Positions 1 through 64,000 of a DNA stretch of 64,000 bases are shown in pieces; the stretch's first letter is position 1; each line of letters begins with the position of its first letter. This stretch comes from Phytoseiulus persimilis. Its lineage: Eukaryota; Arthropoda; Arachnida; Mesostigmata; Phytoseiidae. The translations under genes were made by a program, and so were the position numbers. The notes beneath the pieces are model-generated. The model did no database searches and was not told the origin of the DNA. It saw only the letters and a list, made by a program, of their open reading frames with translations. Location: positions 10,292,001 to 10,356,000 of the forward strand of contig CM075101.1 of assembly GCA_037576195.1 (NCBI GenBank), written 5' to 3'.

Positions 1-2906
1 AATATGTGCTGTTGCACATCGCAGTGCAGTGTAGACCCAAGCTCTGAGCCGGGTTGTCAAACCAATGGAGGATTTTGTAGACACAGGTTCTCCGATCGCT
101 CCTGTTGAAGGTCTTCGGCAACTCTACCGGAGCACTCGTTGACATCTCTCAAAATCGGACTTTCGGTGAAAGTCGTCGATTTGAGACTCGAGGAGCATCG
201 GGATTTCGAGGCTGTATGATTCCAAGGTGAGCAACCGACCGGTCGCTCAATTATAACAATGAGAGCCAGGATCCCGAGAGCTTTGACCTGCAACGAATCG
301 TATGAAACAGCGGTTCTCAAACTCCACTGACCCATCGACCCCCTAGGCGACTTCGTTGAAGTTAATGGACTACCGTCTCCCAAGGGGTCGACCGTCGACC
401 CTTGATCCACCTACGTGGACGCCAAGAAGTATGGTCAAATCCACCCCGGCATCACCTCTGTAAACCGGAGATCGGCCATCGACCCCCAGGGGTCGATATC
501 GACCACTTTGAGAACCACTGCTCTAGAAGATAGGAAAGCGGGTGGAAACCAAGCGAAGAGCCCTTCTCTTCACTCGCCCAAGCTGAGATCGGATGGAATC
601 CTCGAAACATCTTTTTTCTTCGCTTTTATTCGCTCAGTCCCACAGTATACTCTATTTCGGTTCTTTATTCACTGAGTCTCTATTTTTTTTCGTCACAATA
701 ACGTCGGTTCTGCCGTGTTCCTGGATCATTATTACAATCATTGAATTCTTCATTTTCGTTCACAATATCATTCTCTACCTGAACATATCTTCTGCGAATC
801 TGGATGGATGAATGGAATCATGAAAAGTTGAACGGATGAGCTCGCATTGCGTATGATGAAATGGTTGAGTTCGAAATTCGCCCGATTTGAGAGAAACGAG
901 GACTCCATGAGGTGCTTTCCCGGTGCTTCTTTTGGGCGTGTACGAAGAGATCCTTGCCGGAGCAACAGGACACGAGAAACTCTCCTCCTAGATCACGTTG
1001 GGTTTCGAAGCCATCCTCGATCAAAAGCATTATTCACCACTGTACATGTTCCTATGGCACGCCCGCGCGTCTATCAGTCCACTGTATATTCACCGTCCGT
1101 GACATCGATTCAACCTTCGTCGTCTCCATCGGTTTGTCGTTCTCTTTCAAATCACAATCGTCCTCGAAGATTCCATAAGCAGTTCATTCCACTGAACATG
1201 GTCAAATCAAAGTTCGTTCCAATGTCGATGGTGGGACAGAGGGTTCAACAACGGCAGTTAATGAGAACACAACATCACAAAACAAAAGAAACCCGAGCGG
1301 GTCGATTCAAATATTCGCTGGAACAATGCTTGCACTCAACCAACACTCTGGCTGACTAGGGGGGAGGGAGGACAACGATTCCATCGGAAAATGCCGGAAG
1401 CAAGTTCCAGTAACACGCCGTCTCAAACATTCTTCTGTTTTCGGTGTCACCGGAACCTTCAATGGAACTATGGTTCGCGCGGAATCTCCTTCCGGGCGCG
1501 AGTGCGTTTGGGAAACCTCCGTACGCGATATGCATCGAAACCCACGGATGAGGGAGGGAAAGATCATCGAGAAGCTGAACGGTGGCCACCGAATCATAAG
1601 ATCATGAAAGCATTCGTCAATTCGGTATTTAGTTCGGCGCGCAACTCTCGGCTGGACACGGAAATTCCCGGAACGAACCGGGTCGCTCACTCGCGATAGA
1701 AACGTGAGTTCACGGACGGATGAGCAGGAGCGAAAGCACAGATGATTGAATAGCGTTCAAATATCCATCGAAACAGCCAAGTTCCAGAAGGAAGCGTTTT
1801 CCGGAAAAAATGGATTCGAGAATAGTTTGACTCCTTTGTAAGAGCGTAAAAACTCCCTGCTTCCGCCGCCACGTACTCAAGTAGCGCATCCTGAGAGCAG
1901 TTGGATGCTCCCTGGGAACCTCAGCACCGCATCCTACACGGGACCTGGGGCTCAATGGCGGAATCACGTGGCAATGCGCGCGGCCATGAGAGCGCAACCG
2001 ATCCGGTGCCCTCTGGTGTCGGCGCGGGCTCCATCAAAACGAGAGCACGGTGAGGAACAGAGAGTTCTGAGGAGCTCACCGCCGTCGACTTGGTAAAGAC
2101 TATGGATAGAAAGGACGGTTTGTAGAAAATGTAGGGCCTTGCTATAAATATCCTCGTGCACCTGATCACCCGTAATTATTTACAGGGGAATCGCGTGGAA
2201 AACTTCCCGCGTTCCAATTAGCTCCCAGACGTCGTTTGATATGTCATCGTCATGTGAGTGTTGGGAGGGCAATCGATTTCAAGGGTGCTTGTTGCTGTCA
2301 ACAGGAGTGCGATAAACAGCTGACGAGGCGACAATCTGACATTGTAAATCTGTGTATCGTGGCAGACGTTTTCATTCTTCGGTCGGTGACTTGGTTCTCG
2401 CTCCGATGGGTCCTCAGAGCTGGGACGCTTCCATTAACAAGTAGTTCTACATTACATGCGACGTTTTCGTCTCCACCTCTTGCAGCTCAACGCAGTCGCG
2501 GGCGTTTCCGATAGATTTCTCATTCCCACAATCGCCTCCTCCATCATGATCATATATTAGAATAGATAAGCGGGATATTCAATTCGAAGCTCCTTGTCGC
2601 ATCACGATCATCGTCCCGACCCGCGACGGGAGAGTTGCTCCGGTTGATTCGGGAAACGGGTCGCGTGGTTCAAGTGCAGTGAAACACAAGTGGCGGGGTC
2701 TATGGCATCGATTTCGCTTTCGGTATCCAGGAAGAGAACCGAGGGCATTCGGATCGAAGTTGGAGTTTCGGTTGCTTCCGGATGGTTTAACGTAGGTAGA
2801 AATGTTCCTCTCGGAACCCTGATTCCCAAGGTTCCGCCCGGAAGAGTCCGAATGAGTTGCGAAGTGCTCTTTCCCTTTGTTTGTCGTCTTGAACGAATGT
2901 AGTTAT
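1..2906. other. Gene-poor stretch downstream of cyclin Y
   Basis: Apart from the MITE at 308-520, nothing here is recognisable. An open frame at 847-1359 (plus, 170 codons) has no domain, no signal peptide and several open frames overlapping it on the other strand, so it is probably chance. The part next to 2907 should include the cyclin Y 3' UTR. Confidence 0.5.
308..520. mobile_element. hAT-type MITE
   Basis: A 213-bp non-coding unit bounded by inverted ends. The left end reads CAGCGGTTCTCAAACT and the reverse complement of the right end reads CAGTGGTTCTCAAAGT. The CAGNGGTTCTCAAA start is typical of hAT-superfamily terminal inverted repeats. The interior carries several GGTCGA/TCGACC palindromic pieces. 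The flanking octamers (GTATGAAA, CTCTAGAA) both fit the hAT target consensus nTnnnnAn but are not identical, so the insertion is old or the ends are off by a base. It cannot encode a transposase and would depend on one supplied in trans. Confidence 0.6.
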
Positions 2907-3962
2907 CTATGAAATGATCACTGTGGACCGTTTGGGTTGATAGTTGACGTTCTCGAGGCTGGCCCAGCGTTTCTCTTTGTCCTCGAGCACCTTGTCTTCG
3001 AGAAATCTTGACATGGCCTCCAGTCGTTGTGCGCGTGATCGGCTCAGAGGCTCCGGAGGGAAAGCTATCGCGTTCTCCTCGGCCAGGGCCCGGAGTTCGA
3101 AGTAGTACTTCGCGTAGACGCTTGACGGGACATTGATGTTGAAGTCGATGAGCTCCAGGAGACGTCGCTCGAGATTGTTCATGTCCTCGACTTTGGTTTC
3201 CTTCAGGATGAGACAGTAGTCCACATTCCAAACGGCCTGGTCGTCCCAAACTTTCGAAGCGAGCAGTATAGAACCTAGAAGCATTCGTCTCCACGTGACA
3301 GGGACCATGTCCGTTTCAGCATACGTTAGCAACCTTTCAAGATAGACAAGAGTGACGATGGCGCACTCCGCGCTGAGCAGGGCTGCATTGAACAGAGCTC
3401 GCATGAATCGGTAGATCATGCGATGATCGGGTTCGACGCGTAAGGCGCCAACGTCCTCTTTCATGATGGGGTAGACGGATTCATCAAAAATCTCGATAAT
3501 TCGATTGGATTTCCTATTGTGGATATGGTAGAATATGGCGAGTGTGACACACTTGAGCGTGTGCTTGAGATTTGGTTGAGACAGCGTGGAATCGTCGAGG
3601 AATATCGTGGAGCACGAGTTCGATTTTTTCAGTCTCGGCGTTCCCTGCACGGCGTGCGACAGGTACACCTCACTGCGGCGGTTGTTGCGACTCATGTCGC
3701 TTCTGGATCTTTGCATGAACATCGCGCCCTTCGTTGGGTCCGTGGATGGATCGATTTCGTCGTCGCACAGTTCACGTTCCGAGATGTGCTGCAGTGACAC
3801 GGATGCTGAGGCGGACTTTTTGGCTTGGCCGGCCTGACCGGCCGACTGGTTCTTCCCATCGCCAGAACCTCCTATCGAGTTCCTCTGGTTCTTTTTATGA
3901 CTCCTCCGCTGCCGTGTGCTCGGCGAGTTTGGCGCAGAACAACATGACAGCTGTCCTCCCAT
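2907..3962 (-). CDS. CCNY: Cyclin-Y (CCNY/CycY), intronless
   Basis: Encodes a 351-residue cyclin Y, a membrane-tethered cyclin that in other animals binds CDK14/CDK16-type kinases (Eip63E/L63 in flies) and promotes LRP6 phosphorylation in Wnt signalling. The N-terminus MGGQLSCC has the Gly2 and neighbouring Cys expected for myristoylation plus palmitoylation. The family block CSTIFLDDSTLSQPNLKHT precedes the cyclin box (about residues 130-290), which contains AECAIVTLVYLERLLTYAE and LASKVWDDQAVWNVDYC. The C-terminus ends in a conserved IIS tripeptide. Length agrees with the human protein (341). The whole CDS is one exon, so the gene has either lost its introns or arose by retroposition. It diverges from EXOC8 across about 1.1 kb. 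Identity is very secure. Confidence 0.96.
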   Translation of the reverse strand: MGGQLSCCSAPNSPSTRQRRSHKKNQRNSIGGSGDGKNQSAGQAGQAKKSASASVSLQHISERELCDDEIDPSTDPTKGAMFMQRSRSDMSRNNRRSEVYLSHAVQGTPRLKKSNSCSTIFLDDSTLSQPNLKHTLKCVTLAIFYHIHNRKSNRIIEIFDESVYPIMKEDVGALRVEPDHRMIYRFMRALFNAALLSAECAIVTLVYLERLLTYAETDMVPVTWRRMLLGSILLASKVWDDQAVWNVDYCLILKETKVEDMNNLERRLLELIDFNINVPSSVYAKYYFELRALAEENAIAFPPEPLSRSRAQRLEAMSRFLEDKVLEDKEKRWASLENVNYQPKRSTVIIS

Positions 3963-5087
3963 CGTTTATCTATCAGGGATTGGTGGAGTGCCGCCAGAGA
4001 CCGTCACTGCCGGGGAACTGGGTGGACAATTGGCATAGCGGGATCTTCCTCAGAGAGTCATGCCCGGCTCGCCTCCCTGACTGCCAGCCGACCAGGCACT
4101 CACTCACTCACTAAGTCAGCCAGTTAACACGCTTAGCCTCGCGTCCGACTTCGACGAAATCGTCTCCTCGAAACTCTCTGTCTCCAACGTGCACAACGAG
4201 CTCAGTCAACGGAACGTTGACAATCACTGAGCCGATCCGACACGCCGGACTTCAACAGACAACCCGATCTTGCAAGCACACACCGAACACTACGATTCGA
4301 TACTTAAACAATGCCTAGAACTGGTACTGCTCTGCTGCGGCTGTTTCGGCCTCTTCAGATACAAACACAGGAGCACACGACATCCGACGTTTAGCGAAAC
4401 TGCTTCGCGAACGCCGGCAAATCAACTGTTTCTTGGCGTCGGCTGGAAATCGTTCCTCGCATGGACATGACAGGGATTATGGGTTTTGAACAATGCAGCT
4501 TCGTTCGATTCGTCGATACGGGTACTTCAGAGTGTCGGGAGAGATTAGAAGCGCCCTACTACCTCCACAGCTGAGTCCACGGAGTGCCCGGTTGACAATT
4601 CGCTCCCGTTCCGTCGATTAAGCACGACATCCGAGGAAGCTCGTTGTAAAGTCGCTCATTGCGGTGAATCCTTCACGAGCGGGGAACTTGCTGTTGGGCT
4701 ATCCACGGGGAACCAGAAATGCCTCTGGGTATAGCGTGTGCCCAGAATCCGTGACTGGTCTTGAGAGCGTCGATTCGCCTCGAACCGTCGCCCGTGGTTG
4801 CCGTTCGGCTCGCCGACTCTGCGCAGCTGACATGGCCTCTTGACGGCACCAGCCCTGGGTTCCGCGATTTCTGTTGTGGCGAGTGTCTGGTAAGAACATT
4901 TGGACGTCGAAAGCAACTGGCAGCTCCTCCTCCTACCGACTACTTTATCCGTGTTGCGATCGAATCGGATAGTTTATGTCGCATGAATCCGTGAATTTAT
5001 TGTACAACAGATGAGAAGCTCCCTGAGTTAGATCCCGCGGGCAGACAGGCTTTGTGTGCCATCGACAGGGAATCGTGGAAAGAGAAA
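3963..5087. promoter_or_regulatory. Divergent upstream region between CCNY and EXOC8
   Basis: 1.1 kb separates the cyclin Y start codon (minus) from the first supported EXOC8 exon (plus). It must hold both promoters and 5' UTRs. I see no TATA box, no conserved protein and no repeat. An open frame continues upstream of 5088 to about 5010, just after a plausible acceptor, so an additional EXOC8 5' exon could lie here. Confidence 0.5.
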
Positions 5088-8000
5088 ATGCCCCTTGACA
5101 CCGAGGTTGAAACTTCTACTGCTCAGAAGTTCTCCCAGCTGAGCTTCGACCCTGAGAAATGTAAGACTCTCCAACTTGTCAGCCACAGTCTTGGAGCAGA
5201 TTAGATTGACTGCTTCTAAGTCTCCTCGAGGTCTCCCAGCATCTGTGAGCATTCTGCACAAGTATCCGAGGGAATAATGATCGTCGGGAACCACATGAAG
5301 CTGAGCCAGTCTTCCACTCCAGGGCCGCTAATCAGTCCCCGTGATTTGCTGCCGTGGTTGAACTCGCGGACGAGTTGAAGTTCGTCCGCCGCAGAGTCTG
5401 TCCGAAAACTATCTGAGAAAATCAAACAAGGATGCTCACAGTGGCTTGACTGAGCTATGATTCTGTAAACCAGATCAGCAATTCCATGTCTTCGACTTCA
5501 CGCTCGTCGAGATAGAATCATCATGAATTTATCACTTCCAGATGTTTCCAGTATAGTTCAAAGAGCGGGAACCGTCGAGAAAATTTTCCAAGAGAAGCAA
5601 GACGTTTTGAATCTTCAAGAACAGACCAGCTACCAGCTCAAGAAGAATGTTTACGACAACTACAAGCAATTCATCGACACCGCCCGCGAAATTTCCTGTG
5701 AGAAACCTCCTTTGGGTCCATTGTCGCTCACTGCGGTTCGGGCGTCTGGGATATTGGACGAATCTTATATCTTCGCTCATGGATTCAGTTTCGGGGTTCA
5801 GTTGAAACTGAGGAATTCAAACTTGTTCCAGATGTGGCGAGTGAGATGCATCAGCTCCGTGAGATGCTGCACAAGCAGGAGCAACTCCTGCACGGGATGA
5901 CCGGTCTGTCGATAGTGCAACACAAGAATTCCAGCAAGCTGCTGGAGTTGCCCGACGAACTCGAGGGTGAGCAAGGAGCCGACGCAGTCGATGGCTCAAT
6001 GGGAGAAGATGATCTGTTGAAGCGTAAGGAAAACATCTCATTCTTGCTGGAGCGAGTCGAAGGATGCGCGCGTCTGCTCGACGGCAGCGAGAAGAACGTT
6101 TTGAAAACCAGCGAAGCTCTGCTGTTGGAACGCGACGAAACCGCGAAAGTAAGTTGCTGAATAGAACCTGTCGCTCTCGACCCAGGAATCAATGATGTCA
6201 AGATGTCACCCAAGTTTTACGGTTCCATCCAGATCCAACTATGTTTGCTGACGGATTCTCTTCTGATCGCGGACTGCTTACCCGTAAAACGCGGCACGAT
6301 ACAGTATAGGCTTCGCTGGGTCTTCGAATTGGATTCGCTTGCCGCAGTCGACGGTAACACGTCGTCGCAGATGAAGATGCTCGTCTTCCCCCAGACCATT
6401 CTCCTACAAATGGAGTCTTTGCAGGTACGACCTCGTATAAGACAATTCTGTATCTAACGCTGCTACGGGATCGAGTCTCTTCAAATGACGAACGGCTCAG
6501 CCGATTCCGACAAGGAGCTCCCAGATGGTAGCGAACCTCTGACCCCGTATCAGTTTGTCTGACTGAGAACTTCCGGTGGTACTTGTACCACGATCCATGA
6601 TACGCTATGACATTTCAGGAGAAGGCGGTTTGGATGGAATCGATTCGTAAGGCTAAAGCCTCGAAACTGACCAGGCAAGCGGTCATGAACGCTCGCATAA
6701 ACTATCAGTCTCTGGCGTTAGCGATGGATCAGACGGATTCGGTCGAAGAAGATGCCCTGATTCCCGAAAAATTCCTCGAGCTCCCCGACGAGCTCGACGT
6801 TTGTATCGCCGAGAGGAACTTCAAGAGAGCCGTCAAACTGTTGCAAGAAGGTTCGTGCTAACCGAAATCTGTGGCAGATTGCATGGGATCCGCGCCTTTT
6901 GAATGGAGCGAATTCGACACCGAGTTTCCTTTCACAGTCAAAGAAGAATGGCCGCCGCAAGAAGGATATTCATGCAGTGCTGCGAGAGACGTTCGGTTGA
7001 GGATCAACAATCGTCAAGAGCAGTTGATCAAGGTAAAAACTGAGTCCGTCTCGAATTTCGTTGTCGCGAACCATCCCGTCGCCCATTCGGAACTTGATAA
7101 TTGACAGCTCGAAACGTTGCCCGTATCCGAAGGTGTTGTGCGCCGAACTGAGTGCAGGCGTGTCTCTGCACTGTGGACCCCGTGCCGCAAAAGTTGCCGT
7201 CGAACACCTGATCGAGCTCGGTCAAACGGCATCGGCCAGTCGACTTTTCCTCGAGCACAGGGCAGTTCTGCTTCGCACAGCAACGAAAAATCAGAGCCAG
7301 CATAGCGAGGGGGCCGTAAACGCTTTCGTTAAACGCGTCTGCGCCGTCTTTTTCAACCATGTAGCCGAAACTGGACGCCAGTTCCAGAAAGCGTTCATAC
7401 CGCACAGTCCTGCCATAGCCTCCGGTGAGCAATACGAGACTGCAAAGCTCGTTTTGGTGAATTGGAAATCCATACAACTGTCTTCGGGACTCGTGGCGTG
7501 TTCGATCAATATCGCTTTTTCGATTTACGCAAGCATTCAACTAATAACTCCCCCCCCCCCTCCGCAGCTCTCGTGAGCTGGTGTTGCGCACAGTTGGATT
7601 GGTTCATGCACCTGCTGTCGAGACAATTATTTTCGGCCCAAACATCGTTGGCGATGGTCGCAGAGGCCGTGCAAACCTGTATATTATCGTGCAGCCAACT
7701 CCAGGACATCGGTAACTGTTCAGGAAGGCGTCAGCCCCGGCGAATTTTAAATATTGGCGACCGAGGTCGATCACGAACCTTTGCTTCCACGATGTATTGC
7801 AGGCCTCGATTTGAGTTTCGTGATATTGCGGAACTTAAGGAGGGAATTGGGGCGAAGTATCTCTGATGGACGAGATAAGCTCCTTGAAGCGATCCGACAT
7901 CGATCCACCGAAGATACCTGGAAGCCGCAGAAGGTAAAACCTCCGTGACGATCGTTCACATCGCAAAAGAGAGCGAACGAGACAAGATGGTGCAGTCCAA

Positions 8001-8653
8001 TGAAGGGACTGAATCTCGGCTCGCGTTCCACGATCGCTTCGAGATTATTGCGGTAGTCTGAACCAACTACGTGGAAGTTGATCTGAAGGAGCCCTTGACT
8101 TACAGACGGAAAGTAAATGGCTACAGTCGTTGGAGAGACATGGGCTGGACCTGGCCGCTTATATATACGACGAAAACATGACCTATCTGACTTCGAACAC
8201 CGTGGCTTTCACAAAGTCGCTCCTCCATTTCGTGAGCGATTTGGTGGCCCTCTATTCTCCGCCTCTGCACCGCCTCATGGTCGAGAGTGTGTGTGAAGCC
8301 GTCAGAGCCCATCGACGCCACATCGACGCTGCCCTTTCTGCGACGAAACTGAAATCAGACGTGAGTGTAGCTTTCCGGCCTGTGGAGATTTTTACCTCTC
8401 AAGAATCAGCTTTGATGAGACCGAGTGTCCTTACAAACGTGAATACTCTAGCCTCTCCTCGAGATGGAATTTCTCCGGAGCTAACAAAATATTCTCTTCT
8501 CAACCACAGCAAAAGTTCATTCAACGCAACGAAAGTTTCCTCCTGAACGATGTGGCCAAGGCTATCGAGAGGAAGTGCTCGAGCTCACCCCAAGGAGCCC
8601 TATTGTGGCCTGAAATCCGGGTCGCTTTTGAAAGCAGCGCACAGAAGTTCTGA
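5088..8653 (+). CDS. EXOC8: Exocyst complex component 8 (Exo84)
   Basis: Exo84 subunit of the octameric exocyst, which tethers secretory vesicles to the plasma membrane and is a RalA effector. My model has 11 exons: 5088-5160, 5542-5697, 5832-6148, about 6203-6424, 6619-6850, 6878-7032, 7133-7424, 7568-7711, 7803-7933, 8106-8360, 8510-8653, all in phase, giving about 706 residues (human 725). Family landmarks in order: FDPEKYV, the N-terminal helical block with NVYDNYKQFIDTAREIS, a PH-domain region on the fourth exon, ELPDELDVCIAERNFKRAV, and the C-terminal helical bundle with ESVCEAVRAH and RNESFLLNDV near the end. I place the start at ATG 5088 because the FDPEKYV piece there joins in phase to 5542; the ATG at 5523 lies in the intron. 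An AATAAA follows at 8799. Confidence 0.9.
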
Positions 8654-9714
8654 GGTTTTTGAAACGATCGCAACGGAAGGAGAGAGCGAGAATTTTTGAG
8701 TCCCTCCACTTACTTTGGTCATGAAGAATAGAGTTTATGCCGCAGTTGGATGTTTCATGTTGATGAGCCTACGAGTGTGTATTTATTGAGATGCTAGAAA
8801 TAAAGACATTTTTGAGGAAATAGTCATATCGTAAGAAGCTAGGGCGGAGTCCTGCACTGAGGACAAATTTACTGCATCGTAGCCCTGGGGGATGAGTAGG
8901 TTCTGCTTCAGAATCGTAAGCAGCTAATCGTCTAATAGAACGCAAGACCCCAAACACTTGGCGCGCCCTTCTGGATTCCCAACCTAAGGACGGATTTTCC
9001 AAGAGCCACGAACGACACCCGCCATCACGCCACCCGTCCGGTGCGTTCAGAACGTTACGTATGGAATTATTTGGTGGCTCGCTTGGTTGATGAGAGCTTA
9101 CGAGCATCTGGTTCACTTCTACCTCCATTCAGCCAAACATGAATGAGACGGAATCGTCCATAAAAGGATTTTTTTATGTCAACATCCAGTAATACAAAGT
9201 CTCGAATCGTTCGACCGATTTCGTCTGTATGGAAGCTCTTGGTGAAGATACGCGAGAGACCCTGCGAGAACCGTTAGGCCCTTTCGGAAGTAGAAAATAC
9301 ATTATTCGAATCATCAGTGATCATGGTTCATTCGAAAGCATTATTGGGTAGGATGATATCCCTGTGCGCCGGGCAAGACACTTTTCGTTCAATTCTCAAC
9401 TACTCTGACCGGAAACATCGAGAGCTGACCAAACAACATATGACCTCCTCCAGCTCATTGAAGAGTCCTCCTCGAACAATCTATCATCACAAAATATGAA
9501 TTTCCTAAACCCTCCCATTCACCTAGGGCCGATTACCGGGATATCTGCGAAACTCCACGAGCTCTGCCGATACCTCCGGCTTCAGTCGGTTCCCGATTCG
9601 CCTCCAGCATTCGTGACCGTTCGAATGATCCTGAACATCTTCGAGTTCGGCGCTATCCTTGATTGAATTGATTGTGCCTAGATTGCACGGAATCCTTGAC
9701 GAAATCAAGAATTC
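8654..9714. other. Convergent 3' region between EXOC8 and ABCF3
   Basis: Holds the EXOC8 polyadenylation signal (AATAAA at 8799-8804) and the 3' end of ABCF3 on the other strand. A 119-codon minus-strand open frame at 8769-9128 has no recognisable feature and I do not call it. Confidence 0.5.
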
Positions 9715-12700
9715 TCACTGCTCGGCGAGTTCTCGTTCGACCATTTTCCTGTATTCGTCGAAACCGCCCTCCACGCTGCGGACCGTTCCCCTCGCGCACA
9801 CCCACAGCTCTTTGCACACGGTTTTCACGAGACGCTCGTCGTGACTGACGAGGATCACGCCACCCTTGAAGCTCTGGAGGCATCTGGAAGCGATTTTCGG
9901 TTATTCGGAGCTTATTGCCTAAATTTTGCAACAGACATTTTTCGGAATGATCTTCTCTCTCAACTTCGGTAGGAAGTTCCTGAAGCTTCAATTGTGTAGG
10001 AGCAAGTACGGAGAACGGCTACGCACCTCCCCAGGGCATCCACTGTCTCGATATCGAGATGATTCGTGGGTTCGTCAAGAACCAGTAGGTGCGGTACGGT
10101 CATGGCGATGACTCCGAACGCGACTCGACTCTTCTGTCCTCCTGACAAGGACGCTATTGGCTGCAGAGCCATTTCGCCCGAGATACCAAACTGTCCGAGC
10201 TGATTCCTGTAACTCTCGGATGGCTTTCCTGGAAGTCACAGCGATTAGGGAACATATCCTTGTGAGGAAGCAAAGCTATTATGGAGTCATGATCACGAAA
10301 CTATTCTCACCCGGGAATTTCTTAGAGAGAAGTTCCACCGGAGACACATCAAGCTCAAGAGCATCCACATGATGTTGACTGAAGTACCCAATGACCAAAT
10401 TCCGATGCGCCGTTCGTATTCCTTTTGTTGGCTCCAGGGTTCCTGCAAAATTTTTAAGATTCTAGATAAAAGAACAATCGATGCTTGATCGCCGAACATG
10501 CCAACTCAATATGCTGTTCTGGCGTGAACTAAACGTTTTACGCATATTATCGAGTACGGAGCTGTGCTGTGGCAGGGTTCGGTGAAATGGAAACGGTGAC
10601 CAACTCGTACCATTGACCAGCTTGAGGAGTGTCGTTTTTCCGGCACCATTGTCTCCAACGATACAGATTCGACTCTGCATGTTGGCAGACAGGTCCACGT
10701 TGTCAAGGATGACCGCTGAGCTTTCATAGGCGAAAGTGACGCCGTCTAATTGCAAAACAGGAGGAAACAACGCTTCGGGTTCCGGGAACTTCAGTGTGAC
10801 CTGCTGCTCGCGCTCAACGGGTTTCAACTCGGGTCTGGGAGAAGCAGAGTAAATACATGACATGGCGTCCCATGAAAATGCACACGGTGAATCGATCATA
10901 CGAGAGAGTTGACTTGATGGCTCGGAAAAATGCCGCATTGCGATGCCAAAAGATTGTTCTGATTTGAAGTTGATATAGAATAGAACCAGGTTCGATTCTC
11001 AGTACTCACAATTTTTCGAGAGCTTTGATTCTACTTTGTACGAGGGATGCACGTTTAGCGTTGTATCTGAACTTGTCGATGAAGAGTTGCGCCTGTTTCC
11101 TGTGCGCCAACTGTGCTTCATATTCTCGTTGCTGATTCAGAAGACGATCGTTCATCGTTTTGATGAAGTCTGTGTAGTTTCCGCGGTATGGTTCGAGATG
11201 TTGCGAGTAGAAATGATAAATGTCGGTTGGCACTTCGTCTAGGAATTGTCGGTCGTGAGATACCACGAGCAACGTCGACTCCCAAGTCTGGAAGGGAAGG
11301 GGGCTCGTTCAGAAGGTGAGCCGGTAGTGAATCGGTCATCGGCTGACGATAAAGAAGGGAAATGCTGATATACCTTCAAATAGTTCTCTAGCCAAATGAT
11401 GGCCTTCATGTCCAACATGTTGGTGGGTTCATCGAGAAGCAATAGATCAGGTTTCGTGAAGAGGGCTCTGGCTAGCGCTATGCGCATCCTCCAGCCTCCG
11501 GAAAACTCCTTGGTAGCTTTGCGCTGCATTTCTGGATTGAACCCAAGACCCGCAAGAATCACGGATGCCCGAGCAGGCGCCGACTCCGCCTCGATCTCAT
11601 GGAGCCGAGCGTAAATTTCAGCTAGTCTGGTGTCATTGCTACCAGAGTTGGTCAAAGTCTGCTCCTCTTTCATCAAGGTGTCGCGCTCCACATCACATTC
11701 GAGAACACTTTCCAATGCGGAGGTTTCATCACCGACGACCTCCTGTTCTACGTGAAGAACGGTCACGTGAGCCGGCAGACAGAGCTGGCGTTCCGATATC
11801 ATTTTCAGCAGTGTTGATTTTCCGATACCGTTCCTTCCGACCACTCCATAACGTCTGCCGAAACTCAAGGATAACGTGGCGTTGAGCAGTAGGTTCTTGT
11901 CTCCGATGCTTATGTCGAAGTTTTCGATTCGTATATCTCTGGACTTGGAACCGGCTTCAGACGTCTGCCCTCTGCGGGAAAGAGCTTGAGTTGCGGTGGC
12001 CTCCTTGTTCGTCTGAAGGGTTGCTCCCTGGAAGCCGGTCGGCGCCTCCACTCCTTCTCGGCGTTCTTGTTTCGCACGGATCTTCGCCTCGGCTCTCTCG
12101 AGCTTTCGCTGGTTGACAGTCTTAAAGTGAAGGACAGCGTCATCTCAAAGAAGGGCCTTCTTCCAAGTTTCATTGAGGTCATTCAAGCCGCAGCAATCGG
12201 CAGAATTGGCTGTACCAGGAAATGCAAAGTTTCTCTGAGAAGAATTATTACCGTGCCACTTTGCTTTTGAGCGAGCCAGATTGAAGACACCTCTTCTTGG
12301 CCACCTTGGTCGGCTCCCATGGTTCCCATGAAAACTGGAGTGTTGAGCTGTTGTAGCTTGTGGAGGCCATTGGAGACTTTCGTGTCCAAACTGAAACATG
12401 CGATGAGCAGTCTATGAGTTCGATCCGAAGCAGATGCCTTCGATTCGGTCATCCTGGGAATTCAGTACCTCTAAACAATAGTATCTGTTCGAAGGCTTGA
12501 TCCATTCTCAGAGACTCACCCCTCCGGCTTGAGTGCCAAGAAAAATTGAGCGCACAGCTTCTCGAGCTCGTCGGGATCCATCTGATTTCCAGAGACCTCG
12601 ACGAGCATCTCTCCGACAGCATCTTGAATTTCATCCGCAGACTCGAAATCATCCGTGGTCAAGACTCCTGAGGATTGTATGAATTTCTGCAGGATTCCCC

Positions 12701-13137
12701 ACCGGTGCATCGAGTGAAAAAAACGAAACCAATCATCCCGGCCGTCATCATACTCGCTCCAGAGCAATTGGGCGAAACCGCCGGAATGGAGTCGAACGGA
12801 GGCGAAACACTCGTTCAGCGGGACGCAATATGGAGGGGAAATCGCGCTCCATCAAGGCAAGGCCTCGAATTGAGTGCAGAAAGTATGGAGCAGAATACTG
12901 TGGATTTCGGAAAATCGAATCCGGCCTCGCCGACAAACATCTGTAGCTCTGAGAGCGTGCACGGGCTCGAAAACACACCAGAAAGCTGGACTCAACGAAA
13001 TGAGGCGTGCGACTGCTCGGACCAGGCTCGAACTAATCTCCGAAGGCTTGTCTAGGCTTACCAGTGAGGTATTCAAAGAGTTCATCGTCGATTTTCGGGA
13101 AGCGGTTCCTCAGAACAGCCTGCACCTCGGCCGCCAT
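9715..13137 (-). CDS. ABCF3: ATP-binding cassette sub-family F member 3
   Basis: Soluble twin-ATPase of the ABCF/EF-3-like class, with no membrane domain; relatives (Gcn20) work on translation and Gcn2 activation. Nine exons in phase: 13137-13062, 12667-12520, 12390-12252, 12120-11374, 11287-11010, 10834-10611, 10442-10311, 10228-10027, 9883-9715, giving 704 residues (human 709). NBD1 has Walker [10 protein letters not shown] near residue 216, signature FSGGWRMR and Walker [13 protein letters not shown]. The linker contains [14 protein letters not shown]2 has [30 protein letters not shown] and the switch VSHDER. The N-terminal helical region (MAAEVQAVL and following) matches the ABCF3-specific Gcn20-type extension. 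It is head-to-head with DDOST. Secure. Confidence 0.97.
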
Positions 13138-13525
13138 CTTGACCAAAGAGAGGTCCAAGAGCAGACAGCTTTAGTGTCCAGCAATCGGCGTAATGAGAGC
13201 GACCGGAAATATTGCGCCTCGACTGCAGGAAACCGCATTCCGAGCTCAAAATCGCTGGTTGAATAAGCAGTGTGGGCCTGGACGGGTTCACGAGCTTACC
13301 GACGAACGCCTAGTTCGAGGAAATCTTATCCGACGCGGACTATGTTCCTAGACATGGATTGTTTGCTCTGTAGCAGACGAGGATACGTGTCAATCTTCTT
13401 TGCCACCATCAACAAGACATATACACTGTGGCTTTCCCGCAGCCGGCGTTCCTCTGTCGTGAGAGTTAACTCGGAAAAGTTTCGATCCGGTGTCGATCCT
13501 GGGCAACAGCTAGGAAACTGTGAAG
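13138..13525. promoter_or_regulatory. Bidirectional promoter, ABCF3/DDOST
   Basis: Only 388 bp separate the two outward-facing start codons, so both housekeeping genes must be driven from this interval. I see no TATA box near either end, which is usual for broad housekeeping promoters. Confidence 0.6.
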
Positions 13526-15187
13526 ATGAAGCTACTGCTCCACGTCTTTCTGAGTTTGTTCGCTCTTGCGTCTGCGGTGCCGGGTGATACTTTGGTTCTC
13601 GTCGATACCTTGGCCACCAAAGACACGCATTCTCTGTTCTTCAAATTTCTGGAAGGTAAGTCTCGGTTGAGTTTTTGAAGTATCCTGTATGAACACCCTG
13701 TCCCAGATGTTCACCCTCATAGCTGGGTCTCATTGAGGGCCGCTAGTTGGGATATCTCGAGGTGATCATTGGGTTCCCTGAGGAAAGCGCACCGTGATGC
13801 GGACGTCATCAGATTCGACGACTCTTTATTTGTCCCAAACGAAATCGTATGATCGCGATGACAAACGATCTCTTCTGAGAAGAGGCATGCCATCCTACCT
13901 GAAGTCATAGACTGTTTTTTCATTCCAGAGCGAGGGTACAAGCTGACTTTCAAGCAAGCCGATGATGCCGGCCTCACACTGAAGAAATACGGCGAATTCC
14001 TCTACAAACATTTGATTTTGTTCACGCCGTCAACAGAAGGTCAGGCAGTCGATCTTTATCGAACGAATGGAATATGGTCCGGCTCATAATTCGTCGGGAA
14101 GCGTCAGAGGAGAGGTTCGGCTGCCATCTATTCCTTTGCAGAATTCGGCGGGAACATCAACACCCAGGCGCTGACGGAGTTCATTGACAACGGCGGAAAC
14201 ATCCTAGCGACCGTCAACTCAAATGTCGGAGACGTCATGAAAGAACTCGCAGCAGAATGCGGATTCGAAGTCGACTCCGAGGGTAATCAACTATTCGATC
14301 ATCATAACTACGATCTCAACCTCGACGATGGCGATCACTCCACGATCGTTATCGACAGTTCCCAAATACTGAACGTCCCATCGATGATTGGCACGAAGAA
14401 ACTCAGCCCCATTCTATATGATGGCATCGGTTTGATCACCGATCGGAAGAACCCCCTCGTCACCACCGTGATCCACAGTTCTGCGACAGCGTACAGCGCC
14501 GCCCCCTCGAAACCAGTCACTTCAACGCCCTTGGTCGCTGGCAAGAAAGGAGCTCTGTTAGCTTCCTTGCAAGCTCGAAATAACGCCCGAGTCTTGTTCT
14601 CTGGTTCGCTGTCTCTGTTCAGTGATGAATACTTGAAAGCAGCCGTCAAGAGCTCGAGCGGTGCCAGCGCTCCGAAAAGCGGAAACAAGGACCTCATAGA
14701 ATCTCTCGCTCGTTGGGTCTTCAAGGAGACCGGGGTCCTCAGGTACTCCGACGTCAAACACGGCGGTCCGTACACCGTCATGGATTTCGCGAGTTTCTCG
14801 ATGAAGGTCGAGATGTTGGATGACAACGGTAAATGGGTGGCCTACGACGCTCCTTCTATTCAGATCGAGTTCGTTCGAATCGATCCGTTCGTTCGCACCG
14901 AGATGAAGCGCAAGGGCACCGATGGAACCTACGAAGTGACCTTCAAAGTTCCGGATGTGTACGGAGTGTACCGCTTCAAGGTCGACCACCGTCGCCGAGG
15001 CTACGACAATCTGGTCGTCGCTAGTCAGGTATCGGTGCACCCACTGCAACATACGATGTACGAGCGATTCATTCCCGCAGCCAGACCGTACTACTGGTCG
15101 GCGTTCTCGATGATGCTCGGACTGTTCGTGTTTAGCTTCGTCTTCATCCATCACAAAGACCCGGCTGTTAAACCAAAGAAAGAGTGA
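13526..15187 (+). CDS. DDOST: Oligosaccharyltransferase 48 kDa subunit (OST48/DDOST)
   Basis: Non-catalytic subunit of the ER oligosaccharyltransferase that transfers the lipid-linked glycan to Asn-X-Ser/Thr (Wbp1 in yeast). Three in-phase exons (13526-13655, 13929-14039, 14142-15187) encode 428 residues. A signal peptide [20 protein letters not shown] leads into [16 protein letters not shown], the conserved start of the mature protein. The lumenal body includes [20 protein letters not shown] and the C-terminal region ends in a single membrane segment ([20 protein letters not shown]) followed by a short lysine-rich cytosolic tail. An AATAAA at 15499 is the likely polyadenylation signal. Identity secure. 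Confidence 0.96.
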
Positions 15188-15498
15188 GCGGTGTCCACGG
15201 AGGAAACGCAATTTCAGTCAGCAAGTCAGCACGAATGGGAGAAGCTAGAGAGAGGACATTAGTTGTATAAACAGCCATTGGTGCAGAAGAGTCTGTGCGC
15301 ACAGGGAAGGGTCATAAGGGAGGGGAACGTTGCTATATCGTGCTCGTACACACGTACGTTGATGCAGTCAAGAAGAAAGTTCCGGATGATCCCTCATTAT
15401 TCGAGTCGTTTTTCTGTTCCATTCCAATTGTTTCCAAGGATGTTGCTAACCGCGGGGCTGTGCCGTGTGTCTACGGATACGACGGAAGACGAAAATGA

Positions 15499-15504
15499 AA
15501 TAAA
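15499..15504 (+). terminator. Likely DDOST polyadenylation signal
   Basis: AATAAA hexamer about 310 bp after the DDOST stop codon, in an AT-rich patch. Confidence 0.55.
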
Positions 15505-16300
15505 TTTATTTAATACAGCAGACTCGATATGGTCCAAAGTGATCACTCCAATCCTTCCGGTCCTGAAAACGCAGCGAGGCGTGAGCTTCATATGTTGAGA
15601 CCATGCGGGGATAATCCCCGCAGAACACTGCTCTCCAGTGTATGCTACAGTAATGGTTGATGCGATCCCGTCAACAACGAGAATGAATCCAAATGTGCGC
15701 AGAAACAGCATCGGGAGTTGATCTGCTTTTCCCTTAAACGGAGAACGGGACTTCATCTCCTTGGAAGCACCCGAGATAGAGGATGAAGTCCCGGAGCGAA
15801 TTCGTTCGCCACCATGGGCTTTAAATGATGGCTTGGTCGTGTTCCGTTCCTTCTTTCCCATCTTTTTCGTTGCTAGATACGACAGAGTTTATGAAGACAA
15901 CTTTTATTCAGCACACTGTGCTGTTCAGTTTTGGTCATGACACTTTTCCGTCTATGTATTACCGTCACGGTTCGAGCTCGAGAAAATCCTGGAAACCTTC
16001 AAGTTCGATTTTCGCTTTTGAAATTCATAGCTCAAATCTGTGACTGGAGCTTTCAGAGACGCAACGAGTTTCTCGAGGAGTTATGATGATAAGAGGAGTT
16101 ATGGACCGACCATAGTGGACTGGTCAATAGTGATCCCAATCAACGGTTCCTCGTTTCTCGCGCCATGGCGAAGGAATCAGGAAAAGTGAAAACAGTGAGG
16201 CAATTTTTCACAGCTTGTTGCGGTGAACATTCTCACACATGGGGCACAGAAGTCCAACCTCGATCGTTCCGAGACTATGAATTTCCGTTTCCCTTTGAAC
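15505..16300. other. Intergenic, nothing recognised
   Basis: No domain, repeat or RNA gene seen between the DDOST 3' end and the LINE relic. Short open frames on both strands overlap one another and look random. Confidence 0.5.
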
Positions 16301-16304
16301 GCGA

Positions 16305-17165
16305 ATGCAGGACCATTCGGGAGTCGTCGCCGCGAAGCTCAAAGTAAAACCAGGCTCGCTCATCCTAATATCAGCTTCGCCTAGCTTTCGATCCGATCCT
16401 ATCACGATTCCATCCACTAATAGTCTGACACCCGCGGCTGGTGACATCTTCCGACTGGACGGCCAGGAAATCGAAAAAGTGAGACGTTTCACCTATCTCG
16501 GAATCGACTCAAGTGAAAGAGGTCTGATCTTTGCTCGGCACATCACCAACTGAATCAGGAAGGCCAAAGCCGCCTTTGTGTCCATCCCGAAACCACAGTC
16601 TTTGTCCCTGGAAACGGCTATTCGACTATTCGACATAAAGATAGCACCCATCGCCTGTTACGGAATCCCGATCATATGGAACCATCTCGGCACGTCGCAG
16701 CTAAGGGAACTAGACAAATTGGAAGCCGCGTTCCTGAAACTGGCTCTTGGAATGCATCGCTCCTCGAAAAATCGATTGACATACGTCCTAGCGGCAACTC
16801 CGCTCCTGACAGAAGATCAAAGGAAAATTCACGGGCTCCCGAAGACGGACACCTACAACGCGTACATTGAATCCTGGCATGACAAGATGGCTAAGATCAA
16901 CCCCGAGTTCTACGGCGTCCCCGCCATGAAGTCCGATGCGTGGAGGAAACCAAAGTTTGATACACGACATAGAATGACAAGAGGGGCGATTCATGATATC
17001 ATAAATGGATTTGTGAAAATGAGCGAGACCACGTTACGAATGATGGGTGCACTTGTAAATTATGTGGAAAACACGACCCTGAATACCATCTGTACAGCTG
17101 TGGAAAGGGAAACAATTTCGACTGGAACACCATGTAGAGCACTGTACATAGATCATATCTAACCC
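16305..17165 (+). mobile_element. Decayed LINE fragment (C-terminal RT region)
   Basis: Remnant of the 3' end of a non-LTR retrotransposon ORF2. The post-catalytic RT block RRFTYLGIDSSERGL is followed by an in-frame stop near 16552 and then by the thumb-like stretch AAFVSIPKPQSLSLETAIRL and ACYGIPIIWNHLGTSQLREL. A CCHC knuckle (residues CKLCGKHDPEYHLYSC) is readable around 17048-17095, but in a different frame from the thumb, so at least one frameshift lies between them. No palm catalytic motif remains. It belongs to a different family from the LINE at 56-60 kb. Confidence 0.8.
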
Positions 17166-17815
17166 ACAACTGCATATGGTTCGCAGTGTGCAACGCGCCA
17201 AACAAGCCTGGCAATAAACGTCTTTTGCAACTAATAGTCTGACAGAGCTGCGCAAAGCTGTGAGCTGATCGAGTTGCACATCGGACCCGATACAGTCGGA
17301 ACTCCGGCCGGCTCAGCAAACTCTGATTCCCAACCGCTGCTCAGACCCATGCTGATTGAAACGAGAGCCAAAAAAACTCAGTGTCTAAAATGCTGCGCAA
17401 AGAGTTCCCCGGCTGCAGGTTCGGCGCCGACTCCAAAAGAGCTCTGATGACTTGAAGGAGTTGTCCACTCAGAATGGCTTTGTCCTCCATTCTCGACTCG
17501 ACCAACCGTTCCAATCCGATCCGAAAATTTCCGTTCCACGCGTGCAAACTCGCGGATCAGTGAGCTCACCTTCACCGCTCAATCCGGTTGAGAAATTCAC
17601 AGATTTCGATGAGTGATGGGCATGGGCGGGGAACAATGATCGTTTCTCGATTGAAGCCTAACATTCGGTGACGGAGATGAAGTCGGGAATCAACAGAGAC
17701 GACCTTCATGTGTCGTAAACTTTGAAACCAGTCCCCAATGTGACTACCGTCTGCGCGGAGACCTCGATCACCTGATTCTTGATTGACACTTGCGAGACAA
17801 CTCTCTCTGGCCTCC
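17166..17815. other. Intergenic, nothing recognised
   Basis: Between the LINE relic and the promoter of the secreted-peptide gene I find no coding signature. It probably holds upstream regulatory sequence for the TATA promoter at 17816. Confidence 0.45.
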
Positions 17816-17822
17816 TATATAA
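17816..17822 (+). promoter_or_regulatory. TATA box of secreted-peptide gene
   Basis: TATATAA, 79 bp before the start codon at 17895. This predicts a transcription start near 17845-17853 and a short 5' UTR, the usual arrangement for strongly expressed secreted-product genes. Confidence 0.65.
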
Positions 17823-17894
17823 CCTAGCAAGGGATCAGGAAGGGAGTAAGCAGGCGAGCAAACCATATTTCAAATCAAAGCGCTCTCGATCAAC

Positions 17895-18699
17895 ATGAAG
17901 GCGACAGTTTTAATCCTGGTTCTGGCTCTTCTCTCGATCTCCCTCGAGTCCTCTGCTGCACAAGAAGACAGCTGTGAGTTTCCCTCTCCCCACCTCCACA
18001 GAGCTCGATCAGAACATGATCGCTGATTCGCTTGTTGCTTGAAATCACTTGTGAGGACACGTTTCGTGTGGTTCCGGAGCCGAACGCCACTGTTTTTGTC
18101 GGACTTTCCCGAGTCCTCCCAGAATTGCGAAGCTCCCTTTCTGTCGTCGGATCAGAGCTTAGATATCCTTTGCAGCCTCGGAAGAGCCCGGTGCCGCCTC
18201 CTCGTCTTCCTCATCGGAAAGCTCATCGACAGAAGAGAGCACAGAGGCTCCCCCCGGTGAGTTTATCTTTTCTTCCGTCCAAGGATTCCCGTCGATTCCG
18301 AAAATGCATCCCCGCAAGTTCATCTCATAGATAAGGAAAAAGCATAATTACTCCCAGAACCCTGCGGAAGCGACGGAATCGCATACAGACTTGGCTGTGT
18401 TGCTTTCTGCAATGGGCCGCCTTTCGCACAGAGAATGGTTGCGATGCCGGTCGGATACAGCTGTGCGGTTAGTAAGGATTCTTCGCAAAATAATGTGTTC
18501 AGCTCCGAATTCGTGACTTATCGATGAGCAGATATTCATCCTCTCCATTGATCATACCTTGCGGAGCATAATCGTTTCAAGCAGCACCCTTGAGCCCTCT
18601 CCCATTTTTTAATAGACTCTATTCGGGCCCGGTCGATGTGTGCGGTTCGGCCTGCTGCTCTACTGTCGACCGAACTGGAAATCGGCATTTTCGCTCTGA
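17895..18699 (+). CDS. Small secreted six-cysteine protein, unknown family
   Basis: Four in-phase exons (17895-17973, 18176-18256, 18358-18467, 18616-18699) encode about 117 residues. A clear signal peptide (MKATVLILVLALLSISLESS) is followed by an acidic Ser/Glu-rich linker of about 30 residues and a compact C-terminal domain with six cysteines spaced C-x10-C-x3-C-x17-C-x8-C-x8-C. The C-x10-C-x3-C opening is loosely reminiscent of tick evasin-type chemokine binders, but I cannot assign a family. The last splice uses a weak GTTAGT donor; without it the frame ends at 18527 with only four cysteines. An AATAAA at 18750, just after the exon-4 stop, supports the four-exon form. The TATA promoter points to a gland, gut or cuticle product, which is inference. 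Confidence 0.7.
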
Positions 18700-18749
18700 G
18701 GCATGGATTCGCGGGATCACGGTCAAGGGAGGAAGACGGTCAATGTTCT

Positions 18750-18755
18750 AATAAA
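18750..18755 (+). terminator. Polyadenylation signal of secreted-peptide gene
   Basis: AATAAA 51 bp after the stop codon of the fourth exon. Confidence 0.6.
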
Positions 18756-20600
18756 AGTCTGCTTCGACGATTCTTTGAAGGTTTGTTGAATCCTAGTGGA
18801 GAACCGAGAACTGTCACATTCGGAGAACTTGAAGCACCGAGCAATTCGAAACTTACCGATTTGATCGGTCTTGTAAATCTCCACATTGATGCAGACCCTC
18901 CTAGATACTATATGGAAGCGTTGTGCCACACTATGGGCTTGGACAAAGCGAACTCATTTTTTTTTCGGCACCCCGAACCGTTTTTATTCTCTTCCATTAT
19001 AACTCTCATTCTAGGCAATAAATAGGGAAAAAAATACTTCTGATTTCGGAAGCAAGTTCGCGCTTCCGAACTGTGCCACATCCGAGCGAGCCGACGCCTC
19101 CATCCCAGAGCGAGATAGAGAGGGGCTCAAGTTGGCACTCGAGAATATTCATAGATGAAATACAAAAATAAAAGTACGTCACAGATAAAAGTATCAGGAA
19201 CAATCTCAGGCTAAAGAAGAATCTTTTACCACACAAACCGCGTCTATCAGAGCAGATTCTCACTTGAACAGGTTTTCACAACATTCACCTCCAGCATTGC
19301 ATGGCTCCTCGAACTACTCTCGTCAGTTTGTCCACCGCAGTAGGAACATTCAAATCCTTTTCGGTATTTGCACTTGAACCATCTGCTCCTGAGGCGGATT
19401 CAAAACTGACTGGTAGCAGGGCGAGGCATTATTTCAAAAACTCCGAATTCTAGGTATGTTCGTGTCCTCGACCACAACACATCTTCGGCAGTAGGGCCGA
19501 GCAGTTCTTAATCATTCCCGCTGGCTCCGCGAGAATTCCGACCACTGTGTCCGAAGTCTGCAAATGTTCGCATCGCTTTAAATACCCTGAGCTATTGGCA
19601 CATATTACATCTCCTGAAAGGATCGTTACATACATAATTAGGGAAGCTCGTATTCTCTCCATGTCCCGCCTCCCTCGATTCTGATTATCTATCATCATTC
19701 AGAGGTGTACAAAAGGTGAACTATCTCCGTATTTGGTTTGATATCGGGGCTCCAATAAATCTATTCCATGTTGGACGAACATGTCGCTCTCACCTGAGCC
19801 GCACCCTTTTCCTTCGCCCGCTCATTCGCCGCTCCCTACCGATCTCACGCAACGTATTGATCGAAGACCTCGAGACTGAGACGAAAGAATGGGCGCCTGG
19901 ATCCATACGAGCGTAGGATTCCGACGAGAACAGCCGATAATAAATTAATAATTTACGGAGGTTCGTGCGTATTCAAGCATAGATCACGTTGCACTGTGCC
20001 AGGTCTCTGCCTAAATTGCTGTTTGATGATCCCATGTCCTCTCACTGTCGCAGGAAACGCGCGTAGAACATTGCGAAGAGTGGGAGAGAAAGGTTTAGAG
20101 CACAGCGGAGCTGGATGGCACGCACGGAGAATCCAGTACCGAAATATATTATAAGACATCACCGACCGGAATGAGCCGACGACAAATATTATAACAATGG
20201 AACCACTCCCTTCGCGGTTTCCTGTCAACTTGAATGCCTTGCGAAACACAGGCGACGCTATCGACTGCCTCGCGACAGTCGAATTCGGGCATCATCCGAC
20301 CTATCCGTACCAGTTAACATCGACATCGTCACCAACCGCGGGCACAACTCTCAGAGTCGTACGGTATCGCACACTCAGGACATGGACTCAATCTGAGGAG
20401 ATCATTTTAGGAACTTGACGACGACAACAATAAGAACATCAGAACGACGACATCCACGTTTGATACTCTACGTATGATATACTCGCGCTCAGCTAACAAT
20501 ACATAATTTCTGACAACTCTACGCCTTATGAATCATGTTCGAGATTTGGAATAAGCTTTTCTCCTCACAAAGGCCGCGAACACTATGGGGGGCATGATCC
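18756..20600. other. Intergenic; probably includes ZFP36-type 3' UTR
   Basis: No coding signature on either strand. The part adjoining 20600 should be the 3' UTR of the minus-strand tristetraprolin gene; AT-rich patches around 19930-19960 read as ATTTA-containing on that strand, which would fit autoregulation, but this is only suggestive. Confidence 0.4.
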
Positions 20601-21760
20601 TCATAAACCCTCGCCGTTCCACCATAGATGCGGGGGAACCACTTGAGCAGAAATCGGCTGCGGGTTTTCAGGGGACTGAGACGCCCTGCCGAAAGACGGA
20701 GCACTTGTCTGTGTACAGGGACCCGACAGCGAGCCGGGGAATTTCGTGAAAGCCAGCATTTGGTTCAGTTTGAATTCTGAGCTCTCACCCAAGACACCAG
20801 AGGCGAAATATCCGTGACGAATCGCTGTTTGCGATGAAAAAGGATCCTCGGGCGAGTAAACAATCGGACTGACTGGTGGTGAGAGTTCGCCGGCTGATCC
20901 GAGACTACACCCAGTGGACAGAGGTTTGAAGCCGTTCGGGACAGGCATCGCTGGTGGGATCGGCATTTCAAGTGCGGGTCTTGGCCTGGGCATCAAGGAT
21001 TGCATCAAAGAGCTCGGCGGAAGTTTCCGGAAAGTGTCGCTCGAAGAATTCGAGAAATTAGCGCGGCGACCCCACTCGTTGCAAACAAGCTCCGCATACG
21101 CGTCGTTCCTCTGAGCATTGTTCATGTTGACGTCGGTGTAGTTGGGATTCGCTTGCATACCCAGAAGTTTCGAGGACGCCCCACCGCGGATCTCGTCCTG
21201 GTTATGGATGAAGTGGCAACGGTGGCCGTAGGGACAGAGGCCGTTCGAGTGGAACGTTCGGCACAGTTGACTCTTGTACTTGGGATGTCGCGCCAAGTTT
21301 CTGAGTTCGGCAACCCCATGCGCGAACTGACATCTCGCCCCATACTTGCAAACACCGTTCTCCTCGAACGGCCGGCACAGTTCGGTTTTGTAGCGAGAAC
21401 TGCGGTTGGTCACACCGTCAGCTGACGAATTTACGTTCTCACTTTCTGACTGACCGTCGTTACGACTGCGAAAGAATGAACGAGTCAGTGAGGGGTATAG
21501 GCCTTTCAATCTCATGGAAAGAGCCACTCTGCCTGACAGCTCTAGAATCAGCCGACATACCTGTTCTGAAGACGATGCAGTTGAAGGAGCTTAGCTCGGA
21601 TTTCGATCAAGCGTTCCCTGGACGTGTCAGGCGGCAGCATCGCTGAAAGCTCGTTGAGGTCCATTTGAACCAAGTTCGAGGCCGACTTCTGCAAAGCCAC
21701 TATCCGTTCCCGGAGTACGTTCACGTCCGTTTTGCTCGGGTTGCTGTGTGCGTCTGACAT
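20601..21760 (-). CDS. ZFP36: Tristetraprolin-family CCCH zinc-finger protein (ZFP36/TIS11)
   Basis: RNA-binding decay factor that recognises AU-rich elements and recruits deadenylases. Two exons (21760-21561 and 21465-20601) join in phase to give 354 residues. The tandem zinc fingers are C-x8-C-x5-C-x3-H at about residues 97-116 and 135-154, separated by 18 residues, each preceded by the diagnostic lead-in (RYKTEL, KYKSQL). Intact metal ligands and spacing identify the TTP family rather than other CCCH proteins. The rest is low-complexity and Ser/Pro-rich with [15 protein letters not shown], candidate phosphorylation/14-3-3 sites. Single intron before the finger exon, as in vertebrate and fly relatives. 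The gene symbol marks the family, not a specific paralogue. Confidence 0.93.
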
Positions 21761-24700
21761 TGTGCAGCCTGTAACGAGGTACGAATGACTGGAGGCTGGA
21801 ATGGAATGTGGAGGTTCCGATATGTGTTCGCTGAAGTCGAACCGCGCACATTAAAGTTCTCCGATTCGAAAGTTTTTAACCATGTTCTTCTTCAAAATCG
21901 GAACGTAGGATCCGCTAGGGAAGGACCGCAGAATCTCGGACAGGCGAGCGCGACTCCCCAGGCTCAACTCGCCAAGTGAACAATAAAATATCCAGAGACA
22001 TTTTTCCGAGTAGCAGTTCTTGTCGCATGCTCGAAGCGCAGGCCAATTAGAATGGACCCGCGGAGGAGCTTGAAGGGAAGAAATAGCGAAGGAGGAAGCA
22101 GGAGTCAGTAGCAGGAGCTCCTGCTCGCCGGTACGGATATCAAGCATTTCGCCAGCTAGGACGTCAGGCGAGGAATCGGAGCTGCGGCTAATCTCGACGA
22201 ACTCATCTGGATCAATCCTCCAAAACCTCCCATACCTCCTGATTCTAAACGCTCTCGCTAGGCCCATAGCCTGAGGTTGAGACTTCTTGTTGCGAGAGCG
22301 ACGGGCCCTGTGTCCGGCCGCGGTGAAGGAAACGATCGAGTTCTCACAACGATAGCATATTGAAATAGTTCCCACCCGGTTGATGGAGTTCTCGAGAGTA
22401 GACGAAACGGGGTATTCGGGACATGATTTGGGACGAACAGTGATCCACGTGTTCTGGGAAGAGTCGCTTGTTGTATTGTAACATGGAAGTCAGCGCTCAG
22501 ATTGACACTCCTTCCAGTCACCAAGCGCAGCACTCTACCCCAGATGGTACAAGGCGGAAACGCACAAACTACAATAACATGAAGAATGTCTCGGCAGGCA
22601 CCCCAGGACAAAACGAGGCGATGAGACCTGAGTGCGTTCCCGTCGATTTTGGGCGGCGGAATGACGAGATCGTGTGGAAAGTTTCTGGTTCTCCAAGTAA
22701 AACGAGGACCGGGGTCTGAGGCTCCCCACACTGACCACCGATCATAACGACTCCAGCCCTCCGGAAAACGCGGCATTTCACTCAGATACCTAGACGCGCT
22801 CCAGGGGGCACATAATCGCAAATGATGAAGAAAGAGAATGAGTCCAAACGACTGGGGAATTTTTCCCATAGAGTTGCAGCGAATGTTCAACGACAGGCTA
22901 TGGAGGACAGCTAAACTTCGATTTCTGGTAGTTGGGGGTGACGTTTCCCGCCTGTGAATCCTCTCCATGATTGAATTATTTTCCAACAACTGGGTAGCAG
23001 CGGCCCGGAGAGGCCTGAGTGGATCTGACATGGTACTTTCTGAGTTCGATATAGCCGGGCTGTTCAGCCTCCGCTCGCAGTCCTCCTGCTCGGTCCACCT
23101 GTTGAATTTGTGTTCCGCACGCATCAAATGTGGAACGCCGATCCTCGAGTAGCTGAGTCACATGGCTCTGCTCGTTGATCAGAGGTCGATGACAACAGGC
23201 CGTAAACACAGCTTGTCTCGGATGGGTCCGTTGAAACCGTCGAAACGCTTTCAAGACTTGGGTCGGAACTCATCGGAGAACAGTATCTGAGTACGTAGAC
23301 GCGCGCCATCGGTCTTTGTTGGCGGAGTCTTTCCGAAGCAGGCTTCAAAAACGAAAGCGTTCTTGATTCCGAACACCCTCTCCCTACGGTCGGCGCCAGG
23401 GTTCGCAGCGATGGAGGACGAATATGCATGTCGACCATGCGCCTCTAGGTGCTCGCCAAAATTCGGGCTGGGGATCCTCCGCCGCGAACCATGAGGCATC
23501 CAAATCCGCCCACTGGACCTCAGCTTTCGAGGAACTCCGGGCCGAGCAGTCGGCCGCTCCGAGTTTCAGGGTCCCAGCAAACCGAATCTCTCCTGCTTTC
23601 ACGGAGAGCAGCAACAGACGTTGTTGTACGGAGAACCAGCCCCACGGAGATTCGCATTGTTGGGGTTGCGGGCTGAGTTCCTAGCGGAGTGGACCTAACG
23701 ATCAATTGATTGATTCGCGATGGTTCGAACTTGTCGTTGTTTTGGACTTCCTTGCTATAGCTATCATATTTCATATCTTGTGGGCTCATCTCCGAGATGC
23801 CTCCCAAACTGACTAAGAGAACAAGAGTGGCTTCTTGTGCATACACGGCACTCGAAGTGTGGCGATCCAGTCATTTGGCCGGTCGTCCGACCCCTTGCCG
23901 AGGCATGCTTCCCGGCTACGGACCAAATATGCGTCAAACCGCAGGAGACGAAACAACCTTTGATGCGCATTTTTCTCTCTCAATCACTCTCTGTGTGAAA
24001 ACGTCGTTATCCAGATGCAGGTTTCGGATGGAAGCCGGGAGCGGATGAACAGGCGCCAAAATCAGGCTGCCCGCGAAGCGCTTGGCTCACATCAGGAGCT
24101 GAAGCTTCTCGAACATGATTTCGCTCCAGAGTGTCACGGAAATTCTACCACGGGACGAGTACTCGCGGAGAAGAGGAAAACTGAGACCGTACGAAATTAT
24201 GAGAAGACTCACACAGAAGGCGGAGAAGTGGATCTTCCCGCTCGATTCGCAAACCAAGAGAAGAGGGGAGGCTCGAGAGAAATATCGATTGATTCCGAGC
24301 GCAGGAAGGGAGATTTCCACGAATGTGTGCCGCTCGAGTTTACGGCAGCCTGTAGGCGTTATCGATCCGGCGTCGATTCGAGATCAGGTGAAGCGTCTGT
24401 GAGTCAGCAGCGTCCAGTGAACTGAATCATCGGCCCCATTGATCTCGGCTAGCGGTTTTCATGGAGGAAACCCGGGAATACCGGTATTCAAGACCCACGA
24501 TGAAAATAGCGCAGCTCCGGAGAGCTCAAATAGTGATCTAACGAGAGTTTTCAGCAGCGGAGCCGAAAACATCGCTTCAGTCTCCATGCTCATGATGTCA
24601 TCCTCTAATCTGAACTTTTCGGAGCGTTCGGCACTCTGCTCGTCGGGAACACTATGAAAACGCCATCTTTGGAGTCTCCTCTCAACTGCGTGAGGTCAGA

Positions 24701-27700
24701 AAGCAGCCGTTCTCGAATCCTTAAGATCTTGGAGTCCAACTGCGAAATCTATGGCTGCCTCGAAAGAAGTCTTAAAGACTCCACAACGATTCCGATGAAT
24801 TCTAGGCTGCCGCGTGTAAATGTTGTACACAACGTGGATGATAACCAGCTACGGAGTCACGGAAGTTCGGATTCTTTGACTTCAACGCCGATCCGACGGG
24901 AACTCTCGATGCTCATCTCGGAAGCAGGTTCTTCCACCAAGTCCGCTCTCAGATATAAGTTTCTGACTGCGTGGAAGCGTCCAGAGACGCGACCGATCTC
25001 GCCGACAACGCCAGATCTTCAACCGCGACCATCAACAGAATATGATCAAGACGAGAAGATGTCTGTTTATTTAGACGAAATTTCAAGAACAGCCCTCGAA
25101 TGTTCATCCCGTGGAGCGTGACGCTTTCCATAACAAGAACTACGAGACATGTTGCTCGAGCTAACGACCAGCACCAGCAGCACTCCAGTCATCTGCTGGC
25201 CTCGCTACAGTTCCAACCTGTCAACAGGCCGGCATGGAGATGAATGGATTCAACGGTACGCATTTCGCATATCTCTTCGCCGTGAAGGAGATCAACCGCC
25301 TGTTCGAAGCTGTGCGGATGATGTCAAACTTCTCGAACTTTCGGCGTGCCACATACGTCGTTCGAGATGGGCAGCTTTGGCCTCTGCCGGTTCGCTCAGA
25401 AACGTTTGACCTGTTGCTGCACGCAATAAACTTCCAGCCCCGTAGGAAGACGGAGTTCACGCACGGAGTGACTGGCCGAGAGTCCTCGATATCTAATCAT
25501 CACACAGAGAACTGAACGCGGAGTCTTATTTCGAGATTTGTCTGCCTGCCTCTTGGAGCGTCCAACACACTCGGCGTCGAGCGGTGATTACGGAGATATG
25601 ACTAGCTACATTTTTCTCTGCAGCTTTCCATGAACGATCGTTCGAGTTCCATGGGCGCTCTAAACGTCCACTCCACGTCGGTTTTGAAGACACCAATATT
25701 CGAGCACGTATGACTCGCAACAGCCGACTTTAGCAGTTTTGAATTCAGGAAGCTGATACCGGCCCACGGAACGTTTCTCGTGACATGCCCGGTCGCCGTC
25801 AGCAGGGAAAAATCGAACAAAGAATTCACTTGCTTGAAAATTTTCCATACAAGTCGATAAGGCACTTCCGTAATTTTCCCCGTCGCGGAAACGAGATGAC
25901 AGAAGGAACGCTTACCTGATTGATGTGACGACGATGTTCGGCGATGCTTTCAGTTCTGGCGGCGACAGAACTGCCAAAATCGAGCCGCGTCAACGGTCGC
26001 GATGGAAAAGAGCGCAATCCGTGTAGCCGCTCGTTCGATCGGCCGATCGGTCGTTGAATTAGTGCTTGGGAAGTTGGCGGGCGTTCTCTGAACTGAAAAC
26101 GATAATGAAGACTCCGGAAATCAGTCAGCGGCGTATTACCGACCTCCAAATGAACTCCACGTACTTCACTTCCTCAAAGCAGCACAAAACTAAGAACACA
26201 CGTCAAACAGATCCCTGTGGGCGTCCAGTAATTCGATCGCCGTGGGGCTGTACAGGCAGGCAAGCGGGCGAGCGCGCGCGAACCTGCTCTCCCTGCTTTC
26301 GGGTAGCGGCTTTCGAAACAGAATGGGAAGCACGTAGTGCACGTTTTGTGCGTGCGTCCCAACGTTGATTTTTGGTGCTGGCGAAGGCCCGACCGAGAGT
26401 CCACGAAGTCTTTCCAACAGATTCTAGTGAGCGTCGTCTGAGAGTGGTTTTATGGTGGCACCGGCATTCTCGGGATCCTCGTAGTGCGCCGCGAACGTTC
26501 CACTCAGGGGTATTGTGTCGAATGTGGTGTATTGTCTCCTGCCATCGAAAGCAGCACCATCCTCCAGCTCCAGCACGGCGACCACAAGCAGCACCACTTT
26601 CCGCGCGTCGCCGGCCACTAGGAGAGGGCTACTCAATGCTCTTCTCTATCATCTACCGAAACAACAGCAACGGCCTCACAAAGCTGGTACGAACAGTAGC
26701 GGGGACGTCGAGAGCAGCGGCACTCTCAGCGGTATCAGCAGTATTGGATGAAGTTGACAATTAGAATATGGGCCGTTCCGTCGGAACCTCTTCTTTCCAA
26801 GCGTAATTTCTCTCGCGACAACAAGTTGTTCGAGCATCTCCTTTGACTTAGCATGAGTGCACTCATATGTTCTGGGGGCAGGCCAAGGTTTCATTTCAGT
26901 GAGACATTCAAAGATAGCGGAAAGTTTGCGGCTGGCATGCGTGACTGAGCAAACGCCCGTCCGACGGCGGAAGGTTCCTAATAGATTGAGTTTTGTGCGA
27001 TTCAGCGCGAACCATTTTCTGGAGCACTTGGATGGGATTCGAATATTCCTCCGATTCGGATCCGCAAAACATCCGATTTGAACAACCCGAGGGTCTCTTG
27101 AAAATGGAGGATTTGGAGCTCAAGTTCCGTATCGGTAGTCCTCAGTCGTCTGGCCAACGAGCCGGGGTAGGTTGCAGAGAGTGGGGCGTGTGTTGAACGA
27201 GACGGGGAAACCCTTTCTCCCACTCTCTCCTCTCGAAGAATAATTCGTAAAAACTCTCCCAACGCTCCAACGAGTTCAGGTTCTACTTCGCTGTCTAGAC
27301 AGACGATGCCATCGCCGAGTTCGTCTGTCGATTTGTCCCTTCGCCAATTCGCGTGTCTGGGTTCCGCTCTGAAGTGTACATCTGCAGCTTCCCCTTGATC
27401 AACATTTCGGCCCACCGTCATCTTCAACTTTTCGCCAATATACGCTGGCAATGTATACCTCCCGAGCACTCCCAGCGGAACTTGAGAACCTGCAAAATCA
27501 CGGGAGCACCATCTCTGATACGGGCGACAAGGAATCAGATTTGGAGGATAGCCAATTCTCCTGGTTCCGTAAAATGTATCTTCGGAGTATGTCCCGTCCT
27601 CCGTCTCAGAACATCCTTCTATCGGAGAATAGTCATCGCAACTGATACCTCCGGCAACCTCTCACTCGGTCGTGATGAAGAATACTTGATAGCGATTCAA

Positions 27701-28716
27701 TTGGGGTTATCTCTCTGAAGACGGAGGTTTTGCGAGAAGAAACGATATGCAAATCGGACGATTTTTATTGTACGCTGAGAGTAATCCAGTCCAGAGCGGT
27801 TCTATACAGTGGGCTCTGTTAGTCTTGAAGGATTCTCGAATCAAAATATAGTTCTTTCGATACACTGCTAGATTCCCATTCCCTGAGGGCCGAATTCCTC
27901 CCGTCAGTATTTGGATTTGAGCGATTACCAATGTTGGAGTCGTAAAGCCCCGCGCTCCTCCTAGCGCCCAGTTTTGAAAACATACGGTTCCGTGTGATTT
28001 TAAATTCGATTCTAGCTCCAAGGTTGATCCTCGACATTCTAGAATCCAGCGATTGAGGATCAAAGTCTCGACGAAAGTCGTTTTCAATTTCCGCCCAGAG
28101 CCACGATGTCCGCTTTTCGGTGTGCAACGATTTTTTCTCGCGCAAATTTCTCAAATTGCTTGCTCTCTAATGCCAGGTATATAAATTGTCTCAGCGAGGG
28201 AACTGTAGTTGGCACACGGAATTCGGGCGAGCACATCAAACTTGGACTCGGAAAGCGCTCCGACGAGCTCCAATGAGTCTCCCAGCAAGGTTGGGTTTCC
28301 ATCGCTTGGTCCAAGTCGGAAGCTGTTGCCGAAAATCCGAAATATCAGGTTTTCGGGGGGATTCAAAAATTTCCCGCCTAAAATTTGCGAATAAGCCAGA
28401 AATTTTCCTCTATCAGCCGAGATCTGGTCGGTGTATCATAGTCATGGGAAATCTCTCTGTGCGCGCGAGTGCGTTTTATGCTACTTCTCCGAGTTCCATA
28501 TGCGAATACTATTGGACAGATTTTATGCTCGAAGATTCAACTGTAACGATGAGCTTCAACGGCGTGACAAGTAACACTCCCTCGACCGGGTTCGGGGTCT
28601 CGGTAGGTTATCTCTTCAAGGGTTCCGGTTCGTCACGCAAAACTGGGATGTTACAGCGTATCCTACAACAAGAGTTTGCTTGGTTGCGATTGTTTCTCCG
28701 CGTGAGGGCGCGTCGT
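21761..28716. other. 7-kb stretch without recognised genes
   Basis: Long open frames occur (22258-23127 minus, 21851-22375 minus, 24015-24425 plus, 24654-25121 plus, 27002-27469 minus) but none shows a known domain and most overlap other open frames. The best candidate exon is 24654-25121, listed separately. The segment next to 21760 should contain the promoter and 5' UTR of the tristetraprolin gene. I see no repeats. Confidence 0.45.
24654..25121 (+). CDS. Unassigned open frame, possible exon
   Basis: 155 codons without a stop, Ser/Arg/Glu/Pro-rich, with a stretch ALRYKFLTAWKRPETRP followed by PISPTTPDLQPRPS and an acidic end. Composition is more protein-like than its antisense frames, but there is no family match I can name and no firm splice partners. 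It may be part of a disordered regulatory protein or may be chance. Confidence 0.2.
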   Translation: MKTPSLESPLNCVRSESSRSRILKILESNCEIYGCLERSLKDSTTIPMNSRLPRVNVVHNVDDNQLRSHGSSDSLTSTPIRRELSMLISEAGSSTKSALRYKFLTAWKRPETRPISPTTPDLQPRPSTEYDQDEKMSVYLDEISRTALECSSRGA

Positions 28717-30717
28717 CTAAGTCTGTTCAATCACTTCGAGCAAATCGCTATCTACGCCGAGTCTCTCTAGTTCCTCCCGAACGACTTCTCCGGTATTGAG
28801 GTTCTCGGAGGGCTTTTCATCGACGTCGGGTAGCGGGATTTCCACATCGGGCTCTTCCTCAACAGTTTCCTCCTGAACTTCCACGTTGCTCTCGTCGTAC
28901 TGAGCGGCTTCTCCCTCAGGTTCTAAATTTGCCTCCTCTCGCTCGACGACATTCTCTTCGGCTTCGTCAGCTTGCACATCAGGCTGCTCGAGAGCTTCGC
29001 ATACCCTCACAATTTGGGCACCTGCCATAATGAAATGAGTACAGTCAGAGCTCTGGGTTATGCTGTGATTTCAAGTTTCTTCGAACACAGCATTTGTGAA
29101 CAACTGGGTAAGCCCGGGACTCACCTTTTTCGAAGGTTTCTGCAGCCGTCTCCATATCGACCATGGCAAGCTTGCAGATCGCCTTGGTAATGGCCTCAGG
29201 ACAGAAAACCTCGAAAGCGTATTTGATCGTGTCCAACCCTTCAACTTCTTCAACTTCCTTAGAACGTTCAACCAGCTCGTGGCAGTACTCATAAATGGCT
29301 TCCTGCGCCGGGAAGTCGGGTTAGAATCGCAAGTTTCTGCAGTGTTTCGGCTCGTTCGTCTCCCTCCACAATTTCTGGACCTACCTGCTGCAGCTGATCG
29401 TCGATCGGACCCCACCAGGAACTCTCTTTGAGCTTCTGACGAAGTTCATCGTCTTCGCTCGTGTAGTGGTCATGCCTCCGAGACGGAACGGTTCCTCGGT
29501 ATATACCGACAAGATGGGCTTCTACTTTACCCTCGGTAATGAACTCCACCAGCGCTTGATTGGAAGTTCTGCGCAGATCTTTCGAGCGCTTTACCCAAGT
29601 TAGCCTTGCGGCGACCCTTGAAAAAGACGAAGAATTCAGGTTGGCGCCACCTCACGTTCCTACACGCGAAGAATAGTTCGTTGCGGATCAACGATTCCCC
29701 TTCAGCAGAACCGAACACCTGGCTCCCAAAATGACTTACGTTTTGCTTTCGGCTGCTGGAAGATCTTCGGTCGTGGCCAATTCCCAACGTGGTCCTTCCA
29801 CGAGCTCGTCTGGCACTTCGTCATCTTCGGAGGAAGAGCTCTCATGCTCTTGAATGAGCTTCGTTTCGCCGAGGCAGAAAAATCGCACTGGATCGATGTT
29901 GACACCCAAAACTCTCTCACGCAGGAACTTGTCCGCTTTCTGGGCAGCTCGAGCGTGCTCCGTAGCCAATGCGGCCTTCTGCTTTTGACCGCCTTCAAGG
30001 AATTCTTTCCGGTTCGGCGAGTCGAAGTTTTCCACCTTGTTGGACTGCACGGTGACCTTGGTCTATGGGAGAAGTCTGTGTCACTGTAACCGACCTCCCG
30101 AGCCTCGCCCGTTAATCATATCAAGAGAGCAGGGTGATAGTGATTCTACTCACGCCGTTGTGAATGAGGAAAACGCGCATCTGAATCGTATTGGTCCTGG
30201 CTTTGCCTCGGAGGCCACGGTTCAGGATCTGGCAGGAGAGGGATGAATTCGTGAGAGTTATTCTCTCACAACCAAAGAGAGGACGGAGGGTGGATTCGGC
30301 GCCGCCATTTCCCTACCCGATCTGCGGACGCGCACCAACCTTGAGAACGAGCCCGGGCCAATAGACGTTCTGGCCGTGTTTTATCCAGACAACATCGTGA
30401 CGTTTTATTCCAAGTCTCTCCCCAAGAGTTTCATCCTCTTCGTCAGATTCTTCGTCTTCTGAACTGAGCTGAGGTTCGAATGACTTCTGTAATGAGGGTC
30501 GGGTTTCCGCTTAGGTGCATGATGTAGTCGGGAAAAAGACCTGGTTTAACGCCCGTGTGGGGCCGGGACCATATTTTCCTCTTACCGTTGAGGCTGCTTC
30601 GACAGCGTTCGATGGTCCAGGTTGAGGAGAATTTTCCTTCAATTCGCTAACTTCGGATCTCAGCTCGATTCCGACCTCGTTCTTGGGTTTCGTCGTTTTC
30701 TTTTTCTTCGATGTTGC
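28717..30717 (-). CDS. PWWP3A: PWWP-domain chromatin protein, PWWP3A/MUM1-like (5' end missing)
   Basis: Seven in-phase exons: 30717-30586, 30486-30340, 30228-30154, 30062-29740, 29568-29385, 29302-29125, 29021-28717, covering the last 447 residues. A basic lead (SKKKKTTKPK) precedes an acidic patch and a PWWP domain (HDVVWIKHGQNVYWPGLVLK, with YWPG in the PWWP position). The C-terminal third, with CPEAITKAICKLAMVDMETA, matches the conserved tail of the MUM1/EXPAND1 family (PEAIIYAI in the human protein). The last ~100 residues are strongly acidic. In vertebrates the protein binds nucleosomes and 53BP1 and loosens chromatin at breaks. The first exon in my model starts in phase 0 at an acceptor with an upstream in-frame stop, so at least one 5' exon lies upstream and was not found. 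Family assignment is good, orthologue level tentative. Confidence 0.75.
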
Positions 30718-32049
30718 CTGGAAGAGCAGGAGAATAACTTTGGTATTGTATTTTCGTCTCTATGAACCGAGCTCGTCTCCTTTCATAGCATGCCGAAAGC
30801 GGATATCGTTCAACGCGAAATGACTTCCATTTGTCGGCCTTTCAAACGCCCGTTCGTCTACCTCACGGACAGTCGACAGCAAGTCTTTTCAGCGCTAGCG
30901 CCTGGAAATTCTCGCGGTGACCGGAATTCATAGATTCGTGATTTCATTCGCCACTGAGAAGGATGCGGAATTGATTCCAGAGAACTTGCCCGCGTGTCGC
31001 GAAAAGGAGCTGCGTCACGCCCAGGCTCAGACGCTCGAAAAGTTCGCTCACTTGAACTCATTATACAAAAAATGGATCTAGAAATGGATGACCGAACGCT
31101 TCTTCAACGAATGAATTGTCCACGGTTCCGATTGATACAATACTTTTATTGTTTAACTGATTGAATCTACAGCCGCTACACACTGGTTGACGAACGTGGT
31201 CTGCGATTCCTGAGGTTTTCCAAAAGAGAACAGGAGTCGGCTCCCGAATGTCTCTTCCGCCGAAGGGGGCCGTATACTCTAGAACCCCATGCGAGAGCCG
31301 ATGCAGCGAGCTGAGGAGACTTATCGCCCTCCCAGACAGCATGATCACTTCCAAATTCGTGTTCTGACAGGTGCGGAAAATCACAATGTGGAAGGCCGAG
31401 GCAGTAGAGTCGATCAATCACACCGAGCGGACATGTGGAGCCGTAACACTCCCAGGAGGCAAATGCAAAAAACTCAAACCTTCCGTGTGTGCATAACCCA
31501 AATGTCGAAACCCTGGATGAGATGTTTTCTTACAACAGCTGGAGCAATGTCGGGAGAGAAAAAATTAACTACGTCAAGATGATCTGGAAACGTGGGCGAA
31601 GGAAACACACATCAGAAGCGGAGACGACGGACAGGATGCAAGACCGAAACTGAGGAGGGCGGTGTCAGCTTGAGCTCAATGCGGCAAACTCAGCGAGTGA
31701 GAACAAGTTGAGAACGTCGCGTCATGCTGATCGCAAGTTCACGCCTGTGTGATAGAGCCGACGAAAACGCCGGGCGATTCGCGCAACATGGATTCGCACG
31801 GCCGCAGCCAGGCAGATAGAGGCGGAGGATCGGCGGTCTCATGTGTCTGGATGAGGACGAGCAACACATAACGGTAGCGTTGAGCGTCTCGCTTAGAAAT
31901 GGCGGCGCCCAAGGAGGGAGGATGGTGGTGTTGTCCAATCAATGACTCCGGATGGATGCACGATTGACACAAGCATGCTTCCAGGCACATTTGGATAGAG
32001 ACGCGCGGTCACGTGGAGAGGCATCACCAGCCGAGGTGACACGTCACAG
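30718..32049. other. Upstream of PWWP3A-like gene
   Basis: Should hold the missing first exon and promoter of the PWWP gene. A 67-codon minus-strand frame ending at a GT at about 30860 does not join in phase to the exon at 30717. Nothing else recognised up to the hairpin cluster. Confidence 0.4.
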
Positions 32050-32110
32050 TGACACTTATAGCACGCACACGCAATGCCACCGGTAAGCTTGTGCAATGCA
32101 TAAAGCGTCA
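32050..32110 (-). ncRNA. miR-210-like hairpin 1
   Basis: On the minus strand this folds into a stem of about 24 pairs with one A-G mismatch, one bulged U and a small central internal loop. The 3' arm contains GTGTGCGTGCTATAAGTG, whose positions 2-8 (TGTGCGT) equal the miR-210 seed. The 5' arm contains CATTGCACAAGC. An outer G-U pair on the minus strand would be a C-A mismatch on the plus strand. Confidence 0.7.
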
Positions 32111-32255
32111 GCGCAAGAGTCTACGTTGAAAAACCTCTACCACGCCAGTTTCAAGTTCGCTCTCGCATGAGTATGTCGGACCTCAAGTGTCAATTGGAGG
32201 TCCTCATACATGAAAGTTGTCGCCAGTCAGTTCGCAACCGCGGTTAGTTGAAATA

Positions 32256-32336
32256 AAGCGACACAGCGACACTTAAGGCACGCACACGCAGTATCATAAT
32301 AAGCCTGTGCAATGCTTAAAGCGTGGTGTATCGCTT
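32256..32336 (-). ncRNA. miR-210-like hairpin 2 with pri-miRNA basal stem
   Basis: Same architecture as hairpin 1 (3' arm GTGTGCGTGCCTTAAGTG, 5' arm CATTGCACAGGC) plus a lower stem of about 11 pairs outside the pre-miRNA (56-67 pairing with 25-36, last two digits), the length a Drosha/DGCR8 substrate needs. Two C-A mismatches of the plus strand become G-U pairs on the minus strand, which favours minus-strand transcription. Confidence 0.75.
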
Positions 32337-32765
32337 GAATTCATTAAGAAAAACGTCTGATCAAAACAGTGTCAAAACTCATGGAAAATGAATTCGGTCA
32401 CCAAACGGCGAAGGAGGAAGAGAAGCTATGATTCAGCGAACCGAGCGATGCGTGAGCATTGGGCTCATGATAATGGGCCGAGTGTAACGATATTTGCACA
32501 GAGAGCGGCTTTCAGAAGATTTCGGATCCAGCCACCAAGGAACATTGTGATATCACTTCGGGGAGGGGAGGTCGCTGTCAGTGAGGAGCATTCGTTGGAA
32601 TCGGCGGACAGCCTCGGAACACGTGAGAGATTTCCGCTCAGCTACGAATTATCGTAGGATAGAGCTGAATACATATAGGACGGTGAAAGAGCACGGATTT
32701 TAAATTCGCATTCAGCGCAGTTCAGCATGGTCTACCCATTCCAAACAATTACTCGCCGAAATGTG

Positions 32766-32844
32766 CGATACAGTTCCACCTTAAGACACGCACACGCAGT
32801 TTAGAAGTTCAAGCTTGTGCAATGCTTAGGGCGGTAGCGTATCG
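32766..32844 (-). ncRNA. miR-210-like hairpin 3 with basal stem
   Basis: 3' arm GTGTGCGTGTCTTAAGGTGG; 5' arm CATTGCACAAGC. The middle stem differs from its sisters, yet both arms have changed together (GGTGG on one side, CCGCC on the other). A six-pair CGATAC/GTATCG helix continues below a small internal loop. Confidence 0.72.
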
Positions 32845-33206
32845 TAGAAGCATGCTGGTTAGAGATCAAGAAGAGAGACAAAACGTGAAAACAGCGGTGC
32901 GGTGAAGCGAGGCGACCAATCAGTGTACGGAGGTGGAACGTGCCATCAGTGCGGTGCAAACAAATGTCCCGTCTTCATCTGCTTGCGAGCGGCTGACCGT
33001 TTGAATATGATATTCAGATCGTAGTTCTCCGTCGGAGCTCACAGTAAGGCAGCGAAGTCACGATGTGGGCTAGCGTGCTTGGGGACGGCGACATACATTG
33101 GAATAACCGCCAACGCTATCAGACGGATATGAGGTACAACATGCTTTGTGAGTGCCAGTCATTCCGAGTTTTTTTTTGTTAGTGTGATAGTTTCAACTGC
33201 CACAGA

Positions 33207-33265
33207 GACACTTATAGCACGCACACGCAACTCTGATGGAAAGCTTGTGCAATGCCGTAAGCGTC
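33207..33265 (-). ncRNA. miR-210-like hairpin 4
   Basis: The best-paired copy: on the minus strand 20-plus pairs with one A-G mismatch, one C-A mismatch and one bulged U. The 3' arm is GTGTGCGTGCTATAAGTG, identical to copy 1, while the 5' arm has changed to retain pairing. Confidence 0.75.
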
Positions 33266-33662
33266 GCCGTACCGCCTTTTGTAAACTGAACCACCTGCAC
33301 GACCAGAGACCACAACCGAGGGAGTACACAGGGGTTCACGCGATACGGTTCCGCTTACGCGTCACCATAGCATGCAGAACGTGGTGGAACTTGCCACACA
33401 GGCTCAAGTTCACCGTTAATAGATTAAAGTCTCAAATATAACGGAGCTGTAGCTTCCCAGGAGTTTCATTCTGACAGAGAACTTATTTGACGCCAGGTCT
33501 CATGCGGAGTCCGCCGTCCGTCGGGTCCGTTATATGCGAGACTCACGGGTTAGAATTTCTTTGTATGAGATTATGACAGAACTTCGGCACGACTTCATGC
33601 ACAGGCGAGGACGGCGTCGTTGCTTCGCCTGAAAATGTTCCCAATGATGGAGGAGCGCCACA

Positions 33663-33727
33663 CTTTCACGCTTGTCACACGCACACGCACCTTGCGACGA
33701 GCTTGTGCCATGTGTGAAGCGTGAGAG
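33663..33727 (-). ncRNA. mir-210: miR-210 hairpin (copy 5, closest to canonical)
   Basis: The minus-strand 3' arm (33669-33686) reads GTGTGCGTGTGACAAGCG. Bases 2-14, TGTGCGTGTGACA, equal positions 2-14 of bilaterian miR-210-3p, which continues GCGG. The 5' arm reads CATGGCACAAGC. The basal stem CTTTCACGCTT/AAGCGTGAGAG is nearly perfect. Relative to the sister hairpins both arms have changed in step (TGTGAC on one arm, CACACA on the other), which is covariation. Confidence 0.82.
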
Positions 33728-33887
33728 TATCGACGTGTTGGTGAATGTGGGAGTTTTTCTCCAGGTATTAGGGGCGACGCAACACAGAGCAGGGAAAGTT
33801 CTTGGACCTTGATCAGCATGAACTACTCAAAACGTACTAAAGGTGATTCAGCCCACGCTCGATTTGTTGATCCGAAACAGCCCAATT

Positions 33888-33943
33888 ACGATTTATGCCA
33901 CGCACACGCTCATTATTGAAGGCTTGTGCAATGGATAAATCGT
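33888..33943 (-). ncRNA. miR-210-like hairpin 6
   Basis: 3' arm GTGTGCGTGGCATAAATCG, 5' arm CATTGCACAAGC; about 20 pairs including a nine-pair ACGATTTAT helix at the base. The seed is preserved, while the 3' part of the arm differs from all other copies with compensating changes opposite. Confidence 0.72.
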
Positions 33944-36007
33944 CACCGAGCCGCTCTCAGGGCATCGAGCAGGTTTCGGAAAGCCCCATGCACTTCTATG
34001 AGAGTTATCCTCAGTAGACGATCACTCAACAGAAAAGTTAGACAAAGAACGACCATTTGAGAATACGAGGAACCCAGTGAGCTTGCGACGACCTCGGTCC
34101 CTCATGAGGAGATGCATTAGCCCACTCGGTCGAGAAGCTCCTCGACTCCTCGCAACGCATTCGACTCCGGAAGAACCTACGTATCCGACATCGGAATGTA
34201 CTCAAGTATCCATGCCCGAGTTCAACAACGAGAATCGAGAAGACTCTCGGTTGCTCCGTTACTAGATATTTCGTTGAAGCGAGGACACATTCAACATGTT
34301 CCTGTTGAATGTCAGAACGGATGAATGGATGGATGAATGGCGGACGACTCTCAGCTACGCGAAAACGCGGTCACACGTTCCCAGGAGCGGCGAATGACGA
34401 ATCCAGCTACTTCAAAGCGCCCACCCGAGTGAATCTCCCGATGTCCAGCTGCTGCTAAAATTAGAAGTTCCAGGGAATAAGTCTCGCGAAGTTGCGCGAG
34501 ACTCCTCTAGGAGCTTCCGAAGCCCGGGAGCGGTTCCCAGGAGCGCATTGAGGGAGGGCTTGCTGCCGTATCGAGGTCGTAGTGCTGCTGCAACAGGTTT
34601 TAGATGCGCACGCAGATCCCGTGCCGCCATGTTAAAATACGGCATTCTACTTCGCGCTTTGCGAAAAACGTAATAACGTTTTCGGATCGAGGAAGACTTC
34701 GCTCATAATAGGAATCTGCGAGAACCAAAACGCTCGGCCCGAGCAAGGGAGGAGTGGGGAGAGCCTGTCCTCTTCGCTCGGTAGCACTTGTGGATGTCTG
34801 CGCTCATAAGCACTCCAAGTTCACAGAGGATTCGATTCGCATTCTGTGACCTACGCCAGCGAACACTGGAACAAGCAGCTGAACGGCAGGGAACATAGAG
34901 AGCCACGGTCCGAATGGAGATTGGACCAGAGGGATCCCTGATAGGTCCTCGAGTTGCACACACGGACTTGATGGTCAAAAAAAGAGATGTGTGTACAGAA
35001 CTTCCACAGTTCTCTCATGTTACTCGTGAAGGCCGATTAGGACCGGAACTCCAGGTCGGAGCAGTCGGCTCAAATCGCCGAGCCACTCAGATCTTACTTC
35101 ACCCGTCAGCCGAAAGGAGCCTGGAATCCTCCAAGGGAACATCTTGGGGAACATTCGCGCACCGGACATCACGTCGAGCTTTCGAAGGAGTCGAGGGGTA
35201 TATCGCAGGTTTCCTCGGGGAACACATGGCCGCATATAGGAGCTCGATGTGTCCGACTACAGGGACATCCCGAAGTTGAACCTCGGGCCCCGACGTCTCC
35301 GTGGGACTTTCAAAGCACCCATCTCTTCGCAACTCTCCGAATGCGACAGGACACCGGAGCGCAGGAGTCGAGTCGAGTTCCACCGCGGAAACGAGCGCCG
35401 ATTCAGTTCTAACAGAGCGAGCCAAACTAGAGCACAGGCGAGAACTTGGAGCACAGACGAACCGCAATCGGACTCGTACCCTATACGACTGTCGGAGCAG
35501 CAACTGGTCAACTGAACACGAAGGGCCGGATCCCACACACGCTGCACTCTCGCTCAAGCTTCCAGCGGATTGAGCCCCGCGATAGCTTTTCTTATCCAAT
35601 GCCTGAGCCGGGTCATGAGAATCCTAAGCGATTCGGCGAGCAGACGATCCGAAATTTTGGATTGCAACAACCAGGACAGCCAAGTTCATTTTCCGAACAG
35701 CTACAAAGGGAAAATTGATCGAAATCGATTCTGTGGAAAAGCCCTCGCGCTTCTTTTGACAGCGTCCCCGCTAAAGGCCTCCCGGTGAAAGCGGCGCTGT
35801 CGCCGTACCTTCACCAAAAAGCCTCTGGGATCATTCAACATCATCAGCTGTTGTATGTGTGTAGTGCCTCCCTATATGTGAGTAAAGGAGCACCGCGGCT
35901 GCGCCTAAATCAATCCAGTTCCGATAAACAACCGTGTCCGCCTGAAACTCAAGTTCCGCCCCCAACTAACGAAGGAAAATCTGCGTCCGACGCCAGGAAA
36001 AGCCTCC
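33944..36007. other. Intergenic, nothing recognised
   Basis: Several overlapping open frames on both strands (for example 35099-35599 minus, 35249-35573 plus) with no domain. A short GATGAATG-type simple repeat sits near 34320-34345. The miRNA primary transcript promoter could lie in this interval if transcription is from the minus strand. Confidence 0.4.
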
Positions 36008-37024
<1,017 letters not shown>

Positions 37025-38045
37025 GTGGTCCGTCGTCGTCCTCGTTCGTATTTCGACTCACGTCTTTTACCAGCGCTGATCAACCGGAACAACTGAGAAG
37101 TTCAAACTCAAATATTCGACATCACATGCAGCAGTAGCGGCACGAGTACTTTTCCGACCGGAGGTCTCTGTCCGATCTGTTCACTCCCGAATCTCATTAC
37201 TCGTGTACTGAGCTCAAAGCTATTCCGAATATCTCTTATCTGATTTGAACTCAACGGGCGGATGTTCCACGATCGGCCTGGGACATCCGACGCGACTCTG
37301 GTGATCAACTGAATAACTAATATACTGACGCGATTCCCGATTGCGAACATTCTCAGACCGTTGCGGCTTTTTCATGTTATGTTGATTTCTGTATAAGTTC
37401 TTGTCAAGTGCTGTCGACAGCTCCTTTGCTAGTTTTATAGATATGAACGCATTTGAACTGAGTTTTCTCGCGTAGAGACGTTTCTCGTCGTTACCAGTGT
37501 TAAGTTATACAGACGCGCGAAAACTAGGAATATTCAAAGAGCTATGTTTCACGCCGTTATCGAATGGGTGCAGTGAACGAAACGTCCGTCTTGGAAATTC
37601 TATCCTTCTATGTATTTTAGTTTGAGCTGGATACCAACTTCAGCGCCTCGCGGAAGGAACTTCTCGACCGACTCCCGTCTTTGTCAGCCAGAAGCTTCCG
37701 CGCCGAAACTCAGACCTGACATGGATACGAAAGTGATCGCAAACTACGATCCGATCGACCCAGTCCGAGGATCGCGATTTGAAGTTGTCTTTCAACCTTC
37801 TCTCCAGGGAAACGATAGTAATTAGTCGAATCTCATGTGGGTTTGAGCTAATTCACCGATCCAAGGTAACAAAGTTGACTCTCGAACGGGGTGGTGCGCA
37901 CAGGATGTGGCAACAGAGTAATATTTCGGAATAAACAAATCTTGCAAAATCTACCACTCGCTGTTTTACATGAGATAATACACACCGGTATCCTCCCTGG
38001 CTGACACGAGGATCCATTTTTCACTCGCGCTCTTCTCCAAAAACT
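37025..38045. other. Intergenic, nothing secure
   Basis: A plus-strand open frame at 37610-37825 begins just before a plausible acceptor but has no partner exons or domain. No repeats seen. Confidence 0.4.
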
Positions 38046-38234
38046 CATGCCACATGCAGAGCCTGGAACATTGAATGACGAAAGACTTACCTCGAACAGA
38101 CTATCCTCATTCCATGAGAAGAAATCTTTGTTGAAAACACAGTCTTTGGTTTGGTGGCGGATCATGTTGTTGATACGACTTGAGGTGAATTGGCACTTGT
38201 CGCAAGTGTAGTCGCATCCACCCTTGTCGGCCAT
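38046..38234 (-). CDS. Possible single zinc-finger mini-protein or alternative 3' exons
   Basis: An exon starting at a well-placed ATG (GACATGGCC context) encodes MADKGGCDYTCDKCQF and continues to a C-x2-C-x12-H-x4-C finger, ends at a good GTAAGT donor near 38092, and could splice to an acceptor near 38063 for a five-codon end (ALHVA, stop). That intron would be too short, so a different partner is likelier. The exon sits just downstream of, and on the same strand as, the AT-hook gene, so it may be an alternative terminal exon of it; the phases do not match the last exon I model. Low confidence. Confidence 0.3.
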
Positions 38235-38359
38235 GTCTACTCCGAAGGTGTCTTGAGGACTGGAGAGAAACAGCAACGGATCGTTATACCTGAGTCATCT
38301 GGTTTACCCTTTTCTCGACGGTTTTCCCAAATCTCGTCGAGTCTCAGTGACATTCCAGA

Positions 38360-40105
38360 CTACTTCCTTCCGAGAAATTCATTATCAACGAGCTTCACGT
38401 TCTTGAATGGCATGCTGCTCTCACGGAATAAGAATTTACAGTGTTCGACCGGGGTGGTCTTCAATTCTGGGAGCGGCGCGAAACGTTTTATGATCGCTTG
38501 AGAAGGTCTAGGCGGGTCCTGTATTATTTCCAGGACAGGCAGAGCCTGAAGTCTGTGCACGTAAGGCCTCTTCTGTTTTGCGGTTTCTCCGTAGATAACT
38601 GCAAGCGAATTGATGATTGAATCATCCTCTGACATTCACTCAACTCGAGTCACCTTCACGGAGTACACGCTGGGATGGGGCTAGATATGCCTTCACAAGT
38701 CCGAGCCTCCGAGGGTTGATCTCATATGCTGATCGATAGATTCAATGGTGCCAGGGCGAAAATGCTCCTGGGAAGGCGTTGGCAACCACTATCTGCTTCC
38801 GCCGTGTACAACGGGACTCACATCTTATTTGTTTCCGCCAGGTTTTGGTTGTGCCGATGGCTTTGAGCCGGCGATCCAAATCAGCACGTTGGTCCTTCGT
38901 GAGCCCGTCGCCTTCGTCGTTTTCATCATCTTCGTCATCAAGGAAATCTTCGTAAATTTTCACATGACGTTCCCGGGTTGATCGTCGGATCTGAAGCGCG
39001 ATATAGAATCCATTAGATTGCTCCTCCTCATCGGATAAACTGTCTCACATAACCAATTATTCGTATCGAATCTCAAATTTCTCTCAAGTTTTTTCCCCGG
39101 ATTCGATGAGACTCTAAGAGCGAGATCGAAGGCAAGAGTCGAAAGATCGCAGCGCACCTTGCTTCCGCCTGCAGACTTCCTTGACTTCTTATTGGGCTTC
39201 TGAGCTTCGATACTCTCTCGCGATTTTTTTCGGCCGACCCCGTTTCTTCCCGGCGCTATCAGGTTTTGGGCTGTTCTTTTCCGGTGAAGTGTTCAGCGTC
39301 ACCTGAAAACCACAATGATGCGTCAGCTGATCATCAAGTTCATATGCGGAGTCTCTCCGTGCTAGATGGGCGTTGAGCACAGGGAGATACGCAGACCGCC
39401 TGTGACGCAGACACACAGGACAAACTCACCTGTGAGACTTCCATCACATCTCCACGGTCGTCCTCAGAATTTGGAGCGGCATCCTCATCCGATGTATCCG
39501 GTCGGCTCGAGTCCTTGACCATTATCAATACTGGTTGTACCTCTTCTTCATCGTCTTCGTCCATAGCCGAATCACCGCCTACCGGTGCTGCAAGAATGAA
39601 CAGTAGGCTCATTTATGATTATGGTAGTTTCTCCTGTCCCTCTGGTCCTTGGCTGTTGAACATCACGACCAACAGGGAATAAACATGGAGAGGTCATTGA
39701 TTCGAATGCGTCCGCGTTTTCCGAGGGAGCGAGAATCAATGAAACGCGTATCAAGCTCAAGGAATGTGCTTCGACAGAACTTCCGGTGCTCGCATCGACG
39801 TAAGCGCTCAATGGAGTGTTCCGCATCAAAGCATAGCCGCACGGAGTCTGCGTTGAAAACCACCATTTGTTCCAGAGATTCACTTCTGTATCCAATGATT
39901 GTTTCACGTTGCACTGCTCCAACATAAACATAGTCGGGCCCGACTGAGCATGAAGGCGGGAGAACGTCAGACAGATTCCATATTGGAGCTCACCTTTGGT
40001 TCCTATTTCGATTTCATCTTCAAGCCGGCTGACGTCGACCATGCCTTCATGGACGAGGCTGCTCCCTACCTCGGTACTATCCTGGGAAATTCTGGTTGCG
40101 GCCAT
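38360..40105 (-). CDS. AT-hook, acidic nuclear protein with apparent frameshift
   Basis: Five exons: 40105-39994, 39587-39430, 39302-39158, 38990-38822, 38598-38360, about 273 residues. After a short N-terminus comes an acidic region (MDEDDEEEVQPV), an AT-hook (KKRGRPKK) with further basic clusters, a second acidic patch (DFLDDEDDENDEGDG) and a conserved-looking C-terminal domain (RPYVHRLQALPVLEIIQDPP). No named family recognised; it is probably a chromatin-associated factor. In exon 3 the frame is broken at a run of seven T on the plus strand (39224-39230): as written it stops soon after, whereas one base fewer restores a basic stretch and the phase-0 junction to exon 4. So the exon as given is one base too long. 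Confidence 0.65.
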
Positions 40106-41936
40106 CCTGAAAGAGGGCAAGGGCATCCTTGATTCCCAACGCCAAACGACGATGACGAGGAGGACAACGAGCTGAGACACCGGATTCCCCTCCGGTACGA
40201 CCAACAGGGTCTATCCAACTGCAGCGCCCTCCACTTGTCGGTACCCTCCTCCGTCTCTTCCTCCGGCAAAAGCACGGCTTCCCACCGAGAGCACTGCCGA
40301 GCTTCTTATTCCGGCCGGCTGCCCGCCCACCAACCAGCCGCCCCGACAGAAAGACAACCTGAAGCGTACTCCGTTACGGCTGCACTGGTTTCGTGAAGTA
40401 CTAGTCGAACGTTTCTAGTGTCACACATGATTCCTCCGATCCTCGAGCGCGCGCATTAATCAGAACGGGTTCACTCACATGAAACTTGCCGTCCAGAGAG
40501 CCCAGCAGTTTCCTTCGAGAAAGTCAACGTCGGTCTTCGGTAGTTGAAGCACGGTGTTGAACGGCTAATTGTCACTTGTGCCAAAGGCCGGGAAGCTGGT
40601 CAAAAAGGGCAGACCGATAACAATGCTCGCACTTATTTCCTCTGCGGACGGGCGCTTCGAGGAATCAGCTAAACAAAGAGAGAAGACCGTTTTGTTGGGA
40701 ATCCGGTGTCGGGCACTTCTTCTGTTTTTGTCAAAGAATTGTACCAAGGACCGGTGAATGCTCAGGTGCAAGCTTCTCTGGGGGATTTCAGACACAGGCC
40801 TCCTAATTCGCCCAATGTTCCTCGGGAGGAGCTGCGGACGACCCAACGACGGGTTCTCAGTAAACCGGGGAAAAAAGAATGCGAAACTATAGCAAGGGTT
40901 ATTATTGGAACAGCCAGCGAACGAGCGGTAGTAGCAGCACCGCGGTTGCTAGAGCGCGTCGAATGGATGCATCCTGAGAGCAATGGATCACGGGCGACTG
41001 ACAGTGCCTTGGGAATCGCTGATGGGTTCGGCCTTCGCCCCGGGAACGAGCCGAATCTCAACCATCCCCGTTTTGTAGATCATCTCCATCTTCGTTCTTC
41101 AGAATGCATATACAGAATGCTTGCAGCCTTGGCTGCGCTAACTCAGAACTCCGGGCGACCCATCGAGACAAGCGTTCTTCCTTGCCCACTTTTATTTGTC
41201 GCAAGGCCTCGCGTCAAAATCTGAGAGATTATGGACTATCGATCCATTCCGATCGCCCGCTCCTTTCACAAGACCTCTTGAGCCTTTCGAAATGCATTTC
41301 AAAATAAGAATCGTAAGCGCGGAGTCTGGCAGTGTAGATAAAAACAAGAGGTCGGTTATGAAACATCGGCTCGCAATGACAAGGGCGTTGGTGATTCAGT
41401 TACAGTATGCTCGAAGAATCGAGTTCAGTGTTCTTTGCGTTCGGCCAGGATGTGCGGGTTGTGTAAGATCCAGTGGAAGAGCAGCCGCACATCCGTTCCA
41501 CGCCGAACTCATGGTCGCGAACGATATCCCCTCAATCCGCCGTCCATCTTCCGAGCATTCGATATGGAAAAATCGCGAGGAACAGGCTAGTAACAGGATC
41601 GACGACGCGATAGTAGCTCCGATATACACTTCCAGCCGCCCACGAGCTATGCCATCCAACTATAGAGATGAGGTACACAGAGGAGGGCATTTTTGCTTGT
41701 TCCTTAGCTCTCCAAACACGCGGTTTCCGATCTGATCTTCGAGGAGGGATTTGATCAACTGCTTCTGCAATTCAGATCACTTCTCACTGGCCACGGAAAA
41801 CATCTCTGGAAGAGTCATCCGAGTCCAAAAGTCAGACCAGCGCCTCAGTAGCGATAAGACAACAACTCGGGGGTACCATTCGGCTATCGGATCGTTTGGA
41901 TTCGTGCCGGGCAAATTCATGTGAATGTTTCAGGTG

Positions 41937-42214
41937 CGCATCGTGTGCTCTATACGAGAAGAGACACATTGTATCCTCTCGGGGCAGCTTACTCCGGGAA
42001 AACACGAAATATTCAGTGTTTGAGCTTGGGCTACAGCAACGCTACTCTGAAAGCGACTACTCTGGAGGGTACGAAAGCCTCGTTAGTCTCATACTGGATA
42101 CGCGACTGGGGCTTGCAAATCCAGGTCCATCTCGTGGTGAAAGTTTCCAAGGATGCGGATTCGACTCCGCGACACGTTGATATTCAAGTACTCATGATAG
42201 ACTCCGTACCATAG
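41937..42214 (+). CDS. Candidate terminal exon, unknown protein
   Basis: Starts at a good acceptor (AATGTTTCAG at 41927-41936) and stays open for about 92 codons to a stop at 42214. Composition is protein-like with alternating hydrophobics (LQIQVHLVVKVSKDADS). The other two frames are also partly open. No family match. Confidence 0.25.
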
Positions 42215-42756
42215 TTGTTCGTGCAACCTTCCCCAGCCCCACGCTGCCTACCAAGAGCGGGACAAATATCCAGCACTCAGGTGTTCGCATATCACCCTGA
42301 TGCGGCATCCACTGCTCGAGCCTTCCGGTGAAATTCGTCGGTGGTCTCCAGCCCGCGCATTGTAGGAACTTTACTGCCCCCGCAAACCTCTGAACATCTG
42401 CGTCGTAGTTTGAATTTAGCAGTTTTTTGCCCCGGGACTATATTCCGTTCGATGATTCGCTACTTGCGGACGCGTCGTCCCTGATATCCTTAAGAACAGA
42501 AGGAGATCGCGAATGCTGCATTGTGCCCAAGTTCATTCGCCACGAATCTGCGTTTCAGTCGAGTGAACCCGCGAAAGAGATCAGTATCGTGATGTGGAAT
42601 CAACTGGAGGCACCGGACAGTTTGAGCAGAAATTAAACGCGTCTTTGTTAACCTTAGCCTCGTACATGCAGATGCTGATAGTTGCGTCACCGGGGGCGTC
42701 ATCACAGCTATAGCTCCTCAATGTTCGGAACGACAGAATATCTCATGGGGTCCAGC

Positions 42757-42969
42757 GACGCCTGAACTGTCCTCAGGCACGACCGAGCGCGAGACTTGCC
42801 GGACCTGGTGACGCAGATTTTCGGAGAACTCCATGAGGAATTGTTCACGCACCCACTCGCGCTGAGCAGAGGAGTTTTTGGTAAAGGAAAAACGGCGAAG
42901 GGGTCACAAGAATTGTCGAGAGCGGCATCGGATTCATACATCGTCTCCGACCACCGAAACAATGGTCAT
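42757..42969 (+). CDS. Candidate terminal exon, unknown protein
   Basis: An acceptor-like TGTCCTCAG precedes about 67 codons (RARDLPDLVTQIFGELHEEL and following) ending in a stop near 42969. Together with an open frame at 42430-42636 (DYIPFDDSLLADASSL) it may belong to one plus-strand gene, but I cannot connect the pieces with certainty. Confidence 0.22.
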
Positions 42970-45900
42970 TGATGGAATTTATGATGGGAGAAAATAATGG
43001 ACGAGATATCTCAATCGCCATCGAATCTGCCCATTCCGCGAACGCTGATAATTTTTTTCTCGTCTATGCCATCATTGTCAATGATACGTCGCATATCACC
43101 GAATAACTTCAAATTGACTATGGATTCGCAGGATGGCTTGAGCAGCGGATCATTACAACGGGATTGATTTCCCAGCATAAGAGGGAACAGCTTCAACCGA
43201 GTCTCCTATAATCATTGAGCTCCTCCCCTCAATCGATGTATCCAGTTCGTTCGGAACAAGGATGGGCATCACTCTGGTGCACAGTCGTATGAGCATGTTC
43301 GAGGAACGAAGCCCCACAGGAGCCGGCGCCCTGGAGGGGTGCATGAGTCGCCCACCCTTTCGATCCGACAGGCGACGCCGGCTGCACTGGGATACAAATT
43401 ACCTAAATTTCGATATGCATTGGGCTGTTTGAGGACAAACAGCCAGGACATATGAGCGAGTTCGCGCAACTCATCTCTAGACCGGATGATCAACGAATCG
43501 CCCAAATGAGCCGCCGGCTGCCGGGAACGAACCCAGCGCTTACGTTCCGAGCACCCACAGGAGACGGCATCGATGTGACAGCGTGAATCTCCACGTGCGC
43601 CATACACGACGCTGACTACCGGGTGATCTTGTCGGCTGACAAGTAGGGGACCTTTCTCAAGAATTCTCCTGGGTAGAGAAAATTATTTTCCGCGACTATC
43701 TTGCCTCTATGAGGTCAACGCCCAAACGAGCAGCTGCTGCGAAGATGCAACACTTCAAACAATGCAGGATTCCTCTAGGTTCATCAGGAACGGAAGTCCG
43801 TCGTTTTGGTGGCTCCGTCTGTAGGCTTCATTGTATTGTACAGCGTTAAATCTGTTCGGGATTCCATGCTTGTACCCGACTCGTTCTTCCGTGCCCCAGG
43901 GAAGTATGCGTTCCTCCAGGGGTTAGACACAAGCTGCCATTCTGGAAGCACGCAAGGAAGCAATCATGAAAATTCGGTTCTTTTCTATTAAGCGTCAGCC
44001 GAGTTAGCGCCAAGCGAAACACTCCGTCAGCATGACGGAAGGAAAATTCGAGTGCTTGGCTAATTTTCAGCAGAGATCATCATCAAAGCATTGTCCATAT
44101 ACCCGTCTGCTATCGAGGCCTCGGGATTGGAACCCTATTTTCAGTCATTAGTCATAACCCGCGTAATGACCATGACCCTTCTGGTCCCTCCGAAGGTATA
44201 GCAAAGATGCCGCCTCAGAGACGGGACATCCATGATCGATTGTTCCTCCCTCCCGCCGTGAAGAAGAAGCTGGCTTGAAGTGTCGCGGAGTAGCGCATGC
44301 GCGCACCGGATTCCACGTTTTCCTCCAGCCTTCCTGGGAAGCAAGCCTGGGGAATGTCGACATATGGACTAGATATGAGCTCGAGACGCGAGCGATGAAC
44401 GATCCGATACGAACACGGTACGAACCGGGATCCGCAGGAGACTCGCTACCTAACAGCGTGATCGCATGCGCGTTTGTCGATTATGACCTGTCCACTCGTT
44501 CTCGTCACAGATGCCGTGGTTCTTGTTCTTGAACATCGTCTGCTCTCGATGGACAACGTCTGCGTTTCATAATCGTAAGAACAGGCGGCAGGACCCGAGG
44601 CTTCTTCGCTTGCGTGATGCCGGCGAAATTTGAGGGGGGGTTGAGCGAAAACAGGAGCTGCCGGCCTCGAGGAAGCTCGATTCTCTCAGCTCCGCTTAGT
44701 ACGGCACGACGGTAGACTCGAAAACAGGTTTCCAAATCGTGGAGGGCTCGCCGTCGTCTCAGAGAAACTCTTCCTCTCCAGGCGACACCTCAAGAATTCA
44801 TTCGAGGAAACAATCAGGCCGCCGAGATAGAAGTCTTCCCTGATCTCGCGATCCCTATGCAAAAAAACGCGTTGACTTCCTTTCCCGATCGAAAAATCAA
44901 CACAACCTCGGAGGGAAGCCGTTTGGAGTTTCGGCACAGGAGGCTCTTCCGAGCTTCATCAGACGTGGACGACGGTTCGGGTCGCTCCCCCTCATCTTCT
45001 CACGTTCAACTCATTATAAGAGTGGTGGTGCCTTCCCGGCGCTCCTCCAGGGGTCACAGGTGAGTTCCCGATTTCGAACGCGGAGCAGCTGTGTCTGGGA
45101 TTCTCGATGAGCCATCAAAGCACAGCCGGGCGCACACAGCACCACCACATTTCTACAACCACACGTTCAGTACCAGCAGCAGCAGCCGCTTCTAGCAAAG
45201 GTTCTAGTGGTGTTGGTAGTGGTGGTGGAAACACTCATACGCACGCGGCGGGGAGTTGGCTTGCAACGGTTGGTCGCGGTTTTCCTCACCCCCAGTGTCT
45301 CGATCGCAGCATCTGCGAGGCTGTCGTCGCGTCGAAATAGTGGAAGGCGGCGGCCGCCGTGCGGTTTGATCCTGGCCTCCTGAAAACAACATCGTCTATG
45401 GCCGTGAAAGCGTGTGTTCCAAAAGACTGTTCGTGAGGCCGTGTGTTCCAAAGGTGACTGTTCGTTCTGGAGGCCGAGTGTTGTTTCGCGTAACCGAACT
45501 GGATTAACAAGTGAGCTCCTCCAAGTGTTTTTGAGAACGCCGAGTACAAGCTCGGAGTCTGAAAGCGTGATGAACACGTTGGAATCCCTGTGCGAATGTT
45601 TACGCTGACGACACCTGAATGTTGTCTGGCTTGAAACCTCTTGACTGTGTCGACGAAACATCCAAACAACCGTCTAAGAATCGTCCTATGGTGTCGATCC
45701 ACTGTGGATTCGCTGACGTTCGTATCCCATTGAGCCGACTATTGAAGAGTTGGAATGTGTAGCGCTCGCTGCCGTCAAAGCCACGCGCCTGTTCTATTCT
45801 CAGAGGTAAATAGACCTTCGTGCGGAGAACTTGGCGCGGCGCCGCGCCTTGAGTCCGAAGCTTCTTTGTGTCTTTGAGGCTTCACGTGCTCGTCTCGAGA

Positions 45901-46555
45901 TTTGCCTTCGAGGTCATGCTGTGGGAGGAACGGAGACCCGTTCTAAGGCTGTGAGGCCGTGTCAGGCCGTCGACCGCTCGGCTCCCTCCGTACGGAAGAG
46001 GCAGCATGGAGGCACGGCGGGCGCCCAACTCCGGGGCGGCTGGTAGCGAGACTTGTTGCTCATCCCGGCGCGCGCGTCTCTGAAGCGCGCAGCTGTTTGT
46101 CGCTTCCTATCAATATCGCCTCACGTGTCAGAAATTCTCATTGTATTCGATTCCCATCGTCTGCGGCTCTGGGACCTGGGTGTGAATTCTCGGCGTTCGT
46201 GAATCTCATCGATGTTGTCTCTTTCCGTTCGGTTTGGCTACCCGATGAAGTTCGGTGGTCGACGAAGGTCACAGTGTTCGCTCGCTGCGGTAGACGACGC
46301 ATGCCGTGAACACTGTTCCCCAGAATTCCGTCTTTGATCTAAGAAAGTCCTTCAAACGTTTCAGTGCCGAGAATTATAATAATTAGTTTCCAGAATGAGA
46401 GAATCGTATGCGATTTGTATCAGTGTATCGAGCGATCGCATTTGTCGCTTCGATCCGATATTCGGGAGCTCCGACCAGAGGTCAGCATAAGTCACTGATG
46501 GCGAACTCTGCTTCCAGAGCCCTGACCCGAGACCCGATAGGAACAGACGATCGCC

Positions 46556-49500
46556 ATGGAGACGATTGTTTCATCTTATTTGTCGAAGAAGTTACCTTCA
46601 AGCTCGAAGAAATCTCTTTCGGATAGCGTGAGTTCTCCTGGTAGATAAAGTACCAAAAGGCGGCTGCGGCCTCACTGACAGTTCTGCGGCAGAGTCCGAC
46701 TGAATAGAGAGATCTCATCCTGGTCGAGAACCTATACAAATGATATGTCTGAGCCATGCTCGTCTTTAATGTTCACAGTTGGAGACGGCTAGCAGAGTTC
46801 AAGGCTTGTTGTCCGATGACATCGTCTTTGAGAAGACCGGACCACAAAGCGATCCCTGGCTGAAAACGATGGAATCTCTGCAAACAGCCGATCACGTCCA
46901 TGACCACACCAAGAACGGCGCAAAGTATGTTCATAACTCGCAAAAACTCGATGCTCATAGTTCCCCTTGGATCAAATACCAATATCCAACGAAGGGAGGT
47001 CCGGTCCTATTTTCTGAGCCGGAAGCCAGCAGGCGTCTTTGCTTCTCACTCTTTGAATGATGCTGATTGAGTCGTTTGGCGACCTGTCTCTCATCACTCC
47101 TATTTGTTTCTCCAGGGAGAGGATTCCTCTTGGGTTTTTCGGTATCCAACAGAAAGCACAGAAGCGTCTCAGCGAACACGAGAATGACGGCCCACAGGTG
47201 AGGAAGAGCTTCGTGTTTTTCAAGGGGATGCCTCGCAGGAATGGGCGAGGAGGATGCTCTATGAACACGGTGAAGAGACGAATCCATCCGTCTAACAATG
47301 ACATCGGAATCTCGTAGGTGATCCTCCGCAACTCGGGAAGCAGAGCCCAGGTCGGCCTCACCAACGTAGGCAACACCTGTTATTTCAACTCTATGCTGCA
47401 GTGTTTAACGAACTGCAAGCCTTTTTACAACTATATCCGCAGCGAGGCTCACGATAAAAACGTCTGTCGTCGAAGTGAGTCGAAGTGTCTCTGGTTCACG
47501 CATCACTATCCTCGTTCGATACTTTTAAGCAAGGTCCCAAAACAAGTGGTTGCATCGAGTTTCTCTAGATTCCCTTCCACGAGTCCCGGCTTCTTCCGGG
47601 TCTCATCCGGTATGTTCCGAGACGATACCCGCAACTGACCATTTTGTTCAACTTCCAGACGATAACTGCGTGTTATGTCTCCTGAAAGTCTTCAGCGTGA
47701 ACCATCTCCCTGTAAATCCGACGCAGAAAGTGATAAACGGCACCGTTCTCCGTGATCTCCTCGTGAAAATGAGGACCGTGTGAGACTTTACCACTTTGTT
47801 GTTCTGCCCTCCTCGCTTCGTTCCACTCTCGCTGATTCACCCGAAGTTTCTATTTATAAAGCGTATTCATATCCCTCCCACAGCCGTCCGTCGTTGGAAG
47901 ATACACGCTCAACAGTCGGCCGACGAGATATTGAGCTATGTGATGGATTCAATGTGGGAGCGAGAGATGCAGTACTATTCTTGTAAACAGAACCAGACCC
48001 CTATGTTCAATATTTTCGGCACAGTCATCGAGCAGCAGTACGCCTGCTCCATGTGTGGGAAGGCCTCGATTGTCAAGATGGTTGAACCCACTATAATCCT
48101 CGGTCTGATAAACGGAGATCGGCGATCGGTTCAAGATCGTCTGAGAGTAGAGTATGGCTTGGCGGAAACACTGAGCGAGCCCAAGGACAAATGTAATGGA
48201 TGTGGGCGAACGAGGGTAAGTGGCGCGGATCTCTGAGGCGGTTTTGAACTTGCCTCAAAATCCTGCAGATGAATCATTTTTCCGACAGCGTTCCCGTCAG
48301 ACATCGATCTTGATGGATAGCGAGCCCCCTCATTTCACCAGGCTCCCTAGTCTTCTCAGAATGAACTCTTTGAAATGATGAGCATTTTTCGAATAGGAGT
48401 GAAGGGACGCCAGTCTCCAGGCTCAAATGGAATATTTCGCTTGCAGACACCTCGGCCGACGATGAAACGAGTGTTGAAAGATCTCCCCATGATCCTTGTC
48501 GTGATGCTCAAGCGATTCTACGTGATTGACGGCATCTCGCATAAGATCAACCAATTTGTGCAATTTCCGGAAACGCTCGATCTCCGTCCATGCATGGATC
48601 CCTTGTCGAAGAACCAGAACTCGCTCTACAAGCTCACTGGCGTTGTGGAACACTGGGGCAAATCGGTGACTGACGGTCATTACGTCGCATATTGCAAAAA
48701 CTATTGTAACCTGCGGAAAACCGAGGGATGGTTCTACCTCAACGACACTTTGGTGCGCCCTACCGACCTGAAGGATGTCCTGCAAAAGCACGCCTACTTG
48801 CTGTTCTACACCTCTCAGAACCAAACGATACGAACGGTGAAACTTCCTCCGAAAACCGCGAACTCGAGTCCAGTTTCCTCTGCGAGTGCATCGCAAGCTA
48901 AAGTCCGAAAGGTATCTAGAGCTCTGAAGAGCTACGTTCTGTTGTGGGAGGTTTCCGTCCGTCGGCCGCGACCGAGTTTCGATATTGCGACGATAATGAT
49001 TGCTCCCGTTTTCTCTAGCCTTCAACGGGAACACCTTGGCCCGTGACGTCCTCTCCATCTACCTCAAAGACCCAGACGAATGGCATTTCCAAAGCAGTAC
49101 CGAGGAAACTTGACCTCGAGCCGCCGAGATTGGAGCCCTCTGCGGTTGAAGAACCCAGCTGCAGCGGGTACAGCAATAGTCTCTCGAACGATGCCAAAGC
49201 GAAAGATGAGCTTCCGAACGGTAGAGAAGCAGGAGTCGAGACCCCCTCGAAATCCGCAACGCTGCTACCCTCGTCGTCGAACCCAGTTTCACCTCGATCT
49301 GTGAATTACTCAACTGATGCATCGAGGAGAGGAAGCGACGGCGAAGAGGAATCTGATAGGAATGAGTCGCACAACGAAGGAACAGCCCGCTCAAAATCGT
49401 TCAGTCTACTTCTGGACTGCAACGGCAACTCGCTTAAAAAAAACACCGCGACAGGAATGGAAAGAAGTCGATCTTCACCAATCTGGGATCGAAACTGATT

Positions 49501-51055
49501 TCGCTGAAAAACTCGCCGCCTGATCAATCCGAAGTTCAGAAAAGCCTGGTTCCTTATGAGAGCAGCGATGACGAGGAGAACGAAGTCGAAGAAATCGTCA
49601 CAAACAGTGAGTGCGAGTCTTCTTTCCGGGACATTCTGTCGGAGAATCAGTCGTTTCACCTTGTTGGTGGTCTATAATAGGGAACAAGGAGATTTCTCGT
49701 TGCTCAACCCTCCGATCCCTTCACAGAAATCGTCCCGCCTCAAAGTACAGCGCTAAACGGATCGCGGTTCTCGAGGTCGCTCACCTGGGTGATCGACAAG
49801 TTCAACGACGCTCCATCCGTCGCTTCGAACTCATCCCAAAACAGCAACGTCCACGGGACGAGTCCTGGCTGGAAGGTCTCTTCTAACGATGCGTCTCGAG
49901 CCTCGAGTCCCCACAGCTCTGTCTCACCGTCACCAACGCCAGTCCAGTCGGGCAGCAATAGAGGCACAGCGAAAACTCAGCGTTCGCCCAAGGAAAAAGT
50001 TCCTACTGTGTCATATTGTCCGAAGATGCCCGCAGCCCTGGAGAAAGAGGATCTCCGAAAGAAAGAAGAGCCGCGTTCCAGGGGGCAGGCATCTCCAGGC
50101 CCGGCTACTGCGGCCGGGTCATCGCGCGGCTCCGAGGCTCGAAGCCACCACAAATCAGGCGCGAGCGGAAAAACCACCCCCGGCTCTGAGAAGTCTCACA
50201 ACAACCGGACTTCCCTGTCCGAGCCTCGATCGTATTTCGAGGAGGCTCCGGTGACCGTCCAGCAACGATCCTACTCTGCTGACCGGTCCCGAAGCAGCGA
50301 AGCCTCCTCGAATGTCTCGCCAAGCAGCAACGAGAAACCGCAGAGCGACCCGCCTCAGAACGGAGCGGCGAACGGGTTCAGCTATTGGGGGGCTTCAATC
50401 GATTCCTCTAAATCGAAAACCGAGAGAGAAGATTACGATGAGGATCTTGACAGAGGCCGTCAGAAGAAGGTGCGCGTTTTCCTCCTTTGCCATTATACTC
50501 CTCAGTACCGGTTTTCCGGGTCCGTCGCTCCGAACGGCTTCTTAACCCGTGTGTGAATCGTTTCAGATCAAGCACAGACATCCCTGGAAGGGCGGTGATC
50601 GAAGAGCCGAGAACCCGTTCCAACGTGAACAGGAGATGCGATACAAGGCGCATGGAGGCGGCTCCATAATGCATAAGAAATCGTTCAAGGATTCGAAGCA
50701 CTCTTCGACATTCAAGAATCGCTTCCACAAATGGAACAACGGAGGTCTGAACGGCAACCACAACGGCAATCACGGCCAGAACGGCAAACATCATTGGCGG
50801 GTTCAATTCGAAGGGGGGGCATGGGAAGAATCAGGGTTACAATCGGTAGAAGCGAACGCTATCCGCACGCAATCCAAACGGGGCACAGATCCAATCTCAT
50901 CGAGGGGAAGAGCCTCTCGGGTTTTCGAAGTGACTCGACACACTGCTCTGGTTGCCTCGCACCGTTCTCGAATTTCCGATGGCATTGTTAGCAAAAATAT
51001 TCTGGACTTCCTGATTGTGATTGAAAATGGGCATTACTGTGGCTCACAGCTGTGA
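46556..51055 (+). CDS. USP36: Ubiquitin carboxyl-terminal hydrolase 36 (scrawny-like)
   Basis: USP-family cysteine protease; the fly orthologue scrawny deubiquitinates histone H2B and nucleolar targets. Ten exons: 46556-46627, 46779-46924, 47116-47197, 47318-47474, 47659-47777, 47901-48215, 48447-48911, 49019-49606, 49727-50469, 50567-51055, about 1058 residues. Cys box VGLTNVGNTCYFNSMLQCLT (Cys near residue 121), zinc-ligand CxxC pairs (CSMCGK, CNGCGR), His box VTDGHYVAYC (His near 375), then WFYLNDTLV. A long Ser-rich tail ends with YDEDLDRGRQKK, the motif shared with USP36 rather than USP42. Start chosen at GCCATGG, where exon phases agree. In exon 8 an A8 run (49436-49443) breaks the frame; one more A restores reading and the junction to exon 9. 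Confidence 0.9.
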
Positions 51056-53140
51056 AGATTCGAGCAGGAGCCCTGTAGTTGATCAGAGTTATAGGAGCTG
51101 ACGTTTCTCTTCGACTTGGAATCGTTTCGATGACTTGCTGAGGCCAGTGTTTGGCCCAACTGCCAGCCTTAGTCGTACTCGCACTTCTATGTCTGAAATG
51201 AGGTTTTGTGGAACCATACGAACGTTGTTCTCCGAAGAAGCATCAGTTACGAAACACGTGCTGTTGAACAGCTCGCCTCATCTTGCGGGGGTCCGTCCAC
51301 GAGCAAGGAGGAACCGGTCGGCACTGGGACGGCACGACACAGCCGGCGCCGCGAGTGTTGAATTGCGAGTTAGATCGGGCATCAATGTGTTACCAAAATC
51401 CTATTTTCCACACTCTCCGTTCTTCTTTTTTCGTCCCCGGGGATGATTTTGTACATAGCGCACCGAGGGACCGTCTTCAAGACCCGAAACGTGGGTACGT
51501 CGCGAATAGCGCGGGGTTTGGAGACATACTAGAAACAAGCTCACTTACGCGAATTCAATATGTTTTGATACAATATAAACTCATTCATTCACGGTCATTG
51601 TGCGCGTGTTCCTGTGAATGACGAAGTGATCGTTATATAGAGTGAATGGGATGTGTTCGGTCAGCTCTGTAATCATTACGAACGAGTGTATAAACTACAC
51701 CGGGATGCTTTGTCCCTCACGGTTGAAAACATTGACATCATTTATTGGAGCAAATCCAAGTTAGAAGAGACTGACTGCAAAGCTGCTGTCTCGGTTACGT
51801 AGAACGTGTACCTCGGAACTCCGTTCGACTCGGAAACCGTGCGGACTGGGCGAACCAATGGTCCACGACGGAGCTGATTGATTCTCACTAACAGTTGAGT
51901 GATTCGAAGCAATCCATCAGTCTCTCAGACTCCATGTTCAACAAGATGCGCACAACTTCGGAACAGTTGAAAGACAGTTTGATTTACTGTCCCGGGCCCA
52001 GGAGCTGAAATCGATTGGAGAGCTTGGTTCGCGATTGTCATTCCAATGCTCGTAGTCACCAGAGTGATCCGAACATTCTGAATGAGACGGATTGTCGGCC
52101 TTTTTTTCCACGCATTGCGAACGTCCGATGCATGACACTGTTCATGGCCCATTCCACCTTTACACTACGATATCGTTTGTTTTGAGTCCGGAACGTTGGA
52201 TGTCTGGAGTTGGCTGAACCATCATGATCGTATAAGGTAATAAACGAGAATGAAAATGGAGCATCATTCGTATTCATTCCTGATTCCACAGCCACATTCG
52301 ATGGAAACAAAGTCGTGCTATTTCCACGCTCCAGGAGAACCGATCCAAGTCAGCCCCCTCTGTTGACCAAGGTGACCAAGCCCATTTCATTCAAACGATT
52401 GCTGCGACTGTCAAAAGGAAAATGCGTTGAAGGCGAGGCAATGGCGAGCGAGAGACATGAAAGGTTCATGATACGAGAAGCTGTTCATGAGAAAGGTCCA
52501 TTGTCCCAGGAGTTCGGTGAATGCGGGTTCATAGGGACATGGTCGTCGGTTCAGACCGCTCCGGTTAACGAAGGATGTCGAACCGGAGGCCTGATTGACT
52601 CGTTCCAATCCCGAAAACGTAACCGACGGGATGGTCGTCGGTCAGCCGTATCTGCAGCACACGTGCGAATATGCGTTTCCACCATTCTGTAGGTGGGGAG
52701 ATTGCAACTATTGCCGCTAAGTTTGATGAGTGTGTCTTTCAGGAGGGACCGAATCACTTTTTCATTAGAGGTCTGCTTGTTCGTGATCGAATCTCTGATG
52801 GGTGTATGTCATCCTCTTGAACTATCTCACGTTGAGGCAGTCTTGCATCTCTGTTCATCGGTCCAGATCAGCGGCTGTGAATGATAGACGTTTCAAATCA
52901 TAAAGAACACTTCTTGTCCCATTACCCCCTCCATAAACAACTCCGTGGGCTCTCAGCCGTATCTGCGAACCGCAGGGCTTTGTGGATTCGAAAGCTCATA
53001 GAACCAACTGGGTGGACCCCACCAGTTCGTCCGGATCTGGTGCTGAATCTCAACCACGTACTGGAACATTTGTCAACGTCACGCTATCATGGGTATGTTT
53101 CCATCGGAAACCGAAGCATGTCATCGTTCAGACTTGATCT
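51056..53140. other. Intergenic, nothing recognised
   Basis: The start should be the USP36 3' UTR. Open frames such as 52315-52692 (plus) overlap antisense frames and carry no domain. Confidence 0.45.
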
Positions 53141-54480
53141 GGAGGGGTGATTCCGGGGCCAATCTGAGCATTTCTTTCCAACTCTGGAGGGGTGATTCCG
53201 GGGCCAATCTGAGCATTTCTTTCCAACTCTGGAGGGTTGATTCTGGAACCGATCTGACCATACTTTTCAAAACGTGGAGGGGTGATTCCGGGGCCAATCT
53301 GAGCATTTCTTTCCAACTCTGGAGGGGTGATTCCGGGGCCAATCTGAGCATTACTTTCCAACTCTGGAGGGGTGATTCCGGGGCCAATCTGAGCATTACT
53401 TTCCAACTCTGGAGGGGTGATTCCGGGGCCAATCTGAGCATTACTTTCCAACTCTGGAGGGGTGATTCCGGGGCCAATCTGAGCATTTCTTTCCAACTCT
53501 GGAGGGGTGATTCCGGGGCCAATCTGAGCATTACTTTCCAACTCTGGAGGGGTGATTCCGGCGCAAATCTGAGCATTTCTTTCCAACTCTGGAGGGGTGA
53601 TTCCGAGACCAATCTGAGCATTACTTTCCAACTCTGGAGGGGTGATTCCGGGGCCAATCTGAGCATTTCTTTCCAACTCTGGAGGGGTGATTCCGGGGCC
53701 AATCTGAGCATTTCTTTCCAACTCTGGAGGGGTGATTCCGGGGCCAATCTGAGCATTTCTTTCCAACTCTGGAGGGGTGATTCCGAGACCAATCTGAGCA
53801 TTACTTTCCAACTCTGGAGGGGTTATTCCGGGGCCAATCTGAGCATTTCTTTCCAACTCTGGAGGGGTGATTCCGGGGCCAATCTGAGCATTTCTTTCCA
53901 ACTCTGGAGGGTTGATTCTGGATCCGATCTGACCATACTTTTCAAAACGTGGAGGGGTGATTCCGGGGCCAATCTGAGCATTTCTTTCCAACTCTGGAGG
54001 GGTGATTCCGGGGCCAATCTGAGCATTACTTTCCAACTCTGGAGGGGTGATTCCGGGGCCAATCTGAGCATTACTTTCCAACTCTGGAGGGGTGATTCCG
54101 GGGCCAATCTGAGCATTACTTTCCAACTCTGGAGGGGTGATTCCGGGGCCAATCTGAGCATTTCTTTCCAACTCTGGAGGGTTGATTCCGGGGCCAATCT
54201 GAGCATTACTTTCCAACTCTGGAGGGGTGATTCCGGGGCAAATCTGAGCATTTCTTTCCAACTCTGGAGGGGTGATTCCGAGACCAATCTGAGCATTACT
54301 TTCCAACTCTGGAGGGGTGATTCCGGGGCCAATCTGAGCATTTCTTTCCAACTCTGAAGGGGTGATTCCGGGCCCAATCTGAGCATTTCTTTCCAACTCT
54401 GGAGGGGTGATTCCGGGGCCAATCTGAGCATTACTTTCCAACTCTGGAAGGGTGATTCCGGGGCCAATCTTTGTTTTTCC
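53141..54480. repeat. 45-bp minisatellite, about 30 units, with 675-bp higher-order period
   Basis: Tandem units beginning GGAGGGGTGATTCCGGGGCC, 45 bp each, about 30 copies. A rare variant unit (GGAGGGTTGATTCTGG) occurs at 53231 and 53906, exactly 675 bp (15 units) apart, and the order of variants in units 2-12 repeats in units 17-27. The array therefore grew partly by duplication of a 15-unit block. Because 45 is a multiple of three and the unit lacks stops in three frames, one plus and two minus frames stay open over more than 600 bp each; the plus frame would read WRGDSGANLSISFQL repeats. This openness is not evidence of translation. Confidence 0.95.
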
Positions 54481-54636
54481 GGCTGAACCTCTCAGCCAGC
54501 CCTCAGAAGTGTCCCGGAATCACCTTTCGGTATTGCTTCAGTAACACTCCCTATCGCCTCGCAAATCCCATTGCGGGCGGTGGGCTTGGGTCTTAAGATG
54601 GTTCAGATTTAATTCTGATATAAATTAAATCCTCCT

Positions 54637-54775
54637 CTGGAGGGGTGATTCTGAGACAAATCTGAGCATTACTTCCCAACTCTGGAGGGGTGATTCCGGG
54701 GCCAATCTGAGCATTTCTTCCCAACTCTGGAGGGGTCTTTCCGAGACCAATCTGATCATAATTTTCAAAATCAGA
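54637..54775. repeat. Detached, degenerate patch of the 45-bp repeat
   Basis: About three diverged copies of the same 45-bp unit, 150 bp beyond the main array, followed by unrelated sequence. The last copy resembles the rare variant unit (ends AATTTTCAAAA). Confidence 0.85.
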
Positions 54776-54844
54776 ATGCTGAGCCAGTGAAGGGAGAGAA
54801 AAGTGCCTCGATGGCAGGGAGCGCCGTCCAACCGCGCGCAGCGC

Positions 54845-54862
54845 GGCCGACTCCAGTCGGCC
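54845..54862. repeat. Perfect short inverted repeat
   Basis: GGCCGACTCCAGTCGGCC: eight-base arms around a CC centre, in a GC-rich patch with further GCGC and GGCCGGC pieces. It may mark a transposon end or be incidental. Confidence 0.6.
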
Positions 54863-54975
54863 AAAGGCCGGCTGGTAAGTTATGATCATCTGAAATGGGA
54901 CCTTCGGAGAAATGGAAACAACTTGCGCAAGCTCATCCGAATGTGAGCAAATAGAATATTATATGAGCAATTGGA

Positions 54976-55852
54976 TTACGTATTCTCGGAGCGCTTTTTG
55001 CTTCGCTCCTGAGGCTGCGAATCTTCTATTGACTCCTCGAAGTTAAACTCATACGTGATGGACATCTCGATAGATAGGACAGCGAGGTTCGTTAACTTTG
55101 TTGGCTCGATCTCTGATCCGAGGCGGAAACAAAATGAATTCAACGTTGCCTCTCGATCAGTAAGGAGAACGAAAATTATGTGGTGGTTCGTCAATAGGGT
55201 GAAAAATCAGGTGCAACGATCGGACTCCGCCTCCACTCTGGGGATTCCGGGAAAAAATCGAACTGGAAGAGCTTAGAAACCCAAATGTGATAGGCATGAA
55301 GAGGCATTCTGATGCCCCCAGCGACCTGATGCCCGGGGCGGACCGCCCCCCCGCCTCGCTACGCTACTGCCTCGTCACGATGCGCCTTGTTATAGGAAGC
55401 GTATACAATGATGATGAAGCTATTGGTGAGTCATTTTCCTCCGCGCGTGTGAAATGTTACAGATGGAGGACTTCGCATCGGAGTGACGATGACACTTCAA
55501 CGGTTGAAGTCAACCTCGCAAGAGAATCCCGTCCAGCAAAAGTGTCGTTCGATGACATCAGCAGACAGACGTCAATACACGGGCACTACCCGCCCACTAG
55601 ACTACGGATCCGAGATCGCAATCCTTTCGCCGTCCCGGACATCACTGAAGCCCCATCATAAGACCGTGCGACGAATTTTCCCAATGGATGGAACCCGGAA
55701 AATCGCTCCATAACTCCAGCCTCACGATCATATCTCAGACAGACGCTAAGCTGCTCCGTTCCACCGATGTCGCTTGTTTCATGCGCAATGAGCGGAAGAC
55801 CCTTGATTTTCCTCCTGAACTTTGCGTGCAGCTGCACATGTGCAAGGCACAT
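54976..55852 (-). mobile_element. Truncated hAT transposase (ZMYM1-like)
   Basis: Two separated open pieces on the minus strand match parts of a hAT transposase. The 5' piece (55852-55586) has the catalytic-core motif ETSDIGGTEQLSVCLRYD followed by VARSYDGASVMSG. The 3' piece (55194-54976) has the C-terminal dimerisation-type block IEPTKLTNLAVLSIEMSITY. Intact relatives have several hundred residues between these motifs; here there are about 400 bp, so the middle is largely deleted. No N-terminal zinc finger or terminal repeats were found. It is a dead copy. Confidence 0.75.
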
Positions 55853-56427
55853 CTTGCATCGTCAACGCAGACGAGCAGCATTTTTTTGCTTCCAGTCATT
55901 CTCGGAACGGAACACCTCAGGGTGAGGCAACTTTTCGTCCTGTATCAATATCATTTAGCTCAAGATAGTGCCAGGATCTGATCCGCAACGAGCAGACATG
56001 GCTTTCAGACGCGGAAATCGAGGCGGTCGAAATCCGGATTTATCCAGCCAGATTTTTTAGGTGAACTCTCCTCGAGCTCTCCGGTGCCTTGTTAGATCTG
56101 TCTGAACGTCTAAGTAGGACGGCAGAGTTTGAGTTCACAGGTGTCGGAATACACCAAAGTGAGCTCGAGCAGTTCGAAGAGACGTGGACGGTTTTGTGCG
56201 GGACCGGGCGCCAATGCGTGAATCACAGAGGCACTCCGGCGCCCAAGACCGCTCCTCGGGGAATTCATGCAGGAAAGTCCAACCGAGGGAATTTGCGGAA
56301 CGAAGCAACGCCTCCGGCAGTTTCCGAGCAGATAGCTCCAATCGTAATCGAGCCCCTCTGACGCTTGGTATTGGTATTTATTTATCCTCATAATATAATG
56401 ACACTTTCACTTTAGTGGCGAGTAAAC

Positions 56428-59400
56428 TCAGCGGATATTGTATGTTTCTTTCTCCCACCGCTGTAGGAGTCCCTTGGTTTGGTCCATCGTCTCTAGTGAG
56501 GGGTCTTCGTCGAGTCCCAGTCGCCTCAGCACTCCCTCGTCCTCGAAGAAGGCATCGTTGCATTCACAGATTACGTGGCGCATAGTCTCCGGGACCATTC
56601 CGCATTTCACGCAGGTCGTTTCTAGTCCCGGTTCGGAGTATGTTCTGACGCTCCTTGTTCTTAGCATTCCTGCTCTGCTGAGCGCCAGCAAGGCGGATCC
56701 TCTGCTGTTGTCGTAGGGATTTTGCTTGATCCCTCTTTCCACAGCATGGGTCCTGTATAGGGTCAGACTAACTTTCCGACTCATCGAGTCTCTCCATTTA
56801 GTCGTTTCAATCTCGCGGATCTTTTCTCTGATCACTTTGTTGAAAGTACCCCGGAGTGGGATGCCCTCCTTCGTGAAAGTTAGGGTGATTCCTAAACATT
56901 CAAATTCACGGCGCAGTTCCTGTTCTCTGTGTATTACCCTTGTTTTCACTCCGGTTAGTTCCATCATGTCCAGTATGGCTTTCGGCCATCTTTGGTCTTG
57001 CATGGATTTTACTCTGTTGAAATATCTCACCTTACTTTGAGCTTCTCTTGCTCTGAAGGTTGACCAGCCCAGCTCGCCTGTGACGAATTCGCTTGCCACT
57101 TTGCTGTTGGGGATCCCAAGAGAAAATCTCCCCGCCTCGTTCTGGGCCACCGATATTCTATTCTCCAGAGATTTCGACATCACTGTCACTGCGTTCGCGT
57201 ATGTGAGTGCTGGGACGGCGACCGCCTTCCACAGCGTCTTGGAGATTTCAAATCTGTTGAATCCCCAGAGCGCCCTTGCTTGCAGTTGGTTCAGAACCTT
57301 CTGAGATTTTTCTACCCAGATGTCCTCTTGGACACTCATGTAGTTCTCATTGTCTGATACCGTGATTCCCAGGTACTTGTAGTGCGAGGCCTTCGGTATG
57401 TCCCTACCTTGGACCTTGAGGATTTTCTCTGTGCCAATTCCACACTCGGAGAGAATCATGGTCGCACTCTTTGTTGGGTTGAATGTTAGTTTCGTTTCGT
57501 CTCCGAACTGGGACGTGATTTCTAACAGCTTTTCTAGTTCCGCGAAGTTTCTCCCCATCAGGATGAGATCGTCGGCGAAAAGCAGTCCGGATATGTTGGT
57601 GTATTTCTTCTCCAACGTGTTCCAGAAGTTTCCTTTTTTTCGCACTCTGAAGCCGCAGCCACTGTTCTGTAGGCGCTCTTCAAGTGATGAGGTGTATAGT
57701 AGGTATAATACAGGGCTTCCTGGGCATCCTTGTCGGAGACCTTCTGTTGTCTCTACCCACTCTGATGAGTGTTCTCCGTGGACCAGCTTGCTTCTGGTTC
57801 CTGTATACAGGTTTCGGAGCAATTCGATCCACGCCTGGTTCATTCCCAGCTCTCTGAGTTTCTTCCACAGCGTATTTCTACACACTCGATCGTAAGCAGC
57901 TGAGCAGTCCAGTAAGCAACATACCAGTCCCTCTTTCCGGAGTCTGGACAGCTCTATGGCACTCGTAAGGATGAAGATGTTATCTTCACCTCTCCTGCCC
58001 TTCCTGAACCCTGCCTGCATTTCTCCCAATATGTTCTCGTTTTCCATCCATTCTGAGATCCTATTTGCCAGGATTTTCATGAATAGTCGATAGAGCACTG
58101 GGGAGATTCTTAGAGGTCTGTATGTCAGAAGGTTGCCCCGGGTGGAGTTTGGCTTCTCCACCATGACTAGTCTTCCTTCTTTCCAGTCCTCCGGGATCTC
58201 TTCCTGTCCATCTAGGATCTTATTGAAGACTTGGGTGATATATCCTCGTCCCATTTCCTCTAGGTCCTTCACAATTCCGCTTGGGATTCTGTCGAGACCC
58301 ATAGCGGATGCTTTCGACAGGCTGGCGAGTGCCTTGGAGACTTCTGCCTCCGTGACCACTATCTCGGTAGGTTCCATCTTTCCTACCTGTGGGGGCTCCA
58401 AATTTGGATGAGTCGCCATGAGTATTCTCTCCCCCACATGAGTAAGGTGATTAGCCGTTCGGGACCGGGGAATTTCCTCTCCACGTTCGTCCCTCAGTAT
58501 AATCCTTTTGCTCTCGCCTCTGTTGTCTCGATTTTTTTCTTTCTTTTCGGGAATCTATGATTGAGATTTTTTTTGCAGTGGGTCTCCTGGCCTTTTCAAT
58601 TTGCATTGGATCGTGATCAGGTTGTGGTCTGAGATATTGGTGATCAGTCTTTCGCCGTCAATTTTCATGTGTTGGACTAGATCCGCTGCTGCGTGGTTTG
58701 CCAGCACATAATCTAAGACCGCTGATTTCCTCGTATATCTCCCTTCGCATTTTTCTGAGCCATTCAGGATTGTCAGCCTGTGTTCAGTTACGAAGTCTTC
58801 GAGCAATCTGCCTCTTGTATTTGATTTGCCATCAAATTTTTCCAGATGCGCGTTCATATCTCCCCCGATCAGAATGCAATCTGTGTGCTCACATTTTGTT
58901 CTGATCAGTTTCGAGATTTCTGTGTACAATTTTTCGTTTTCCTCTTTTTTCGAGTGTGAGATGTACACACTGATGAGGATCAGCCTTTTCGAGTTGTACT
59001 TTATCGCCAATGCCACCCAATCCGTACCTTTCTCCGTCCACTCATGGTCAAGGTATGCATTGCTTAGTATTCCTACTCCTCCCGTAGGAGTTCTGTTGGT
59101 TGCAATTTTTCGGTTGCTTCCAACCCATAGGTATCCTTGGATCGTGGGTGGCTTTTGTAGGTTGGCTAGATGGGTTTCCTGTATTAGAATGTAATCAATG
59201 CCCTCTCTTCTGAGGATATCCCCTTCTAATTGGGCCCATTTGGAATGAGTACATCCGTTCATATTCAAAACTGCAATGTTTATTGAGACATCATTGGGTT
59301 TTCTTCCCGCTCTGACTCTCGTTGGGCTCAGCCGATGTTTTCCTTTGGTAGTCGTTCGTGCTCGAGGATCTACCGCTGTTTTCCCGCCGCTCGCTTCGAT

Positions 59401-59754
59401 GGTTCGCCGTTCTTGGCTCTCTTTCTCTCCGAGGGCGGGTTCGGGGCTGCTAGGGACGATTCCTGTTTTTGGGGTGAGACGCCGAGCTTCCACTCGGTCC
59501 TCCTCTTCTCGGATTTGGCCTGTGCGGTTGTCTGCCGCCTCTGCCTGCTCCGTCTCCTTTCGGCTGGGGTTTTGGCGGTTGTCGGCCGCTTCCACCTGCT
59601 TCACCTGGTCGAGATTTTGGGGTTTTCGTCCCCGCTCTCTCTTCCACGTGTGTCTGTTTGTCGTCCCTGGAATGATCGAATTTGCGTTTGTCTGGCTGTC
59701 GGCCTCTGGTAGCATCCCTCGATCTGTTTCCTTCTGCCTCTCTGACAGCTGCAT
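56428..59754 (-). CDS. LINE ORF2: APE endonuclease, reverse transcriptase, CCHC
   Basis: Endonuclease part (59754-58558): LNMNG, LIQETHL, IGGDMNAHL, LDYVLAN and SDHNLI supply the APE metal-binding and catalytic residues. RT part (58437-56428): TYRPL, QAGFRKGR, LDCSAAYDRV, LRQGCPGSPVLY, FADDLILMG (catalytic DD) and YLGITV, in order, then a C-terminal CVKCGMVPETMRHVICEC knuckle. The two parts are in one frame separated by a single TAG at 58557-58555 and 39 further open codons. All catalytic residues are intact, so only that stop interrupts about 1,100 codons. Confidence 0.9.
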
Positions 59755-60334
59755 TTCGGATTTGTTGGAGCTTTTCTTTCTCCCTCTCCTTCCGCAGAAT
59801 TTCTCTGTCTTGTCTGGCTTTCTCTCTCTGGGCCAACATCTCCATCATTCTCTCCTTGTTCTCCGTGATCTTTGCCCGCGTGGCCTCGTCTGAGTCTAGC
59901 TTGGCCAGGGAGCGTTCAAGGAGGATCTTTTTAATGACCTCGTAGCCCGCTTGGGAGTAGGTCGCTTTGTATGGATCATCCTTGCCGCTGTCGACGTCAA
60001 GGAATCTGCGATCTCTGGAGATGTTGCGGAGATCTATGAAGTTGAACTCCCCCCTCATCGCCTCGACGCTGAGTTTGAGGAGATTATTCACTTCCGCGAT
60101 GTTCTGGCAATCGGGGTGCTCATGGAACAGAGAGTCTTTCTGGTGGTGAGTATGAATGGCAGGAGGTATCGAATAGGAACGTGTTTCGGTGCGAATCCTG
60201 CGTGCCGGTCGCATCGGTCGAATCGGTGCGTGCCTTCCTCGGCACTTCTTTCGATCCCGATCTCCTTCAACCCCACAGAATGGGCTACGTATTCGAGAGC
60301 TCTGATCGATGCAGGGAGCTCCAAGGAACATCAC
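59450..60334 (-). CDS. LINE ORF1 protein
   Basis: 294 codons. The middle third is a highly charged Lys/Glu/Arg-rich coiled-coil-like helix (around KERMMEMLAQREKARQDREI), and the C-terminal third is basic and Gly/Pro/Arg-rich, fitting a nucleic-acid-binding ORF1 protein. No CCHC knuckle or RRM is visible. It overlaps the 5' part of ORF2 by about 300 bp in another frame. Confidence 0.75.
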   Translation of the reverse strand: MMFLGAPCIDQSSRIRSPFCGVEGDRDRKKCRGRHAPIRPMRPARRIRTETRSYSIPPAIHTHHQKDSLFHEHPDCQNIAEVNNLLKLSVEAMRGEFNFIDLRNISRDRRFLDVDSGKDDPYKATYSQAGYEVIKKILLERSLAKLDSDEATRAKITENKERMMEMLAQREKARQDREILRKEREKEKLQQIRNAAVREAEGNRSRDATRGRQPDKRKFDHSRDDKQTHVEERAGTKTPKSRPGEAGGSGRQPPKPQPKGDGAGRGGRQPHRPNPRRGGPSGSSASHPKNRNRP

Positions 60335-60594
60335 ATGGGCTGGCTCGCGAGCGCCTCATCTCTGACTCTCTTCGCCCACAGCATACAGGGAAATTGGGCA
60401 CCCTTAAGAACTTTTTACAACTCGCATTTGAGTCACTGGGCGCAGCCCCGGCACGGCCTCTTGATCTGTGGATATGCAACGGCGTGCCGTAGGACCCGAT
60501 TCTCGGGGGTCGGCTGACAGGTCGGTGGAAAAGGCGAAGGTCGACGAATACTGCTCTAGAACAGTGACCGGATCTCTCTACGAGTTCTCCCGTA

Positions 60595-61215
60595 CGGAGC
60601 AGGACAACTCGTCGCCGACAACTCGTCGCCGGACAGCTCTTCGCTGACGATTCGGCGCAAGCGCGATTCATCGCGGGACAACTCGTCGCTGAGGTGACTC
60701 GTCGCCGGACAACTCATCGTTGAGTATCGCCTAATATCGGCCACTGGGGTTGTCCTTCATCGGGGGTGTGGTTTCATCAGGGGCAGCGTGATTTCAATGA
60801 TTCGGCCGTTGAACCAGATATTCGACTGAATCGACATCCTGACGAGGCGTTTACGAACCAGACCAGGAAATTGGGAACGGAGGAGGTCGAATCAGAGAAA
60901 CGGAATTCTTCGACACAGGTTTCTGGTTTCGAAAGAGTAGACCGAAAGTCGGCATTCGTATGAAGGTAATTTCCTTCGTCTGTCAAAATTACGAATGAAG
61001 CGCCGGGTGGGTTGACTACTTTCCATTCTGCACGTTGCAGTACTCGATTCCCCGTGGATCCCGAGGAGACTCAGTTCCTGGCGTCGAGTTGGTTGGCGAA
61101 GAGTTGTTCCGCGACTAGCCGCAGTGGCGCCGAGCCGTCGGCGACGAGTTTCCTGGCGATGATTCATCCCAGCGACGAGTTTCGGCGGGAGTCGTCAGCG
61201 ACGAGCTGTACCGTA
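60595..61215. mobile_element. Foldback-like element with inverted arrays of a CTCGTCGC repeat
   Basis: The left array (60595-60725) holds five or more loose copies of GGACAACTCGTCGCCG; the right array (61075-61215) holds the same motif inverted (GGCGACGAGTTTCC and variants). They flank about 350 bp of unrelated sequence. Related sequence continues outward on both sides (ACGGAGCAGGACAACTCGTC against the inverted GCGGTACGGTACAGCTCGTC). This is the organisation of foldback/Galileo-type or large-TIR non-autonomous DNA elements. No transposase, and no target duplication that I could define. Confidence 0.6.
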
Positions 61216-62955
61216 CCGCTCCCGTAACGTAACGAGGATTATGGAAGATACGATTACTAGCGTGCCGAAGTGCTCGGATATGCAACGAATCGCCGGCGGA
61301 CGGCGCCTGAGAAAACCTGTCTGAGAAAACATTGCGTGGAGAGCCAGTTTCGTGTTGTCTCACATACGGAGCGTGAGACATCACGACATTCTGAGAGTTT
61401 TTCTCCCACGCTAGACAAGGTCGAGACTCGTGATCAACAACTTTGTCTGACAAGGGGAGGACCAACTGCATCATAGCAAGCTTTCATTGTGGTGATCGCT
61501 CGCACAGACCGTTTCACTGAACACAAACTCTCGTTGCACGGCTCGTCGGAGTTGCCCCACAGAATAATTCCGCTGCTAGTCTATTTCTGATCATGAGACT
61601 GTTCAGGTATGAAGTAGCCCTATTCTTCATAGCAACGACTGAGAGAATGAATATCCCGTCCACAACTGAGGTTCCTTATGAATCTGCAGCTTCGCGTTGG
61701 CAGTGCTCATTTTTTGGACCATGCTTCTTGGAAACTCTCGCGCTCAGCAGAGTCGAGGGAAAAGCGGCCAAAAAAGGACAAAGGGACGGAACGGACAGAG
61801 GATGAAGAACGGAGGAATGGCGCTCGGAAAAGCGGTGAGTGTTGCCAGCTCGTGTGTATTCTTCGTGAAGCTGAGAGCAGTCATCGAATGTGTGAGTCGT
61901 GTCTAAGACGAGCTCCTCTGATGAAATCACACCCACTCCACAGGGATCGGCATGAGGGATCGATGAGCGTCGAGAACTCAGATCCGAACCACCACCGGGA
62001 TCCGAGCCCGAAAGCATCGATCTTCGAGACTCATGCCATGCTGTTAGATAGGTCGCGTCATGAGCTCCCCATATTTTGAGCTCGAAACACTCGATTACAT
62101 GTAATGCCGTGAACGAAAGATGGATCTCTGGCATGGAATACTTGCTTTGATCTAACTTTGTGGCCTGAACAAACGACGTTCTCGAAAGTTCGACCCGATA
62201 GGTGGTCCATGAATTGGCCGGATAGAGGAGAACACATATCAAAATGACAATAGCTCAGGCTAAGATACTTGAAAGTCTGCAATCTTGAATAAACCATCCA
62301 CCCAATGGAGCTAATGGAAACCAATGAGTCGCGGGGAGATCATATGTTTCGCTCGGAATGATACCTCGATTGAGCCCCAATGGGATGAAGTTACCATCTT
62401 CCACAGGATTCTCCCAGAGAGAGAACAAGGAACTTCGAGTGCTCACGTTCAGCTCCTCGCAGACCCTCGGGTAGAGCAGTGTCGTTAGCGCCGTTAGTTT
62501 GGCGAAGTGAGCGACGAGACTATATGAGAACCAAGACAATCCTAGCGCTCAAACTAACGGGTCGTGATAGATCAACTTTTTGCTTTCTTTCGACCCGACT
62601 GGATGCTATTGCGCCTCATTACAATCCTTGTTCTGAATTTTGTCGGATCCCCTGTTGACCGAAGTTGATACGCGGCTCCTACTAGTGAGCTCCAGGGCTC
62701 TGCACGGGAGTACGGTATGCTCGACGTCATCTTCTCCGCCGGAGCTGCAGGGGATGCAGCTGGCATCCTCGGCATCGGGCTAGGGGCCTTCACTTGAACG
62801 CTAGGTACGTCTGGAGGTTGGCGTAAGCAGCGAGGACTCGAGATGTGTGATATGTCTACGATCACCAAAATCGTGGTCTGATGCCACGGTCTGATATACG
62901 GAGTGCGTCTGTAGGTACATCCGCCATCCGAAATTCCTCTTTCCCAGTCCTCATT
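61216..62955. other. Intergenic, nothing recognised
   Basis: No domain or repeat identified. Short open frames on both strands look random. Confidence 0.4.
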
Positions 62956-62959
62956 CTAC

Positions 62960-63275
62960 CTGTCGATGGGTTTCTCCTTGATCTCTTCGTCAAAGCGGCA
63001 CTGGCCTTCCTCTGGAGAGTCGTTTGGGAGGTCTCGTCTTTCGTTTTCTGCGTGCAGCTTCATCCTTTTTTCGATCAGTTACGGCCACGGCGGTGTTCGC
63101 TCCAAGATCAGCAGGGCCTGTGTCGAAACTGTCAGATGGCATCTCATTACTTGTGTCGCTGAGATTCTCTGGGCCCGCTCGAGGGCTGTTTGGATTTCCT
63201 TGAGCTTGAGTGCGGCTGGTCCCCAGATTGGTACTGTCGGTCTGCTGGACGCTCGAGCTCTAACCCAACCTCACA
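62960..63275 (-). mobile_element. LINE fragment, RT thumb/C-terminal region
   Basis: A minus-strand frame reads VPIWGPAALKLKEIQTALER and then ATQVMRCHLTVSTQALLILE-RTPPWP, the LQR...R..Y(H)RTVSTEALLVLAG.PP pattern typical of the R1/Jockey-group RT C-terminus. One in-frame stop follows PPWP; similar sequence (LIEKRMKLHAENERRDL) continues after it. Neither the catalytic palm nor the 3' end remains. It differs from both the 16-kb relic and the 56-60-kb element. Confidence 0.7.
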
Positions 63276-63595
63276 CAGTCTCCCAACCTGCTTCAAGTTC
63301 GTTGCCTGCCTATACGCTCGGCAGGTGACGCCATGGCCCGGTGGACGCGCTCCCCCGAGCGGCACGTCGCTGACTCACTGCGAATCATGAAATATTAATC
63401 TCATGGATGATCATGCAAGCTTATTGGTTGTTACGTATGTGTCCAATCGTCGCCCTCTGTGATCAGTTTCACGTCGGGAGTGGGCAAGCGTCGCGAACGC
63501 CGTTCACAGTTTTTGGGAATAGGGGATAGAGTGGCTCTCGCTCCCGATTGACGTTTCCCTCAGTCGAAAGATGGCGGGAAAATGAGACCCGGCTC

Positions 63596-64000
63596 ATGCC
63601 CTACACTGCGTTCGTTCTGCTGAGAGCATTGTCATTATTTCAAGTGTTGGGAGATTCCCTCTGTACGACACTCCGAGTTCCTGATAGCATCGAACTGTCT
63701 GACTATGGTTTAGAAATTCACAAAGGACATCGTGAGTATTCGAACCCATGTCCCACAGAACTCATCCTAGACGGGAACTGGGCATTCAAGTTTGAAGGAG
63801 GAAGTTTCATCTCAACGTGGCTCCTGAGGGAGACGGGAGGCCCCTCGTTTGGGAGATATTAGGGTTATGGCGGTTTCGTTCGGGGAACGTTTTGCGATGA
63901 CGAGCCACATATGTGGAGTCGGATGAGAATCACGCTCGAGAGGAAAATCGATATTTGATATTTTCCGGTCTCCTCTTTGTAGGTGCAGATGGATTTATTC
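63596..64000 (+). CDS. Possible secreted protein, first exon(s), runs off the window
   Basis: Exon 63596-63731 starts at an ATG followed by a signal-like hydrophobic stretch (MPYTAFVLLRALSLFQVLG) and ends at a consensus donor (CATC|GTGAGT). It joins in phase to an acceptor at 63982 (CTCTTTGTAG) whose exon continues past the window end (R-ADGFI). The body LRVPDSIELSDYGLEIHKG is not a family I recognise. A short upstream open frame (ATGGCGGGAAAATGA at 63571) precedes it. Confidence 0.4.

What the first reader, a model, noticed from the sequence alone, without database searches (positions are those of the whole stretch)
32050..33943. Six-copy cluster of miR-210-seed hairpins
Six hairpins within 1.9 kb share GCGTGTGCGTG on the 3' arm and (except copy 5) CATTGCACAAGC or a near variant on the 5' arm, when read on the minus strand. 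The shared 3' arm contains TGTGCGT, the miR-210 seed. Outside the seed the copies diverge, but paired positions change together. miR-210 is usually one gene per genome in bilaterians, so a local expansion with fixed seed and varied 3' ends would be a lineage-specific microRNA family. Sequence shows the hairpins, shared seed and covariation; the miR-210 identity rests on the known mature sequence; expression is inferred.
Basis: partly seen in the sequence, partly recalled or inferred. Interest (0 to 1): 0.88.

Follow-up and report, generated by a model that had tools for sequence, protein, structure and literature searches.

The report
Two clusters of miR-210-seed microRNA hairpins
A predatory mite's genome carries six microRNA-like hairpins in this window, and five more on another chromosome-sized contig, that all keep the eight-letter targeting core of the ancient microRNA miR-210 while the rest of the small RNA has changed; it looks like a new, expanded microRNA family, but expression has not been shown.

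Summary
In detail: six minus-strand hairpins at 32.04-33.96 kb share GCGTGTGCGTG on the 3' arm (0.01 expected by shuffling). The source is a phytoseiid mite (OST48 84% identical to Galendromus occidentalis). Pattern searches of the 181-Mb assembly showed no third cluster and no canonical mir-210 core within one mismatch; divergent copies could be missed. Hairpin cores are alike in 55 of 55 pairs, flanks in 5 of 110. The 3' 8-mer is invariant in 11 of 11 copies, its 5'-arm partners at 3 of 8 columns, which points to the 3p strand as guide. A processing motif not used to find them, CNNC 16-18 nt after the predicted Drosha cut, is present in 10 of 11 (background 0.19). Best reading: a real, lineage-specific microRNA family with the miR-210 seed, probably descended from mir-210. 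Rfam's mir-210 is the best family for all six window copies, but at 17-28 bits against a gathering score of 50, so descent is likely and unproven. No small-RNA data were available.

The parts
32036..32124 (-). hairpin c1; predicted 3p 32049-32070 GUGUGCGUGCUAUAAGUGUCAC; CNNC starts 16 nt after its 3' end
   Evidence: Rfam mir-210 17.2 bits when scanned alone, not listed in the 2.2-kb scan
32253..32340 (-). hairpin c2; predicted 3p 32266-32287 GUGUGCGUGCCUUAAGUGUCGC; CNNC at +16
   Evidence: (mir-210 27.8 bits)
32761..32850 (-). hairpin c3; predicted 3p 32774-32795 GUGUGCGUGUCUUAAGGUGGAA; CNNC at +16
   Evidence: (25.5 bits)
33192..33280 (-). hairpin c4; predicted 3p 33205-33226 GUGUGCGUGCUAUAAGUGUCUC; no CNNC at +16..18 (the one miss of 11)
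   Evidence: (28.4 bits)
33652..33738 (-). hairpin c5; predicted 3p 33665-33686 GUGUGCGUGUGACAAGCGUGAA, the copy closest to the mir-210 consensus after the seed; CNNC at +16
   Evidence: (20.2 bits)
33873..33959 (-). hairpin c6; predicted 3p 33886-33907 GUGUGCGUGGCAUAAAUCGUAA; CNNC at +17
   Evidence: (27.6 bits)

Best explanation
The six hairpins are microRNA genes, probably made from one minus-strand primary transcript, and belong with five further hairpins on another chromosome-sized contig to one expanded family in this phytoseiid mite. Drosha and Dicer would release a duplex whose 3p strand, G-UGUGCGU-G..., is loaded as guide; the members then present the miR-210 seed (positions 2-8 UGUGCGU) and would repress mRNAs with ACGCACA sites, while the diverged 3' halves would tune extra pairing or stability. 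The family most likely arose by tandem duplication of an ancestral mir-210, of which copy c5 keeps most outside the seed. Shown: hairpins, constant 8-mer, arm asymmetry, CNNC position, unrelated flanks, two clusters. Inferred: transcription, processing, the exact 5' end, loading, targets, and descent from mir-210. The confidence given is for the microRNA reading with the miR-210 seed; descent from mir-210, disputed by the first rival, I put at about 0.65 given that reading.
For: In 11 of 11 hairpins 15-19 of the first 20 nt of the predicted 3p are paired, 14-20 nt lie between the arms and 9-15 bp follow below the cut; z -1.6 to -6.8. TGTGCGTG is invariant in 11 of 11, its eight 5'-arm partner columns at only 3, with 92.6% of upper-helix cells paired. 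Cells with changes on both sides 16 against 7.0 in shuffles, 0 of 500 reach it; 87.2% of cells paired against at most 58.8% when the partner is slid by 1-3 columns. CNNC at +16..18 in 10 of 11; no non-overlapping three-position window above 4 of 11; background 0.188, binomial 5e-7 if copies were independent; the position agrees with PMC9905709 (passages). Cores similar in 55 of 55 pairs, flanks in 5 of 110 at a 95% shuffle threshold. Rfam mir-210 is the best family for six of six window copies.
Against: No expression data. mir-210 scores are below the gathering score. In the second cluster only hairpin B is listed as mir-210 (16.3 bits, E 3.3), A is listed as mir-147 (20.1 bits, E 0.12-0.76), and C, D, E match no microRNA family at E up to 10. 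On the 11-copy alignment the number of pairs with changes on both sides (4) is no more than in shuffles (3.6; 285 of 500) and is 7 when the partner is slid by +1. c1 is not unusually stable, c4 lacks CNNC, c3 folds better on the plus strand. Paralogues are not independent, so the CNNC probability is too small by an unknown amount.
Confidence: 0.82

Rival explanations
1. A microRNA family that is not descended from mir-210: hairpins born in mites that reached the same seed by convergence, as vertebrate mir-147 shares UGUGCG with mir-210. It shares the microRNA reading and disputes only descent.
For: Scores below the Rfam gathering score; ten of eleven copies match the consensus at only 2-4 of 12 positions after the 8-mer; hairpin A is listed as mir-147; miR-147b and miR-210 are described as sharing only the hexamer seed UGUGCG (PMC3441733, passages).
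Against: Six of six window copies have mir-210 as best family; the 5' arm CA-xx-GCACAAG of cluster 1 fits the Rfam consensus CAccGCACAag; c5 continues TGTGCGTG with TGACA as the consensus does; no mir-210 core within one mismatch was found in this genome.
Confidence: 0.3
2. A hairpin-forming transposable element (MITE) or other dispersed repeat.
For: Short inverted repeats in many similar copies; copies on two contigs.
Against: The eleven known copies lie in two tight same-strand clusters; the other 74 of 83 GCGTGTGCGTG sites are scattered, and no other place in that list has two same-strand sites within 10 kb. Two whole hairpins used as DNA queries find only themselves and one cluster mate (the search is insensitive, as it misses the other cluster mates). 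Loops and flanks are unrelated.
Confidence: 0.04
3. Clustered hairpins with another role: cis-regulatory inverted repeats, binding sites, or a structured long RNA cut by Drosha without making microRNAs.
For: No small-RNA evidence here; the palindromic core could be a protein-binding site.
Against: Arm asymmetry, hairpin geometry and CNNC spacing fit microRNA processing; a DNA palindrome has no reason to keep one strand's G-U pairs, yet the minus strand folds better in 10 of 11.
Confidence: 0.08
4. Chance or a GT-rich simple repeat.
For: The core is a GT/GC alternation.
Against: 0.01 expected, 6 seen; the letters beside the core are not a repeat; stems of 25-33 bp, adding the pairs within the 3p and below the cut.
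Confidence: 0.005

Closest known systems
mir-210 (Rfam RF00679)
   Same: UGUGCGUG on the 3' arm, 5' arm CA-xx-GCACAAG with an unpaired base, hairpin of about 90 nt; that its mature strand starts one base before UGUGCGUG is recalled
   Different: Eleven copies in two clusters (human miR-210 is called the only member of its family in PMC3441733, passages; one gene per animal genome is recalled); 17-28 bits in the window, below the gathering score of 50; 3' half of the mature RNA changed, least in c5
mir-147 (Rfam RF00693)
   Same: 3' arm GUGUGCG; hairpin A of the second cluster scores 20.1 bits
   Different: The consensus reads GUGUGCGG, here GUGUGCGU; vertebrate family (recalled); far below its gathering score of 57
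Tandemly expanded microRNA families of chelicerates: mir-3791 (34 copies in Parasteatoda, 13 within 50 kb) and mir-71/mir-2 (PMC4987109; sections 11 and 14 read)
   Same: Same kind of event: local duplication of one microRNA
   Different: Other families. That paper surveyed Metaseiulus occidentalis and Varroa; its main text names no mir-210 (0 occurrences; the single '210' appears to be part of a PubMed id in the references). Its figure 2 and supplements were not seen

Membership tests
animal microRNA gene | Hairpin with extensive pairing of the mature arm and a loop of 8 nt or more (criterion recalled) | tested here: met
   11 of 11; 15-19 of 20 nt paired, 14-20 nt between the arms
animal microRNA gene | Small-RNA reads from both arms with fixed 5' ends and 2-nt 3' overhangs | not testable with these tools
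   no reads held
animal microRNA gene | Sequence conservation centred on the seed of one arm | tested here: met
   TGTGCGTG invariant in 11 of 11 paralogues; partner columns 3 of 8. Among paralogues, not between species; several searches selected on this 8-mer, but hairpins B-E were reached by the model, the scan or neighbourhood
animal microRNA gene | CNNC 16-18 nt from the 3' Drosha cut (common, not obligatory) | tested here: met
   10 of 11; position as in PMC9905709; cut site assumed from a 22-nt 3p
mir-210 | Rfam RF00679 at or above 50 bits | tested here: not met
   best 28.4 bits; none at gathering in the window
mir-210 | Seed UGUGCGU on the 3' arm | tested here: met
   11 of 11, if the 5' end is where mir-210's is
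mir-210 | Conserved 3' half of the mature strand (Rfam consensus) | tested here: not met
   7 of 12 for c5, 2-4 of 12 for ten others
mir-210 | Orthology by position or intermediates in related species | not testable with these tools
   no related mite genomes held for this window (one search states none)
mir-147 | Rfam RF00693 at or above 57 bits | tested here: not met
   20.1 bits for A only

The most novel reading that the evidence does not exclude
In phytoseiid mites the usually single, deeply conserved mir-210 gene has been replaced by an eleven-gene, two-cluster family that holds the 8-mer UGUGCGUG constant and lets the 3' half and the passenger arm drift: a natural series that shows which part of miR-210 selection keeps, with no canonical copy left in the genome.
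Probability: 0.5. Interest if true: 0.72.

Novelty: new variant of a known kind. Interest (0 to 1): 0.62.

Why it matters
miR-210 is described as one of the most conserved microRNAs (PMC11468086, start of abstract in the listing) and acts in photoreceptors and clock neurons of flies (PMC6343102, PMC6062148, starts of abstracts in the same listing). An animal that multiplied it while freeing nearly everything but the seed would give a direct test of seed-only function and of what 3' supplementary pairing adds. Phytoseiid mites are, as recalled, eyeless, so an expansion in them would ask what the seed does outside vision.

Tried and rejected
Rfam RF00679 over the whole own genome gave 0 matches at E up to 10, but it scored 52 of 12127 candidates and missed the window's own copies, so it is no evidence of absence. 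The core TGTGCGTGTGACAGCGGC with up to 3 mismatches gave 120 matches against 133 for the reversed control; none had fewer than 2 mismatches; the seven with 2 were not matched by models R2 or R3.

Model R1 was built with the structure string out of register and was not used; R2 and R3 replaced it. MAFFT misplaced gaps in the lower stem of the long alignment A1; trimmed slices (A2, A3) were used, and even there two pairing registers of the lower stem are mixed, so the counts for helix 1 understate pairing.

Other pattern matches were followed and dropped. Of 26 matches to TGCACAN{12,26}TGTGCGTG (control 6), 5 lie in the window; 18 of the other 21 were fetched as 401-base regions and folded, and only one, hairpin A, is a long hairpin, judged by eye. 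The remaining three have the same letters within the pattern as two of the fetched ones. Of 18 matches to CATTGCACAN{10,28}GTGCG (control 6), 5 are in the window, 1 is hairpin A, and 12 do not form a long hairpin (by eye); R2 on those 12 loci and hairpin A's locus matched only the latter. Of 11 matches to TGTGCGTGNNATAA (control 7), 3 are in the window, 4 in the second cluster and 4 are not hairpins (by eye). GCGCARGCN{8,26}GTGTGCG gave 14 (control 20): two are hairpins B and C; the loci of the other 12 gave R3 at most 12.0 bits. TGTGCGTGNNNNAA gave 252 (control 218), of which 100 are listed and none of the new ones was cut out. The pattern CACTGCACAN{10,28}GTGCG did not complete. Divergent solo copies may therefore exist.

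Literature: of ten searches, looked for miR-210 or for microRNAs of mites, ticks and phytoseiids; no listed title deals with a miR-210 cluster or a phytoseiid microRNA catalogue. What was listed: 20 of 36, 20 of 949, 20 of 27, 1 of 1, 15 of 7114, 10 of 2011 and 1 of 1 papers; the library lacks most subscription journals. This is weak evidence of novelty.

Full report
What the window is. The window lies at C1:10292001-10356000 of an assembly of 180,977,233 bases in 127 contigs. The ORF at 14090-15184 (+) encodes OST48. Of 1425 proteins found, the best 120 were listed; the first is Galendromus occidentalis at 84% identity, the next named one Tropilaelaps at 63%. The source is therefore a phytoseiid mite related to, but probably not, that species (inference).

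Observation. The shared 3'-arm 11-mer occurs six times, all on the minus strand, where 0.01 are expected. Each copy folds into a hairpin; one copy (c1) is not exceptional in energy. In the alignment of the six cores, 4 of 19 pairs carry changes on both sides against 1.7 in shuffles; three of these four are in the lower stem. No Rfam family reaches its gathering score in the window. With an E-value threshold on 31.9-34.1 kb, mir-210 takes the five best places, 20.2-28.4 bits, E 0.00055-0.18; the sixth copy, c1, was not listed there and, scanned alone in 161 bases, scores 17.2 bits, E 0.12, again with mir-210 as the best family.

A second cluster. A pattern made of the two arms led to a hairpin on contig C2, and the covariance model of the six window copies (R2) then matched four places within 2 kb around it, at 31.6, 20.0, 19.4 and 17.5 bits. 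A hairpin scan showed the fifth (also a hit of the pattern). In locus L064 (C2:48440000-48449900, minus strand) they are A 8858-8949, B 7910-8001, C 7278-7369, D 6978-7069, E 6742-6833, with -35.8 to -44.8 kcal/mol and z -4.1 to -6.8. The neighbouring 9.9 kb (L065) and 9.9 kb on each side of the window (L066, L067) hold no further R2 match at E up to 10. All five bear TGTGCGTG on the 3' arm; three continue AGATAATCCTAA, one AGATAATCCCAG and one GTTCAATCCCTT.

Genome-wide limits. GCGTGTGCGTG occurs 83 times (reversed control 69); 6 are in the window, 3 in the second cluster, and no other place in the list has two same-strand copies within 10 kb. Hairpins c5 and c4 as DNA queries find only themselves, and c4 also c1; that search misses the other cluster mates, so it excludes close copies only. 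A model R3 of all eleven, run on 57 sources (window and loci), gives its eleven members 48-66 bits by construction; the next are 19.7 (plus strand of c6) and 13.5 bits.

Why microRNAs. First, geometry: with the 3p starting one base before TGTGCGTG, as recalled for mir-210, and 22 nt long, 15-19 of its first 20 nt are paired, 14-20 nt lie between the arms, and 9-15 bp follow below the cut, in 11 of 11. Second, asymmetry: TGTGCGTG is invariant in all eleven, its partners on the 5' arm at 3 of 8 columns; cluster 1 has CAT(T/G)GCACA, cluster 2 has GACGCGCA or AACGCGCA in B, C, E, CATTGCACA in A and CATGTCACA in D. Pairing is largely kept (upper helix 92.6% of cells). That is what is expected if the 3p strand is the guide; the comparison is weakened because some searches selected on the 8-mer. 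Third, an independent signal: CNNC starting 16-18 nt after the predicted cut is present in 10 of 11 copies (c4 misses); the best non-overlapping three-position window has 4 of 11; background is 0.188 (0.180 and 0.201 in the two local regions), binomial 5e-7, 0.0012 for the window's six alone (5 of 6) and 0.0002 for the second cluster (5 of 5), all assuming independence, which paralogues break. The position was recalled before counting and then checked in PMC9905709, passages read. Fourth, the DNA around the hairpins: local alignment scores exceed the 95% shuffle threshold in 55 of 55 core pairs, but in 2 of 55 upstream and 3 of 55 downstream 70-nt flank pairs, which is what chance gives. The copies are therefore old relative to neutral decay, or only the hairpin was copied; in either case structure and seed have been kept.

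Covariation over eleven. Cells with changes on both sides are 16 against 7.0 in shuffles (0 of 500) and the covariation score 0.293 against 0.134 (0 of 500); but the number of pairs with such changes, 4, equals the shuffled mean of 3.6, and sliding the partner by +1 gives 7 pairs and 14 cells. So covariation is supporting, not decisive; the percentage of paired cells (87.2 against at most 58.8 when slid) is the stronger figure, though the structure was derived from these sequences.

Why mir-210, and how sure. The seed, the arm, the 5'-arm motif and the unpaired base agree with the Rfam consensus. As a partial control, 17 chance loci that contain TGCACA...TGTGCGTG, scanned together with hairpin A's locus (18 loci, 7218 bases), gave no mir-210 match at E up to 1; but hairpin A gave none there either, most of these loci are not hairpins, and a score like that of c1 would not have been listed in so much sequence. 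c5 matches the consensus at 7 of 12 positions after the 8-mer, the rest at 2-4 of 12. No sequence within one mismatch of the canonical 18-base core was found in the assembly. Against it: sub-threshold scores, the absence of mir-210 matches for A, C, D and E, and hairpin A's match to mir-147, which shares the hexamer UGUGCG. I put descent from mir-210 at about 0.65 given that these are microRNAs.

How it would work. Inferred, not shown: co-transcription of each cluster, Drosha and Dicer processing, loading of the 3p strand and repression through ACGCACA sites. Eleven genes with one seed would raise dose or allow separate expression of the clusters; the diverged 3' halves could divide targets.

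Known parallels. In chelicerates tandem growth of one microRNA family is known: mir-3791 has 34 copies in the spider Parasteatoda, 13 within 50 kb (PMC4987109, section 14 read). The same paper surveyed Metaseiulus occidentalis and Varroa (passage), but its counts by family are in a figure that is not held. PMC8136511 (passages) says mir-210 had been reported in spiders and scorpions. The kind of event is known; this family was not met in the searches listed under Tried and rejected.

Noticed in passing
L064:6742-8949 (G000 C2, about 48.4467-48.4489 Mb), minus strand: Second cluster of five hairpins with TGTGCGTG on the 3' arm; treated in the report as part of the same family.
   Followed up: yes
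G000 C1:8713482, C2:4951926, C2:5654185, C2:7003015, C4:826575: Five places with the identical TGCACAAATCAGTGATCATCTGTATTGTGCGTG on three contigs; not a long hairpin in the two that were folded.
   Followed up: partly
window 53138-54470 and 54635-54759: Tandem array of a 45-base unit (29.6 and 2.8 copies) open in several frames; one frame reads WRGDSGANLSISFQL repeats.
   Followed up: no
window 56428-59844, minus strand: Two long ORFs (708 and 429 aa) that look like a non-LTR retroelement; an FADD motif is visible in the first (label by eye, no family search).
   Followed up: no
window 35753-35844 (-) and 34445-34536 (+): Two strong single hairpins (-42.1 and -41.0 kcal/mol) near the cluster without the shared 8-mer; inverted repeats or other microRNA candidates.
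   Followed up: no
window 2910-21590 and 24609-41732: Ordinary genes by Pfam in the first stretch: cyclin, Exo84 pieces, ABC ATPase, OST48, CCCH zinc finger. In the second, around the cluster, 8 of 8 ORFs match no Pfam family at E up to 0.1 and the three ORFs there have none or weak sub-cutoff matches, so the host or neighbour genes of the cluster are unknown.
   Followed up: partly
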